Positions 1 to 39,892 of a DNA stretch of 39,892 bases are shown here, piece by piece. Positions within the stretch are counted from its first letter, which is position 1. Every line of letters begins with the position of its first letter. Where the stretch lies: IMG/VR virus record IMGVR_UViG_3300021964_000174, positions 1 through 39,892 of that record, one strand, 5' to 3'. The notes under the pieces are model-generated. The model had not been told where the DNA came from. It saw only the letters and a list, made by a program, of their open reading frames with translations, and searched no databases. The translations under genes and the position numbers were made by a program. The DNA comes from a virus.

Positions 1-637
1 TGTTGGACCGTATGGCGTTGGCGGGCGCTCGCATCGCAACTGATGGCGCCAAAGAACCCGCCACGGCACCGGCAACGCGTGCCGCACCTTCGTAGCCCGT
101 ACCTTCTGCAAGCTGGCCAGCGCCTTCTGATGCGACCGCTGGAACCGCAACACGGGCAGCACGTGCGGCAAGCCCACCAGGTCCACCGATTGCTGCCGGG
201 GCGAACTCGCCTATTGTTCTAGCATATTTGCCAGCCGTCGTTTTGGGCTCGTAAAACTCACCCGTGAAGCCTTCAACCGCCTGTTTGTAATCGTTGTAAT
301 CTGGAATAACGGTTTCAGGATCAACAACGTTGCCTTTGTAGCCAAGCGCACCAGCCCCATAATTGATGCCGGCACGCCCCAGCGCCTCAAGATTGCCAAA
401 GGTTGATCCAACTCCAAGCGCGCCTTGAACCAACCCAATGCCAGCCGATTTTGCAACGTCTTCAACAATCTCGCCCGTCGTCGGATCAGGAGCGGCTTGT
501 ATGGGCGTTACCTTGTGCGCCCGCACTTGATCAATCGTAAAACCTTCCGAGGCAATGTAACCGTCAATATCGGCTTCGGGCGCTCCTTGCGCGACCATTT
601 TGGCCACGTTGTTTTTGATGCGATCAAGGTCTGACAT
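1..637 (-). CDS. DNA-ejection/internal virion protein, N-terminal part (gene split by contig ends)
   Basis: This is the start of a gene that continues, after the circular join, at 39766-38611. Joined in frame the gene has 597 codons (596 residues). The start ATG at 637 overlaps the TGA of the preceding gene (TGATG). The N-terminus is a charged helix followed by a short motif of the type 'GAPEADIDGYIASEGFT', seen at the start of many podovirus internal or ejection proteins. It is followed by a Gly/Ala-rich stretch (about residues 65-200) that could insert in membranes. Its place at the end of a run of three ejection-type proteins and before the tail fibres supports an injected virion protein. 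No enzymatic motif was recognised. Base 2 differs from the equivalent base in the right-hand copy and looks like an assembly-end error. Confidence 0.7.
   Translation of the reverse strand, partial: MSDLDRIKNNVAKMVAQGAPEADIDGYIASEGFTIDQVRAHKVTPIQAAPDPTTGEIVEDVAKSAGIGLVQGALGVGSTFGNLEALGRAGINYGAGALGYKGNVVDPETVIPDYNDYKQAVEGFTGEFYEPKTTAGKYARTIGEFAPAAIGGPGGLAARAARVAVPAVASEGAGQLAEGTGYEGAARVAGAVAGSLAPSVAMRAPANAIRSN
3..128. repeat. Terminal direct repeat, left copy (circular-closure overlap)
   Basis: These 126 bases are identical to 39767-39892. Both copies lie inside the same reading frame, and joining them gives one uninterrupted gene. They are therefore best read as the overlap of a circular or circularly permuted genome assembly rather than as physical terminal repeats. 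Confidence 0.9.
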
Positions 638-1821
638 CAATCAAGCCCGTATTTTTGCTTGTAAGGGTTAACGCCCTGCTGCCCAAAATTCAGGCGCGGG
701 TTAGCGGTTGGCGATGGTTCCGGCCGCGTGGCCTGATAGCCTTCATCACCTTGCGCGAATGGAGACGGTACGTTTTCGGCGCCAAACGCTTTAACATCGC
801 GCTCCCAAGCCCGCCGTCTAGCGGCCGCACCTTCTTTTTTGATTTGGCGAATTCGCTTCAACGCAGACTTGAACTGTCCCAAGCTCTGGGCTTGATCAAG
901 CGCAACTTGTGCGCGCGTGAGAAGATCAAGCTCGCGTTGCGAAACGGCACCAAGGGCGCCACCCGTTGGCGAATTGGCCCGCATGTCCTGGAGTTCAGCA
1001 AAGCCAAGGTTGGCTTTGATCTGATCAAGTTCGATCGCAAGATCGCTTGCCGGTGACCCTGCAATGTAAGCTCCAAGTGTCCCCTTGAATCCAGTTGTCC
1101 AGGGCGATGCTAGTCTCTCTAGGTTATCCAGGGTGCGGAATACGTTAGCGTCACTGCGCTCGGCGGCTTCAATGGCAGAGGCCGCCTTGGACAGTCCTTG
1201 ACGGCCTTTAACTTCGAACTCGCGTTCCATCACGGACTGCTTTTTGTCGGCCGCCGCGCGCCCGCTCAAACCGGCTGGCGTGAGTTCATCCTGTAGTGGA
1301 CTGATCTTGCGCGTGCCATCGTCAGCAAACTGAACTGTGTAGTATTGTCCCGTCCGAGGGTCTTGAAAAATCGCTCCCGTTTTGCCAAAGCGCGGATCGC
1401 CTGAATTAGCTTCAGCGGCGGCGCGCTGCGCCTTTTCGATCCTTGCTTGCAGCAGCTGCCGCTCCAGCGGGGCGTTGGCTTTGGCCTGCCCCATCTTCCA
1501 CTGTTGGAACTCACGTTGTGGCGCCTGGGCCTGGAACTGCCGTGCTTCTTTCGCGGCCCATGGGTTCTGCATGGCAGCGGAGGCATCGCCTGACTGGTAC
1601 ATCTGGCCAAGGAGTTCGGCGGCAAGGCGCTGTTGCTCGCCCTCTTGGCTTGCTGCCGTGTTTTGCAGGTAATTGCCGCCGACGCCACCGAGCACGCCTG
1701 CAAGAGCTTGCGACCAATGCATCGCGCCTTGCCGTGGCGGTTGCAGATAAGACGCGCTATCGCGCTCCATCTGTTGGCCTTGGCGAAGCAGAGCCGCGAG
1801 CTGTTCGGGTGTTGTGACCAT
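637..1821 (-). CDS. Internal virion / DNA-ejection protein (394 aa)
   Basis: The ATG at 1821 overlaps the TAA of the upstream gene (TAATG). A longer in-frame extension to 1971 exists, but it would run deep into the upstream gene. The protein is rich in Gln, Ala and charged residues, with predicted long helices at about residues 85-150 and 190-330. It has a Gly-rich patch near residues 40-50 and a Pro-rich C-terminus. Gln/Ala-rich helical proteins in this position, after the tail hub and before the fibres, are typical of podovirus ejection proteins (roles like P22 gp7/gp16/gp20 or T7 gp14-16). That role is inferred from composition and context; no catalytic motif is visible. Confidence 0.65.
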   Translation of the reverse strand: MVTTPEQLAALLRQGQQMERDSASYLQPPRQGAMHWSQALAGVLGGVGGNYLQNTAASQEGEQQRLAAELLGQMYQSGDASAAMQNPWAAKEARQFQAQAPQREFQQWKMGQAKANAPLERQLLQARIEKAQRAAAEANSGDPRFGKTGAIFQDPRTGQYYTVQFADDGTRKISPLQDELTPAGLSGRAAADKKQSVMEREFEVKGRQGLSKAASAIEAAERSDANVFRTLDNLERLASPWTTGFKGTLGAYIAGSPASDLAIELDQIKANLGFAELQDMRANSPTGGALGAVSQRELDLLTRAQVALDQAQSLGQFKSALKRIRQIKKEGAAARRRAWERDVKAFGAENVPSPFAQGDEGYQATRPEPSPTANPRLNFGQQGVNPYKQKYGLD

Positions 1822-2639
1822 TAGCCGAACCTCGTAACAGACGGTGCCCAACTCGCCCCGTAGTTGTACGGGTTGCCTTGCATAAGGTTCATACCCATTC
1901 CAGCCAAGGACAGCCCGCCGGTTAGTGGTGCTGTTGCAAGGCCAAGTCCGGTCTTCAATAACCCGCTCCAACCAGCTTGCTGATTGTTGTAGTTGGCGAG
2001 TTCCTGCTGATAGTTCCTTTGCATCGCCCCCGGCGCATCAAACGTGCCGCCGGTGTTGATCTGCGAATAAGGGGTGACCTGCGGCCTTCCGAAGTATTCA
2101 AAAGCGTTAACGCCCGGCGTCAATTCGGCCATCGTCTGCTGGCGACCCTGTAGGCTTTGACCGAACATTTGATTCTGAAGGCCAAGCGCCGTCCGTCGAT
2201 ATTCATCACCCTGTTGACGGCCAAGCGCCGCTAACGCCGTGTCATAGGCTTTTGTCCCGGGAACTAGCCCTTGGTTGCGAAGCTGGTTCTCTTTGGCGGC
2301 CGTTTGGTCAGCAAACAGCGGGTCCATCATTTGCCGGGACATATCCCAAGCCTGATTGAACGCACCCATGCTATCCGGGACACCCTGCCCGGCTTGGCCG
2401 TAATACTTCTGTCCGATATCCGCTAGACTGGCTGCTGCCTCGTTGCCAAAAGTGCCAAGCGTCGTCTTTTGCGTGCCCGTGTCGCGGTCATATGTGACGC
2501 CGCCGCCAAACGCACCTTCCTGGTTAAGGCGGTTTGACTCCCAGCCGCGATTGACTGTTGCGTCTGCGGCGCGATTGAATGCTCTCTCTTGGCTTTTCAC
2601 GCTAGGCGGCTTAGGCGCTGATCCGAACAGACTTCCCAT
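1821..2639 (-). CDS. Internal virion / DNA-ejection protein (272 aa)
   Basis: The chosen start is the ATG at 2639 (MGSLFGSAPKPP), which overlaps the upstream gene by 29 bases. The frame is open to 2675. The N-terminus, MGSLFG followed by a proline-lysine segment, is a recurrent beginning of phage injection proteins. The middle is Gln/Asn-rich, and residues about 235-262 form a Gly/Leu/Ala-rich hydrophobic stretch that could enter a membrane during DNA delivery. It is translationally coupled (TAATG) to the next ejection-type gene. Function is inferred from context. Confidence 0.65.
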   Translation of the reverse strand: MGSLFGSAPKPPSVKSQERAFNRAADATVNRGWESNRLNQEGAFGGGVTYDRDTGTQKTTLGTFGNEAAASLADIGQKYYGQAGQGVPDSMGAFNQAWDMSRQMMDPLFADQTAAKENQLRNQGLVPGTKAYDTALAALGRQQGDEYRRTALGLQNQMFGQSLQGRQQTMAELTPGVNAFEYFGRPQVTPYSQINTGGTFDAPGAMQRNYQQELANYNNQQAGWSGLLKTGLGLATAPLTGGLSLAGMGMNLMQGNPYNYGASWAPSVTRFG

Positions 2640-3054
2640 GGTCGATCCACTTACAGGTTTGCGGTTGCATGACAAAGGCTAGGCCATCATCGCCAGGCCC
2701 ATAGTAATCACGACGCACACCTTCGAACCGAAAGCCCAACAAGTTCGGAGCGTGCTTTTTCATAACCTTGTTCGTGCGTTTTGTCACTATTTCGCACCGG
2801 CTCGCGCCCAAATGGCCGAACACGAATGCAAAAACGTCACGAATAACTTGACGGGTCAGCAATCCGTTGGACTCGATGCCGAGCATCACCCCCGCCGCAC
2901 TCGTCTGGACAATCGTGATTGCCCCGCCCAAACGACCGTAATCATCCACCATTCCCAGCGCCCATTGGCGGCCGATCGGGATGGCGCCGTCAGGCTCTTG
3001 CATCGCCAACCACTGCATCACCTGATCGTCGTGGCCGTAAATCAAAACGGTCAA
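2611..3054 (-). CDS. GNAT-like N-acetyltransferase-type protein in the virion gene cluster (147 aa)
   Basis: The start ATG at 3054 overlaps the stop of the tail-hub gene (ATGA). The C-terminal segment 'LLGFRFEGVRR...GPGDDGLAFVM' has the layout of the last strands of a GNAT fold, and the preceding region has the expected helix-strand pattern. Small GNAT-like proteins are common between tail-hub and ejection genes in podoviruses, where their substrate is unknown. The acetyl-CoA-binding Q/RxxGxG/A loop is not clearly present, so it may bind rather than catalyse. The family call is moderate; the substrate is not known. Confidence 0.55.
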   Translation of the reverse strand: MTVLIYGHDDQVMQWLAMQEPDGAIPIGRQWALGMVDDYGRLGGAITIVQTSAAGVMLGIESNGLLTRQVIRDVFAFVFGHLGASRCEIVTKRTNKVMKKHAPNLLGFRFEGVRRDYYGPGDDGLAFVMQPQTCKWIDHGKSVRISA

Positions 3055-4688
3055 TAGTAGTCCCCCGTTTCATACGTCAGAACGAAGCCATTGATCCGCA
3101 TCACCTCGTCTGAGCTAAAGTCCTCGTCAGACCAAGGATCGCCCCATTCCGAAATCCCCCACTGCGCCGACTCGGCTGATTCTTCAGACGTGCCCGTGCG
3201 CGCCTGGAACCGCACAGCGCCGAACTTTCCAAACGCTGGCGGGCTGGTCCAGTCGCTGATCTGCGAAGCATCCTGAGCCCACAGAGACGAGTCCCACGTG
3301 CCTTCGTCCCACACGCCAGATGTCTCGAAAACCGTCACCGATTGCGTTGACAGGCTGGATACGCTCTGAAAGTCCGTTGAGATGCCCAATTGCGGGAAAT
3401 TGCGGTCGGTTGAGATCACCAGCGGCTGCATTGCCGTCCAACGCTTGGTGCGGCCCGGATCGCGATAGGCATTGTAGGCCGTCTCACCGATCGCCGTGAT
3501 GGGTTGGTCAACGTCAGCCGAGCCCGTATCAGCCTGATAGACAGCGCCCGCCAGTCCGCCAAAATACAAGTTGTCGTTGTAGTTCACCCAACAGACGGCA
3601 TTTTGATCCGTAAACCGGCACCAAGCGCCCGTCAGCGTGTTCATCACGTACTGATTGCCTGACACGAACTCTTCGGTGGGCACGTTCAAAATCAGCTGCG
3701 TGCCTTTTGGATAGACACACAATTGCCACCCCTGATTGCTAGCGTAAGACCGTGCCGCAGTGGTCATGGCGTTGGTAATGCGTTGCGTAATCGCGAGGCG
3801 TTGCTGTGAGGATGTATCTACCGAGAGTATCGACGACAGCGCGTAAACGCCCTCGACGGTAATCACCAGTAGATCGTTGCCCCAGCGTTCAAAGCATCTG
3901 CGTCCAATCGGGGCTGCAATATCAAACACACCGATCAGCGACCATGTAACCGCGCTGTCGGGATCGGTGCCTTGATAGATTGCCAACTGGCCGCGCGACG
4001 ATATGAATACTGCGTAATCGTCCGCGCCACTTCCCCCATCCCGTGTCCAAGTCGCCATGGCCATCAGGTAGCCACCACGATCAAAGTTGCTGCCAAGCTC
4101 AAATTCCGTGGCAGCGCCGGCGATCGCATCCGTGGCGAGATAGGCGGCCTTCGTGCTGTCTTTGATCGTGAACCAGATGCGCTTTTTGTGAACGTTGATG
4201 TGCACGGCATTAGCCGCCGTGATGCCCGAGATTGACGGCGTGGCCCAGGTGGTCCCATTGTAGTGGCGCGGCGCATCAATCCCGTTGACGAAATACAAGT
4301 AGTTCGCGCCGGTGTTGGTGAAGTTCACCCACTGAAGATACGGATCATTCAACGAGCTTACGACTTCGCTTGTCGATTGGCCGCGCGTTGTCACGTCAAA
4401 CACGGCGTCGACCGAAGCGGCAAACATCTTAGACGATGACTTGCCCTGCCAGACCATGAGCGTTTCGACCGGACCGGCGGCGTCCGCCAGGTCCCAAGCG
4501 TGATACCGATGCCCCCGGCGCACTTCGACGTAGCCCGGGCGCGGAAACCAGTTATCCAACTGCGTAGCGTGATCCTCGGGCATGGCGGCCAAAGGGCTGA
4601 CGGCATCCCAGCCGCCGACCGGCGCGGGCACGGTTGCTTGTCGCACCACCTGTTGGCGGTTACGGTTTGCTCGTAATGGGGCGCGCAT
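3051..4688 (-). CDS. Tail hub / packaged-DNA stabilisation protein, P22 gp10-like (545 aa)
   Basis: The ATG at 4688 overlaps the TAA of the small upstream gene (TAATG). An in-frame ATG at 4718 would overlap that gene. The protein starts with a basic segment and then 'PAPVGGWDAVSPLAAMPEDHATQLDNWFPRPG', split here as VGGWDA, MPEDHA and LDNWFP. This opening is characteristic of the beta-propeller hub proteins that plug the portal-adaptor complex in P22-like and related podoviruses. The rest is beta-rich with repeated W/Y-x-N/G patterns, as expected for a propeller. It lies after the gp4-like adaptor, in the P22 order. Confidence 0.75.
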   Translation of the reverse strand: MRAPLRANRNRQQVVRQATVPAPVGGWDAVSPLAAMPEDHATQLDNWFPRPGYVEVRRGHRYHAWDLADAAGPVETLMVWQGKSSSKMFAASVDAVFDVTTRGQSTSEVVSSLNDPYLQWVNFTNTGANYLYFVNGIDAPRHYNGTTWATPSISGITAANAVHINVHKKRIWFTIKDSTKAAYLATDAIAGAATEFELGSNFDRGGYLMAMATWTRDGGSGADDYAVFISSRGQLAIYQGTDPDSAVTWSLIGVFDIAAPIGRRCFERWGNDLLVITVEGVYALSSILSVDTSSQQRLAITQRITNAMTTAARSYASNQGWQLCVYPKGTQLILNVPTEEFVSGNQYVMNTLTGAWCRFTDQNAVCWVNYNDNLYFGGLAGAVYQADTGSADVDQPITAIGETAYNAYRDPGRTKRWTAMQPLVISTDRNFPQLGISTDFQSVSSLSTQSVTVFETSGVWDEGTWDSSLWAQDASQISDWTSPPAFGKFGAVRFQARTGTSEESAESAQWGISEWGDPWSDEDFSSDEVMRINGFVLTYETGDYY

Positions 4689-4825
4689 TAGCATCTTGGT
4701 TTGATCCTCACTCTCCATCCAGGCGGATAGTTGCGCGTGGCGGTTTTTGCCATTTCCAGATTGTCGGTTTCAAAGGTCCGCGTCACGTTACTGTTTGGAT
4801 CAAGAATTTCAGCTTTGTAGTCCAT
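4688..4825 (-). CDS. Small conserved-type phage protein (45 aa)
   Basis: A short frame begins with MDYKAEILDP and ends in IKPRC. Its ATG at 4825 follows two bases after the stop of the fibre gene, and its TAA overlaps the ATG of the tail hub (TAATG). Such coupling on both sides argues for a real gene although it is only 45 codons. It is hydrophilic with no membrane segment. The function is unknown; a small head-tail accessory protein is possible. Confidence 0.6.
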   Translation of the reverse strand: MDYKAEILDPNSNVTRTFETDNLEMAKTATRNYPPGWRVRIKPRC

Positions 4826-4827
4826 GA

Positions 4828-6213
4828 CTAAACTCCGATAACTGTCCAGTTGGAACCGTTATACCAAACCAGCGCCGCCGCCGCGCCGCCGCCGGTAACA
4901 GTTGATCCTACACTTGGCGAGCTGGCATCCGTTACGCGCGCAATCGCACCAGCCACTCCAGCCGGCAGGCCCGCAACAGTGAACCCATTGCTTATTTCGG
5001 CAGTTTGAGCCGCTATTGACAGGCAGCCAACAGCACCCGTCCGAGCAATTTCAAACGATGCATCACTATGGCCAAAAGTTATGTCTGATGAGTTTTCAAT
5101 GGCCGTCGTGTCTACGATGACGCCTTTGCGCCATGCGCCAGACGACGCCGAATTGGTAATGTAGATCGCGGCCGTGCAAGGGTTAGTTCCATTACCAACA
5201 AGCAAAAGTCCGACTTTCTGCGTGTTCGTTTCTAGCGTCGCTTGTTCTGTGCCTTCGTTGGCCATCAGGATTTCAATACCGATGGCCTGCCCGTCACCCG
5301 TTCCACCGCCGACAATACGACCCTCCGCATAGCCGCCCCACACGCGGCCTGTCGCATTCGTGTTTGCAATATAGCCTCGCATGTCACACCCGACTGAATC
5401 GCGCGCTATAGGTGTGCCAGTATCGGATGGATCAACTTGAATATTCCAAAAAGCGGCCGCGTTTTTCTGATAATCAGCAGCAGATGACGTTGTGTCCGAT
5501 GTGACCTGAACCATCAAGGCACATTCGTTTGCAGAGCCGTCCGTACCAGAGCCGGCTTCACTGAATACATCGCGAATACGCAGTGCGCTTGTTTGTCCAA
5601 AAAGCGCATCCTCAGCAATCGTGCCGAGCGCCATCGTTGTGCGCACAGTCGTCGCGATTTCATCATCGGACGTAAGAACAAACATATTAGTAGTGTTATT
5701 ATTACCCATCTGAAGGTCGCCGTTGCCGTCGGCAAACAACCTCCAATATTCGTTCGTTCCATCGTTAACAGCGTCGTTGTAAATATCGACAATGCCGCCT
5801 TCGCCGTCGCCAGACCCTCCAAAAACCTGCACAACACCTTGCGTTGTGTCGGCTACTCCAGACGACACAACAGAAGCATTGGCGGTGCCAGTGGCGGTTA
5901 TATTGCCCGTAACACCAAACGCGCTGCCGTCATACGTTAAGCCGCTCGTGCCCTCAAGCGTACCGTCGCCGGTCCAAACCCCGACTTGATTGTCGACGGG
6001 CGTTCCAACTTTACTGACATCGCCACCGCCGCTGCCTGCCACCGTTGACCATGCTCCGTCGCCGCGCAAATAAGTTGATGAGCTTGGTGTTCCAGTGGCG
6101 TCAATCGCATCCACCGGGATCGCATCGAGGTATTCGTCAAGCGCATTCGGGTCGCTTGCGTCCTTGTTGGGATAATGCACCATATTAACGGTGCGCCTAT
6201 CTTCTGTGCTCAT
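4828..6213 (-). CDS. Fibre/spike-like virion protein (461 aa)
   Basis: The start is taken as the ATG at 6213, which forms an ATGA overlap with the adaptor gene; an in-frame ATG at 6222 is possible. The protein is rich in Gly, Thr, Ser, Asn and Asp, with beta-repeat texture. It contains 'STYLRGDGAWSTV' near residue 45, a common opening of phage fibre shafts. The C-terminus (about residues 410-461) has a GFTVAGLPAGVAG...GGG...VWYNGSNW motif that recurs in many fibre proteins and also in the gene at 37121-37552. The middle has no recognised enzyme motif. It is probably a receptor-contacting or decorative fibre. Confidence 0.65.
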   Translation of the reverse strand: MSTEDRRTVNMVHYPNKDASDPNALDEYLDAIPVDAIDATGTPSSSTYLRGDGAWSTVAGSGGGDVSKVGTPVDNQVGVWTGDGTLEGTSGLTYDGSAFGVTGNITATGTANASVVSSGVADTTQGVVQVFGGSGDGEGGIVDIYNDAVNDGTNEYWRLFADGNGDLQMGNNNTTNMFVLTSDDEIATTVRTTMALGTIAEDALFGQTSALRIRDVFSEAGSGTDGSANECALMVQVTSDTTSSAADYQKNAAAFWNIQVDPSDTGTPIARDSVGCDMRGYIANTNATGRVWGGYAEGRIVGGGTGDGQAIGIEILMANEGTEQATLETNTQKVGLLLVGNGTNPCTAAIYITNSASSGAWRKGVIVDTTAIENSSDITFGHSDASFEIARTGAVGCLSIAAQTAEISNGFTVAGLPAGVAGAIARVTDASSPSVGSTVTGGGAAAALVWYNGSNWTVIGV

Positions 6214-6914
6214 AGCGTCCAATTGCTCTCAGGTGTGAAAGGATCGAACACGGTCGAGGTGCCTTGATCCGTCTCAAGGTCGAGAATGCGCATCCCGCCG
6301 TTGTTCGCGAGGCGCTGCGTTAGCTCCATCTCGTAGGTGCGGAAGGCTTCGCTGTAATCCATGCCCTTTTCACGCAGGAACCGCCATTTGACGCCAAGCC
6401 CCATCAGACATTCGCAGAGCTTGCCCACGTCGTCATCGGACTGCCAGGCGGCGTATTCGGTGTCGCCGGCGGCGTTGGTCAGCCAATTAAGCGAGACGTA
6501 CTCAAACGCCCAAGTCTCGCCAGCGGTCGGCACCGGCTGACAGAGGAACGAACTGCCCCGGATGCGGAAGCTGTCCCAGACAGACTGATAGAGGTTTGTC
6601 TTAAGCGCCTGCCAGCGTTGCGGCGTGAGCGGCCCGGCAACCTTGCGGCCTTGATCCCGGTTCCAGACGCTACCCTCAATTAAGCGATCGAAGTCAGACG
6701 GCAACACGTTGGATTGCTCTTCTGTCGCCGTCGTCGTGAAAGTCGTTTCTTTGGTAATCTCTTGCCAGTAGCCCCGGCGGGCCAGTTCCCGGCCTTCAGC
6801 GTTGGCTAGGCCAAGAAGCTGGCGCACCTGGGTGTCGGAGGTCCCAATGACCTGTGTGGGGCGCGGCAAGCCGATCTCATCGGTTACCTGTTGGATCATC
6901 GAAAGAAGGCTCAC
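6210..6914 (-). CDS. Head-tail adaptor, P22 gp4-like (234 aa)
   Basis: The start is GTG at 6914 with CGGAGAG just upstream. The protein begins with a helix (SLLSMIQQVTDEIGLPRP), a pattern shared with P22 gp4-type adaptor proteins. A 'LLGLANAEGRELARRG(Y)W' helix follows at about residues 33-49, a hallmark of this family. The family forms a dodecameric ring under the portal and is often called tail accessory factor or head completion protein. The order adaptor then hub matches P22-like morphogenesis. Confidence 0.7.
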   Translation of the reverse strand: MSLLSMIQQVTDEIGLPRPTQVIGTSDTQVRQLLGLANAEGRELARRGYWQEITKETTFTTTATEEQSNVLPSDFDRLIEGSVWNRDQGRKVAGPLTPQRWQALKTNLYQSVWDSFRIRGSSFLCQPVPTAGETWAFEYVSLNWLTNAAGDTEYAAWQSDDDVGKLCECLMGLGVKWRFLREKGMDYSEAFRTYEMELTQRLANNGGMRILDLETDQGTSTVFDPFTPESNWTL

Positions 6915-6925
6915 CGCGCTCTCCG

Positions 6926-7456
6926 TTAGGCTACGTTGTCAGAAATATCGAGCGTCTCGCTCTCTTCCTTGCGCGGCCGGCCAGGGCCACGCTTGGGCTT
7001 GTCTTCAAGCGCCGCCAACTTAGCTTCAAGTTCGGCAATGCGGTCCGTCTCGGCCTTGCGGGTCTTGGACTCGACCAACAACTTGGCCGCCTTCCACATC
7101 TCGATATAACCCGCCCCGAAGCCGCGCGCCGTCTGCTCGTCAAGGGACGCGAACTCTTCCGCCGTGCGCACCATGTTGTAGCGCAGCACAACCGCTGCAT
7201 CGCGATCGACGCCCGGCACCTCACGGATCGGCGTGCCTTCGATCACTTCGTCGGTACGCTTACCGGCCTGCTTCTGATACAGTTCCCACTCTTTCGGGAA
7301 ACGGTTGATCACGTCAGGCTTGACCTTATAGATGATGTCGGACGGGTCGCCGACGATCTTCACCTGACAAACCTCATAACCAAGGTCTTCATCAAAGAAG
7401 AACGTGGCGCGGAGCCGCCCCGGACCCTCTAGTTCCCTGAGTGCCTGTTGATCCAT
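6926..7456 (-). CDS. Conserved phage structural-cluster protein with C-terminal AT-hook-like motif (176 aa)
   Basis: A good ribosome-binding site (GAGGGGG) precedes the ATG at 7456. The protein is acidic and helical, with a coiled coil at about residues 125-152 and a basic KRGPGRPRKEE motif at about residues 154-164. GRPRK is the core of an AT-hook, which binds the minor groove of A+T-rich DNA. The gene lies between a small capsid-associated gene and the adaptor. A role in head maturation or DNA contact is only an inference. Confidence 0.55.
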   Translation of the reverse strand: MDQQALRELEGPGRLRATFFFDEDLGYEVCQVKIVGDPSDIIYKVKPDVINRFPKEWELYQKQAGKRTDEVIEGTPIREVPGVDRDAAVVLRYNMVRTAEEFASLDEQTARGFGAGYIEMWKAAKLLVESKTRKAETDRIAELEAKLAALEDKPKRGPGRPRKEESETLDISDNVA

Positions 7457-7468
7457 GATATCCCCCTC

Positions 7469-7702
7469 TTAGGTTGTGTACGGTGATGCTTCTGACAGCA
7501 CCAGTGACGTTCCATTGTCGGTGATGACACGGGCGCGGAACGTAGCGCCCACGTTGGTGCTCGACGTGATCGCAATCTGGACATTCACGCGGTCTTCGGC
7601 CTTCACGCCGGTCGAGGTATAAGACGAGATGGTTGCAGATCCACTGGTTGCGGTGCCGCTGCCGAGCTTGATCGGGCCTTTGTAAACGTCGCAGGTTGCC
7701 AT
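7469..7702 (-). CDS. Small beta-rich virion-type protein (77 aa)
   Basis: The ATG overlaps the stop of the DUF115-methyltransferase gene (TAATG). The product is short, rich in Thr, Ser, Val and Gly, with alternating hydrophobic positions consistent with an all-beta fold such as a head-decoration protein. There are no Cys-pair or enzyme motifs. It is likely structural because of composition and location; the exact role is not known. Confidence 0.55.
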   Translation of the reverse strand: MATCDVYKGPIKLGSGTATSGSATISSYTSTGVKAEDRVNVQIAITSSTNVGATFRARVITDNGTSLVLSEASPYTT

Positions 7703-9060
7703 TAGTCATTCTCCACGGTGAAGATGCCGTCGCCTTTGTAGTGAACGATCGGCCAGTGACGGGCCAGCTCTTCGCTCCACCAAACGTTGTCATGTACGCT
7801 CAAGTGCAGCGGCGTGCCCAAGAGGACCGGGCCAAACCCGTCCGGCTCGAACTCGATACGGAATAAGCAACCGCGACTGACGGCGCTGGAAATGTTTTCA
7901 AGAACGCTTGAAACTTCACCGGGCGGGATGTGCTCCATTACGTCGCAACAATACCCGTATTCGGCTGAAATTGGCAGGGGTTTTGACAGGTCTGCCTTCG
8001 TAAATGGCAAGCCCATGGCCGCTTCGTCACGCGAGTTTTCAACGAAGTCGATCAGGTGGACGTTGTGGCCCTTCTCGGTGAGCTTCACCGCAGCGCGACC
8101 CGCCCCGCAGCCAAGGTCAAGCACGTCGGCGCCCGGCGGCAGCCAGCCATCAATGACGTGCACGATCTGCTCGGCAGGTGACATCCGCCCATAGTCGGGG
8201 CTCTCCCACACGATGGCGTATTTCTCGGCCTCGGTCATCGCTGCCGCCTTTTGTTTCATGCGCCAGCGCTCGGGCAGAATGCCATCGCCGTAAACCGTAA
8301 CCTTGGTCCCCATTCGCTTAAGCGCATCTTCAATGACGAAAAAGTATTGATACTGGACCGCCATCGTAAAACTCATGCAATAGGCGCGATCGCCAAAGCG
8401 CTGATACATGAGCGGTTCATCATCGTTCATTGGCTGGCTATAGGCGTGACGTTCTTCGCCTTTCACGCTGCTGTCGAACCCAAACACATGCAGATCACGA
8501 TGCCCCATAGCGTGGGCAAGGCAGAGCGCACTGTTGCCGACCGATCCACCGCCGCCAATGAGCGTATAACCGCCCGCGTTGCGCTGGACGGTCGAAAAGT
8601 TGTCTTCGATGTCAGGTGAGTTGAGATGCACCATCTCGGTGCGGGCCTCGGGCACCAGATTGAACAGCGCCGGGTGACACTGCGAGGCGAGCATGTAGTT
8701 ATGAGCGTCTGGGTCAATCAGGCTTGCGTTCTCAGGCCGTGCATCAATGATGAATTGAAAATCAACCTCAATGCCGCGCTCTGATAAGAACTTAGATGCG
8801 CCGTTGACGGCAATCACAACGTAGTCTTCAGCCATCTTGCGGATCATGGCCGTGTTATCTGCCAGCGACGGACCACCACCGACGATGAGGGCGCGTTCTT
8901 CAAACGCATCCCGGCACGCAAACCACTTAAATCCCCGCGTTGAATTCACCGCAACGTTGCGATTAATGCCCTCCAACGTGACGTTGGACGTAACGGCAAC
9001 CTGCAGCGGCGCCGATGCATGCGGGTTTTGCAGTTCAACCATGAAATCGTGATTTTCCAT
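7702..9060 (-). CDS. DUF115 (MptE/Maf-like) domain fused to class I SAM methyltransferase (452 aa)
   Basis: Two domains are visible. Residues about 50-265 carry the DUF115/MptE-like layout: GGGPSL (61-66), IAVNGASK (83-90), QFIIDARPEN (102-111) and a GGGGSVGNSALCLA segment followed by HVFGFD (169-196). This superfamily includes 6-hydroxymethylpterin diphosphokinases and the Maf-type glycosyltransferases that add nonulosonic sugars. Residues about 295-452 are a Rossmann methyltransferase with motif I VLDLGCGAG (313-321), HLIDF (335-339) and CCDVMEHIP. The ATG is preceded by GGGAGGGG. The gene sits among capsid genes. A role in modifying a virion protein or a host glycan is possible; substrates cannot be read from sequence. 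Confidence 0.75.
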   Translation of the reverse strand: MENHDFMVELQNPHASAPLQVAVTSNVTLEGINRNVAVNSTRGFKWFACRDAFEERALIVGGGPSLADNTAMIRKMAEDYVVIAVNGASKFLSERGIEVDFQFIIDARPENASLIDPDAHNYMLASQCHPALFNLVPEARTEMVHLNSPDIEDNFSTVQRNAGGYTLIGGGGSVGNSALCLAHAMGHRDLHVFGFDSSVKGEERHAYSQPMNDDEPLMYQRFGDRAYCMSFTMAVQYQYFFVIEDALKRMGTKVTVYGDGILPERWRMKQKAAAMTEAEKYAIVWESPDYGRMSPAEQIVHVIDGWLPPGADVLDLGCGAGRAAVKLTEKGHNVHLIDFVENSRDEAAMGLPFTKADLSKPLPISAEYGYCCDVMEHIPPGEVSSVLENISSAVSRGCLFRIEFEPDGFGPVLLGTPLHLSVHDNVWWSEELARHWPIVHYKGDGIFTVEND

Positions 9061-9076
9061 ATCCCCTCCCGTGAAA

Positions 9077-9098
9077 CGGCGGGACCGAAGCCCCGCCG
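9077..9098 (-). terminator. Stable hairpin with cUUCGg loop between virion genes
   Basis: In the leftward RNA a CGGCGGG/CCCGCCG stem is closed by a UUCG tetraloop (nine pairs counting one G-U) and followed by only UUU. It lies between the 9107 gene and the DUF115 gene. It could be a weak terminator or an mRNA-stabilising element that keeps capsid and decoration transcripts more abundant than downstream ones. Confidence 0.5.
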
Positions 9099-9106
9099 CT
9101 CTATTG

Positions 9107-9598
9107 TTAGTCTGACGACGGGCCAGCCGGCCGGTTGATCATCACGGTGGCTTCAACAACGGCAGAAGCGCCGCTGGCCGCCGTGTTGACAACGCCGTTG
9201 GCTACTCGCAGCGTACTTGCTGCTGCGATTGCCAAGCCAGCCGAGACACCGAAGGCCGCATCTGCCGCATACGATGCGCCAGACGCCTTGGCGACGGTCG
9301 CTTCGCCTGCGATCTGATACCAACCGTAATAGGACGCGGTGCAAGCCGCCATGGCGACTGCAAGCGGACTTGGAACGCCAGCGGCAAGGTTTGCAAGGCC
9401 GGTCTGGTAGCTCGAATTATATTCAACAATCGAGCCCGCAATGGTCGAGGCCACACCTTGCAGATAGATGAACTCAGCGGCACCGCCGCCATCATCATCG
9501 TGAGCCTTGATGATCGTACCAACCGGCACCTTGGCCGATGTGCTTAGGTCCGTAATCGGCGGGTGGCCGACGTATTCACTGTCAGAACGATAAGTCAT
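9107..9598 (-). CDS. Probable head-decoration / capsid-associated protein (163 aa)
   Basis: AAGGAG precedes the ATG at 9598, just downstream of the major capsid gene. The N-terminal half has 'PVGTIIKAHDDDGGGAAEFIYLQG', here split as VGTIIKA and EFIYLQG. This is the texture of a small beta-barrel decoration protein. The C-terminal half is Ala/Val/Gly-rich and beta-patterned. The position directly after the capsid gene supports decoration or head stabilisation. No enzyme motif is visible. Confidence 0.65.
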   Translation of the reverse strand: MTYRSDSEYVGHPPITDLSTSAKVPVGTIIKAHDDDGGGAAEFIYLQGVASTIAGSIVEYNSSYQTGLANLAAGVPSPLAVAMAACTASYYGWYQIAGEATVAKASGASYAADAAFGVSAGLAIAAASTLRVANGVVNTAASGASAVVEATVMINRPAGPSSD

Positions 9599-9622
9599 AG
9601 CCGTTTTCTCCTTGTAGCTAGA

Positions 9623-10579
9623 TTAGGCGGTGATCACGGCCTGGAGGCTGCGGTTAGAAGTCGTCATGTTGCCAGCCAGAACGATCGGCATGACCATGGC
9701 GTCTTGGTTCACTGAGGACTTATCGGGCAGCGGCTTAAGCCAACGACCCTTTGCCGGACGCACGAACAGGTAGTCCGTGTTGAGCATGTACATCCGCGTG
9801 GCGGCGCACTGGTCGTCGAAGATGACCGGCACATTGCCCTTGTAAACGAGGTTGGTGAACCCGGCCCCGGCTTCGCTGTCCGACGTAAACCGCTGGTTGG
9901 CCAAGAGGCTGTCCCAGTAATAGGTGTAATACGTCGTGCCAGCGACGATCATGTCAGGCATGTCTGAGCCACGAATGACATTCAGCCAGCTCGTGTTCAT
10001 GGCCGTCTGAATGGTCGTTGCCGAGGCAGTTACGCCGTTGGTGGAGAAGTCATAGACGTAGTTCCGCCACCACGAGTACGTGTTGCCGGAGATCCCGCCA
10101 ACGGTGTTGGTGTTGGTATCAGCAACCAGCAACTGAAGGCCGCCGAACTCCTTACCACCCGAGCCCGTGCCATCGGCATAGAGCGCGGTTGCAACGGTGT
10201 TCTTCAGAGACCGTTCCAGGTTGGTCATGCGGGCGCGGACGAGGTTGTGGATCGCCTCACGGCCACTGTTCTGGACTTCTTCAAGGCCGTTGATGACCAC
10301 GTTACCGGCGAGCTGCTTGTAGCTAAACTCGGCCGCCGTGAACGTCTCACTTGCGGAGATGTCCAGCGTCTCGGCGCCCGTATACCATTGCACCGTGCCA
10401 TTCTCGGCGAAGTCGATCTCTTGAACGATCGACCGCCCCGTGGCCGGCATCATGTTGCCCTTGCGCTCGATCTGACGAAGCAAGGCGTTGTGGTTAGTGA
10501 TGTTGTCGGCGATCTTCCCGGAATACCCCTGAAAGGTCGTCGTAATGATGTCCGAAAACGAACTGTTAGGCGTTGCCAT
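9623..10579 (-). CDS. Major capsid protein (318 aa)
   Basis: GGAG precedes the ATG at 10579, and the gene directly follows the scaffold gene. The sequence has an N-terminal arm, a long central helix with RARMTNLERSLKN (about residues 115-127), and a C-terminal half with 'MYMLNTDYLFVRPAKGRWLKPLP', seen as YMLNTDYLFVR and RWLKPLP. This is typical of HK97-fold capsid proteins in podovirus-like genomes that lack a maturation protease. Length is normal for the family. It forms the icosahedral shell. Confidence 0.85.
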   Translation of the reverse strand: MATPNSSFSDIITTTFQGYSGKIADNITNHNALLRQIERKGNMMPATGRSIVQEIDFAENGTVQWYTGAETLDISASETFTAAEFSYKQLAGNVVINGLEEVQNSGREAIHNLVRARMTNLERSLKNTVATALYADGTGSGGKEFGGLQLLVADTNTNTVGGISGNTYSWWRNYVYDFSTNGVTASATTIQTAMNTSWLNVIRGSDMPDMIVAGTTYYTYYWDSLLANQRFTSDSEAGAGFTNLVYKGNVPVIFDDQCAATRMYMLNTDYLFVRPAKGRWLKPLPDKSSVNQDAMVMPIVLAGNMTTSNRSLQAVITA

Positions 10580-10598
10580 TGTCTAGGCTCCTGATGGT

Positions 10599-11732
10599 TT
10601 AAAAACCGGCCTGGTCCAGAGCAGCGTTGATCGCATCGTCGATATTGGTCGGCTCAACCCGGTGGCCGTTTAGGGCGGGCTGTGGCGACTTCTTCAACGG
10701 TGCAGCTCGTTTTGCCTTTTCAACAGCTTCGCGCTGGCGAGCAACCGTAGACGCGGAACGCGCTGCGATCTCGGCGGCGATGCGATCTTCAATCGGCTTC
10801 GCTGCCTTCTCGTAAGCGTCCTCTAGGCTCTGAGCTTGGCCAGACGACATCAACTGCCCCATCGTGCCCCTAACCACATCAAAATGAGGGTACTTTGGGC
10901 TGCCGTCAGGATTGGATGCCGTGGCGAAGCTCTGAATCTGCGTTTGGAGTTGCTGCTGCTCGAGTTGTTGCAATCTAGCTCTAAGCTGTGCGGTCTCACT
11001 CTGCTCTTGGGCAAGGCGGCTATCACGGTCGTGAACCTCGCGGAGCTGATCAAGATCAGCGTCCCAAGGCACGGCCTGCGAAATATCGAGCGGTATCCCG
11101 TATTGTTGAGCGATTTGTCCGAGCAGCTGCATCTTCTGGTCAAGCGTGCCATAGCTCAAAGTCCGTTCGATGCCCGCATAGCCTTTCAGAGCCTGATCAG
11201 GGCTCAAATTCGAGGCGGCGAAAATCTCATGAACTTCTTGGGCGGCTTGGACCAGAGGTTCAGCTGTTTTGCGGAACTCGCTAAACTCTTGGGCCGTTCG
11301 AGTGAGGGCGGCATCACTTGCTGCCTTAAATTCCATCACAACTTGCTGTTGCTCTGGAGGCAGGGCGTTGAACCGCTCTCGGTGTTCGGGCTCCCAACCA
11401 CGGAAGTGACCGTCGTCCCATGCGGGACGTTCGGGTTCCTCGTCAGGCGCCTCATCAGAAGCCTCTAGCTCGGTGTCCTCGGGCTCTTCGCCCTCTGGAG
11501 CCGCTTCTACAGGCTCTTCTTGTTCAGGCTCTTCTTCGGCGGTTTCTTCTTTCGCCTTAAAGCGCCCGTTTTCGTCGCGCAGCGGGCCGTCTGACGGCTC
11601 TTCGCTGGCTTCAGCTTCGATCACCTCGGGCTCGTCTTCGGGCCCGTCAATCGCGCTGTAAATCATCTTCGAGAGATCATCGACCTGTTCCAGATCGCCT
11701 GCCTCGTTGCGTGTCGTAGGTTCGTCAGCCAT
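10599..11732 (-). CDS. Capsid scaffolding protein (377 aa)
   Basis: The first 100 residues are extremely acidic (Glu/Asp/Pro/Ala-rich). They are followed by a WEPEHRERFNALPPEQQ helix (about 112-128), long coiled coil (about 220-262) and a basic C-terminus (about 330-350) suited to bind the capsid protein. An acidic, helical protein immediately upstream of the capsid gene is diagnostic of a scaffold in this gene order. The start overlaps the previous stop (TAATG). No protease motif was seen. Confidence 0.8.
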   Translation of the reverse strand: MADEPTTRNEAGDLEQVDDLSKMIYSAIDGPEDEPEVIEAEASEEPSDGPLRDENGRFKAKEETAEEEPEQEEPVEAAPEGEEPEDTELEASDEAPDEEPERPAWDDGHFRGWEPEHRERFNALPPEQQQVVMEFKAASDAALTRTAQEFSEFRKTAEPLVQAAQEVHEIFAASNLSPDQALKGYAGIERTLSYGTLDQKMQLLGQIAQQYGIPLDISQAVPWDADLDQLREVHDRDSRLAQEQSETAQLRARLQQLEQQQLQTQIQSFATASNPDGSPKYPHFDVVRGTMGQLMSSGQAQSLEDAYEKAAKPIEDRIAAEIAARSASTVARQREAVEKAKRAAPLKKSPQPALNGHRVEPTNIDDAINAALDQAGF

Positions 11733-11944
11733 TAGTCCCTCCCCGGTGGTCTCATGTCGTTACCAACTTGGCGCGTCCCCGTGCGCCGCTCGTATTCCCT
11801 CAGAGCGCGGCGGCCTGAGATATGCGTGCCGTCCTGCGTCTCGAAGGGCGCGATGTCGGGCACGTACTGAAGCCCGCCCCTTGGCGGTGCCTCAGCTTTT
11901 GGGATCAGCTTGCCGTCGCGTAAAACGTAGGTTTCTCTAGCCAA
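11732..11944 (-). CDS. Small conserved virion-cluster protein (70 aa)
   Basis: The protein begins MARETYVLRDGKLIPK and contains 'GTHISGRRALREYERR' followed by VGND. The pattern of 'YVLRDGKLVPK' at the start and an arginine-rich helix ending in VGND is one I associate with small proteins located between portal and scaffold genes in other podoviruses. It overlaps the peptidase gene by 8 bases and the scaffold gene by TAATG. Function is unknown. Confidence 0.6.
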   Translation of the reverse strand: MARETYVLRDGKLIPKAEAPPRGGLQYVPDIAPFETQDGTHISGRRALREYERRTGTRQVGNDMRPPGRD

Positions 11945-12545
11945 GGCCGTCCACTCCGTATGTCCAGTCTTTGAGCAGTTGGGCGATTACAGGATCACGC
12001 TGTTTTGGCGCCATCGTTGGAATGGGCGGCGTTCCCTGTAGGGCTTGACCAAAGGCCGCGCCTTCCTCTTGAGCGGCCCTGAATGAGCCAGGGGCGGGGC
12101 CAGTGCCGGGGGCCGGTCCAGCGGCTCCAACAGCACCTTGCGGGCCTGATGGAGCAACGTCGCCCGTGTATTCCATATGCCAAGGGTCTTGTTTGATCGG
12201 GAACCGTAGGCCGTACTGTTCCGCGTTCTGGCGCATCCAGCGCAGTGCGTCCGGGCGGGGCTTGTAGAAGTCGATCGCGGTGGCCGCCTTGCCGTGATGC
12301 TTGCCACGACCCCACGGCGCAAGCACACCGGGCTTGCCGGTCATCGGGTCTAGGCCATGCCGACGAGCAGCCGCGACCTGTTGATCCCAGTTGCGCCCCG
12401 TGTCCGAGATCAACAGCTGATTGCGATACTCAGGCGGCATGTTCATGAGCATACGCGCCAACGCCATCTTCATCGGGTCGGCCAAGTTGCCGTATCCCTG
12501 ACGGGCGTTGTCATTGAGGTGTTGCGTGATGTCGTATGGCAGCAT
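11937..12545 (-). CDS. M15-like zinc peptidase, probable virion-associated peptidoglycan hydrolase (202 aa)
   Basis: Residues 81-93 (GKHHGKAATAIDF) and 121-125 (PWHME) resemble the two zinc-binding motifs of D-Ala-D-Ala carboxypeptidase / L-Ala-D-Glu endopeptidases (HxxGxAxD and WHxE). 'DTGRN' and an aromatic-rich spacer fit the same fold. The HG-to-D spacing is one residue longer than usual, which is noted as odd. The C-terminal 75 residues are Gly/Pro/Ala-rich and may anchor it to the particle. Its place between portal and scaffold suggests a virion-borne lysin used at entry, not the lysis endolysin. Confidence 0.6.
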   Translation of the reverse strand: MLPYDITQHLNDNARQGYGNLADPMKMALARMLMNMPPEYRNQLLISDTGRNWDQQVAAARRHGLDPMTGKPGVLAPWGRGKHHGKAATAIDFYKPRPDALRWMRQNAEQYGLRFPIKQDPWHMEYTGDVAPSGPQGAVGAAGPAPGTGPAPGSFRAAQEEGAAFGQALQGTPPIPTMAPKQRDPVIAQLLKDWTYGVDGLG

Positions 12546-14563
12546 TAGTTTGGCGGCCCCTCATCCCGCAGTTGGGCATCTGCAATCATGCGCTCGATAT
12601 CAAGCTCGGTCTTCATCGCGTCGGCCTGAGCCTTGGCGTTGATCTTGGCCATTTCCGCCTCGACGCCGGCCTGCGTCTTGGCCATGTCCATCTGGCTCTT
12701 CTGGGCGTCGATCTCAGCCTTCATCTGCATCGACTCGGCCTTGGCCTTCTCAGCCTCAACGGCGGGATCAGGCGGCGGCGGCTCGGGCGGCTGTTGTGCG
12801 GCCTGTTCGATGGCCTGGCGCATCTCGTCAAGGCTATCTTCCATCTGCCGGCCGCCCTTGAAGCCCCGAACGCCGAATTCGAGCATGTCGAGGCCGAGCT
12901 TCTGCATCGGTGGCCCGCCCATCTGCGCAAGCGGCATAAACGCCTGCATAAATGTCGCCATGGATTGCAGCAGTTCGGTGCGGTCCTGCTTTTCTTGCGC
13001 CGCGTCCTCGAAGATCGTCGAGTCGGTTTCGATGTCTACGTGGTAGCTGCGCAGCCGGTCATTGCGCATGATCTCGACCACTTGGTCGATCGTGAGCACA
13101 TCAGGCGGTGGCGGCGGTTGCTGGCCCATCATCATGGCCTGCATCTGCATCTGAGCGTATTGCGCCTGCACTTCAGCCATCGTCGGCAGTTCTTCGCCGG
13201 TCATCTCCATCAGGATTTCAGGCTGCATATGCTCGGCAATCAGTTCGGCCTTGATCCGCATTCCATCCCTGATCCACCGCTGCACATCGTGCTGGCGTTC
13301 CTTGATGCGGGCGCTGCCGTATTGCGCCTTGATGCTCTGAGCCGTCGCCGTCTCGCTGGCTTGGCTCTGGCCGCGCATGATGTCGCTGATGCCGGTAACT
13401 TCGTAAATCGTCTCAATGAGCTGTTGGCGCTGCTCATAAAGGCCGGCAAGAACCGCAATGGCGGGCTGGAGGTCTTCAACCTGGAATGCGCCTTGGAACC
13501 CGCCGCCCTGGATGAAGGCCGCGAAGTTCTCGACGGGAATAAACTGGTTGTCCGATGCCTTGGCGAGCCGGGCCAGCTCCTTGACGGCAGCATCATAGAC
13601 GCCGCGGCGCTTCAATGCCTTTGTCAGCCGGCTAATGCGGTCAGTGATCTCGTCAAGGTCGTCAATCTGGTCTTCATACTCAACGATCGGGCTGCGCGGT
13701 ACGAACGAGCAGTTGGACCACACGCCCTGGATCGGCTCCGCCATCGGGAAGAAGCCTTCGAGGTTGTATGGGTCTTCGTCCACACGCAGAATGTACGGAT
13801 AGCCCTTAACAACCCAAAGGCGCTCTTTCTTGGGCTTGTGCCAAATCTCCCAGACCTCGGCGCGCTTCAAGTCCTCGGGTATCTCCGAGTCTTTGTTGCC
13901 GAACCCGTCTGGCGCCCAGTCCAGAGGGATGTCGTCGGCGTTTGGGATATCCATTTCACGGAGGTCGGCACGGGTGAAATGGTGGCGGAATCCCACCCAC
14001 CAGACATCAGACCAAGATTTGGCCTGAGAGTGCAAAAAGTCGCCGTAATACACGTGTTCGTCGCGGATCATCTGGCGGACGATGATCTCGTTGCCCATGC
14101 CGTCGTCACCGGTTTCGGCCTCGTAGCAGACGCGGACCACGCCACGGCCGGCAAGCGCCATGTCCTTCACGGCGCGACGGTTCACCTTGTCATGCTCGGT
14201 CGTGTCAATGAGGAACATCAACGACTTTTCGAGCATTTCGGCGATGGTGCGGGCGGTCTTGTCCTTGGCCTGCGTGAACCGCTGGCGCACATCGGGCTTA
14301 GGCTGGCGCGCATAGAGCGCCGACATTGTGGTTTCAGTGTTAGCGTAAACGATCTGAAAGCGGCGAGCCATCGCCTTGCGGTGGTGGCCCTCACGGTCGT
14401 TGAGGTAGCGTTTCTCAAACTTCTGGCCCGCTTCCCAGAACTCCTTGTGTTCCTTCTCGGCGATCTGGAGCTGTTGCAGCCAGAACCTCGAGGTCCGAGG
14501 CTTGGTTTGCGGGCGCTCGACCTCTTTGATGTCAACGTCGGGGTTGTTCTTCTGGTCAGCCAT
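12545..14563 (-). CDS. Portal protein (672 aa)
   Basis: Length and order (after terminase, before scaffold and capsid) fit a P22-type portal. The N-terminal half has features of these portals: 'FEKRYLNDREGHHRK', 'RRFQIVYANTETTMSALYAR', and 'DMALAGRGVVRVCYE'. 'TGISDIMRGQSQASETATAQ' near residue 395 is a strong portal signature. The last 120 residues are a long Met/Gln/Ala-rich coiled coil, like the P22 barrel. It is coupled to both neighbours by TAATG. The dodecamer forms the DNA entry vertex. A long open frame on the opposite strand is a compositional shadow. Confidence 0.85.
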   Translation of the reverse strand: MADQKNNPDVDIKEVERPQTKPRTSRFWLQQLQIAEKEHKEFWEAGQKFEKRYLNDREGHHRKAMARRFQIVYANTETTMSALYARQPKPDVRQRFTQAKDKTARTIAEMLEKSLMFLIDTTEHDKVNRRAVKDMALAGRGVVRVCYEAETGDDGMGNEIIVRQMIRDEHVYYGDFLHSQAKSWSDVWWVGFRHHFTRADLREMDIPNADDIPLDWAPDGFGNKDSEIPEDLKRAEVWEIWHKPKKERLWVVKGYPYILRVDEDPYNLEGFFPMAEPIQGVWSNCSFVPRSPIVEYEDQIDDLDEITDRISRLTKALKRRGVYDAAVKELARLAKASDNQFIPVENFAAFIQGGGFQGAFQVEDLQPAIAVLAGLYEQRQQLIETIYEVTGISDIMRGQSQASETATAQSIKAQYGSARIKERQHDVQRWIRDGMRIKAELIAEHMQPEILMEMTGEELPTMAEVQAQYAQMQMQAMMMGQQPPPPPDVLTIDQVVEIMRNDRLRSYHVDIETDSTIFEDAAQEKQDRTELLQSMATFMQAFMPLAQMGGPPMQKLGLDMLEFGVRGFKGGRQMEDSLDEMRQAIEQAAQQPPEPPPPDPAVEAEKAKAESMQMKAEIDAQKSQMDMAKTQAGVEAEMAKINAKAQADAMKTELDIERMIADAQLRDEGPPN

Positions 14564-15729
14564 TAGCTATCCGCATCGTAAAGGGCCTGCTGCACCTCGA
14601 TCAGCGAGAAGCGGGCGGTGACAATGGTGTTGATCGTGTCGGAAAGAGCCGTGAGGTAAAACACGTCGCCGGGCGAAAGCACGAACGGTTGCTCGGGGTT
14701 AATCGACACGGTGTTTTCAACCGCTGTGTCGATATTGGCGCGGAACACCTCATACCGGGAATTGGAGGTGGGGTTATAGGCGATACCCTTGATCGTCACG
14801 GTGGGCGTTGTCCCAGGGGCGATCTTATTCACGTTGATCCACAACCAATCAGCTAGCGCCACAGACTGAAGCTGGGTGTGATAGATGCACTGTTGTGTCG
14901 TGCCGTGTCCGGTCGGAATTTGCGCGAGCGTGGCTCCGCCTGTGGTTGCCGTGATGTTGATAGTGCCGGCATTAACCTGGCCGCTGCCAGCCAGCGCCAC
15001 GGCAGCACGATTGATCCCAAGCCACGTCGAGGTCGTCACCACATTGGTGGTTCCATCCAACGTGACTGTCTCTTGCTGAAATTTACGGTTGGCATCAATG
15101 CCAGTGATTTGGATGAGTTGGGCGCCCGTGCCGGCTGGGTCACCATCATCATCCGTTGAGGTGGACGCGATCGTCAACGTGGTGGCCGATGTCGGCGGCG
15201 TGTAGGTACCGCCAAACGATGAAATCACCTCTTCAGAAGTATCAACGTCGAGGTTGTAGCCGAACTTATTGAATGTCCGGTGGCCCTGCCGGACGCCCTG
15301 TGCCACCTCATAGTGGTAATCTGTCGGACGCACGACGGTCGCGTCGTAGTCCTGCGACACGGTGCCATCAATCGGCACGTTGAGCGGGTGGCGGCTGCCA
15401 TATGTGGTTTGCAGGCGGAAATATGTCTGGTCCGTGCCGTTGTTGGTGTAAACGACCCGCATGTAACGGCGGGTGTTCGTGAACCGATGCGGCACATTGA
15501 TCCCGGCCGTCTGATAATAGCGGGTGAGCGTGCTGTCTACGTTGGTGCCATCGGGGCTGTATTGGACCGAATAGATGCCATCCACGTCAGTTGTGACGCT
15601 AACAACCGTATCAGGCCATTGGCTGACATCTTCCCAATCGCCCGTGAACACCCCACTGCCGGCAAGCGGCGTCGTGGAGCTGTTGGTCGTCGAGACCGTC
15701 GACAGGGCGCCGTGGTAGAGCTTGGACAT
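14563..15729 (-). CDS. Virion structural protein between terminase and portal (388 aa)
   Basis: The ATG overlaps the terminase stop (TAATG). The product is Thr/Ser/Asn/Gly-rich and beta-patterned throughout, with repeated 'TTDVDGIYSVQYSPDGTN'-type hairpins and 'NPTSNSRYEVFRANI'. There are no enzyme or zinc motifs. A beta-rich protein here could be a head fibre or collar component. I do not recognise a precise family. Confidence 0.55.
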   Translation of the reverse strand: MSKLYHGALSTVSTTNSSTTPLAGSGVFTGDWEDVSQWPDTVVSVTTDVDGIYSVQYSPDGTNVDSTLTRYYQTAGINVPHRFTNTRRYMRVVYTNNGTDQTYFRLQTTYGSRHPLNVPIDGTVSQDYDATVVRPTDYHYEVAQGVRQGHRTFNKFGYNLDVDTSEEVISSFGGTYTPPTSATTLTIASTSTDDDGDPAGTGAQLIQITGIDANRKFQQETVTLDGTTNVVTTSTWLGINRAAVALAGSGQVNAGTINITATTGGATLAQIPTGHGTTQQCIYHTQLQSVALADWLWINVNKIAPGTTPTVTIKGIAYNPTSNSRYEVFRANIDTAVENTVSINPEQPFVLSPGDVFYLTALSDTINTIVTARFSLIEVQQALYDADS

Positions 15730-17060
15730 TAATCAACGTCCTCATATTCAAGCTCTTCCATCATGTCGTCGAAGGTCATCGGCTTCAGAAGTTCCTTAAT
15801 AGGATCGACCTTCTTGCGCGCCGGCTGGAGTTCACGCCAAGCCATGGCGAGATAGCGGAACGAGTCTGCTGTGTGCGATGTCCAGTCGTGCAATGGCTTG
15901 TCGCGGAACACGCCCTTTTCTTCGACCTTCTCGGCTCGATACTGGCGCAGGGCGTCGAGGCCATAGTCACAGCGCGTGCGGTCAAACCAACAGTGCGGCA
16001 GCGTTTCCCGAACGGCGTTAATGCCGTCTTCCACCTTATGGTTGGGGACGAGCCTGGGCGACAGACCTAGGCCGCGGAGGGTTTCGACCCTGGTCCGACC
16101 CGTCCCCAATTCTCTGACACGGGCGTCATGCGGCACCCAGTCGTCGCCGGGCTTGTAGCCGCGCGCCTTGATGACCGCTGCATAGTGGGGCAAGCCCTGT
16201 CCGTGGGCCTCGTAGTGGTCGATCACTCGGATTTCGTTTCCGATGACCTGCCAGAACCAGATCGCCGTACTGTCGCCAATGCCCAAATCCCAGACCGTAT
16301 GGACAGGCAAGTCAGGATCAGGTCCGATGTCACAGATACGGCCATCTTCGGAGAGTTTGGCCAGTTGGGGTGAATAATAAGCCCCTTCGAATACCTCACG
16401 GAAACCGCCTTCCCAGACGTGGTCATAGAGTTCGGGGCGGTCCAGGCGATCGCGCTGGCGTGTGCGCTCCAGGATCGACGGGAACCAGGGGTTGTCGCGC
16501 CAATTGCATTCGGTGACCTTCACACGGTCGTCGGCGCGGCTTTCACGGAAGCGCATGTGCGTGGCGCTGCGTTTGCTCTCGGGGTTCCACGTGACCCAGA
16601 GTTCGCTGTCTTCTTCGCGCAGCGTCGGGATGAGTTTCATCCACGCTTCATCAGTGACGGGTTCGGCCTCGTCCACCCAGGCGAGCAGTATCCGTGACTT
16701 GGATTTGATGCTGTCGATTGAGCGGTCGAGGCCGGTAAAGCTGTAATGAATGCGGCCTGAGCGGGTGCGGATGTAGCGTTCACCGATGTCGAAGAACGGC
16801 GCGAGCCATGGCGTAGTGCGGATGGCGGCCTTGATCTCTTCGAGCGAGCTATCTTCAAGCGAGTTCTGGAACTGGCGACCGCAAAGGATCATGCCATTCC
16901 TGCCCTGCATATCCCACATCCAGGCGCGAACGGCAGTCATCAGGGCGAAGGATCGTGTCTTACCGGAACCACGGCCACCATAAGCGGCGCGCACGTCAGC
17001 CGATCCCTCGAAGATCGGGATCAGCTTAGGGACGATGTGGATATCAATCGTCTGCGCCAT
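15729..17060 (-). CDS. terL: Terminase large subunit (443 aa)
   Basis: This is the DNA-packaging motor and nuclease. Walker A is GGRGSGKT (residues 28-35). Walker B is ILLAWVDE (124-131) with the catalytic Glu. The coupling motif WVTWNP is at 155-160. The nuclease domain begins with VWDLGIGDS (257-264), carrying the first metal-binding Asp, and a later Asp lies in 'THTADSFRYL'-like sequence (HTADSFRYLA). This arrangement is of the PBSX/Terminase_3 type, common in podovirus-like phages of alphaproteobacteria. It overlaps the small subunit gene by 17 bases. Confidence 0.92.
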   Translation of the reverse strand: MAQTIDIHIVPKLIPIFEGSADVRAAYGGRGSGKTRSFALMTAVRAWMWDMQGRNGMILCGRQFQNSLEDSSLEEIKAAIRTTPWLAPFFDIGERYIRTRSGRIHYSFTGLDRSIDSIKSKSRILLAWVDEAEPVTDEAWMKLIPTLREEDSELWVTWNPESKRSATHMRFRESRADDRVKVTECNWRDNPWFPSILERTRQRDRLDRPELYDHVWEGGFREVFEGAYYSPQLAKLSEDGRICDIGPDPDLPVHTVWDLGIGDSTAIWFWQVIGNEIRVIDHYEAHGQGLPHYAAVIKARGYKPGDDWVPHDARVRELGTGRTRVETLRGLGLSPRLVPNHKVEDGINAVRETLPHCWFDRTRCDYGLDALRQYRAEKVEEKGVFRDKPLHDWTSHTADSFRYLAMAWRELQPARKKVDPIKELLKPMTFDDMMEELEYEDVD

Positions 17061-17331
17061 TCGGTCCGGTCAGCCTGATGGTGATGTTTTGGCCAGGTTC
17101 AAACGGGTTGTCAGGGTCGTTGGCGTGCTGAAGCGGAAGAATGCGGCCTAGCAGCGCGCAGAATGTCTTGTGGTCTTTCTTGGCAACTTCCTTGAGGTAT
17201 CCGAAGCCGCCGTCTTTGTGAGACGCATCAAGGGCGTGCATGATGGTCTCTTTCAGCTCTCGGGTGACAATGGTCAGCGCCTCTGGCTTTCTGCCAGCCC
17301 CTTGTCTCTTCCCTCCGTGTCCGTTTGCCAT
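17044..17331 (-). CDS. terS: Terminase small subunit-like protein (95 aa)
   Basis: A short basic protein starts MANGHGGKRQGAGRKP; the GGKRQGAGRKP opening is very common in small terminases and similar packaging-recognition proteins. Helices follow at residues 20-60. It overlaps the large-subunit gene directly downstream. A pair of inverted repeats lies just upstream of its start. Its role, recognising the packaging site and delivering DNA to TerL, is inferred from sequence start and position. Confidence 0.7.
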   Translation of the reverse strand: MANGHGGKRQGAGRKPEALTIVTRELKETIMHALDASHKDGGFGYLKEVAKKDHKTFCALLGRILPLQHANDPDNPFEPGQNITIRLTGPNGADD

Positions 17332-17341
17332 TTGGTACTCT

Positions 17342-17380
17342 CTTGAATTTTGATTTCATTCAAGTGAACTAAGATCACTT
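17342..17380. repeat. Two interleaved inverted repeats before the terminase genes
   Basis: CTTGAAT (17342-17348) pairs with ATTCAAG (17358-17364), and AAGTGA (17362-17367) pairs with TCACTT (17375-17380). The two stems share three bases, so only one can form at a time. The stretch is A+T-rich compared with its surroundings. It may be an operator, a packaging (pac) site or an mRNA structure; nothing decides between these. Confidence 0.4.
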
Positions 17381-17554
17381 AGTAAGCCAGTAGGCGCCGG
17401 CGAGGTATGCCAGCGTTATGTGGTCCACTGCTCTGATGGGGATGTCGAGTCCAAGGCTTTTGATGACGACGATACCAACGCAGAAAAGCAGGGCGATAAG
17501 CACACCCTGCCTAAGATACTTGGTCACCTTTTGGATCAGACTATCCACTGTCAC
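17375..17554 (-). CDS. Small two-helix membrane protein (59 aa, GTG start)
   Basis: The frame starts with GTG at 17554, preceded by GAGGGGG, and ends 43 bases before the small terminase. The product has a hydrophobic segment at about residues 18-38 (VLIALLFCVGIVVIKSLGLDI) written here only as positions 18-38, and a second shorter one at 46-57. Such size and topology fit a small phage membrane protein, possibly holin-like, but the position before the terminase is unusual for a holin. Confidence 0.5.
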   Translation of the reverse strand: MTVDSLIQKVTKYLRQGVLIALLFCVGIVVIKSLGLDIPIRAVDHITLAYLAGAYWLTK

Positions 17555-17618
17555 GCATCAATCCCCCTCACGGATACGCGACACCACCTATTGGTTTTGT
17601 GTTATTCGTGCGTATTCG

Positions 17619-17846
17619 TCAAGTGGTTTTCGGTGCAAAATCGCCACACCATTCTGTGCACAACGTTACAGGCCAAGCAACATACAGATCAGAATGATCC
17701 TCCAATGCACAACTCTCGAAGAGTTGCTTTGCCAACAATGCATAGTTCACGGCAGTTGGGGCGTGTCTTCTGCATTCGCCGGGTTCTAAGTTGTCAGATA
17801 CCCAATAGGCGCAATTTTTACATTTCCTCTTGGCATTATCACTCAT
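17619..17846 (-). CDS. Small cysteine-rich, probably zinc-binding protein (75 aa)
   Basis: Cysteines occur as CKNC (residues 9-12), then C25, C46, C62 and C66. A CxxC pair followed by spaced cysteines suggests a zinc knuckle or ribbon. The start overlaps the upstream DNA-binding gene by 8 bases, and this gene is in the same leftward run. There is no membrane segment. Function is unknown. Confidence 0.6.
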   Translation of the reverse strand: MSDNAKRKCKNCAYWVSDNLEPGECRRHAPTAVNYALLAKQLFESCALEDHSDLYVAWPVTLCTEWCGDFAPKTT

Positions 17847-18462
17847 CGTTCATTCCTTTCTGGTGCAGGACGGTCATGGCGCGCTCTCGGCTGGCGTGCC
17901 GTATTCCGAGGCGTTCTTCGAGCAACATGCAATATTGCTTCATCTCCTGGAGTTCTATGATGTAGTCCATGCAACGGGCCTCGGCGGCGTCGCGTTGCTT
18001 CTCGTAGTCTGGTGCCAATTGCAATTTGAATCTAAGGTTGCTGTTTTCCGCTAGAAGGCTGGCTTTCGTGGCTTCGAGGGCTCTTATCTTGGCCTCAAGG
18101 CGTCTGATCTTGTTGTCTGCGCTTGGTGGCTTTGGTTGGCGCGGCGGGCGCTGGGTCTTGGCGTTTGGCGTGTGGCGGATATTGGCTCGGCGCTTCATGT
18201 GCCAGGCGATGCTGGACATGTCCGCATGATCGCGACCGATCCATGCTTCGATTGGGCTGCATAGGTTGCGCCTCTCTTCCCGCTCGGCCTTTACAATCAT
18301 CTCCCTCGCTCTTGACTGTGAAACGCCGAGAAATTCGCCGATCTCCCTGTAGGTGTGGGTTGTGGTCCGTCTGAGCCGTAAGGCGGCGTGGCGGCGGTGC
18401 CAATGCCGCTCACGCTCTTGGATGTTGTCGGGCACGAGGCCGTTTTCGACGATCTCAGCCAC
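17839..18462 (-). CDS. HTH DNA-binding protein with coiled coil (207 aa)
   Basis: Residues about 36-60 (THTYREIGEFLGVSQSRAREM) form a clear helix-turn-helix of the sigma-70-region-4/LuxR-like or ParB-like size. Further on there is a basic proline-rich linker (about 95-115) and a coiled coil (115-200) for dimerisation. It sits just upstream of the terminase genes, so it could be a late-gene regulator or a packaging-related protein. It overlaps the upstream gene by 8 bases. Confidence 0.55.
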   Translation of the reverse strand: MAEIVENGLVPDNIQERERHWHRRHAALRLRRTTTHTYREIGEFLGVSQSRAREMIVKAEREERRNLCSPIEAWIGRDHADMSSIAWHMKRRANIRHTPNAKTQRPPRQPKPPSADNKIRRLEAKIRALEATKASLLAENSNLRFKLQLAPDYEKQRDAAEARCMDYIIELQEMKQYCMLLEERLGIRHASRERAMTVLHQKGMNDE

Positions 18463-18694
18463 CGCTAAGCGCTCCCATCTTTGCGGCTATGTAGTCTCTG
18501 GCGATCTGTTGAATGGTCATGTCGCACGATGTCCATGACGTTCCGCCGACGTATTCGTGAACTTTGCCGCCGAAGATCACGTTGATGGCAACGCCGTTGG
18601 TGGACGTGTGGGAGACGTTGAAGGCGTGCTTGGGCACCATTGTCTCTAGCTTCTGCTCTGTCCTGTGGGCGAGCTGGCGGGTTGTGAGTTTCAT
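18455..18694 (-). CDS. Hypothetical small phage protein (79 aa)
   Basis: The ATG overlaps the previous stop (ATGA). The N-terminal 30 residues are basic and helical; the rest is mixed alpha-beta with 'GGKVHEYVGGTSW' near residue 43. There are no cysteine pairs, membrane segments or known motifs. It is part of the small-gene block downstream of the ribbon-helix-helix regulator. Confidence 0.5.
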   Translation of the reverse strand: MKLTTRQLAHRTEQKLETMVPKHAFNVSHTSTNGVAINVIFGGKVHEYVGGTSWTSCDMTIQQIARDYIAAKMGALSGG

Positions 18695-18906
18695 TCTGAC
18701 CCTCTGATATGCCGTTCAAGTTGTTCGATCTGCAACCGCTGGCCCTCGATTGTGCGTTGCAGTGGCTCCACTTCAGCTGACCTCATGTCGGCCAGTTGAG
18801 CCGTTAGCCGGTTGATCTCTCCAATGGCGAGTGTCAGGGCAACGTCTTTGACGTGCTTTCGATGATCCCTGATCGCTTGTTGCATCATGGATATGTCTGC
18901 TGTCAT
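18691..18906 (-). CDS. Small coiled-coil protein (71 aa)
   Basis: The protein is almost wholly helical with heptad-like leucines from residue 25 to 68 (LAIGEINRLTAQLADM... LQRTIEGQRLQIEQLE). It overlaps its neighbours on both sides with ATGA junctions, so it is co-translated with the ribbon-helix-helix regulator. It may dimerise or bind a partner. Function is unknown. Confidence 0.5.
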   Translation of the reverse strand: MTADISMMQQAIRDHRKHVKDVALTLAIGEINRLTAQLADMRSAEVEPLQRTIEGQRLQIEQLERHIRGSE

Positions 18907-19100
18907 TTTGCTGCGCCCCGACGGTTGAGAGCGTCGCGGCGGTTGAGGTAATGCCGCAGGGCGACGTTCACAATCTCGGTCATGGATGAGTCATCCACGC
19001 CTGCGTAGTATTTGACGCGGCGGCGCTCGTCCTCGTCGAGGCGGATGGTGACGCGGGTTTCGTTGCCTTCGTACTTACGTGGGCGACCTAGCTTTGCCAT
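18903..19100 (-). CDS. Ribbon-helix-helix transcriptional regulator (65 aa)
   Basis: After a GRPRKY start resembling an AT-hook, residues 15-20 (RVTIRL) form the DNA-contacting beta strand, followed by two helices (DEDERRRVKYYAGV and SMTEIVNVALRHYL). This is the Arc/MetJ/CopG layout. AAAGGAG precedes the ATG. It is the first gene of the leftward run, divergent from a promoter that contains a perfect 17-bp palindrome 80 bases away. It is probably the repressor of that promoter and perhaps of its own. Confidence 0.75.
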   Translation of the reverse strand: MAKLGRPRKYEGNETRVTIRLDEDERRRVKYYAGVDDSSMTEIVNVALRHYLNRRDALNRRGAAK

Positions 19101-19133
19101 GTGTGGCTCCTTTGCTACTAACCAACAATTCAG

Positions 19134-19162
19134 ACATTAAATATAAAAAAAGATGAGATCAA
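19134..19162 (-). promoter_or_regulatory. Leftward sigma-70-like promoter of the ribbon-helix-helix gene
   Basis: Reading leftward, TTGATC (19162-19157) and TAATGT (19139-19134) are separated by 17 bases of T-rich DNA. The predicted start is about 27 bases before the ATG at 19100. The match to the -35 and -10 consensus is fair and the spacing ideal. Confidence 0.5.
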
Positions 19163-19175
19163 GGCAATTCTGCTG

Positions 19176-19204
19176 TTGACATTACGTCAGACGTAATCTA
19201 TCTT
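19176..19204 (+). promoter_or_regulatory. Rightward promoter with palindromic operator in its spacer
   Basis: TTGACA (19176-19181) is a perfect -35 box, followed after exactly 17 bases by TATCTT (19199-19204). The spacer holds ATTACGTC-A-GACGTAAT (19181-19197), a perfect inverted repeat. A protein bound there would block RNA polymerase. The nearby ribbon-helix-helix protein is the obvious candidate. The promoter serves the small genes from 19234. Confidence 0.7.
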
Positions 19205-19233
19205 CAAATCATCGCAAGCAAGGAGATGGGAAC

Positions 19234-19326
19234 ATGATGGCTTCGACAATCTTGGTGGTGCTCACCTGTATCGTACCGGTTCTAACAGTCGCTCTGGCGG
19301 CTCTGGCATGGGACATCGAGCAATGA
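19234..19326 (+). CDS. Small membrane peptide (30 aa)
   Basis: AAGGAGATGGGAAC leads into ATGATG at 19234. The peptide has one hydrophobic segment covering residues 5-25 and a short acidic tail (WDIEQ). Its stop overlaps the start of the next small gene (ATGA). It is the first gene after the strong rightward promoter with its operator, which supports expression. The role is unknown; single-pass peptides of this size can be toxins, lysis regulators or exclusion peptides. Confidence 0.55.
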   Translation: MMASTILVVLTCIVPVLTVALAALAWDIEQ

Positions 19327-19472
19327 GCAACCACCACATGCATCCAACCATCGCTATGCGTTTGAAGTGGGTCGAGTCGTTACTGGCACAAGGCTATTCG
19401 CTCAGTGAGGCGATTGAAATTGCTTGGAATGCCAAGTGGGATCAATGGAAAGGCTGGCATAGCGGTCAGTGA
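19323..19472 (+). CDS. Small helical protein (49 aa)
   Basis: The ATG overlaps the preceding stop (ATGA). The product has a His-rich start (MSNHHMHP) and a helical body with 'WVESLLAQGYSLSEAIEIAW', a pattern resembling UBA- or CUE-like short helical bundles or phage adapter domains. It is Trp-rich at the C-terminus. The family is not recognised. Confidence 0.5.
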   Translation: MSNHHMHPTIAMRLKWVESLLAQGYSLSEAIEIAWNAKWDQWKGWHSGQ

Positions 19473-19480
19473 TTGTAGCG

Positions 19481-19521
19481 GTGTCCCCATCCTACGGGGT
19501 GGGGCATCCCCTGCAATCAAG
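19481..19521 (+). promoter_or_regulatory. Leader with alternative G/C-tract pairings before the membrane coiled-coil gene
   Basis: A central GGGGTGGGG (19496-19504) can pair with the upstream CCCC-ATCC (19485-19492) or with the downstream ATCCCC (19506-19511). A separate small stem CCTGC/GCAGG follows (19510-19525). Competing pairings just before a gene are the layout of an attenuator, but no leader peptide or U-tract is evident. Confidence 0.3.
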
Positions 19522-19546
19522 CAGGAACTTAATCGGAGGTGGGACA

Positions 19547-20431
19547 ATGATTGAGTGGAACACGGGCCATAAGCTGGCTCTGGTTGGCGGCGTCGGGGCG
19601 CTTGGAACCGATGTCGCTATGAACGTGATTAACCTTCACGACAAGACGGGCACCTACTTTGACCCGTCAATTGCTGCGGCGATTGTCGCGGGGTTTGTCA
19701 CGGTGATCGCGGTGGGTTTGATCTCTCAGACCTGGCGCGAACGCAAAGTGTTGTCGTGCGTGGGGGTGGTTGCTTTGCTGGCGACGGCAATGGCTTTCAG
19801 CTTCACGATGTCGATCGATCGCGTAACGCAGCAACATGAGGCTTCGCTGATGAAGCGGGCCTTGGCTGAGGAAAAGCGGCGGATCGACACCAGCATTGAT
19901 AAGGTTCGGATTGAAGAGGTGCGCAGCATCATCAAAGACGAGAACCTGATCGCGGTCGTACAACGTGAATGCGTTGACGATATTCGGATGCCAGACGGGT
20001 CAGTGATACAGAACGCATCATATGATCCGACACGGCACCGGCCTGAGATGTGGCCGCGTTGTGCTTCGGCGCATAAGCGGCTGGCTTCGCTTCGCAGCGA
20101 GATCGAACAGGCTCAGGCGATGCTGGCGGCAATGACCAAGGTGGAGTTGTGGGAAGTAGATGCATCAGCCAAATCGCTGGCGCAGGCGTTGCCGGTTTCC
20201 CAGCGGCATATCTCACACTTTACGCCTTGGTTGCTCCCCCTGGTGCTGCTGATTGGCGGCGCGGTGCTGTTGCACATTGGGGCGAGCGGTCGGAACGTGA
20301 CGTTTGCCGAGAAGGTGAGACGGTACGTTGACGGCGAAGTGGATCGGACGGGCAAGCGGCCGACGATCAAGTCCGTGGCCAAGGCTTTCGACATTTCGGA
20401 AGCGCGGGCGAAAAAGTATATGGCAGCGTAA
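19547..20431 (+). CDS. Membrane protein with coiled coil and C-terminal HTH-like segment (294 aa)
   Basis: GGAGGTGGG precedes the ATG at 19547. There are hydrophobic segments at about residues 10-25, 42-60, 70-88 and 230-250. Between them lies a long charged coiled coil (about 95-210) with two cysteines in the middle. The C-terminal 40 residues (TGKRPTIKSVAKAFDISEARAKKYM, positions about 268-292) resemble a small helix-turn-helix. The layout (membrane, external or cytoplasmic coil, membrane, soluble tail) mirrors the convergent gene at 20679-21749. The function is not known; membrane sensing or superinfection exclusion is conceivable. Confidence 0.6.
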   Translation: MIEWNTGHKLALVGGVGALGTDVAMNVINLHDKTGTYFDPSIAAAIVAGFVTVIAVGLISQTWRERKVLSCVGVVALLATAMAFSFTMSIDRVTQQHEASLMKRALAEEKRRIDTSIDKVRIEEVRSIIKDENLIAVVQRECVDDIRMPDGSVIQNASYDPTRHRPEMWPRCASAHKRLASLRSEIEQAQAMLAAMTKVELWEVDASAKSLAQALPVSQRHISHFTPWLLPLVLLIGGAVLLHIGASGRNVTFAEKVRRYVDGEVDRTGKRPTIKSVAKAFDISEARAKKYMAA

Positions 20432-20438
20432 GAAAGAG

Positions 20439-20466
20439 GGCGGTCCTGATCGGGCCGCCTTTTTTT
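20439..20466 (+). terminator. Rho-independent terminator
   Basis: GGCGGTCC and GGGCCGCC form an eight-pair stem (one U-G) with a five-base loop, followed by seven Ts. It starts eight bases after the stop of the 19547 gene. It may also slow leftward transcription from the convergent operon. Confidence 0.85.
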
Positions 20467-20493
20467 GTGCGCTCAGATGAACGAAATTCATTG

Positions 20494-20652
20494 TTATGAT
20501 GGTGGATGCAACCGCTGTCGGAGGCGATAGACGCGGCCGGCGACGGCGTTTCGCGTGGTACGGAACACCTTGGCGATCTGGCTGAAGGTCAGGCCCTTGT
20601 TGAGAAGGGCCAACAGCGCGTGATCGTGGTCGGGTTCCCAAGTGGTTCGCAT
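20494..20652 (-). CDS. GcrA-like mini DNA-binding protein (52 aa)
   Basis: TAGGAG precedes the ATG at 20652. The sequence starts MRTTWEPDHDHALLALLNKG and continues LTFSQIAKVFRTTRNAVAG, then RVYRLRQRL. This matches the N-terminal helix-turn-helix of GcrA, whose hallmark is W(T/E)..R...L..LW..G.S..QIA...G.(S/T)RNAVIGKVHRLGL. GcrA is a sigma-70-associated cell-cycle activator of alphaproteobacteria that acts at CcrM-methylated GANTC promoters. Here only the DNA-binding part is present; the sigma-binding C-terminus is missing. It is the last gene of the leftward early operon. Confidence 0.75.
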   Translation of the reverse strand: MRTTWEPDHDHALLALLNKGLTFSQIAKVFRTTRNAVAGRVYRLRQRLHPPS

Positions 20653-20678
20653 AGGTGTCTCCTATGTTAACGCACGCA

Positions 20679-21749
20679 CTAATGGCGCTGGGCGAGTTCT
20701 GGGAAGTCTTGCTCCAGCTCGCGCATCAAGCGGTTGATGGCCTCGCTGTCGTGTCCTTTGGCGGTCTTGGCGTAAACAACCGTGTTAGATGTGTGATGTC
20801 CATGCGGGAGCGGTGGCGGCTCTGAGGCGGGCAGAGGGATTGGCTGGGGGTCATAACCGTCGGCGGCGATCCAGCGGTTACGGGGGCGCTCTGGCGGCGG
20901 TGTTGCAACGGTGGGAGCGCGGTGCTGGCCAAGTTCCCAGCCGAGAATTGTGATCAGGCCGGTCAGCAGGACGGTCAGGTAGAGCATGATGGACTTGCCG
21001 CCCCACCAATCCGTGGCCTCGGTGCTGTTACGGTCAAGCATAAACCAGCTTGTGATCGCGCGGGTCTGGGCCAGCGCTGGGTTGGTCATTCGCTTGTTGG
21101 TTTCGGCCTCGGTGCGGGCGACTTCCAGCTGCTCGCCAAGGGTTTTCAGTTCCGCGAGAATAACCTGACGACGGGTTGCATTAGCTTTTTGAGCTTCGAG
21201 ACGAGCGATCTCCCGGCAAACCTGCTCTGAGATGGCGAGGGTTGTGTCCGTGCATTGCTTGGTGCGGGCGTAAATATTGGCGCCGCGATCGGTTCTTTGC
21301 TTTTGCTCAATGATGAGGGCTTCGTAGGTTTCGGGGCTTTCGTATTTGGTGCGCCATGCTGTTTCGGCACGGAGGTTCCCCATTGCTGTTTCGAGGCGTT
21401 TGACTTCGGCGACGGCGTTCTCATGCAACCGATTGTCATTATACACCGATGTCATGTAGTGGTCGCGCAAGATGGTGGCCGACGAGTAGTCGCTGACGAT
21501 GTTGAAGAAGATCGCAATACCCGCCATGACGCTGGCCATGACAAATGACACCCACTCACCACGCTGGAAGCGGAGGCTTGCCAGGCGGACGAGCAGGGAG
21601 ACGAGGAAGGCGACGGAGGCGCAGACGGCGAACATAATGGCCGCGAAGGGCATCTCGCCAAGCATGAGGCTGTAACCGTAATAGCCAGACAGGAACATGC
21701 TGGCGGACACGAGGATCCAGTTGCAGATGCGAAGCTCTAGGTTGTGCAT
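20679..21749 (-). CDS. Large membrane protein with periplasmic or cytoplasmic coiled coil (356 aa)
   Basis: Hydrophobic segments lie at about residues 8-28, 33-55 and 68-86, then a coiled coil (about 100-210), a further membrane segment (about 254-272) and a Pro-rich soluble tail of about 80 residues. There are two cysteines in the coil region. No enzymatic motif was recognised. Topology resembles that of the convergently transcribed gene at 19547-20431, although the sequences are not obviously alike. It is the longest gene in the early leftward operon. Confidence 0.6.
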   Translation of the reverse strand: MHNLELRICNWILVSASMFLSGYYGYSLMLGEMPFAAIMFAVCASVAFLVSLLVRLASLRFQRGEWVSFVMASVMAGIAIFFNIVSDYSSATILRDHYMTSVYNDNRLHENAVAEVKRLETAMGNLRAETAWRTKYESPETYEALIIEQKQRTDRGANIYARTKQCTDTTLAISEQVCREIARLEAQKANATRRQVILAELKTLGEQLEVARTEAETNKRMTNPALAQTRAITSWFMLDRNSTEATDWWGGKSIMLYLTVLLTGLITILGWELGQHRAPTVATPPPERPRNRWIAADGYDPQPIPLPASEPPPLPHGHHTSNTVVYAKTAKGHDSEAINRLMRELEQDFPELAQRH

Positions 21750-21751
21750 TG

Positions 21752-21889
21752 TCAGCCTCCGGGGGTTCGACGCACAACTTTCTGACGCTTCGATTTCTTC
21801 TGTCGTATGCGCTCGCTAACAGATTTGCGGGTCTCTGTCTTGACCAACTTGCCGTCCTTGAGCTTGTAGCCCTTAATCTGTGTCGTCAT
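21752..21889 (-). CDS. Small very basic protein (45 aa)
   Basis: The start is the ATG at 21889 (MTTQIKGYKLKDGKL); an in-frame ATG at 21958 is less likely. The product is Lys/Arg-rich, with the C-terminal half SVSERIRQKKSKRQKVVRR consisting mostly of basic residues. It could bind nucleic acid. It overlaps the tiny upstream gene and ends two bases before the membrane-protein gene. Confidence 0.5.
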   Translation of the reverse strand: MTTQIKGYKLKDGKLVKTETRKSVSERIRQKKSKRQKVVRRTPGG

Positions 21890-21962
21890 GGTCGTCTTCC
21901 AACAACCAGAGCAGGGCAAAGCTGATCTGGTCGTTGATCCATTGGATGAGGGCGGCAATCAT
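21873..21962 (-). CDS. Tiny amphipathic membrane-type peptide (29 aa)
   Basis: The ATG overlaps the stop of the zinc-ribbon gene (ATGA). Residues 3-20 are hydrophobic with tryptophans, and the tail is DDHDDTD. Coupling to the preceding gene favours translation, but length alone gives weak support. No family is recognised. Confidence 0.35.
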   Translation of the reverse strand: MIAALIQWINDQISFALLWLLEDDHDDTD

Positions 21963-22204
21963 GGCATTGGCCTTTTCAGCCAAGCGAGGTCTACGATTGG
22001 AACCTTGGACGGCGCAGCGCCCTTTAGCTCGCGGTCCAGGTTGATGTTGTTTTGACGCTCGCGATACCAGGCGGCTTTTCGTTCTGGCGTGAGCTTGCCC
22101 TTGCCAAGCGCCTTCATGCGCTTGTTGGAGTATTTGACGGCGCAGGGCTGGCAGAGCTGTTTGGTGGCGGTGGGTCCACCGCAGTCCTTACAGGTTGGCA
22201 TCAC
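21959..22204 (-). CDS. Zinc-ribbon small protein (81 aa)
   Basis: The N-terminus has CKDCGG (residues 5-10) and CQPC (18-21), a CxxC-x9-CxxC zinc ribbon. A basic helix follows (KYSNKRMKALGKGKLTPERK). It is coupled to both neighbours by ATGA overlaps. The combination of ribbon and basic helix suggests DNA or RNA contact. Function is unknown. Confidence 0.65.
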   Translation of the reverse strand: MMPTCKDCGGPTATKQLCQPCAVKYSNKRMKALGKGKLTPERKAAWYRERQNNINLDRELKGAAPSKVPIVDLAWLKRPMP

Positions 22205-22506
22205 ACACCTCCCGGAACGTACAGGCAGCGCGGGCCAAGCGTTGGGTGAATGCAGGCGTGATAGCGCCCGTCCTGACTTGGCTTAAAGTCTTTCGGAAAG
22301 AACCGACCGATGCCGTACTGATTGCGGGCGGTAACCGAGCCGTCACGGTTGATGTGCACCTTGGCCGGCGCGCAGTCTTTGCCGGAACAGCAGTAAGGCG
22401 AATACCAGTCGTGCGCCTTGACCGGCTGGTGCCAGCCGATCAAGAACAGAATGAAGAACATGAGCATTGCGATTGCAATCGCGCCGGTGACGTATTCGTC
22501 CTTCAT
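22201..22506 (-). CDS. Membrane-anchored or secreted Cys-rich protein (101 aa)
   Basis: A hydrophobic segment (about residues 7-25) after a short charged start looks like a signal anchor. The rest begins HDWYSPYCCSGKDCAPA, a CC...C pattern found in small secreted proteins of Rhizobiales. Further cysteines are at the C-terminus (YHACIHP and PRCLY). Disulfides and an envelope location are likely. Such a protein in an early operon may act in the host periplasm. Confidence 0.6.
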   Translation of the reverse strand: MKDEYVTGAIAIAMLMFFILFLIGWHQPVKAHDWYSPYCCSGKDCAPAKVHINRDGSVTARNQYGIGRFFPKDFKPSQDGRYHACIHPTLGPRCLYVPGGV

Positions 22507-22709
22507 CGCCCCGCCCCCATCATGACGTAGTTTTTGGCGGTTAGCTCGTGGCGCACGCGCTCAATCTGGGCTTCGAGCAGTTCGATCTGGTCAGAGCATT
22601 CGAGTAACGCGGTTACCAGCGTGAAATAATCTACGTCCTGCTCTTCCATGAGCTTGGCAAGGCGGCGGATGTACTGGCTGAAGGTTTCGTCTTCGTGTTG
22701 TTCGATCAT
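22503..22709 (-). CDS. Small acidic helical protein (68 aa)
   Basis: ATGA overlaps join it to both neighbours. The body is helical, with heptads at residues 40-60 (IELLEAQIERVRHEL). It is acidic in the first half. No motif is recognised. Confidence 0.5.
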   Translation of the reverse strand: MIEQHEDETFSQYIRRLAKLMEEQDVDYFTLVTALLECSDQIELLEAQIERVRHELTAKNYVMMGAGR

Positions 22710-22915
22710 GTCTTCTGTCCCTCACAGATTTTGAAGTGCGCGCACTTGCAGATGTAGGCGGGCTTGACGGTGCGCATGGGCGTCTCGTTGCACGGGCAGT
22801 TGCACACGTTCTTGGTGACGCTATCGCCCAGGCCGTAGGTTTCCGCGTGGAAATACTCACAGTCGCGGCACCGGGCGGCGTGGCCGGAGAATTTGCGGAG
22901 CGTTACGGAGGTCAT
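22706..22915 (-). CDS. Small cysteine-rich zinc-binding protein (69 aa)
   Basis: The start is the ATG at 22915 (ATGA overlap). CRDC lies at about residues 17-20, CNCPC at 38-42 and CKCAHFKIC near the C-terminus, together with nearby histidines. These could bind two zinc ions. It is part of the early leftward block of small genes. Function is unknown. Confidence 0.6.
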   Translation of the reverse strand: MTSVTLRKFSGHAARCRDCEYFHAETYGLGDSVTKNVCNCPCNETPMRTVKPAYICKCAHFKICEGQKT

Positions 22916-23388
22916 CGTTTGAACTCCTGTGCGAGCTTGTGGCGGCGCTCCATCATCGCCTTGGCAATCCCGACTAGAGAACCGTGCATGGCGCCAAGGT
23001 TTTCGCGTCCTGCGGCGCATTCTCGAACGTAATCGGCATCGCGGCGCAGCTTGTCGAATTCGTGGTTCTTCGGCAGGCGGTGCTTGTCGCGCACGAAATC
23101 CCATAGGCCGCAAATCCAGCCTTCATCACACGCCTTGTTCGTGATCTTGGGGTTGCTCCAGAGCGTTTTCGTCACGAGTTCGGCAGACCATGGGTCGCTG
23201 GTGTCCTTGCCGCTTGGCGGCTGCAACTTGCGCGATTGTTCCAGGAACAGATCAAGCCCCATGGGATTTTCCGGCGCAGCGCCATTGCCCCTGATCACGG
23301 CACCCTCTGCCTGCCCATAGATGTCGCCCGTGCGCAGATAGTGCATATACGCCGCTTCACCGGGCTTCCGCTTCTTCTGAAAATCCAT
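22912..23388 (-). CDS. Hypothetical early protein following the replication initiator (158 aa)
   Basis: The ATG at 23388 lies one base after the initiator stop, with GGAGG inside the initiator's last codons. The protein starts with a basic segment (DFQKKRKPGE) and is mixed helical; cysteines at about 86, 92 and 122 show no zinc pattern. In lambda-like phages this position (after O) is held by a helicase loader, but no loader or AAA+ motif is visible here. Confidence 0.55.
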   Translation of the reverse strand: MDFQKKRKPGEAAYMHYLRTGDIYGQAEGAVIRGNGAAPENPMGLDLFLEQSRKLQPPSGKDTSDPWSAELVTKTLWSNPKITNKACDEGWICGLWDFVRDKHRLPKNHEFDKLRRDADYVRECAAGRENLGAMHGSLVGIAKAMMERRHKLAQEFKR

Positions 23389-23389
23389 C

Positions 23390-24223
23390 TCACCGTCCTC
23401 CGTTCAAAACGTATTCCTGATATTCTTTAGGCGTCATACCATTCGAGAGTCGGTCATCCGCGTGGCGCCCGTTCCCATAGCGCCCCTCGCAAACCTTGCT
23501 GAGATTGCTGTCCTCCTTCCAAAGCCAGTCAAAGCTAAACCACGGCTGCTCGACGAGGTAATCGGACTGATTGGCCTTCGCCATCGCCTCTTCGAACTCA
23601 GCCATCGTGTAGTGGTTGTCGTCCATGATCTGCCGGATGCGATCGCGGCGATCCCTGGTCAGTTTTCGAACCTGGGCCTTGCCGGTGTCTTTGGCGTAGG
23701 CGTTCCACGTCTGGCGGATGTGCTCCAGGTCCGGGTCCATGTCGGTTGGCAAATCCATCTGCTTTGCCATTGGCGCTCTACGGCCAGTAACTGCGGTAGC
23801 AGTTACTTTTCCTTCTTCTCCTTCTTCTCCTTCTTTGTATGTTTGTCGGGTAGTTGTCGGGTAGTTGTCAGTCTGTTTGTCGGGTAGTTGTCGGCCGTCC
23901 TGATATTCGTCGTAATTACAAATCGTTACGAGGCACGGCCGCCTGTCGCCCAAGTTGTCGATTTTTATGATGTTGTGGTTCGTTAGAGCCCTAACGATCG
24001 TTCGAATATTGCGCACAGACAGGCCAGACTTTTCAGATATTTCACGAACCGAAATCATCAGTTGTCCGCGCTTTATGTTGTACGGTCGCCCACGGTAATC
24101 AATGACCCGGTCCTTCCACTCGACATGAGTCAAAAGATCAATGAACACCAAACGAGCCATAGGATTTCGTCCGAGAAGGTCGTTTTCGTACAACTTGCGA
24201 TGCAGCTTGATGTAACCGCTCAT
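23390..24223 (-). CDS. Replication initiator, lambda O-like / replisome-organiser type (277 aa)
   Basis: The start is the ATG at 24223, overlapping the previous gene (ATGA). Residues about 1-105 match the winged-helix domain of phage replisome organisers: 'MSGYIKLHRKLYEN' at the start, then RGQLMISVREISEKSGLS (52-69) and a recognition helix RNIRTIVRALTNHNIIKI. A low-complexity linker (about 109-145) follows, and the gene sequence of this linker contains tandem iterons. The C-terminal half (about 155-277) is the expected partner-binding region. It probably opens the origin and recruits the host helicase. The linker's EGEEGEEG comes from a CTTCTTCTC microsatellite. Confidence 0.75.
   Translation of the reverse strand: MSGYIKLHRKLYENDLLGRNPMARLVFIDLLTHVEWKDRVIDYRGRPYNIKRGQLMISVREISEKSGLSVRNIRTIVRALTNHNIIKIDNLGDRRPCLVTICNYDEYQDGRQLPDKQTDNYPTTTRQTYKEGEEGEEGKVTATAVTGRRAPMAKQMDLPTDMDPDLEHIRQTWNAYAKDTGKAQVRKLTRDRRDRIRQIMDDNHYTMAEFEEAMAKANQSDYLVEQPWFSFDWLWKEDSNLSKVCEGRYGNGRHADDRLSNGMTPKEYQEYVLNGGR
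23787..23898. other. Putative replication origin: iterons inside the initiator gene
   Basis: On the + strand there are five tandem copies of an 11-bp unit, TTGTCGGGTAG: 23843-23853, 23854-23864, a diverged copy at 23865-23875, 23877-23887, and a partial copy at 23888-23898. Beside them lies a 30-base pure pyrimidine tract (23807-23836) and a perfect 8-bp inverted repeat with a 4-base loop (GTAACTGC/GCAGTTAC, 23787-23806). In lambda the origin iterons likewise lie inside gene O, between its DNA-binding and partner-binding domains. Confidence 0.7.
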
Positions 24224-24438
24224 TCGTCCGGTCCCTCGCCTGAAAACACATAGACCTCTTTGCCGCAGTCCCAGACGGGGAACCCGTACAGATACGCGGC
24301 ATCGAAGACGCCGATCTCTTGGCAAGCGGCGTGAAAATTGACAAATTCTGTGGGCGTCATCTCACCGCAGAGGTTGAGATAACGGATCGGCTTGGGTGTT
24401 GCCGATTTGCTATTGCTTCGATTGTGTGGGGATGGCAT
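24220..24438 (-). CDS. Small protein between HTH regulator and initiator (72 aa)
   Basis: The start is taken as the ATG at 24438 (MPSPHNRSN). The frame is open up to an ATG at 24537, but that extension would be the translation of a terminator hairpin. Residues 25-60 (LCGEMTPTEFVNFHAACQE) look folded, with four cysteines. It is joined to the initiator by ATGA. In lambda this position is between cII and O. Function is unknown. Confidence 0.55.
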   Translation of the reverse strand: MPSPHNRSNSKSATPKPIRYLNLCGEMTPTEFVNFHAACQEIGVFDAAYLYGFPVWDCGKEVYVFSGEGPDE

Positions 24439-24441
24439 ATG
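24413..24441 (+). promoter_or_regulatory. Possible rightward promoter for an antisense RNA
   Basis: TTGCTT (24413-24418) and CATATG (24436-24441) are 17 bases apart. The match is weak (4/6 and 3/6). It is listed because a strong + strand terminator lies 60-90 bases further on with no gene to serve. An RNA from here would be about 85 bases long. Confidence 0.25.
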
Positions 24442-24501
24442 TTGGCCTCGTTCGGTTGCTCCACATTCGAACGCAAACGCAACTAAGCACTCTTCTATCC
24501 G

Positions 24502-24534
24502 AACCCCGGCGTTACCCGCGCCGGGGTTTTTCTT
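24502..24534 (+). terminator. Orphan rightward rho-independent terminator
   Basis: AACCCCGGCG (24502-24511) and CGCCGGGGTT (24519-24528) form a perfect ten-pair stem with a seven-base loop, followed by five Ts. The T-run is on the + strand only, so it ends rightward transcripts. All annotated genes here run leftward. It lies against the 3' end of the HTH gene, as the lambda oop terminator lies in cII. Confidence 0.8.
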
Positions 24535-24806
24535 CATGCCGCTGTTCGCGCACTAGCGAAAGGCTTTTTTTTAGAGCCAGCGCGCTTTGCTGGTTGGGCG
24601 TCGCCACGCTGCAACGAGTGCAGGAACTCCAGCGTGATGCCTTCAAGGCCCCGACGCGGTGCCATGAGCACGATCCGGGGGAAGGCGTAGGATGGGATCG
24701 AGTTCCTGTGCTTCCAGTTCGCAACGGCGGGATAGCTCGCCTCCATGTCCTCGGCGAACTGCTTCAAAGTCCCCCATTCATCGATAAGTTCGGCGTATGT
24801 GCGCAT
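24534..24806 (-). CDS. HTH transcriptional regulator, Cro/CII-like position (90 aa)
   Basis: Residues about 10-45 (GTLKQFAEDMEASYPAVANW then KHRNSIPSYAF) form a Cro/YdaS-type helix-turn-helix with the usual 'xxWkxR..IP' ending. The C-terminus is basic (AKRAGSKKKP). The gene is divergent from the rightward operon across a 187-base control region and is first in the operon containing the initiator. There is no protease-type C-terminal domain, so it is not a LexA/CI-type repressor. A run of eight As near its 3' end encodes the lysines. Confidence 0.65.
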   Translation of the reverse strand: MRTYAELIDEWGTLKQFAEDMEASYPAVANWKHRNSIPSYAFPRIVLMAPRRGLEGITLEFLHSLQRGDAQPAKRAGSKKKPFASARTAA

Positions 24807-24832
24807 GATCGTCTCCGCTTGTTGTGGTTACG

Positions 24833-24861
24833 GTTATGCACAATGTTTCGCTGTTTGTAAA
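24833..24861 (-). promoter_or_regulatory. Leftward promoter of the HTH/initiator operon with possible operator
   Basis: Reading leftward, TTTACA (24861-24856) and CATAAC (24838-24833) are 17 bases apart, about 27 bases before the ATG at 24806. TGTTTCGC (24844-24851) lies in the spacer and is the reverse complement of GCGAAACA at 24898-24905, suggesting two copies of an operator half-site flanking the control region. Confidence 0.45.
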
Positions 24862-24868
24862 TTTGTTA

Positions 24869-24905
24869 TTGACGGCTCTGGCGAAGTTCTCCACATTGCG
24901 AAACA
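24869..24905 (+). promoter_or_regulatory. Rightward early promoter (weak) and operator-like GCGAAACA
   Basis: TTGACG (24869-24874) and CACATT (24892-24897) are 17 bases apart. GCGAAACA (24898-24905) lies immediately downstream and mirrors TGTTTCGC in the leftward promoter. The -35 is good, the -10 poor, which would suit a regulated promoter. Confidence 0.4.
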
Positions 24906-24971
24906 CGCCAACGCGACTGGCGTGTGGGGCCGGCAGGCGAAGGCGGGGACGCCAGCGGGGATGCCGGCCCC
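24903..24971 (+). promoter_or_regulatory. Two tandem perfect stem-loops in the leader of the rightward operon
   Basis: ACACGCCA/TGGCGTGT (24903-24910 with 24918-24925, loop 7) is followed without a gap by GGGGCCGGCA/TGCCGGCCCC (24926-24935 with 24962-24971, loop 26, itself containing GGCG/CGCC). No T-run follows. They lie 22 bases before the ATG at 24994 and directly before its ribosome-binding site. They may control early translation, protect the mRNA or act in antitermination. Confidence 0.55.
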
Positions 24972-24993
24972 TACTAACCAAGGAGATGGAACC

Positions 24994-25347
24994 ATGGAAG
25001 CATTCGAGTGGATGACAATTCCATTGAGCGGCCGCGAGCACGAAATGAGCCGCCGCGAGTTGTTGATTGAAGTGCGTATTTATGAAGAGGACGGAACGCT
25101 GTATGCGGAGCCCGTTTATTACAAGGTGTTATCCGAAAACGATAACGTCATCATGGATGGTGCGCACTTGACCCGCCATCTTGAAGGTCGGATGTGGGAC
25201 TTTCTGCGGCTGACTGTCGAGGGCGAATATACCGACGACCGGCTGGCTGATATCCGTGAGTGGCACCCAGCGTTTGCCTATTTGCGCCGGGAAGATTTGG
25301 AACAAAAGCGCATGGACAACGAACGGTATCGCGCGTCAGTTTTGTGA
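24994..25347 (+). CDS. First gene of the rightward operon, unknown (117 aa)
   Basis: AAGGAGATGG precedes the ATG at 24994. The frame is open further upstream, but that would translate the leader hairpins. The protein is acidic, mixed alpha-beta, with a conserved-looking 'RLADIREWHPAF' near residue 85. There are no cysteines or membrane segments. Being first after the control region, it may be an early host-takeover or regulatory protein. I do not recognise the family. Confidence 0.6.
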   Translation: MEAFEWMTIPLSGREHEMSRRELLIEVRIYEEDGTLYAEPVYYKVLSENDNVIMDGAHLTRHLEGRMWDFLRLTVEGEYTDDRLADIREWHPAFAYLRREDLEQKRMDNERYRASVL

Positions 25348-25367
25348 GCCCACAATGAGTACAGTGC

Positions 25368-25487
25368 ATGAAATGGAAACTGCTTGCAGCTGCATCGCTG
25401 CTCGTCCCATGGAACGCCTACGCGGCGGACCTCGGCGGAAATTGCTGCGCGGATCTCGAAGAACGGGTTGCCGAGCTTGAAGCCACG
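25368..25487 (+). repeat. Duplicate of the first 120 bp of the porin gene
   Basis: This segment matches 27853-27972 at 117 of 120 positions, by eye. The three differences are silent (ctg/cta, aat/aac, gcg/gcc). Similarity begins at the start codon and ends at codon 40. Flanks on either side are unrelated. Confidence 0.9.
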
Positions 25488-25721
25488 CTAGTTGCGTGTG
25501 TGGTGTTCGCTCTGGGCATGTGGCTGCTGTGTGTCGGCTACATGCTCCGAGCGGAGTATCTGGAGAAGCGAGATGGGAAAAGACAAGATGCCAAGAACAG
25601 CATTAGGCTGGTTGAAAGTGCGCGAGATCGACGCCGCGCCAGCAGAAGACTTCGAGACCGTAGAAGATGGGAACGTGGTTCGGCTGAAGCAAAGGGAAAC
25701 CGAACTATTCGCCGCCGCTAG
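25368..25721 (+). CDS. Chimeric protein: porin N-terminus fused to a membrane segment (117 aa)
   Basis: Residues 1-40 are identical to those of the porin at 27853. They comprise a signal peptide (about 1-20, ending AYAA) and the short coiled coil DLEERVAELEAT. From residue 41 the sequence differs: a hydrophobic segment (about 41-59) and then a strongly basic tail. The tail from about residue 69 overlaps the 25573 gene in another frame, so it may be fortuitous coding. The chimera could be exported and inserted in the membrane. It may be a duplication relic or a new gene formed by capturing the porin 5' end. Confidence 0.5.
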   Translation: MKWKLLAAASLLVPWNAYAADLGGNCCADLEERVAELEATLVACVVFALGMWLLCVGYMLRAEYLEKRDGKRQDAKNSIRLVESARDRRRASRRLRDRRRWERGSAEAKGNRTIRRR

Positions 25722-25836
25722 GGAAGCCCAGAACAAGATCACCCACTACACAGCTGAGCTTGATCGCATCTATCGTGAGATCGACAAGTGCTGCCAGGCG
25801 ATCAACTGCCGGCTTCAGACGGGGGACGATCAATGA
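25573..25836 (+). CDS. Small coiled-coil protein upstream of the ERF gene (87 aa)
   Basis: The ATG at 25573 follows GGAGAAG. The protein has an acidic centre and a helical C-terminal half (RETELFAAAREAQNKITHY... then IYREIDKCCQ). Its stop overlaps the ERF gene start (ATGA). It overlaps the chimeric gene's tail in another frame. Its function is probably in recombination or a regulatory step, but only context says so. Confidence 0.55.
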   Translation: MGKDKMPRTALGWLKVREIDAAPAEDFETVEDGNVVRLKQRETELFAAAREAQNKITHYTAELDRIYREIDKCCQAINCRLQTGDDQ

Positions 25837-26507
25837 GACACGTCCAAGACATGCCCCCTTCTATTGTCGTCGCAATTGCGAAAATACAGAAGGCTATGGA
25901 GGCCGTCGAGCACGACGGAACGAACACCCACGGCAATTACAAATTCGCATCGACGGATGCTGTTTATGCGGCGCTTTCAGCTAAGATGGGCGAAGTTGGG
26001 CTAACTATTATTACACTGGAAGACCCGCCAGAGTTCAAGCAAATAGATGGTCCAAAGGGTCCGCAGAGATGGTGCCAATTCACGTTCCGTTTTGTTCTTG
26101 CAACCGAGGATGGCACTTGGACGGACGAAAGGTGTTGTCGTACCCTTCACATGCAAATCCTCGGGCCGCAGAGTTACATGGCAGCGCAATCCTACTGCGA
26201 GAAGGCGTTTCTTAGATCGCTCTTTAAGATACCGACCGGCGATCTTGATCTTGATCAACTGCCGTCTGACGGGGCAACGGAAGGCGAAAAGAAATCATCA
26301 GCGGCTGCTAAGCGCGAAGGACTGTGGGATCAGTTTAACGCAGAACTCGACATGGCCTTGGAGATAGAAGACGGCCATCAGGCAATGAGTGCGATCGTTG
26401 CTGTCGAGCAGCGGTATAATTCAAAGATGCCTAAGAAGTGGAAGGAGCCGATGTGGGATGCGCTGGAGCGTGCCCGGCAGACGGCTGGCCAGAGGCAACT
26501 GCTGTGA
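25833..26507 (+). CDS. ERF-family single-strand annealing recombinase (224 aa)
   Basis: The start at 25833 overlaps the previous stop (ATGA). The N-terminal half has the ERF pattern: 'IVVAIAKIQKAMEAV' then 'NTHGNYKFASTDAVYAALS' and KMGEVGLTII. Later 'ILGPQSYMAAQSYCEKAFL' and 'LFKIPTGDLD' (AxSYxxRyaLxxlfgIptgDdD) also match. ERF proteins anneal complementary single strands and can circularise the injected genome or promote recombination. The C-terminal 60 residues are a variable helical tail. Confidence 0.85.
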   Translation: MRHVQDMPPSIVVAIAKIQKAMEAVEHDGTNTHGNYKFASTDAVYAALSAKMGEVGLTIITLEDPPEFKQIDGPKGPQRWCQFTFRFVLATEDGTWTDERCCRTLHMQILGPQSYMAAQSYCEKAFLRSLFKIPTGDLDLDQLPSDGATEGEKKSSAAAKREGLWDQFNAELDMALEIEDGHQAMSAIVAVEQRYNSKMPKKWKEPMWDALERARQTAGQRQLL

Positions 26508-26956
26508 GGCCGTTTCTCACGATCGCCAGCGATCTAGAGCGGCGAGCGGACATCAGGCGGGGCGACGCAATTGCGCCCCTCTTGATTGAAGCGATGCAGG
26601 CGATCCGCGAACTGGTGCGGCGGCTTGATTTGAAGCCCCGCTCCACGCCGCAGCACAGACGGTTCTTTGCGCTGATCAAAGCAGCCTTTAAGCACTGGCC
26701 CGAGGGTCATGAGGTTCAATGTGGGTCAGCGGAAGGGCTGCGCGATTATCTCCAGATCAAGGCAGGGTTTGGCGTGCCTCACAAGATCGTAAGAGGCGAC
26801 ACAACCTACATCTGGTTCGAGCACAAGTCTGTCGCTTACGACAAGATGAGCCAAGAAGAGTTCTCGAAGTTAGCTGACAAGGTTGAAGCGATCATAGAGG
26901 ACACCATCGGCGTGCCAGCGGACAAACTTTTGGAGATGGATCGGAGCGAGACGTGA
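26504..26956 (+). CDS. DUF1367-like recombination-associated phage protein (150 aa)
   Basis: Start GTG at 26504 overlaps the ERF stop (GTGA). 'HRRFFALIKAAFKHWPEG' (about residues 47-64), 'LRDYLQIKAGFG' and the C-terminal 'KMSQEEFSKLADKVEAIIE' follow the order of motifs in DUF1367 proteins, found next to recombination genes in lambdoid phages. Its activity is unknown. Coupled genes on both sides support the assignment to the recombination operon. Confidence 0.6.
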   Translation: MRPFLTIASDLERRADIRRGDAIAPLLIEAMQAIRELVRRLDLKPRSTPQHRRFFALIKAAFKHWPEGHEVQCGSAEGLRDYLQIKAGFGVPHKIVRGDTTYIWFEHKSVAYDKMSQEEFSKLADKVEAIIEDTIGVPADKLLEMDRSET

Positions 26957-27180
26957 GTAACGTCAGCCGGTGCCTTCGTCGATGCATAGAAAACGGATAT
27001 GGTTATGAAGATGCGGCACGACTTTGCGGCGTTCAAGACACTGATGAGTTCCGTCGGTGCTACCTCGACTGCGCCAGACAACACGAAGAGTTCAGACGCT
27101 TCAGAGCCCGAGCTAGTCGATGTCATCGACCAGATGCACGATCTAGCAAAGCTGGGCCACACACCCTGGACGATCAGTGA
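26953..27180 (+). CDS. Small Cys/Arg-rich protein (75 aa)
   Basis: Start GTG at 26953 overlaps the preceding stop (GTGA). The first 50 residues look like a real protein, with CLRRCIENGYGYEDAARLCG and then CYLDC giving a C-x3-C...C...C-x3-C pattern. The last 20 residues overlap the next gene in a different frame. It may bind a metal. Function is unknown. Confidence 0.45.
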   Translation: MSNVSRCLRRCIENGYGYEDAARLCGVQDTDEFRRCYLDCARQHEEFRRFRARASRCHRPDARSSKAGPHTLDDQ

Positions 27181-27247
27181 GGCAACCGGTGTTCCTTATA
27201 TCTCCGTGGAGTATTGGTATCATGCAAACGGTTATCATAGCGATTAG
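27044..27247 (+). CDS. Small HTH-like protein (67 aa)
   Basis: The start is chosen at the ATG at 27044; in-frame ATGs at 26999 and 27005 are possible. The C-terminal half 'DLAKLGHTPWTISEATGVPY' then ISVEYWYHANGY is a convincing short helix-turn-helix. It overlaps the preceding gene by 137 bases in another frame, so one of the two starts may be misjudged or an ancient frameshift may have split a single gene. Confidence 0.4.
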   Translation: MSSVGATSTAPDNTKSSDASEPELVDVIDQMHDLAKLGHTPWTISEATGVPYISVEYWYHANGYHSD

Positions 27248-27593
27248 TGTATGGGTTCCGGTGTCGCTGTTGGCGGCGGTGGTGTTTTATGTGCTGGTTC
27301 GATCGGGGGAGGATGATGGGCGATCGGCAGAACTTTACGCAGAAGACGAGAAACAACGCCTTCTTGATCGCCAAAGGACGCTGCGCTCGTTGCAACAAGA
27401 AGATCATGGCGGGCGAGACATGGCACGCGGATCACATAAATCCGGACTTCTTCGAGGGAATGAACGACATCGCAAATTGCCAAGTAATGTGTATCCCCTG
27501 CCACAAAGAAAAAACAAAAACAGACCGCAAGAATATTGCCAAGTCACATCGTTTGCAAAAGCGCGAGCGTGGCGAGCGAGGTCGCAAGCGTAA
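27222..27593 (+). CDS. Possible single-pass membrane protein overlapping the HNH gene (123 aa)
   Basis: The ATG at 27222 overlaps the end of the HTH-like gene. Residues 3-26 form a clear membrane segment followed by acidic and basic residues. From about residue 32 the frame overlaps the HNH gene entirely, and its sequence there looks like out-of-frame coding. Either a short membrane peptide is made with an incidental tail, or this frame is not used. Confidence 0.3.
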   Translation: MQTVIIAISVWVPVSLLAAVVFYVLVRSGEDDGRSAELYAEDEKQRLLDRQRTLRSLQQEDHGGRDMARGSHKSGLLRGNERHRKLPSNVYPLPQRKNKNRPQEYCQVTSFAKARAWRARSQA

Positions 27594-27666
27594 GGGTTCG
27601 CCAATGATGGGAACGTTGGCCAGTGGCTGGAAAAAGCCAATGCGTGGAAAAGCTCATAAGAGATAG
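27316..27666 (+). CDS. HNH endonuclease (116 aa)
   Basis: GGGGGAGG precedes ATGATG; the second ATG (27316) has the better spacing. CARC (23-26) and CIPC (59-62) bind structural zinc. WHADHI (36-41), N54 and H63 supply the HNH catalytic set. The C-terminal 45 residues are very basic. In many phages such proteins sit beside terminase genes; here it is in the recombination operon, more than 10 kb from terminase, so a role in recombination or host-DNA degradation is also possible. Confidence 0.8.
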   Translation: MGDRQNFTQKTRNNAFLIAKGRCARCNKKIMAGETWHADHINPDFFEGMNDIANCQVMCIPCHKEKTKTDRKNIAKSHRLQKRERGERGRKRKGSPMMGTLASGWKKPMRGKAHKR

Positions 27667-27699
27667 CGCGCGGCGAAATCCCATCTCCCGCTGTGCGCT

Positions 27700-27733
27700 G
27701 GCCCCGGAGGTAGCGCGATATGCCTTCGGGGCC
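27700..27733 (+). terminator. Strong hairpin after the HNH gene, before the porin
   Basis: GGCCCCGGAGG (27700-27710) pairs with CCTTCGGGGCC (27723-27733), eleven pairs including one G-U, with a 12-base loop. No T-run follows, so it may be a Rho-assisted or processing structure separating the recombination operon from the porin transcript. No convincing porin promoter was found in 27734-27852. Confidence 0.45.
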
Positions 27734-27852
27734 ACACATCCCCAACATAACTGCAACACGCCTTGATTGAACCTCAAATCAGGCGCTTGGTGATAGGTGC
27801 ATCGCTAGTGCTGCGTCTTTGCGTGTATGGCCAACACACAAGGACTGATCTC

Positions 27853-27972
27853 ATGAAATGGAAACTACTTGCAGCTGCATCGCTGCTCGTCCCATGGAAC
27901 GCCTACGCGGCGGACCTCGGCGGAAACTGCTGCGCCGATCTCGAAGAACGGGTTGCCGAGCTTGAAGCCACG
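27853..27972 (+). repeat. First 120 bp of the porin gene, duplicated at 25368-25487
   Basis: This is the parent copy of the direct repeat described at 25368. It encodes the signal peptide and coiled coil. Confidence 0.9.
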
Positions 27973-28995
27973 ACGGCGCGGAAGGGCAACCGTAAGGTCA
28001 GCCTGGAAGTCTCCGGACACATCCACGAGATGATCTTCTGGCGTGATGAAATTGAACTGCCCGGCGAAGAACAGGTTGACCTGTTCGACAAAGGCGGTCG
28101 GATCATGAACGATCCAAACAACTCGGGCCGGTTTCGGTTCAGGGGCTCCGCCAAGGTCAATCAAGACTTTGAAGCTGGCTTCCTCATGGAGCTGGGCGTC
28201 AGCCACAACGAAGAGGATGAGCCCTTTGAGGTTCGTCATCAGGCGCTTTACGTGAAATCACGCGCGCTTGGTACGGTCTGGCTGGGTCAGACTTCATCCG
28301 CAACTGACGGCATTGTCGAGCTGGACCTGTCCAATGGATCGGTTGCTATGACTCTGGCCAACCCCTCCATGCTTGGCGGCGGGATCATGGACGGCGGTCG
28401 TGCTCCGGTCGTCAAATACATCACGCCAACGTTGGCTGGATTTGTGCTCTCTGCCGCTTGGGAAGATGAGGACACGTATGATTTCGCAGGTCGCTTTGCG
28501 AAAGAATACGGCGGCTTCCAGTTTGCTGCCGGGCTTGGTTACGCCAAATTCGACGGCGGGGATCGCATCTCTGGTTCGGCAAGCGTCAAGCACGTTGAAA
28601 CGGGTCTGTTCGCTTCTGGGATGTATGGTCGTCTGGATGACGGCGATGGTGACATCTTTGACGTTGATCTGGATCAATTCGGCGTTGCAGCATTTGACGC
28701 GGAGCAGTGGGGCGGTCGCCTAGGCGTTGATCGCAAATGGTTCGCCCTTGGTAAGACGACGATCTTTGGCGAATACAGCCAAATCAAGTTCAAAGACGGC
28801 GGCGGCGATCTGGACTATTGGGGCGCGGCTTTGGTGCAGTCGATCGACGCGGCAGCGATGGACATCTATGTTGCCTATCGCCGTGTTGAGCCTGATCTGA
28901 TCGTTGGCGAAGAGTGTGTTAGGAGAGAATGCAACGACATCGAATGGGATGACGGCATTGACGAATTCAAGGTCGGTGCCAGGATCAAGTTCTGA
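27853..28995 (+). CDS. Outer-membrane porin, Rhizobiales Porin_2 type (380 aa)
   Basis: A signal peptide (about residues 1-20, cleavage after AYA or AYAA) is followed by 'DLGGNCCADLEERVAELEAT' and TARKGNRKVSLEVSGHI. This N-terminal block, a Cys pair, a short trimerisation coil and the KVSL first strand, is the signature of porins of Bradyrhizobium and relatives. The rest alternates hydrophobic residues as in a 16-strand barrel and ends in F (KVGARIKF), as outer-membrane proteins do. Two cysteines lie in 'EECVRRECND'. It is shorter than typical host porins. The start is the ATG at 27853; upstream in-frame codons are leader. It is a cargo (moron) gene, outside the usual phage functions. Confidence 0.88.
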   Translation: MKWKLLAAASLLVPWNAYAADLGGNCCADLEERVAELEATTARKGNRKVSLEVSGHIHEMIFWRDEIELPGEEQVDLFDKGGRIMNDPNNSGRFRFRGSAKVNQDFEAGFLMELGVSHNEEDEPFEVRHQALYVKSRALGTVWLGQTSSATDGIVELDLSNGSVAMTLANPSMLGGGIMDGGRAPVVKYITPTLAGFVLSAAWEDEDTYDFAGRFAKEYGGFQFAAGLGYAKFDGGDRISGSASVKHVETGLFASGMYGRLDDGDGDIFDVDLDQFGVAAFDAEQWGGRLGVDRKWFALGKTTIFGEYSQIKFKDGGGDLDYWGAALVQSIDAAAMDIYVAYRRVEPDLIVGEECVRRECNDIEWDDGIDEFKVGARIKF

Positions 28996-29002
28996 TCAAA
29001 GC

Positions 29003-29030
29003 GTGTGGCGGTTCACCAGAGCCGCCACAC
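29003..29030. terminator. Convergent terminator-like hairpin between porin and lysis genes
   Basis: GTGTGGCGG (29003-29011) and CCGCCACAC (29022-29030) form a perfect nine-pair stem with a ten-base loop, eight bases after the porin stop. Leftward RNA would then read CGCUUUGAUC. T-runs are short on both sides, so it may act weakly in both directions where the two transcripts meet. Confidence 0.6.
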
Positions 29031-29068
29031 CACCACGCCAATCAGGCACCCAAGGCTGAAATAGAAGG

Positions 29069-29434
29069 CTAGGGGAGCCCAACGAACCCACCAAGGAGTT
29101 GGCGCAGCGTGGCGGCGTCTCCCCGTGTTAGCAGACCCACGATCACGCCAATACCAACTAACAGGGTCATAGCCCATTGGATCAGGGCTTTCGTATGGTC
29201 CCGTTTCACTCTTTCTTCCTTCGTCAACTCGGTTGACATTTCTAAGCGGGCAATTCGCTCCGTTTGGTTTGCATTGATGCGGTGATGATCCCTCAAGTGC
29301 ATCTCGATATCCGCCAGTCTCCGCGAGTGCGCGGATATAACCATCTGACGGTCGTCTAAGATCGCGTCTATATATTCCGCTCTGGTTTCCAAGCGGGCTA
29401 GGCGCTCTGCGTTGTCCGTGACTGTGGCGTTCAT
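29069..29434 (-). CDS. XhlA-like coiled-coil membrane protein, lysis cluster (121 aa)
   Basis: GGTGGG precedes the ATG at 29434. A long charged coiled coil (about residues 5-75) with 'NAERLARLETRAEYIDAIL' is followed by one membrane segment (about 84-103). This is the layout of XhlA-type haemolysin/holin accessory proteins. As the last gene of the lysis cluster it may be the holin or a holin partner. A second frame within it (29013-29177) encodes a short hydrophobic C-terminus but is less convincing. Confidence 0.6.
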   Translation of the reverse strand: MNATVTDNAERLARLETRAEYIDAILDDRQMVISAHSRRLADIEMHLRDHHRINANQTERIARLEMSTELTKEERVKRDHTKALIQWAMTLLVGIGVIVGLLTRGDAATLRQLLGGFVGLP

Positions 29435-29452
29435 CGTCCCACCGTGTCCAGG

Positions 29453-29683
29453 TCATGCGGCCTCACGATCACGCGCCTTGCAGCCCCATACTTGTCTGGC
29501 TTCGTTGGACTCCAAGACAGTTTTTGCGGTCTTGTCGGTGAGACGATCGCCTTTCCTCATCAGGATCGGCGGCCAGTCGCGGCAGACGGCTTCAGTATCA
29601 GTTATCAGCGGCATATTTTTTGCGCAGCCGGTTCCAAGCGCCAGTGCGCTTAATGCGGCGGCGAATATCACGAACCTTCTCAT
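29453..29683 (-). CDS. Rz1-like outer-membrane spanin lipoprotein (76 aa)
   Basis: AAGGGA precedes the ATG at 29683. A signal sequence (MRRFVIFAAALSALALGTGC) ends in a lipobox-like LGTGC with the acylated Cys at residue 20. G at the -3 position is slightly atypical. The mature part is about 56 residues. Its first 86 bases lie inside the Rz-like gene in another frame, the usual nested arrangement of spanins, which supports the call. Confidence 0.65.
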   Translation of the reverse strand: MRRFVIFAAALSALALGTGCAKNMPLITDTEAVCRDWPPILMRKGDRLTDKTAKTVLESNEARQVWGCKARDREAA

Positions 29684-29855
29684 TGCGTCGTTTCCCTTCT
29701 GCCTTCGACGCATCAACAACTTCTTGTTTACCTTCGTCGCGGTGACGTTCGGCGCGTTTGTGATCCCAGAACAGAACGCCCGCGCCAATGGCAGCGATCA
29801 CGCCCATCATGATCCCGCGCCGGGCAATCCAACCGGTGATGAGCGTCCAGATCAT
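29598..29855 (-). CDS. Rz-like inner-membrane spanin (85 aa)
   Basis: An N-terminal membrane segment (about residues 13-30) is followed by a highly charged helical region (HKRAERHRDEGKQ onwards). It overlaps the Rz1-like gene out of frame and is directly downstream of the endolysin and a small gene. Spanin pairs fuse inner and outer membranes at the end of lysis. It is shorter than lambda Rz, but size varies widely. Confidence 0.65.
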   Translation of the reverse strand: MIWTLITGWIARRGIMMGVIAAIGAGVLFWDHKRAERHRDEGKQEVVDASKAEGKRRNEKVRDIRRRIKRTGAWNRLRKKYAADN

Positions 29856-30055
29856 GCCGGCCGCGTGCCCCCTTTTATGCCAACGATGTCTTCATCGCGC
29901 AGATCAATGCCAGCACGGCGCCTTGCGCTCTCTTTGGCAATCCGCCGGGCCGAGTCCCGATCAGGGGCGTGAATGCGCATCCAGTGGCGATTGCCCCGGC
30001 GGGTTGTGATCTCCGGCACCATCTCAGATACGGCAACGAGATAGACGTAATTCAT
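29852..30055 (-). CDS. Small basic protein in the lysis cluster (67 aa)
   Basis: The ATG at 30055 overlaps the endolysin stop (ATGA), and its stop overlaps the Rz-like start. It begins MNYVYLVAVSEMVPEI and has an Arg-rich helix (SARRIAKESARRRAG). No membrane segment or enzyme motif is visible. A longer in-frame start exists at 30289, but it would overlap the endolysin. Confidence 0.5.
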   Translation of the reverse strand: MNYVYLVAVSEMVPEITTRRGNRHWMRIHAPDRDSARRIAKESARRRAGIDLRDEDIVGIKGGTRPA

Positions 30056-30846
30056 TCGACCGTCTCCGGTTCTTTCATCATGGTTTTCGCGGCAATGAAC
30101 ACGCTTAGGCACGCCAAGGCGGCCATCACAGGCGCCAGGCTGATGCCGGTGGACTGGACCATGCTGCCGACGGCGGAGAAGCCCATGAACTGATCGCCGG
30201 CGCTTGTTAGCAGATGACCCAAGTTTTCGAGCTGATCTGCAAACCAAGCACCAACGGAGGTGGCCACCGCGATTGGTGCGGAATACCACGGCACTTTAAC
30301 GGGCTTTGTCGCCGGTTCTTTAGGCGTTGCGATCGTGGTTGGCAGATCGACGGGCACGGGCAGAATGTCGTTGTCAGCAAACATGGCGGCCTCTGCCTTC
30401 CGGCGGCGCACCAGGCCAGCGTATTTCACTTTGGGACCGCCAGCGCCTTTGGACGCATACACCCACCTCATAAATTCAACCTCGGCGCGGGCGTAGTCGC
30501 CCCGGTTCAATCGTCGAAGGAGGGTAGAGCGCGTGAACGCGCCGACACCGAGATTGTATGTAAACGACACGAGGGCGTCGTGTTGCTGCTGATTAAGAGG
30601 CACGGTGACGAGGCGCTGCACATGGGCGGCGCACTCTTGCACTTCGGCGAGCAACGCTTCTTCAGCTTGTTCGCGTGACCAGCGCATTCCGAGCTTGACG
30701 CCGTGGATCGAGCCATAGCCGATCGTTGCGACCCCTGCCACGTCCAGATAAGCTGTGCAGGACCCGTCATCTTGTTCGACGTGGTATCCCTCAAAATGCT
30801 TGATCAGGTCAAGGCCGGGCTGGCTGATTGGGAGTAGCCCAGTCAT
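30052..30846 (-). CDS. Endolysin, GH24 (T4-like) lysozyme with C-terminal membrane segment (264 aa)
   Basis: Residues 1-150 are a phage lysozyme (N-acetylmuramidase). The catalytic set E19, D35 and T41 is visible in 'HFEGYH...YLDVAGVATIGYG', with the D-to-T spacing of T4 lysozyme. 'LNQQQHDALVSFTYNLGVGAF' and the following LLRRLN segment are typical. The C-terminal 75 residues include a membrane segment (about 233-254), an extension beyond the usual 150-165 residues. This could tether the enzyme or time its release. It has ATGA coupling on both sides. Confidence 0.85.
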   Translation of the reverse strand: MTGLLPISQPGLDLIKHFEGYHVEQDDGSCTAYLDVAGVATIGYGSIHGVKLGMRWSREQAEEALLAEVQECAAHVQRLVTVPLNQQQHDALVSFTYNLGVGAFTRSTLLRRLNRGDYARAEVEFMRWVYASKGAGGPKVKYAGLVRRRKAEAAMFADNDILPVPVDLPTTIATPKEPATKPVKVPWYSAPIAVATSVGAWFADQLENLGHLLTSAGDQFMGFSAVGSMVQSTGISLAPVMAALACLSVFIAAKTMMKEPETVE

Positions 30847-31457
30847 GCGGCCTTTCCCTCATCGTCCGCCTCAAGGGCCTGCATGGCGCCGTGGAGCTTG
30901 CCGGCGAGCTTCATGACTTTGATGTTGTTGTCGGTGATGTATTCGGCAAGTTCGGCGTATCTCTGCTCAATCTCGGTCTGGCGCTGGTCCACCGTGCTTT
31001 CGATGTCCTTCACCATCTCCCCGAACGAGTGCAGCATGGCGGCCAGGCGGGTCAGCTTGGCGCTGTCGGGGTCTTGCTGGGTGGTGACGGAGGTAGACTT
31101 GCGCTCGACGGTAACCAGACGGCTACGCAAGTCACCAAGCGCCGCTGTCACTTGTTTCTCAATGAGTGTCTGCAACTTGGCGTGTAGCGCGTCGTTGAGT
31201 TGCTTTAGGGTTTCGTCTGAGACAACCGGGCGGTCTTCGAGTTCGGCCATCCGGTCTTCCAGTTGCTTGCACCGCTTAGCAAGGAACATCCCTTGATCGT
31301 CGCCCAATGTTTCACGTGAAACATCGCCGGCGGAGGCTTCGCGCGCAGCGTCAATGAGGGCGTCTAGGTCAACGTGGAAGTGTTGGCCGCGCTCTGGGTC
31401 GTCGTCTCGGTAGGGGACCGCGACAACGCGGTGGCGGGCGGGGTCGAATTTCGCCAT
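30843..31457 (-). CDS. Coiled-coil protein upstream of the endolysin; carries a parS site (204 aa)
   Basis: The product starts 'MAKFDPARHRVVAVPYRDDD' and is mostly helical with heptads at about residues 55-75, 85-125 and 140-185. It is a soluble, acidic-basic balanced protein without recognised domain. Codons for DVSRETL (about residues 45-51) contain an exact parS palindrome. It is translated with the endolysin (ATGA). It might be a tail-tip or fibre-assembly protein, but I do not recognise it. Confidence 0.55.
   Translation of the reverse strand: MAKFDPARHRVVAVPYRDDDPERGQHFHVDLDALIDAAREASAGDVSRETLGDDQGMFLAKRCKQLEDRMAELEDRPVVSDETLKQLNDALHAKLQTLIEKQVTAALGDLRSRLVTVERKSTSVTTQQDPDSAKLTRLAAMLHSFGEMVKDIESTVDQRQTEIEQRYAELAEYITDNNIKVMKLAGKLHGAMQALEADDEGKAA
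31308..31323. promoter_or_regulatory. Exact chromosomal-type parS (ParB-binding) site
   Basis: TGTTTCACGTGAAACA is a perfect 16-bp palindrome equal to the consensus bacterial parS. Including the flanking A and T the symmetry extends to 18 bp. It lies inside the coding region of the 30843 gene. No ParA or ParB gene is present in the genome. A host ParB protein should recognise it. Confidence 0.85.
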
Positions 31458-31536
31458 GATGCGCTCTCCGGGTGTGAATACGCATCACTTATGAATCCGT
31501 TATCTGATTTGCGGGCGTTTGCCTATGACGCCGGGG

Positions 31537-32022
31537 CTAGAGGAACGTGTGTGAGGGCAGGTTGTTGCTGTTGAGAAACGCTTCGACATCATTCCGCCGG
31601 AACAGGCGCACGCCGTCCACCTCGTAATAGGGAATGCCGCCCATGGTGCCGGGCGTGCCGTTGTTGCGGACGTATTGGGCGACCTTGGAGCGTTCCCACT
31701 CTTTCACGTCGTCAGGGTCGGCGGGCTCGGTATCGAGGCGGTCCCAGTCGAAGAACTCGGAGTGGATGCGCATCTTAATGACGTAGCCCGGCGCAAAGGT
31801 CGGCGGCGTGATCTCGTTGCCATCTTGGTCGTATTCGCCCGCTGCCGTCATGAACCGACCAGAGCCCGCCCAGGGCGCCCATTCAAGGCCGGCGCGAGCA
31901 ACTTTACGGGTGCCGCCCTCACCGTCGTCAATCGACTCAATGAGCGGACGCCCCGGTGGGTTGGTTTCACCCCAAGCGACCAAGGCGGCGCGGTTTGTGG
32001 CGTATAATACTAAGTCGATCAT
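31537..32022 (-). CDS. Hypothetical tail-region protein (161 aa)
   Basis: The ATG at 32022 overlaps the stop of the large tail gene (ATGA). An in-frame ATG at 32067 would overlap further. The protein begins MIDLVLYATNRAALVAWG and contains 'YYEVDGVRLFRRNDVEAFL' near the C-terminus. Mixed alpha-beta, no membrane segment. Its position suggests a tail-fibre chaperone or tip component. The 79 bases downstream (31458-31536) hold no clear signal. Confidence 0.5.
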   Translation of the reverse strand: MIDLVLYATNRAALVAWGETNPPGRPLIESIDDGEGGTRKVARAGLEWAPWAGSGRFMTAAGEYDQDGNEITPPTFAPGYVIKMRIHSEFFDWDRLDTEPADPDDVKEWERSKVAQYVRNNGTPGTMGGIPYYEVDGVRLFRRNDVEAFLNSNNLPSHTFL

Positions 32023-35000
32023 GATGAGGCTTCCTCTATTCCAGAGTCTCCAAGGTCTTCGTCCCATTGGCGGAAGAGGGCGATGGTGCCAGTGTATGCT
32101 TCTATTGAGGATGGGATTCTGCCAAACCGCAAGTTTGCAGTGGGTGCTGGCACTGCGGTGCCGCTTGTATCTGCTGTTGCTGCTGTCCCATCTGCCGCAA
32201 GGTTGGTATCCGTCGCCGTTACCCGCGTCGCAAGATTATAAGCCACGTTTACGCCCGGCGAGTACTGCGTTAGGCTTCCACTAACCGAGACCAGACCGGC
32301 ATCAGAGGTTGACCGGCGCAGCATTGACGGCGCTCCAGTTGCCGCACCCGCTGTTAGGTCTGTTCTTAATCTTATGTTGACAGTGTTATTGGAGGCAGAT
32401 TGCCAATCCCAAATACCGACTTCCGTACTAGAATCGTTGTCTGAGTACGTTATCTCGCCTTGAGTGTGCATACAAAGTGACCCGCCAGCCGTTGCAATGT
32501 TCGCTGCGGCGATTTCCAGCGTCTCGGCTGCTCTTGTCGCAGTTGCGCCAATCGTTGGGATGTAGCTGGAGGGGACGGAGCCGACTTCAAGCTGGGCGCC
32601 GTAAATACTAATATATCCAGACGTTGATAGAGTTTGGTCCGCCTCTAAAACTCTAATTTGCACAAAGCCTGACAGATCTGTTGTCGAGCTGAACGTGATA
32701 TAACACCGATACCATCCGTTCCCCACGTCCTCAATGTCATAAGTTGGGGGAGCTGTGTCTCCAGACAACTCCGTCCCCGTTACCCCGTTGGCTAAATCAA
32801 AACTCATACTGTAATCTGTATCGTATGCGTTGCAATCCAGTCCAAGCCAATCATTCGTTCCAGCTTTGGCATAAACAGAAAGACAATATGTAGTGGCACT
32901 AGAAATCGTATGGCCGTCGTAAACAGACCGGTTTGCGGTATTAGAGGAAGTCAGACGGTCTGCATTTGTCGTTCCGTCTGGCGATGTGTCAGCGTTTGCG
33001 GATATAGTGGCTCCTGATTTGGTCCAAGCAGCGTTGTCAAATTCAGAACTGTAAACTTGCAAATTCGTCGCCGCTGCTGACTCAACCGTAATCCCCTTGT
33101 TGACGTAGCTCGTCCCGTTGTACCGGTAGGACTTGCGGCGGGGGAGATAGACGGCGGAAGAGGTCGTTGGGACGTAGCTGTCAGAACGATCTGGGTTGTC
33201 GACCATGCCGCCTAGGTCGGAGCGGTAAATATGCGCGCCCCACGCATAAAACCCAGAAGTTCCATCGCCAGAATATGTTGGCCGTGAAGTTGAATATGTT
33301 GGGGTTGCGCTATTGCTGTTGCAAATGACGATACGCGATGTGCCAGCGGCAACCATGCTACCTTGGATCAAATACCAACCGTCACCGACTGATGTTGAAG
33401 CAAAGCCGTGATCGGTTCCGTCTGTGTCTGTGATTGTACCGCTTGACAAATCAACAACACAAGAACCTCTGTCCGATCCACCTGACACATTTTCAATCTG
33501 AACGCACGCATATTGTGCATCGTCGTCTTTTAAAAACACGCCTAAAGTATAAGTCGCCCCGACAACGGTTGATGACGATTCATCGTAAACAATGTGTGTC
33601 GTGCCTCCAGAATCTTCTTCAATTAGGTCGGCTGTCAGAGTTTTATCTGGCGCTATTGCTTGGTTTCCGGTAACTGTTGAGCCAGATTTGGTCCAAGTGC
33701 CCGCAGTGAAATCTTCAGAAGTTGCAAGAAGATTATGCGGTGCCCACTTCAGGTTCCCATCCGAGTCCGTCATCACCTTATTAGACGCACCCGTGTACGT
33801 GAACATTGAGTCGAAGTCCGACTCGACGCCATTCACACGGTAATACTCAGAGCCATTCCGGTTCGTGCCGTTGAAGTCAGCAACGGTCGCTGGGCCGAGG
33901 CTCGCAACCTCGTAGGGGTCAGACGCTCTCTCTATGCCAGAGTCTCCAAGGTCAACGTCCCATTGGCGGAATAGGGCAAAGGTGCCGTAATACCCATTTC
34001 CATCGTTTGTGAACAGCTGCCCAAATTGAAAATCATCGCCTGATATATCAAGAAGGGCTGTTGGGGTTGAGTCTTCTGTTGCAGATGTACCATCTTTGGC
34101 GACATTAATTGCACCGCTTGTATGTCTGCTTGCAACATTGTAAGCGACATTAATACCTGGGCTGTATTGTCCAGTCGTCAAGCTAACTGAATCTGAAGTT
34201 CCTGCTACACGTTGTGCGCCGTCAAGAGAGCCAGTATTTCCACCTGACGTATTCAAATCCAGAACAAGTTCGTTGCTTGCGTCTGGATATGACCCGTAAT
34301 AAACAAGCTCTCGCGTCGAACTTAGATCAGCATATGTGTGCTCACCCTGCATATGGAAGCTCATCGCCGTCGTACTCGCAGCCATATCACTGCCTGCAAT
34401 ACTCAGCGTCTCAGCTGCTCTTGTCGCAGTTGCGCCAGACGTGGGGATGTAGCTGGTCGGGACGGAGCCTGCTTCGAGCTGAAGCCCATAAACATAAAAG
34501 TTTTCAGTTCCCGCACCAGCAAACGCCTCATTCCCAGTTGTGCTTCCAAGTGTTGGAGACGCGGAACTCATTATCTGAAGTCTTGCGCGCGCGAAAGTGT
34601 TCGCAGAATCTTGGAATACGACATATAATCTGTAGATACCGTTTCCAACGTCTTCGTATCCGGAGTCTACAATTGACGCCGTTCCTCCACCTGCTTGCTC
34701 GTTTTGAGACCCCATGCTGTCTAAGTCAAACGTCACCGTTGTCCAGTCTGAACTGGCTGCATATGTACCAATCGCAACGTACTGAGCTGTCCCATTTTTT
34801 ACGAAAGCAGAAACTGTGTAATCGGTGGAGGTTGATATAGTAACTACCGGGTGCTCAAAATAATGAGCCTCGTTTGTCGTGTCAGTTATCAATGCCTCCG
34901 ACATTGACGTCGCACCGTCAGGGCCAGCAGACTGGGATGCCGTCAACGTTATAGAGTCTGTGTTTCCAATGTCCCATTGCGACGAATCATTACTGTCAGT

Positions 35001-35957
35001 CAGAAGATTCGTCGCCGCCGCTGACTCAACCGTGATCCCTTTGTTCTGCCAGATGGACCCGGTGTAACGGTAAGTGTTCCGGCGGGGGAGGTAGACGGCG
35101 GAGCCAGAAGTTGCAACATATTCTGGATAAAGCGCCAAGTCTGGGTCTGGGTTATCAACCATCCCGCCCAAGTCAGTGCGCCGTAACGACCAGCCCCAAA
35201 CATAAATCCCGTTGGCATAGGTCGTAGCGTCACCGCTAAACGTATTGTCCCCCGTTGTTGTTCCATTGGATATATAGACGGATGGGTCGAAAGCCGATGC
35301 GCTGGCACAGGTCACAGTCACCGTGCAAAGATACCACCCACTTCCTAAGTCAACGACCGTACCATTTGTATCGCCCGTGTTATCATCTCCCTTTGCCCCG
35401 GTGGACAAGTTCACATATAAAAGATCAGGGTCGCTGTCCGTTATTTGCGACGCAGATGCAAAACCAATAGCTGCGTGCGTTCTGTCTCCGGCTTTTAGAC
35501 AAACTGAAAAAGTATATTTCTCCCCGACCGCAAACGTATTTGGGTTATTAAATAAAATGCCGTGCGTTGCGGTTGCAGTGTTGTCTTCAATAAGTCTGTC
35601 GCCGTTCGACCCGCCAAGGGGATCGGTTGTCGCGTCCTGCGTATCAGTCGATCTAAAATTAGTAAAATACGTTGCCGATAGATCGTCTGACGTTGTTGCT
35701 GTATTATGCGGTGCCCATTTCAGATTCCCATCCGAGTCCGTCATCGTCTTTTTGGACGCACCCGTATAGGTGAACATTGAGTCGAAGTCGGTAACGGACC
35801 CGCCCGTGCGGTAATACTCCGTGCCTCCATTGAAGAAGCCAGAGAAATCAGCAACGGTGTCGGGGTCGTCGGTCCCAACGGTATAGGCCGACAAAACCAC
35901 AGGCGCAGACGATCCAGCGGCCGCCAACATTGCGCGGTATGAAACACCAATGGGCAT
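32019..35957 (-). CDS. Very large tail/receptor-binding protein with internal duplication (1312 aa)
   Basis: Residues about 34-690 and 691-1312 are two copies of the same block (period 657 residues). Each begins TVADF..G...EYYR...DFDSMFTYTGAS and then DSDGNLKWAPHN. Each copy has two jelly-roll, carbohydrate-binding-like modules, a GITVESAAATNL linker, a 'GSVP(T/S)SYIPT.GATATRAAETL' end motif and a LamG-like module ending LFRQWD.DLGDSGIE. Residues 1-33 are a separate N-terminal anchor. The gene is visibly richer in A+T than its neighbours, which suggests later acquisition. It probably binds the cell surface. Confidence 0.75.
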   Translation of the reverse strand: MPIGVSYRAMLAAAGSSAPVVLSAYTVGTDDPDTVADFSGFFNGGTEYYRTGGSVTDFDSMFTYTGASKKTMTDSDGNLKWAPHNTATTSDDLSATYFTNFRSTDTQDATTDPLGGSNGDRLIEDNTATATHGILFNNPNTFAVGEKYTFSVCLKAGDRTHAAIGFASASQITDSDPDLLYVNLSTGAKGDDNTGDTNGTVVDLGSGWYLCTVTVTCASASAFDPSVYISNGTTTGDNTFSGDATTYANGIYVWGWSLRRTDLGGMVDNPDPDLALYPEYVATSGSAVYLPRRNTYRYTGSIWQNKGITVESAAATNLLTDSNDSSQWDIGNTDSITLTASQSAGPDGATSMSEALITDTTNEAHYFEHPVVTISTSTDYTVSAFVKNGTAQYVAIGTYAASSDWTTVTFDLDSMGSQNEQAGGGTASIVDSGYEDVGNGIYRLYVVFQDSANTFARARLQIMSSASPTLGSTTGNEAFAGAGTENFYVYGLQLEAGSVPTSYIPTSGATATRAAETLSIAGSDMAASTTAMSFHMQGEHTYADLSSTRELVYYGSYPDASNELVLDLNTSGGNTGSLDGAQRVAGTSDSVSLTTGQYSPGINVAYNVASRHTSGAINVAKDGTSATEDSTPTALLDISGDDFQFGQLFTNDGNGYYGTFALFRQWDVDLGDSGIERASDPYEVASLGPATVADFNGTNRNGSEYYRVNGVESDFDSMFTYTGASNKVMTDSDGNLKWAPHNLLATSEDFTAGTWTKSGSTVTGNQAIAPDKTLTADLIEEDSGGTTHIVYDESSSTVVGATYTLGVFLKDDDAQYACVQIENVSGGSDRGSCVVDLSSGTITDTDGTDHGFASTSVGDGWYLIQGSMVAAGTSRIVICNSNSATPTYSTSRPTYSGDGTSGFYAWGAHIYRSDLGGMVDNPDRSDSYVPTTSSAVYLPRRKSYRYNGTSYVNKGITVESAAATNLQVYSSEFDNAAWTKSGATISANADTSPDGTTNADRLTSSNTANRSVYDGHTISSATTYCLSVYAKAGTNDWLGLDCNAYDTDYSMSFDLANGVTGTELSGDTAPPTYDIEDVGNGWYRCYITFSSTTDLSGFVQIRVLEADQTLSTSGYISIYGAQLEVGSVPSSYIPTIGATATRAAETLEIAAANIATAGGSLCMHTQGEITYSDNDSSTEVGIWDWQSASNNTVNIRLRTDLTAGAATGAPSMLRRSTSDAGLVSVSGSLTQYSPGVNVAYNLATRVTATDTNLAADGTAATADTSGTAVPAPTANLRFGRIPSSIEAYTGTIALFRQWDEDLGDSGIEEASS

Positions 35958-36775
35958 TATTGCATATCCAATCCAGCTGCGAATCCGTACCAGATCGTCC
36001 CACCGTCAACGGTGAGGAACGTGAGAACGTCAACGCCGCTCGTTGTCAGCGTCGGCGCGGTGCCGCCGGCCCAATCAACCGAAGCGGGCCAGTTGACGGT
36101 CTGGCTGCCGCCGTTGGTCAGGATCAGCGTAAACGACCCAGCTGAGCCCGTGGCGGGCGGATTCGAGAAGGTGAAGGTCGTCGTTGACGTGTCCACCGTC
36201 GCCGTGACAACGTTGCCGCTCTCCAGGTTAATGTCCTGCGTGCCGCCGCCAATGGCGCCGATCGCGTTGACCGTCTCGCTAACGTCTTGCAGCTTGGGCT
36301 GGTCAATGATGTTGTCGGCGGCTGACATCGTGCCCGAGAGCGTCGAGGCGCCAAGCGTCTTGTTCGTTAGCGTTTCAGTTCCCGCCAACGTCGCAAAGGA
36401 ACCATCCTGAAGGGCTGTGTTGAACTCGGCCGTGGTGCCGGTCAACGTGCCTTCCCCAAGGTCAAGGGTTAGCGTGTTGGAGGCACTGTCGATCGTCTTG
36501 TTGGTCAGCGTTTCTGTGCCGGCCTGGGTCGCAAACGACCCATCCGAAAGCGCCGTGTTGAATTGCGCCGTTGTGCCCGAGACCGTGTTATTGCCCAGCG
36601 CAATCGTTTTGTTCGTGAACGTCGCCGTGCGCGCATCTTGAAATGCCACGAGGTTATCGACAGTGATCTTCTTCGACGCTGGCGTGCCACCGGGATCGTC
36701 AATAATTGTCAGCAAATCACCCGATGTCGGGGTCGCTGCCAACTCGGTCAGCGCGGAGATTTTTGTGTCGGCCAT
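35957..36775 (-). CDS. Tail-fibre protein with LTNKT repeats (272 aa)
   Basis: The sequence starts MADTKISALTELAATPTSGD, a very common phage-fibre opening. Residues about 53-89 and 90-135 repeat FTNKTI/LTNKTI...TTA(Q/E)FNTAL.DGSFAT.AGTET, with a third LTNKT at 136. The C-terminus (about 185-272) is beta-rich with 'GGSQTVNWPASVDW' typical of fibre tips. The last base of its stop is shared with the start of the large tail gene. Probable host-contact fibre. Confidence 0.7.
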   Translation of the reverse strand: MADTKISALTELAATPTSGDLLTIIDDPGGTPASKKITVDNLVAFQDARTATFTNKTIALGNNTVSGTTAQFNTALSDGSFATQAGTETLTNKTIDSASNTLTLDLGEGTLTGTTAEFNTALQDGSFATLAGTETLTNKTLGASTLSGTMSAADNIIDQPKLQDVSETVNAIGAIGGGTQDINLESGNVVTATVDTSTTTFTFSNPPATGSAGSFTLILTNGGSQTVNWPASVDWAGGTAPTLTTSGVDVLTFLTVDGGTIWYGFAAGLDMQ

Positions 36776-36785
36776 GTGTGTCCCC

Positions 36786-37124
36786 TTAGAAGTCGATCAG
36801 GTATTTGTCGCCGGACTCCAGCAACAAGAAGTCGCCGGCTTCGATGAGGTACGCATCACCCGCGCTAAACGCCACCAGCGCAAGATCATCCAAGGAACTC
36901 CACCCACTCACGCCCTTGTCGGCGGCATAAGCTGCCATGGCGCCCGTCACGTCGGTGTAGGAAGTCCCAAGCGCCGTATTAATCCACGCCAGCATCCGCT
37001 CGTTGAACGTGCCAGTGTCGATGCCTTGATCGTCCCAATAGGCGTGCCAATCGCTTGACGTTGAGCCGGTCGTGCTTGTCTGGTCGCGCAAGTCTTGGTG
37101 GCGGTTTTCCTGGTTCGTCGTCAT
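36786..37124 (-). CDS. Small tail-associated protein (112 aa)
   Basis: The ATG overlaps the preceding stop (ATGA). The N-terminal part is polar; 'LDDLALVAFSAGDAYLIEA' leads to a C-terminal repeat YLIEAGDFLLLESGDKYLI (about 92-110), a two-strand beta motif with GD turns seen in fibre-associated proteins. Function is inferred from its position between fibre genes. Confidence 0.5.
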   Translation of the reverse strand: MTTNQENRHQDLRDQTSTTGSTSSDWHAYWDDQGIDTGTFNERMLAWINTALGTSYTDVTGAMAAYAADKGVSGWSSLDDLALVAFSAGDAYLIEAGDFLLLESGDKYLIDF

Positions 37125-37552
37125 GCTGCTGCCGTCGCCCCCGTATCACACGCCCTCCACGCCGTTCCATCGTGGAACACCACCACGCCCGTGCCAGCGC
37201 CGCCGCCTTCGCCGTTCTTGCGGCCATCTGAGGCATACGCAATCATTCCAGCCGCGCCTGTGGGCAGCGTGCCGACCGTGTAGCTGTCGAGCGTCATCGT
37301 GGCGACGCCGGCGACCTGATCGCTGTCATTGATCGTGACGCCTGAGCCTTGCGCCTTCTTGGTGTCAGTTCCGTCCGTCCGAAGCACGGCGTTGTCCGTT
37401 GCGCCAAGACCGCCGGTGTAGACGCTCTCAGTCAGCGCGGTTTCCAGGTCAGCCAGCGTTGTGTTCCAATCATCCGGGTCGATGCTTTCGCCCTGGACGG
37501 CTGGATTAAAGCCATTAGACGGTGCGGTATAGGTACCAGAAGAGCGGGCCAT
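37121..37552 (-). CDS. Fibre-like protein with shared C-terminal motif (143 aa)
   Basis: GGAGGG precedes the ATG at 37552; an in-frame ATG at 37657 would overlap the upstream gene. The start MARSSGTYTAPSNGFNPAVQ is a frequent phage-fibre opening. The C-terminus has YTVGTLPTGAAGMIAYASD...GGG...VVVFHDGTAW, the same motif as the end of the 4828-6213 protein. It is probably a short fibre or adaptor for the neighbouring fibre proteins. Confidence 0.6.
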   Translation of the reverse strand: MARSSGTYTAPSNGFNPAVQGESIDPDDWNTTLADLETALTESVYTGGLGATDNAVLRTDGTDTKKAQGSGVTINDSDQVAGVATMTLDSYTVGTLPTGAAGMIAYASDGRKNGEGGGAGTGVVVFHDGTAWRACDTGATAAA

Positions 37553-37553
37553 G

Positions 37554-37844
37554 TTATCCCTCCACGAGCTTGATTTGCGGGGGCGGCATGGGCGTATCCA
37601 TGCGCTTCGTGATCTCGTTACGCATCGACTCGGTGGCGGCTTGGTTGCCGCGAACATTCTTGGCGGTTTCGATCGTTAGCATGGGGAGCCAAGCGATCGC
37701 GCATTGCCATTCGTCCAGTTCGCTGCCGGTCTGCGGGTTGGTGCCGCGCACGAGCGTGTACCAGGCGCACTTATGGCAGACCTTGGACACGTCCTTCTGG
37801 TGCAGCGGGCAGATCGGCCCCTTATCGGCAATGGGTGCTTTCAT
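37554..37844 (-). CDS. Small Cys/His virion-region protein (96 aa)
   Basis: Residues 12-29 contain CPLHQKDVSKVCHKCAWY, a C-x2-H...C-x2-C zinc-type motif. 'DEWQCAIAWLPMLTIE' follows, and then a helix. Similar small proteins are frequent in tail-fibre regions of podoviruses. It is coupled to the preceding gene by a one-base stop/start overlap at 37844. Function is unknown. Confidence 0.55.
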   Translation of the reverse strand: MKAPIADKGPICPLHQKDVSKVCHKCAWYTLVRGTNPQTGSELDEWQCAIAWLPMLTIETAKNVRGNQAATESMRNEITKRMDTPMPPPQIKLVEG

Positions 37845-38608
37845 TAGTCTTTCGTCGCTATGATCACGTCGGCGTATTGGACGGCGAAATCCATCGCGGT
37901 ACCCGATCCGCCCAGCGGGACAGTGTGGGTGTGGGCACCGTTAGATGACGTTGTGTAGACACTACTGCCGTTAATGATTTCCCCATCCCGCATCAGAACG
38001 TCACCCGCGCCGCCTGATACCTGAGCGTCAATATTGTATCCAATCGTCACCGTGTGCGTATGCGCGCCGTTACTTGCGGCTGTTAGATTGACGTTCGGCA
38101 GGTTGGCCTGCGCAATGGTCCGGCTTGTGAGCACGCTGGAGAACGCCGTTGTGCCGCCCTCAGAACCGCCTGTTCCGCCAGAAGACACGACCCTAATCGC
38201 CTTGTCGTTGATGCTCTCAGCGGTCCAGCCAGTCGGCGCAGCGGCTTGATAAAACAGCATTGACGTGCCGGCGGCGAAGGCGTCGTAATTCTCGCCGGAC
38301 GAAGTTTGAGCCCCTGTTGAGTCAAACTGAGCGACGAGTGAACCGCCCACCGCAATGCCAAGCGTGTCAGCGGCCACACGATAAACGCCAGTGTTGGTAT
38401 CCGTTGAGAAGATCAGCCCCGGCGCGGCGGCGGTGCCGGCGGCTATCTTGAGCTGGCCGGTCATGGCGGCCTGTCCGTCGCGGGGAAGGCTGTTCGTCAC
38501 TTCAGACGCGAAGTCGGTGAAGTTCGCGTTCATTTCCGACGACGAGATTGTCGTGCCACTCGAAAACGAGTTGGTCACAGACATCGTGCCTGATCCGTTT
38601 CTAGGCAA
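37844..38608 (-). CDS. Tail-collar-like fibre protein with HxH motifs (254 aa)
   Basis: The N-terminus (about 1-60) is the 'MSVTNSFSSGTTISSSEMNANF' type of fibre opening. Residues about 100-145 ('AGTSMLFYQAAAPTGWT' and then NDKAIRVVSSGGTGGSEGG) match the phage tail-collar / microcystin-dependent-protein domain. Two exact NGAHTHTV motifs follow (about 182-189 and 224-231). In T4 gp12 and gp37, HxH motifs bind iron ions along the fibre tip. A similar metal-bound receptor-binding tip is likely. The C-terminus ends 'AVQYADVIIATKD', typical of this family. Confidence 0.75.
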   Translation of the reverse strand: MPRNGSGTMSVTNSFSSGTTISSSEMNANFTDFASEVTNSLPRDGQAAMTGQLKIAAGTAAAPGLIFSTDTNTGVYRVAADTLGIAVGGSLVAQFDSTGAQTSSGENYDAFAAGTSMLFYQAAAPTGWTAESINDKAIRVVSSGGTGGSEGGTTAFSSVLTSRTIAQANLPNVNLTAASNGAHTHTVTIGYNIDAQVSGGAGDVLMRDGEIINGSSVYTTSSNGAHTHTVPLGGSGTAMDFAVQYADVIIATKD

Positions 38609-38610
38609 AG

Positions 38611-39892
38611 CTATCTCCCCTGCATCATCAGAGCACGGCCAAGGCGCGTTGCTTCGTCATATTCGTCTTTGTTGGCTTGCGCGGGCAGAACACCAAGCGT
38701 CCGATACGCAGAACCCATGTTTGGCGGGGCAACCGGAATTCGTGGATCAAAATTAGTCAGCCCCATCAGGCCGCGCGCAGCCAATCCAGGGGCAACAGCC
38801 CCCCCTGCGGCGCCAACAATGCCGCCAACGGGGCCGGCCACCATCGTACCAAGAGCAGCGCCACCTGATCCTGCACCAAGCGAGAATGGGTTGTTCAAGA
38901 TATTGATGTATTGAGCGCGTTCGGCCGTGCCTGAAGATGGCAATGGCGTCATCACCTCATCACCAGCGCGCGCCAATCGGCCAAGATCGTTCTTGCCGCG
39001 CACCAGATCACGCTTGCCCTGCTTTTTGACGGCAGCGCGCAACTTTGCCGGCGTGATCAATCCTTGCGATCCTGGAACCGCCGCTGAATTTGCAACTGCG
39101 TCTTCAAGAGCAATCATGTTGCGATAGCGCGTGTTCAAATTGCGCATGTCTTTTTTCAAAGCAGCGGCGGCTTTATCGCCCCCACGGCGCTTGGCTTGGG
39201 CAACGATGTTCTCTTGGATCATTTGAATCATGTCGCCTATGGCGCGCTGTGCATCCGGGTCATTGGTCATCCCGCGCGACTGACGTTTAAGATTGCTCAA
39301 ATAACGCGCGGCGTCCTCACCAATCATTGTTCCGTTGCTGTAAAGCTCATCAGCCAAATCTGAAATCATCGGCCGAACGGCACCGGCTTGCGTTCCGCGT
39401 GTGTATTCGTTGGCGCGCGCCCTGATTCTCGTTAAAAGCGTGTTGTCAGGATAGATCGTCATGCGTGGTGCGAGCTTTTTGTACGAGTCCGAAAAAGCCG
39501 CAAAGCCAGCATCCATCACTTCATCGGTGGCTCGGCTCGCGTTAATTCCTCGTTGCTCTAATTCTTTCATCAATCGCGGCGTCAATGCCCGCTTTAGAGC
39601 AGCCCGTGTAAACTGTTCGGCGGCCTGGTCCTGCATTCGGCTGGCCACTTGACCGCTAAAAGGTATCTGGTTAGCGGCATCTTCGAACCGGCGCAGCCTT
39701 TCGCTGCCAATCTTCTGGCCTCGTGTTAACGCTGTGACGCCCTCGTCCTGGAGCGTCTTGACGTTTTTGGACCGTATGGCGTTGGCGGGCGCTCGCATCG
39801 CAACTGATGGCGCCAAAGAACCCGCCACGGCACCGGCAACGCGTGCCGCACCTTCGTAGCCCGTACCTTCTGCAAGCTGGCCAGCGCCTTCT
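38611..39892 (-). CDS. DNA-ejection/internal virion protein, C-terminal part (gene split by contig ends)
   Basis: This is the continuation of the gene at 1-637; the frame is open to the end of the window. The region is largely helical with basic residues (about residues 200-450 of the joined protein). It then has a Gly/Ala-rich stretch (about 505-545), 'LGTMVAGPVGGIVGAAGG', that could cross a membrane. The C-terminus is charged. An N-terminal and a C-terminal glycine-rich segment in a long helical protein fits a virion protein ejected with the DNA. The stop at 38611 is three bases from the start of the collar-like gene. Confidence 0.7.
   Translation of the reverse strand, partial: EGAGQLAEGTGYEGAARVAGAVAGSLAPSVAMRAPANAIRSKNVKTLQDEGVTALTRGQKIGSERLRRFEDAANQIPFSGQVASRMQDQAAEQFTRAALKRALTPRLMKELEQRGINASRATDEVMDAGFAAFSDSYKKLAPRMTIYPDNTLLTRIRARANEYTRGTQAGAVRPMISDLADELYSNGTMIGEDAARYLSNLKRQSRGMTNDPDAQRAIGDMIQMIQENIVAQAKRRGGDKAAAALKKDMRNLNTRYRNMIALEDAVANSAAVPGSQGLITPAKLRAAVKKQGKRDLVRGKNDLGRLARAGDEVMTPLPSSGTAERAQYINILNNPFSLGAGSGGAALGTMVAGPVGGIVGAAGGAVAPGLAARGLMGLTNFDPRIPVAPPNMGSAYRTLGVLPAQANKDEYDEATRLGRALMMQGR
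39767..39892. repeat. Terminal direct repeat, right copy (circular-closure overlap)
   Basis: Identical to 3-128. See the left copy. The circular length implied is 39,764 bp. Confidence 0.9.

Follow-up and report, generated by a model that had tools for sequence, protein, structure and literature searches.

The stretch of DNA analysed here (the window) is the 39,892-base virus record IMGVR_UViG_3300021964_000174, which has a 126-bp terminal direct repeat. It belongs to a phage of Hyphomicrobium-like bacteria. In this window, a porin gene lies downstream of a block encoding an ERF annealase, a NinB/Orf mediator and an HNH protein, and the 5' end of that porin gene occurs a second time, inside a small membrane-protein gene. 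The features of the region are the following.

24994–25347, plus strand: upstream gene; its stop (25345–25347) is separated from the old ATG by 7 nt and from the new one by 20 nt
25355–25480, plus strand: frame opened by the old start codon of the membrane gene
25367–25487, plus strand: copied porin 5' segment (one base plus codons 1–40), placed after codon 4 of the membrane gene; site empty in the sister phage
25368–25721, plus strand: chimeric ORF of 117 aa, porin residues 1–40 followed by the membrane protein from residue 5
25368–25424, plus strand: signal peptide MKWKLLAAASLLVPWNAYA, predicted cleavage between AYA and AD placed by eye; ADLGG boundary conserved in all aligned porins
25425–25487, plus strand: predicted mature end, an Ala-Asp acidic coiled-coil tip ADLGGNCCADLEERVAELEAT, net charge -5
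25488–25547, plus strand: transmembrane helix LVACVVFALGMWLLCVGYML of the old gene, hydropathy up to 2.35
25548–25721, plus strand: basic tail (+14), overlapping the next gene in another frame
25833–26507, plus strand: ERF-type single-strand annealing protein (PF04404; phrog_155)
26504–26956, plus strand: NinB/Orf recombination mediator (phrog_319)
27852–27972, plus strand: donor segment at the porin start
27853–28995, plus strand: phage porin, 380 aa (PF13609 Porin_4, E 1.8e-15)

The repeat is 121 nt long (25367–25487 versus 27852–27972), with a spacing of 2485 bp between the copies, and its match within the record is far above chance (E 1.9e-55). Copy and porin differ at CDS positions 15 (G/A), 75 (T/C) and 84 (G/C), all three being silent third positions. 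The original prediction had described a second copy of the first 120 bp of the porin gene, identical at 117 of 120 positions with only silent differences, and its coordinates and counts were correct. It had also placed the start of the copy exactly at the ATG; the 120 bp from the ATG are indeed copied, but the repeat starts one base 5' of it. Elsewhere in the window, the tail-protein gene (32019–35957) contains direct repeats about 1.9 kb apart and 77–91% identical, that is, an internal duplication.

Insertion into an older membrane gene

The sister phage IMGVR_UViG_3300017963_000140 (L003; 39,778 bases), whose porin is 92% identical to that of the window, showed the empty site. Its small transmembrane gene, without insert, starts MSSVLVACVVFALGMWLLC, encoded by ATG AGT AGC GTA TTG GTT GCG TGT (MSSVLVAC...). 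In the window, ATG AGT ACA GTG is followed by the 121-nt copy and then by CTA GTT GCG TGT, which translates as MSTV, the insert and LVACVVFALGMWLLC. The two genes align codon for codon on either side of the insert, from codon 5 on and through the membrane segment. There was no visible loss or duplication of the target, and at most one base of shared sequence was found at each junction. The empty site and the aligned flanks in L003 thus show the copy to be a clean templated insertion after codon 4.

The helix and basic tail are orthologous in the two phages, with 55 of 76 aligned residues identical, the same locus and the same neighbours. Over the 28 codons free of overlap with the next gene, we counted seven differences, six of which were silent (dN 0.016, dS 0.36); six or more silent changes out of seven have a probability of about 0.001 under neutrality. 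This comparison indicates that the membrane segment is under purifying selection and that the recipient was already a selected gene before the insertion, its conservation being mostly older than that event. The original prediction had seen the copy joined, after the signal peptide and coiled coil, to an unrelated membrane segment. The join is real and in frame, with an intact signal peptide, but the segment is a conserved older gene from codon 5 onwards. No relatives of the membrane gene were found in 103 Filomicrobium ih4 family genomes (a search without a positive control), in genome contigs or elsewhere in IMG/VR. Named phage and plasmid collections yielded no relatives at the DNA or protein level. 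Two further frames were noticed in passing: a second small membrane ORF (27223–27593; MQTVIIAISVWVPVSLLAAVVFYVL...) overlaps the HNH gene in another frame and has a similar counterpart in L003, and a 676-codon open frame (12536–14566) lies exactly antisense to the portal gene (12545–14563, minus strand) and is probably a by-product of codon use.

An assembly or library artefact was also considered. The chimera is seen on a single metagenomic contig, and no second contig with the right-hand junction was found in the set searched, from which near-identical records may be missing. Nevertheless, the two copies differ at three sites and their longest common exact run is 59 nt, which makes collapse or misjoining of the repeat by the assembler unlikely. 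Moreover, the sequence on both sides of the clean insertion agrees with that of the sister phage, and the terminal direct repeat is what one expects when long k-mers are used to assemble a genome that is circular or terminally repeated. We therefore consider an artefact most improbable.

The insertion had a direct consequence for the start of the gene. The insert length, 121 nt, is not divisible by three; the old ATG (25355) has therefore fallen out of frame and opens only 41 codons, ending at TGA 25478–25480. The insert brought its own ATG (25368), 13 nt downstream, and from this start the remainder of the membrane gene is read in frame despite the frame-breaking length of the insert. The ribosome-binding signals were unconvincing, and of about the same strength, at the two window starts (-2.1 and, at the new ATG, -2.2 kcal/mol) and at the L003 start (-2.1 kcal/mol), as compared with -8.0 kcal/mol for the upstream gene and -8.6 kcal/mol for ERF. 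Since both window starts lie within about 20 nt of the upstream stop, reinitiation is likely in both phages, and it is possible at the new ATG. The old ATG may, on the other hand, capture ribosomes and have them read out of frame. In-frame GTG codons at 25500 and 25503 provide a third possible start route. The choice among these starts is the weakest point of any functional reading. A promoter and terminator scan was uninformative.

Age of the copy and constraint on it

The copy was 97.5% identical over 120 nt to the phage's own porin, whereas host porins reached at most about 87% over 65–76 nt, and a host origin was rejected on this basis. Other phage porins were visibly more distant from the copy. 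At positions 75 and 84, the copy has a base that occurs in no related porin. The base of the porin, by contrast, is shared by some or all related porins, which makes the copy the derived sequence at two of the three changes. Between copy and porin we obtained dN 0 and dS 0.11, as compared with a dS of 1.19 for the porin barrel between the window and the sister phage. The graft thus long postdates the divergence of the two phages. A diversity-generating retroelement was also considered and was rejected on the pattern of the differences, the three being silent and not concentrated at template adenines.

The original prediction had read the silent-only differences as selection on the peptide or very recent origin. 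The young age was borne out. As for selection, three silent changes out of three have a probability of 0.015–0.023 under neutrality, a mildly improbable value resting on three sites, which hints at constraint on the copy without proving it. Taken together, sequence comparisons indicate that the chimera is real as sequence and recent, and explain it cleanly as a templated duplication of the porin 5' unit into an older gene.

Whether the event brought anything to the phage is a different matter. An illegitimate templated insertion might simply have happened to keep the frame open and have been tolerated with no new function, the product being a harmless fusion, a protein reinitiated at GTG 25500 or 25503 after the TGA at 25478, or lost altogether. 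The youth of the event would fit such an accident, as would the weak initiation signal at the new ATG and the fact that the copy was found in one phage only, searches of IMG/VR and contigs having yielded no second carrier. Besides, one insert in three is in frame by chance, and if only inserts that left the membrane frame open were retained, those carrying a start codon would be favoured for that reason alone. Against this stand the silence of all three changes and the position of the borders, one exactly at the porin start and the other, in frame, after the whole signal-plus-coil unit. We hold a tolerated accident to be a serious possibility, though somewhat short of an even one.

The porin 5' unit as a recombining module

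Porins of related phages have mosaic structures (window 27853–28995, L003 9104–10240, and the porins of phages L004, L005, L016 and L106), with breakpoints near the signal/mature border or in the coil. The window and L003 porins share the barrel (93.5% aa) but not the signal peptide (52.6% nt). Conversely, L003 and L016 are alike in signal and coil (about 95% nt) and unlike in the barrel (48% aa), and L005 and L106 are alike in the signal only (96% nt), their coils (74% nt) and barrels (62% aa) being different. These parts have different histories, which implies that the 5' unit has been exchanged as a piece around a conserved coil. On this sequence evidence, it behaves as a recombining module in related phages, staying constant in some of them while the barrel behind it changes.

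We scanned for the cassette motif at loci drawn from 79 host hits, mostly from Hyphomicrobium, Filomicrobium and other Hyphomicrobiaceae, and in phage contigs. The scan returned 121 occurrences, at partly overlapping loci. All complete ones except that of the chimera ran into a porin-length frame with a barrel match, and the incomplete ones ended at contig ends or at a run of N. In additional phage contigs, the cassette led to porins only. As the host search retained the top 80 of 316 hits, detached copies of a rarer kind may have escaped it.

The duplication into the membrane gene fits a recombination-prone setting beside annealase and mediator genes. In a separate observation at this locus, ERF (window 25833–26507) and RecT (L003 6400–7458), two unrelated annealases, were found to have a common C-terminal tail of ~60 residues, so that the tail has stayed constant while the cores were swapped.

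A role of the copy as DNA or RNA was also considered, either as a homology patch for recombination between the copies or as a decoy drawing a regulator away from the porin messenger. The frequent recombination of the porin 5' unit in this group and the annealase genes between the copies would suit a patch. However, recombination between these direct repeats would cost the phage its ERF, NinB and HNH genes. Besides, the porin leader was not copied, no Rfam match was obtained and the predicted fold was not unusual, being weaker than that of shuffles. Such a role seems very unlikely to us.

Predicted product and comparison with known systems

Hydropathy, signal and charges of the chimera fit one predicted topology, that of a type I inner-membrane protein. 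The working that we propose starts from the recent duplication of porin codons 1–40 into codon 5 of the small inner-membrane-protein gene, which lies 2.5 kb upstream of the donor. The new ATG would be used through reinitiation after the upstream gene, and the porin signal would lead the chain through Sec and be cut after AYA. The old helix would then stop transfer, so that the coiled-coil tip, 21 residues long and beginning Ala-Asp, would face the periplasm and the basic tail would stay in the cytoplasm. The helix would thereby keep the orientation, N-out/C-in, that hydropathy and charge predict for the old protein. The export signal proposed by the original prediction stays plausible for this protein.

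The original prediction had further suggested that the product could join porin trimers through the shared coiled coil and alter them, an alteration that might amount to poisoning. The 21-residue mature end is indeed identical in chimera and phage porin. Yet the Porin_4 domain (PF13609), which the donor gene matches at E 1.8e-15, was not found in the chimera by Pfam, and the protein is predicted to be retained in the inner membrane by its hydrophobic helix and +14 tail. In addition, matches to solved structures covered the barrel only, none spanning the N-terminal coil or showing it to trimerise. Lacking a barrel, the product should stay in the inner membrane, and we consider it very unlikely that it joins trimers. 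Searches of Pfam, PHROG, NCBIfam and PADLOC gave no family match for the chimera.

The reading that we favour is a recent in-frame domain graft, by which an inner-membrane protein would have gained a signal that can be cleaved off and, in the periplasm, a coiled-coil tip beginning Ala-Asp; we give it close to an even chance. As to function, a working fusion and a tolerated accident have roughly equal claims, the latter being nearly as likely. It is tempting to speculate, by analogy, that the graft may have given the old protein an oligomerising or wall-anchored tip. A bolder proposal, which we consider rather unlikely, is that the porin 5' unit is a mobile export-and-wall-anchor cassette, here making a protein that bridges the inner membrane and peptidoglycan. 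If true, such a phage protein may affect superinfection or envelope stability.

The analogy comes from Brucella and Agrobacterium, in which outer-membrane proteins are linked to peptidoglycan by an N-terminal alanyl-aspartyl motif (PMC10787603, PMC12729407), through an Ala-Asp-mDAP link (PMC12729407). For Brucella Omp2b and Omp25, the joining of the Ala-Asp end to peptidoglycan is attributed to Godessart 2021 in PMC10787603 and PMC12729407. The predicted mature N-terminus of the chimera (AYA/ADLGG) is likewise Ala-Asp, would be exposed to the periplasm and belongs to a related host group, some porins of the family starting with Ser-Asp instead. In contrast to those barrels, the chimera would carry its tip on a predicted inner-membrane helix, and its linkage, which in proteins of this class is a covalent bond to meso-diaminopimelate formed by an L,D-transpeptidase, is proposed by analogy. 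OutB of Dickeya dadantii is an inner-membrane protein covalently attached to peptidoglycan (PMC12274547). The chimera would resemble it as an inner-membrane protein that may be wall-anchored, but OutB uses an Lpp-like box rather than an Ala-Asp start, and the sequences are unrelated.

Phage-encoded porins such as Lc of phage PA-2 and NmpC change the outer membrane of the lysogen; in such conversion by a temperate phage, the porin takes the place of the host receptor. The present phage likewise has its porin gene near its lysis genes, but the chimera itself is not a porin, and no integrase was seen among the subset of ORFs whose proteins were scanned. Mosaic phage genes arise via annealase-driven illegitimate recombination, and the sharp, homology-poor junctions of the chimera, at domain borders and beside annealase genes, are of this kind. 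It differs from them as an intragenomic copy-and-insert event in which the donor was kept and the empty site survives in a sister phage. Donor, recipient, both junctions and the empty ancestral site are thus all visible. This is one of the rare cases in which the birth of a chimeric protein can be seen so clearly, a whole export/envelope unit having been placed on an older membrane protein. If expressed, the chimera would be a direct test case for the acquisition of envelope targeting by phage proteins.

Follow-up and report, generated by a model that had tools for sequence, protein, structure and literature searches.

A phage-borne porin of an apparently long-standing virus-side lineage in which barrels seem to be swapped behind a front end that related viruses retain

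Introduction

Why would a virus keep a complete gene for an outer-membrane porin next to the genes with which it lyses the cell? The question is raised by a contig of 39,892 nucleotides in the IMG/VR collection (IMGVR_UViG_3300021964_000174), whose whole length is called here the window. A sequence-only reading had proposed that this contig carries a Rhizobiales porin of the Porin_2 family as a moron, on the precedent of the lc porin of phage PA-2. The lc porin replaces a host porin that serves as receptor, and the phages that carry porins of the lc type are lambdoid and temperate. Here we compare the porin of the window with those of related phages, of bacterial hosts and of known structure, and weigh what it may do for the phage.

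Results

The porin gene (27853-28995, plus strand) is a complete open reading frame of an ATG, 380 codons and a stop, and its product of 380 aa is the full porin that had been described, with a signal peptide, an N-terminal coil and a C-terminal Phe. The signal peptide, MKWKLLAAASLLVPWNAYA, occupies residues 1-20 (27853-27912, plus strand) and shows, when read by eye from the sequence, a K, a hydrophobic core and the junction AYA/AD. It is followed by a conserved periplasmic coil at residues 21-48 (27913-27996, plus strand; DLGGNCCADLEERVAELEATTARKGNRK), with the coil sequence ADLGGNCCADLEERVAELEATTARKGNRK, which the phages of this locus share at 96-100% identity and which is 87% identical in DNA to the best host coil. 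Residues 49-380 (27997-28992, plus strand) make up the barrel, which ends in ...IKF. Pfam searches show that Porin_4 (PF13609; 58 bits against a cut-off of 27, E=1.8e-15) is the only family matched at E up to 1, Porin_2 not being among the matches, and the earlier assignment to Porin_2 is therefore replaced by Porin_4.

AlphaFold2, supplied with an alignment of 38 related sequences from the window and the fetched loci, gave an unbroken beta-barrel of 16-strand topology (mean pLDDT 82, >90 over most strands). A barrel that breaks on modelling had been named beforehand as a refutation of the porin, and this outcome did not occur. The model has an N-terminal helix at residues 28-43 and a 34-residue third loop, L3, at residues 149-182 between strands 5 and 6. 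The best Foldseek matches were BpsOmp38, Omp32 and trimeric porins of the OmpF type (E about 1e-15 to 1e-13), and the constriction loop L3 of the model resembles that of Omp32 and Omp38.

The start of the contig (126 bases, from position 3) is repeated at its end, so that the two ends join to a closed contig of about 39.8 kb, indicating that the porin gene lies inside a phage genome. This genome encodes a terminase, a P22-like portal, a major head protein, a tail protein, an amidase and an endolysin, and the portal suggests that the phage is a podovirus. No plus-strand gene follows the porin before the point where an early operon of recombination genes meets the late genes for lysis, which run towards it. 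Directly upstream and on the same strand, the operon encodes an Erf-like ssDNA-annealing recombinase (25788-26507, an open reading frame from GTG 25788 with a likely start at ATG 25833; PHROG 155, E=4e-17), a NinB/Orf-like recombination mediator (26438-26956; PHROG 319, E=1e-13) and, as the last gene ahead of the porin, an HNH endonuclease (27247-27666; PHROG 589, E=4e-14). On the opposite strand the endolysin gene (30052-30846, minus strand; PHROG 7, E=6e-53) lies, with 29069-29434 and 29598-29855, in a lysis region that converges on the porin.

Hairpins stand on both sides of the porin gene, and both fold far better than shuffled sequences. The one after the HNH gene (27699-27734, plus strand; -31.5 kcal/mol, z -3.8) resembles an insulator or a terminator and can also form at this position in five related phages (L003, L135, L134, L131 and L130), and the one where the porin and the lysis genes converge (29003-29030; -23.5 kcal/mol, z -5.3) is identical in L003. 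In the window, no clear T-run comes after either of them; in L134, a textbook terminator follows the porin. Between the first hairpin and the ATG lies a leader (27735-27852, plus strand), presumed to be the gene's own promoter region, in which alignment shows that GCGCTTGGTGA and TGGCCAA are conserved in six related phages, with AAGGA, resembling a Shine-Dalgarno sequence, at 27840-27844. A scan for sigma70 promoters gave no match at the porin and identified no promoter. The two hairpins, the convergent junction and the conserved leader agree with the moron layout that had been read from the letters, and so does the strand of the porin, opposite to that of the lysis genes.

In the leaders of the window and of the same five phages, a small hairpin with the loop TGGCCA lies beside the Shine-Dalgarno sequence; together with GCGCTTGGTGA it may be an operator or an RNA element. 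The stem of this hairpin does change on both sides between phages, but folding is mostly no better than that of shuffled sequences (z -0.5 to -2.5), so that we do not claim a structured leader RNA.

Neither the window nor its sister phage yielded a tyrosine or serine integrase, and lysogenic conversion is thus unsupported for the window phage. Integrases are present in other porin carriers (the source records of L136, L137 and L142). Elsewhere in the window, the minus strand carries a tail-fibre-like open reading frame of 1312 aa (32019-35957) with an internal duplication of about 1.9 kb, made up of four repeat pairs that are 77-91% identical at a spacing of 1.89-1.97 kb. The same strand encodes, in the structural gene region, an MptE-like domain (PF01973, E=1e-21) fused to a methyltransferase domain (7702-9060; Methyltransf_25, E=3e-7), and a protein with a motif resembling sigma-70 region 4 (17839-18462; Pfam E=2.5e-5, at the cut-off).

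The sister phage L003 (IMG/VR 3300017963_000140, 39,778 bp; terminase 96% identical in amino acids to that of the window) has its porin in the same slot, which together with the closed contig led us to reject host contamination. From residue 21 on, the two porins are 94% identical in amino acids; their signal peptides are 45% identical, and that of L003 is the same as that of L135. Between window and sister, dN/dS is 0.064 for the whole porin gene and 0.05 for the barrel at a dS of about 0.9, compared with 0.07 for the terminase, 0.084 for the portal, 0.11 for the endolysin and 0.27 for NinB in the same pair. The porin is as constrained as the terminase and portal and more so than the endolysin or NinB, indicating that selection preserves the gene for the protein it encodes. 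Loop L3 is conserved at 34/34 residues. Purifying selection acts on the barrel in the close pairs (window/L003 and L130/L131), which give no hint that point changes accumulate rapidly.

A scan of viral contigs found twenty loci. Four of them (L130, L131, L134 and L135) share the window's lysis cassette, with endolysins 81-87% identical in amino acids, and carry the porin in the same place, their barrels being only 42-49% identical to the window's. Porins occur also in clearly different phages (L140/L141, L132, L143, L136, L137 and L142), among them L140/L141, with a terminase of PHROG 2 and a portal of PHROG 1216, and L132, with a terminase of PHROG 38 and an antiterminator immediately upstream of the porin. 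The porin was absent from the examined DNA of other terminase relatives, whose loci are partial. Three viral porins used as queries had no match in 50,697 phage records, in which an NmpC control matched 42.

Bacterial genomes scanned with the coil region gave matches in Hyphomicrobiaceae and allied Hyphomicrobiales, in line with the Rhizobiales (Hyphomicrobiales) lineage that had been claimed for the porin. One porin of the viral group (L064) sits in a prophage of a Hyphomicrobiaceae assembly. Judged by these matches and by this prophage, hosts of the Hyphomicrobiaceae kind are likely for the viral porin group. The Hyphomicrobium zavarzinii genome has 16 stretches that match the porin. We also considered L064 as a host porin inside the viral group and rejected this, its contig carrying a dUTPase, an SSB, HNH endonucleases and phage-type methyltransferases. 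Contig C383 of a Hyphomicrobiaceae assembly (L179/L180) has a prophage region with a porin of the viral type, a dUTPase, an SSB and several methyltransferases. Literature searches on phage-encoded porins in these hosts and on PA-2 yielded nothing usable, and a 2024 survey of Hyphomicrobiales prophages leaves porins unmentioned (PMC11080155).

The comparison with host porins that had been proposed was carried out as a tree of 50 porins (LG+C20 PMSF, unrooted, with host sampling guided by similarity and the long branch of L142 left out). Fourteen porins of viral contigs, the window's included, and the prophage porin are separated from the host porins with branch support of 97/92, and a larger, quicker tree gave the same split with support of 96. 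The exception is L132/L133, which is nested among host porins (98/98). Viral porins have a median length of 378 aa versus 440 aa for host porins. The tree places the porin of the window phage on the virus side and shows host capture only in L132/L133, and we therefore rejected the idea that the window phage took its porin from a host recently. Taken from these trees, the porin belongs to an apparently long-standing lineage on the virus side of Porin_4, the family to which the host's own porins belong.

We compared the leader and signal peptide (-70 to +60), the coil (+60 to +150) and the barrel between phages, using Fisher's test for the first segment versus the barrel. In this order of segments, DNA identity is 63%, 88% and 85% between the window and L003 (p=2e-8), 85%, 96% and 57% between L003 and L135 (p=6e-11), and 89%, 89% and 50% between L132 and L140 (p=4e-19). 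Thus, L003 joins the front end of L135 to the barrel of the window. L132 (9929-11684) has, from 5' to 3', a phage leader and signal peptide, a host-like coil, a host-like barrel and, after a terminator, the remnant of a phage-type barrel; its coil is 95% identical in DNA to that of H. zavarzinii, and the remnant matches the corresponding part of L140. Read in this way, L132 is a snapshot of gene replacement, in which a host-type barrel has come in and the former phage barrel is left as a stump. Together the segment breakpoints and the structure of L132 point to an exchange of barrels whose joints fall in the coil region. By the same segment comparison, exchange of the leader, signal peptide and coil is independent of that of the barrel; related viruses appear to retain the front part and to replace the barrel behind it. 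Identity between the porins is 15-32% in the outside loops, with many gaps, versus 46-57% in the strands. The loops of any porin diverge faster than its strands, so that loop variability alone does not prove selection driven by phages.

The 5' end of the porin gene is present a second time in the window. A stretch of 121 bp (25367-25487, plus strand), 97.5% identical, holds the base that precedes the start codon and codons 1-40; the first 120 porin bases, at 25368-25487, differ at three sites, all of them synonymous third positions (chance about 0.015 if random). This second copy interrupts the gene of a small membrane protein after codon 4. In L003 the gene is uninterrupted, with an empty site at L003:6874-6890 and the unfused protein MSSVLVACVVFALGMW...; the sister reads ATGAGTAGCGTA TTGGTTGCG and the window ATGAGTACAGTG, the 121 bp and then CTAGTTGCG. 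Comparison with the sister reveals a fusion open reading frame (25368-25721, plus strand) of 117 aa, which joins the porin signal peptide and the porin coil, in this order and in frame, to the original, single transmembrane segment. The clean junctions and the empty site in the sister make an assembly error unlikely for the second copy. The copy ends within the coil, which is the zone of the barrel-swap joints. The last part of the fusion is overlapped, in another frame, by an open reading frame (25573-25836, plus strand) that is conserved in the sister.

Discussion

What does the phage gain from its porin? A probable answer is that the virus re-dresses the infected cell's surface, and we give an even chance to the proposal that a working porin alters surface receptors or channels such that competing phages adsorb less. 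The porin would be expressed from its own leader and exported, would trimerise in the host outer membrane as a channel and would change the set of porins on display; with receptors or channels of the host surface changed or diluted, competing phages would adsorb less well. That barrels turn over while the front of the gene stays argues that what is seen from outside matters, and the frequent replacement of barrel alleles, most marked in the outside loops, is in keeping with selection on the parts visible from outside. The purifying selection on the barrel in the close pairs counts against this reading, as does the faster divergence of the loops in any porin. The conserved coil would probably serve as homology for barrel swaps with other phages and with the many porin genes of the host. 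The phage's Erf-like annealing protein may plausibly carry out the swapping, a role suggested solely by the location of its gene three genes upstream of the porin. We know of no receptor for any phage of these hosts. It is documented that podoviruses mostly use LPS, not porins, as terminal receptor (PMC8594841), and if the window phage is a podovirus, the excluded phage is thus more likely a competitor than the window phage itself.

The main rival to competitor exclusion is a role in physiology, whereby the porin keeps or alters the permeability of the outer membrane for the uptake of nutrients and ions while host porin genes are shut off, and barrel swaps track the solutes of host or habitat rather than competing phages. 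The general-porin fold, with its constriction loop like those of Omp32 and Omp38, the full conservation of L3 between the sisters and the apparent absence of an integrase, by which a benefit would be needed within one infection cycle, all speak for this role. We nevertheless consider it rather unlikely, since variation is greatest in the outside loops, the swaps take the whole barrel without singling out the channel, and no transport specificity is readable from the sequence; exclusion of competitors would be the simplest explanation. If the phage's own receptor were a host porin, its replacement would block superinfection or re-adsorption to debris, as has been proposed for PA-2 lc; this would suit the architecture shared with PA-2 and NmpC, in which the porin adjoins the lysis genes on the opposite strand. 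This is improbable for a phage whose P22-like portal suggests a podovirus, podoviruses being mostly users of LPS (PMC8594841), and we found no evidence of host porin down-regulation.

Hosts hold many porin copies, as the 16 stretches in H. zavarzinii illustrate, and L132 displays transfer from host to phage, so that a host porin might be acquired by recombination and retained as passive cargo. Purifying selection (dN/dS 0.05-0.06 at a dS of about 0.9) largely refutes this, and the persistence of the virus-side lineage in several phage backgrounds, with a conserved leader of its own, makes it still harder to hold; we regard it as highly improbable. Least credible of all is an artefact, in which host DNA was misjoined to a phage contig and the second copy is an assembly error. 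The contig does come from a metagenomic assembly, and the 121-bp copy is about as long as the 126-bp end overlap, a length typical of assembly k-mers. Against this, a sister that was assembled independently has a porin at the corresponding position, the two contig ends join, the second copy has three synonymous substitutions of its own, and both its flanks continue cleanly into a gene that is intact in the sister.

Beyond competitor exclusion, a further proposal, to which we give well under an even chance, is that the locus is a cassette for surface diversification. Leader, signal peptide and coil would be constant, and barrels would be swapped in at the coil, by homologous recombination, from other phages and from the many porin genes of the host; the second copy, anchored in the inner membrane, would be either a by-product or a coil-displaying interferer with host porin assembly. 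If this is true, the fusion product would show its coil in the periplasm and interfere with the assembly of those host porins that share the coil. With its natural set of alleles, this one locus makes it possible to test directly the old question of how a porin benefits a phage.

Among known systems, the closest solved folds are the 16-strand general porins Omp32 (Delftia/Comamonas), BpsOmp38 and OmpF, at 13-17% identity to the window porin. By sequence, the family profile found Omp32 weakly (E=0.002), with a match that begins after the coil. Two BFVD models from uncultured Caudovirales, A0A6J5L4P1 and A0A8S5S2G8 (OmpC-type and OprO/P-type), are porin folds of another family at 11-12% identity. 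Chromosomal porins of Hyphomicrobiaceae with the GGNCCADLEERVAELEATTARKGNRK coil share family and domain order with the viral porins, and their best coils reach 80-95% DNA identity; the viral porins differ in their separate branch (97/92), their shorter length (378 vs 440 aa) and their phage-specific leaders and signal peptides.

The precedent of PA-2 lc as a phage-carried porin is sound: lc is present in record J02580, and porins of the NmpC type were found in 42 phage records, PA-2 included, adjoining the lysis genes on the opposite strand. In DLP12 and phage ev017, the porin is flanked by the gene of the Q antiterminator on one side and the lysis genes on the other, and is again on the strand opposite to that of the lysis genes. 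The lc/NmpC (OmpD-type) porins are like that of the window in being full-length and phage-encoded, in adjoining and opposing the lysis genes and in having a regulatory leader of their own. In contrast, the window porin converges with the lysis genes whereas those of PA-2 and DLP12 diverge from them, the host order differs from that of the PA-2 lc phages, and no integrase was found in the window. The proteins also differ, Porin_4 in the window versus a Porin_1 type in NmpC: hhalign aligned only 86 columns at a probability of 39%, with no significant full-length match, the N-terminal coil conserved in the window group aligned to nothing in NmpC, and the query P0001 had no match in the phage set that contains lc. 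On these alignments, the porin of the window type is a family separate from PA-2 lc/NmpC, and the likeness between them is one of layout. The documented phage-borne porins that could be verified here are enterobacterial (lc/NmpC); a second, independent porin family, present in several kinds of phage and subject to barrel swaps, suggests that re-dressing the outer membrane is a strategy to which phages turn repeatedly.

Follow-up and report, generated by a model that had tools for sequence, protein, structure and literature searches.

A Conserved Host-Type parS Site in a Phage That Lacks par Genes

Introduction

Why would a phage that encodes no partition proteins carry an exact bacterial centromere? 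The DNA analyzed here, hereafter the window, is the whole 39,892-nt stretch of the viral record IMGVR_UViG_3300021964_000174, and it contains the palindrome TGTTTCACGTGAAACA, which is the consensus bound by chromosomal ParB (PMC7022226; PMC10197239). Chromosomal parS sites of alphaproteobacteria include the identical 16-mer; the Hyphomonas neptunium consensus tabulated in PMC7022226 is exactly this sequence. Unlike chromosomal parS, however, the window copy lies on phage DNA, with no oriC or par operon nearby. A conserved host centromere in phages without par genes is surprising, although the principle has a precedent in Bacillus phage phi29.

Results and Discussion

The parS Site and Its Conservation

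The site and its immediate surroundings comprise the following features.

31308-31323, no strand: parS, exact match to the palindrome TGTTTCACGTGAAACA, identical in five of five relatives
30843-31457, minus strand: parS-carrying gene (204 aa), directly upstream of the lysozyme gene; clade-restricted
30052-30846, minus strand: phage lysozyme (endolysin), PF00959 (E = 3.4 × 10^-40), adjoining the parS gene here and also in relatives
31537-32067, minus strand: hypothetical protein that flanks the parS gene on its other side, with synteny kept in relatives

A sequence-only reading of this DNA had reported an exact parS inside the gene next to the endolysin, and both the site and its placement were confirmed. 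The 16-bp palindrome matches the chromosomal-type consensus at every position and is the sole match at three or fewer mismatches within the window; a search of the whole virus record returned this same site and no second copy. From base composition, 4.6 × 10^-6 exact copies are expected, in line with the earlier estimate of about one in 10^5, and a chance origin is ruled out by this expectation of ~5 × 10^-6 copies.

The palindrome spans the minus-strand codons GAT GTT TCA CGT GAA ACA, which encode DVSRET at residues 45-50 of the 204-aa ORF. The predicted protein (P0001) consists of an N-terminal part, a linker, and long helices. It has no Pfam match above the curated cut-off and gives one marginal PHROG match, to a family without an assigned function. 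The AlphaFold model is of low confidence (mean pLDDT 60.6), with residues 38-52 in a segment below 50, and the DVSRET peptide falls in the linker, with indels alongside.

We gathered relatives of the parS gene by protein similarity rather than by the site, which gave five loci at 65-94% identity, and the exact 16-mer is present once in each of the five. In the complete relative genome G002, TerL is 96% and the parS gene 72% identical to the window counterpart. Because two of the five relatives are identical across the gene, codon statistics were calculated on five distinct sequences, one of them the window. None of these differs in any of the six parS codons, versus only 26% identity in all five for the amino-acid-invariant degenerate codons elsewhere (p = 1.7 × 10^-4 in a degeneracy-matched test). 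The eight codons GCC GGC GAT GTT TCA CGT GAA ACA, which cover parS, form the gene's sole run of at least four identical codons; column shuffling yields p = 5 × 10^-5 for the whole gene and p = 0.005 when confined to the first 60 columns, which are better conserved. Fourfold sites elsewhere in the gene show 46-71% identity between members. The DVSRET codons are also not the favored ones, as the probability of parS given DVSRET and the codon usage of the window is 3 × 10^-4. Coding pairs sharing parS had been chosen for the site, and their identical parS codons were left out as evidence.

These data bear on the alternative, already raised in the sequence-only reading, that the DNA simply follows a coding motif, with DVSRET maintained for the protein. 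All relatives do share this peptide, and also the neighboring LGDDQG. However, the codons of LGDDQG drift while those of DVSRET are fixed, and the peptide lies in a low-pLDDT linker with indels, indicating that the site is kept and not the peptide. The relatives were also checked for other synonymous DVSRET codons, and none was found: five of five keep the exact 16-mer while adjacent codons drift. We therefore reject the coding-motif reading on the basis of synonymous-site conservation, and such a motif or an accidental site is the least probable of the explanations that we considered.

The same reading frame had been noted for parS in rsmG genes of alphaproteobacteria. The window site is indeed read as DVSRET, but the agreement carries little weight. 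One of the palindrome's three frames contains TGA and a coding copy can read only VSRET or FHVK, making a shared VSRET reading with rsmG about a 1-in-2 event and no evidence for a common protein motif. An rsmG-type coding occurrence was rejected as well, since P0001 has no such Pfam match and is not an rsmG homologue. Judging from these codon patterns, the window parS is almost certainly real and selected as DNA rather than as protein. Of the original interpretation, the part that stands is selection on the DNA of the site in a phage with no par genes; the coding motif does not. Recurrence in unrelated phages and the phi29 precedent, both described below, had not been noticed in that reading.

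Phage Genome and Missing par Genes

The contig ends overlap by 128 bp, of which 127 are identical, giving a genome of ~39.76 kb, and this terminal redundancy indicates that the genome is effectively complete. Three further features place the phage and describe its replication genes.

1-128, no strand: terminal overlap with 39765-39892 (127/128) from end comparison; circularly closed or permuted
15729-17060, minus strand: large terminase (TerL), PF04466, the basis for placing the phage
23390-24325, minus strand: DnaD-like helicase loader/replication initiation protein, phrog_2514 (E = 5.5 × 10^-21)

The window also encodes a portal, a major head protein, tail genes, and an Erf annealing protein. 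Host contamination was rejected as the source of a closed genome with terminase, portal, major head protein, and tail genes, and is also countered by relative G002, which has the 96% identical TerL and is likewise terminally redundant.

Profile searches of the window genome and of G002 found no match to ParB_N (PF02195) or to a ParA-type ATPase (PF13614), in agreement with the earlier statement that no ParA or ParB is encoded. Both are thus, as in the phi29 type, genomes of phages without their own ParA and ParB, and the window phage does not have the parA and parB genes of a parABS plasmid-prophage. No tyrosine integrase (PF00589), the mark of an integrating temperate phage, was found by profile search of the window genome. 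No replication and partition (Rep plus Par) cassette was recognized in the window, and a search of bacterial genomes for integrated-prophage relatives returned none. Co-regulation by CtrA was considered and rejected, as CtrA-type sites show no enrichment.

The nearest isolates by TerL (46-53% identity) infect Rhizobium, Paracoccus, Pseudomonas, Microcystis, and Sulfitobacter, and some of these relatives suggest that the host of the window phage is probably alphaproteobacterial. The wider TerL relatives (≤56% identity; 46 records) contain no parS at two or fewer mismatches, and the Rhizobium, Paracoccus, and Sulfitobacter phage isolates have none either. A search for homologues of the parS gene in TerL relatives gave weak matches, none of them convincing. 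The trait is thus confined to one clade of the window's group and is not essential across the wider group.

Three other features of the genome were observed. The phage encodes an outer-membrane porin at 27763-28995 (plus strand; PF13609, E = 1.9 × 10^-15), with 43-94% identity in phage relatives, and the N-terminal stretch of this porin is duplicated as a separate ORF at 25368-25721. The porin is possibly involved in receptor masking or superinfection exclusion; when used to name the host, it had no match among genomes. In the structural gene region, positions 7702-9060 (minus strand) encode an MptE-like domain fused to a methyltransferase domain. A 676-aa open frame at 12536-14566 (plus strand), antisense to the portal gene, is probably a codon-bias effect.

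Proposed Use of Host ParABS

The lack of both a detectable integrase and Par proteins leads us to propose that the phage borrows the host ParABS system. At parS, chromosomal ParB loads as a CTP-dependent clamp, which then slides onto the DNA alongside (PMC12704722). After infection, host ParB, probably alphaproteobacterial, would load on the phage genome at the 16-mer, and the phage DNA would become a client of the host ParA gradient and polar machinery, possibly also of SMC. Borrowed in cis, ParABS would position the unintegrated genome and, during a delay in lysis, bring it into daughter cells, an inheritance that would parallel the use of Spo0J by phi29 for spore entry. We infer that host ParB very probably reads the phage parS. 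The full explanation, a functional host-type parS with positioning or partition by host ParABS as the selected benefit, is less certain than ParB binding, and we consider it reasonably probable; positioning and inheritance are favored because the phi29-Spo0J precedent exists.

This precedent is described in PMC9437464, which cites Meijer et al. 2005 for Spo0J-mediated entrapment of the phi29 chromosome in the spore. The 19.3-kb phi29 genome has four identical one-mismatch sites, TGTTTCACGTGGAACA, at 10445, 15903, 17243, and 18760, versus an expectation of 0.15 for parS at three or fewer mismatches. Like the window phage, phi29 has no annotated Par proteins and carries host-type parS-like sites in its genome; host ParB (Spo0J) acts on phi29 DNA for spore entrapment, and host ParB would similarly act on the DNA of the window phage. 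The two differ in that phi29 has a Gram-positive sporulating host, several sites, and a linear protein-primed genome, whereas the window phage is unrelated, has a single site within a gene, and probably infects a non-sporulating host.

SGI1 likewise lacks a complete Par system although it has parS sites, and it exploits the ParAB proteins of IncC plasmids in trans for its own stability (PMC10954446). It is, however, an integrative element and not a phage, uses plasmid Par rather than chromosomal ParB, and has a different site, of 22 bp. Mycobacterial extrachromosomal prophages (RedRock and others) are plasmid-like phage genomes that rely on ParB-parS, but these encode ParA and ParB and have a direct-repeat parS (PMC7157519), whereas the window phage encodes neither protein. 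By analogy, the window phage would work like phi29 and SGI1 and not like a parABS plasmid-prophage. Our search of open-access papers turned up no proteobacterial phage described as carrying a chromosomal-type parS; absence from these papers is weak evidence.

parS in Other Phages

The exact 16-mer occurs in at least 120 IMG/VR stretches, a count of contigs that were not dereplicated, many of which are from one clade and some of which may be host or prophage fragments. Full scans with two control palindromes of matched dinucleotide make-up, TTGTTCACGTGAACAA and TTTGTCACGTGACAAA, returned 5 and 11 stretches, respectively, corresponding to an at least 11-fold enrichment of parS over matched controls.

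Among the matches listed, 34 of these stretches encode TerL proteins that belong to a single superfamily; Pelagibacter phage HTVC027P (63%) and phage DSL-LC04 (59%) are among the nearest isolates. Sampling this clade by TerL provided 80 loci (L221-L300), 76 of them with enough upstream sequence. In 53 of the 76, the 400 bp preceding terL contain an exact parS, and in one more a one-mismatch site; 60 permuted control palindromes gave no occurrence in the same upstream regions. Five further loci have an exact parS at about -1057 from terL; the remaining 17 have none in the fetched region, although in one of them (L258) another part of the contig contains an exact site. The median identity of the 40-bp flanks of parS is only 57% (31 distinct flanks). 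Where the site is present in long contigs of this clade, there is one exact copy each, and ParB_N was found in 0 of 16. HTVC027P itself has a one-mismatch site, CGTTTCACGTGAAACA, at 16412-16427. Since the sample was seeded from a parS-bearing member and its loci share ancestry, these counts demonstrate conservation and not independent origins.

Most HTVC027P-like members have parS 51-161 bp upstream of terL. This arrangement would suit a role in which ParB loads host SMC condensin, as ParB-parS does with SMC in many bacteria, or organizes the phage DNA to be replicated, decatenated, or packaged. However, the site of the window clade is near lysozyme and far from terL, and in other HTVC027P-like members parS is found inside virion-protein genes. 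As its location varies between and within clades, position seems unimportant, and we regard this role as improbable. Less probable still is an effect of ParB spreading on the transcription of neighboring phage genes, as a silencer or timer. Such an effect would have a precedent in KorB, a ParB-family clamp on plasmid RK2 that silences at long range (PMC11790492), and in the two clades studied most closely the sites adjoin lysozyme or terL; however, the neighbors differ between clades, and no promoter-like site was detected at the window parS, although this is a weak test. Positioning or partition by host ParABS remains the reading that we prefer.

ParB_N is present in 4 of 97 parS-bearing viral records among the matches listed. 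In the 86 listed contigs outside the large TerL clade, the longest genes most often encode portals, head-tail adaptors, and other head proteins. The scarcity of ParB_N and this head-gene content argue against wholesale host contamination of the parS-bearing contigs. Some occurrences are not conserved features: three microvirus genomes (L005, L025, and L075; Phage_F capsid, 4.4-6 kb) have an exact parS among the matches listed, and in 74 loci found using L075 the site is present in L075 alone and absent from its relatives.

The scan also returned several unusual arrangements. Exact parS sites, up to three per phage, occur in L009 (5525, 5551, and 12130), L008 (3345), and L050 (9112 and 13975), which have a phi29-like gene set and capsids that match gut and Bacillus phages. 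The related contigs L016 and L043 have five exact parS within ~0.8-0.9 kb of each other, upstream of terL. In G147 (L096 and L289), an exact parS stands beside a parS-like palindrome, TGTTCCACGTGGAACA, with the two sites at 310-325 and 334-349.

Another protein, either phage-encoded or a different host factor, might bind the palindrome instead of ParB. Palindromes are common as operators, and the window phage encodes a repressor-like small protein at 18903-19100. We find this very improbable, however, as the same 16-mer occurs in unrelated phages and equals the chromosomal ParB consensus (PMC7022226; PMC10197239). A site common to unrelated phages makes host ParB the simplest reader.

The main rival to positioning or partition is interference, in which parS is a form of attack: replicating phage copies would draw ParB and ParA, as well as MipZ in alphaproteobacteria, away from the host, causing the phage DNA to be segregated in place of the chromosome and division to stall, to the advantage of the phage. 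In Caulobacter, a strong parS on a plasmid lowers viability ~1000-fold, and parS placed ectopically perturbs both MipZ foci and division (PMC5815017); one site on a multiplying genome would suffice for such an effect. On the other hand, blocked division late in infection brings a lytic phage little, and decoys would be expected in several copies, yet most parS-bearing genomes here have exactly one site. We therefore judge attack to be unlikely. The viability cost in Caulobacter also makes long-term carriage above a low copy number unlikely, a point against the positioning or partition that we prefer.

Conclusions

Extending the proposal beyond the window phage, we lean toward the view that a single exact chromosomal parS is common among phages that do not integrate, aquatic phages in particular, and serves to borrow host ParABS in place of partition genes of their own, in a widespread and repeatedly evolved centromere mimicry. 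If this is true, phi29 would be one example of a general class and not a curiosity of sporulation. Beyond a few models, the position of phage DNA in the cell and the survival of unintegrated genomes through division (pseudolysogeny, carrier states, lytic deferment) are little understood, and a strictly conserved host centromere in phages without par genes offers a handle on these questions, with one 16-bp site and a candidate host protein. If the phenomenon is general, phages would commonly target the machinery with which the host segregates its chromosome, and parS would be counted with LexA, CtrA, and Spo0A sites among the means by which phages read or use the host cell cycle.
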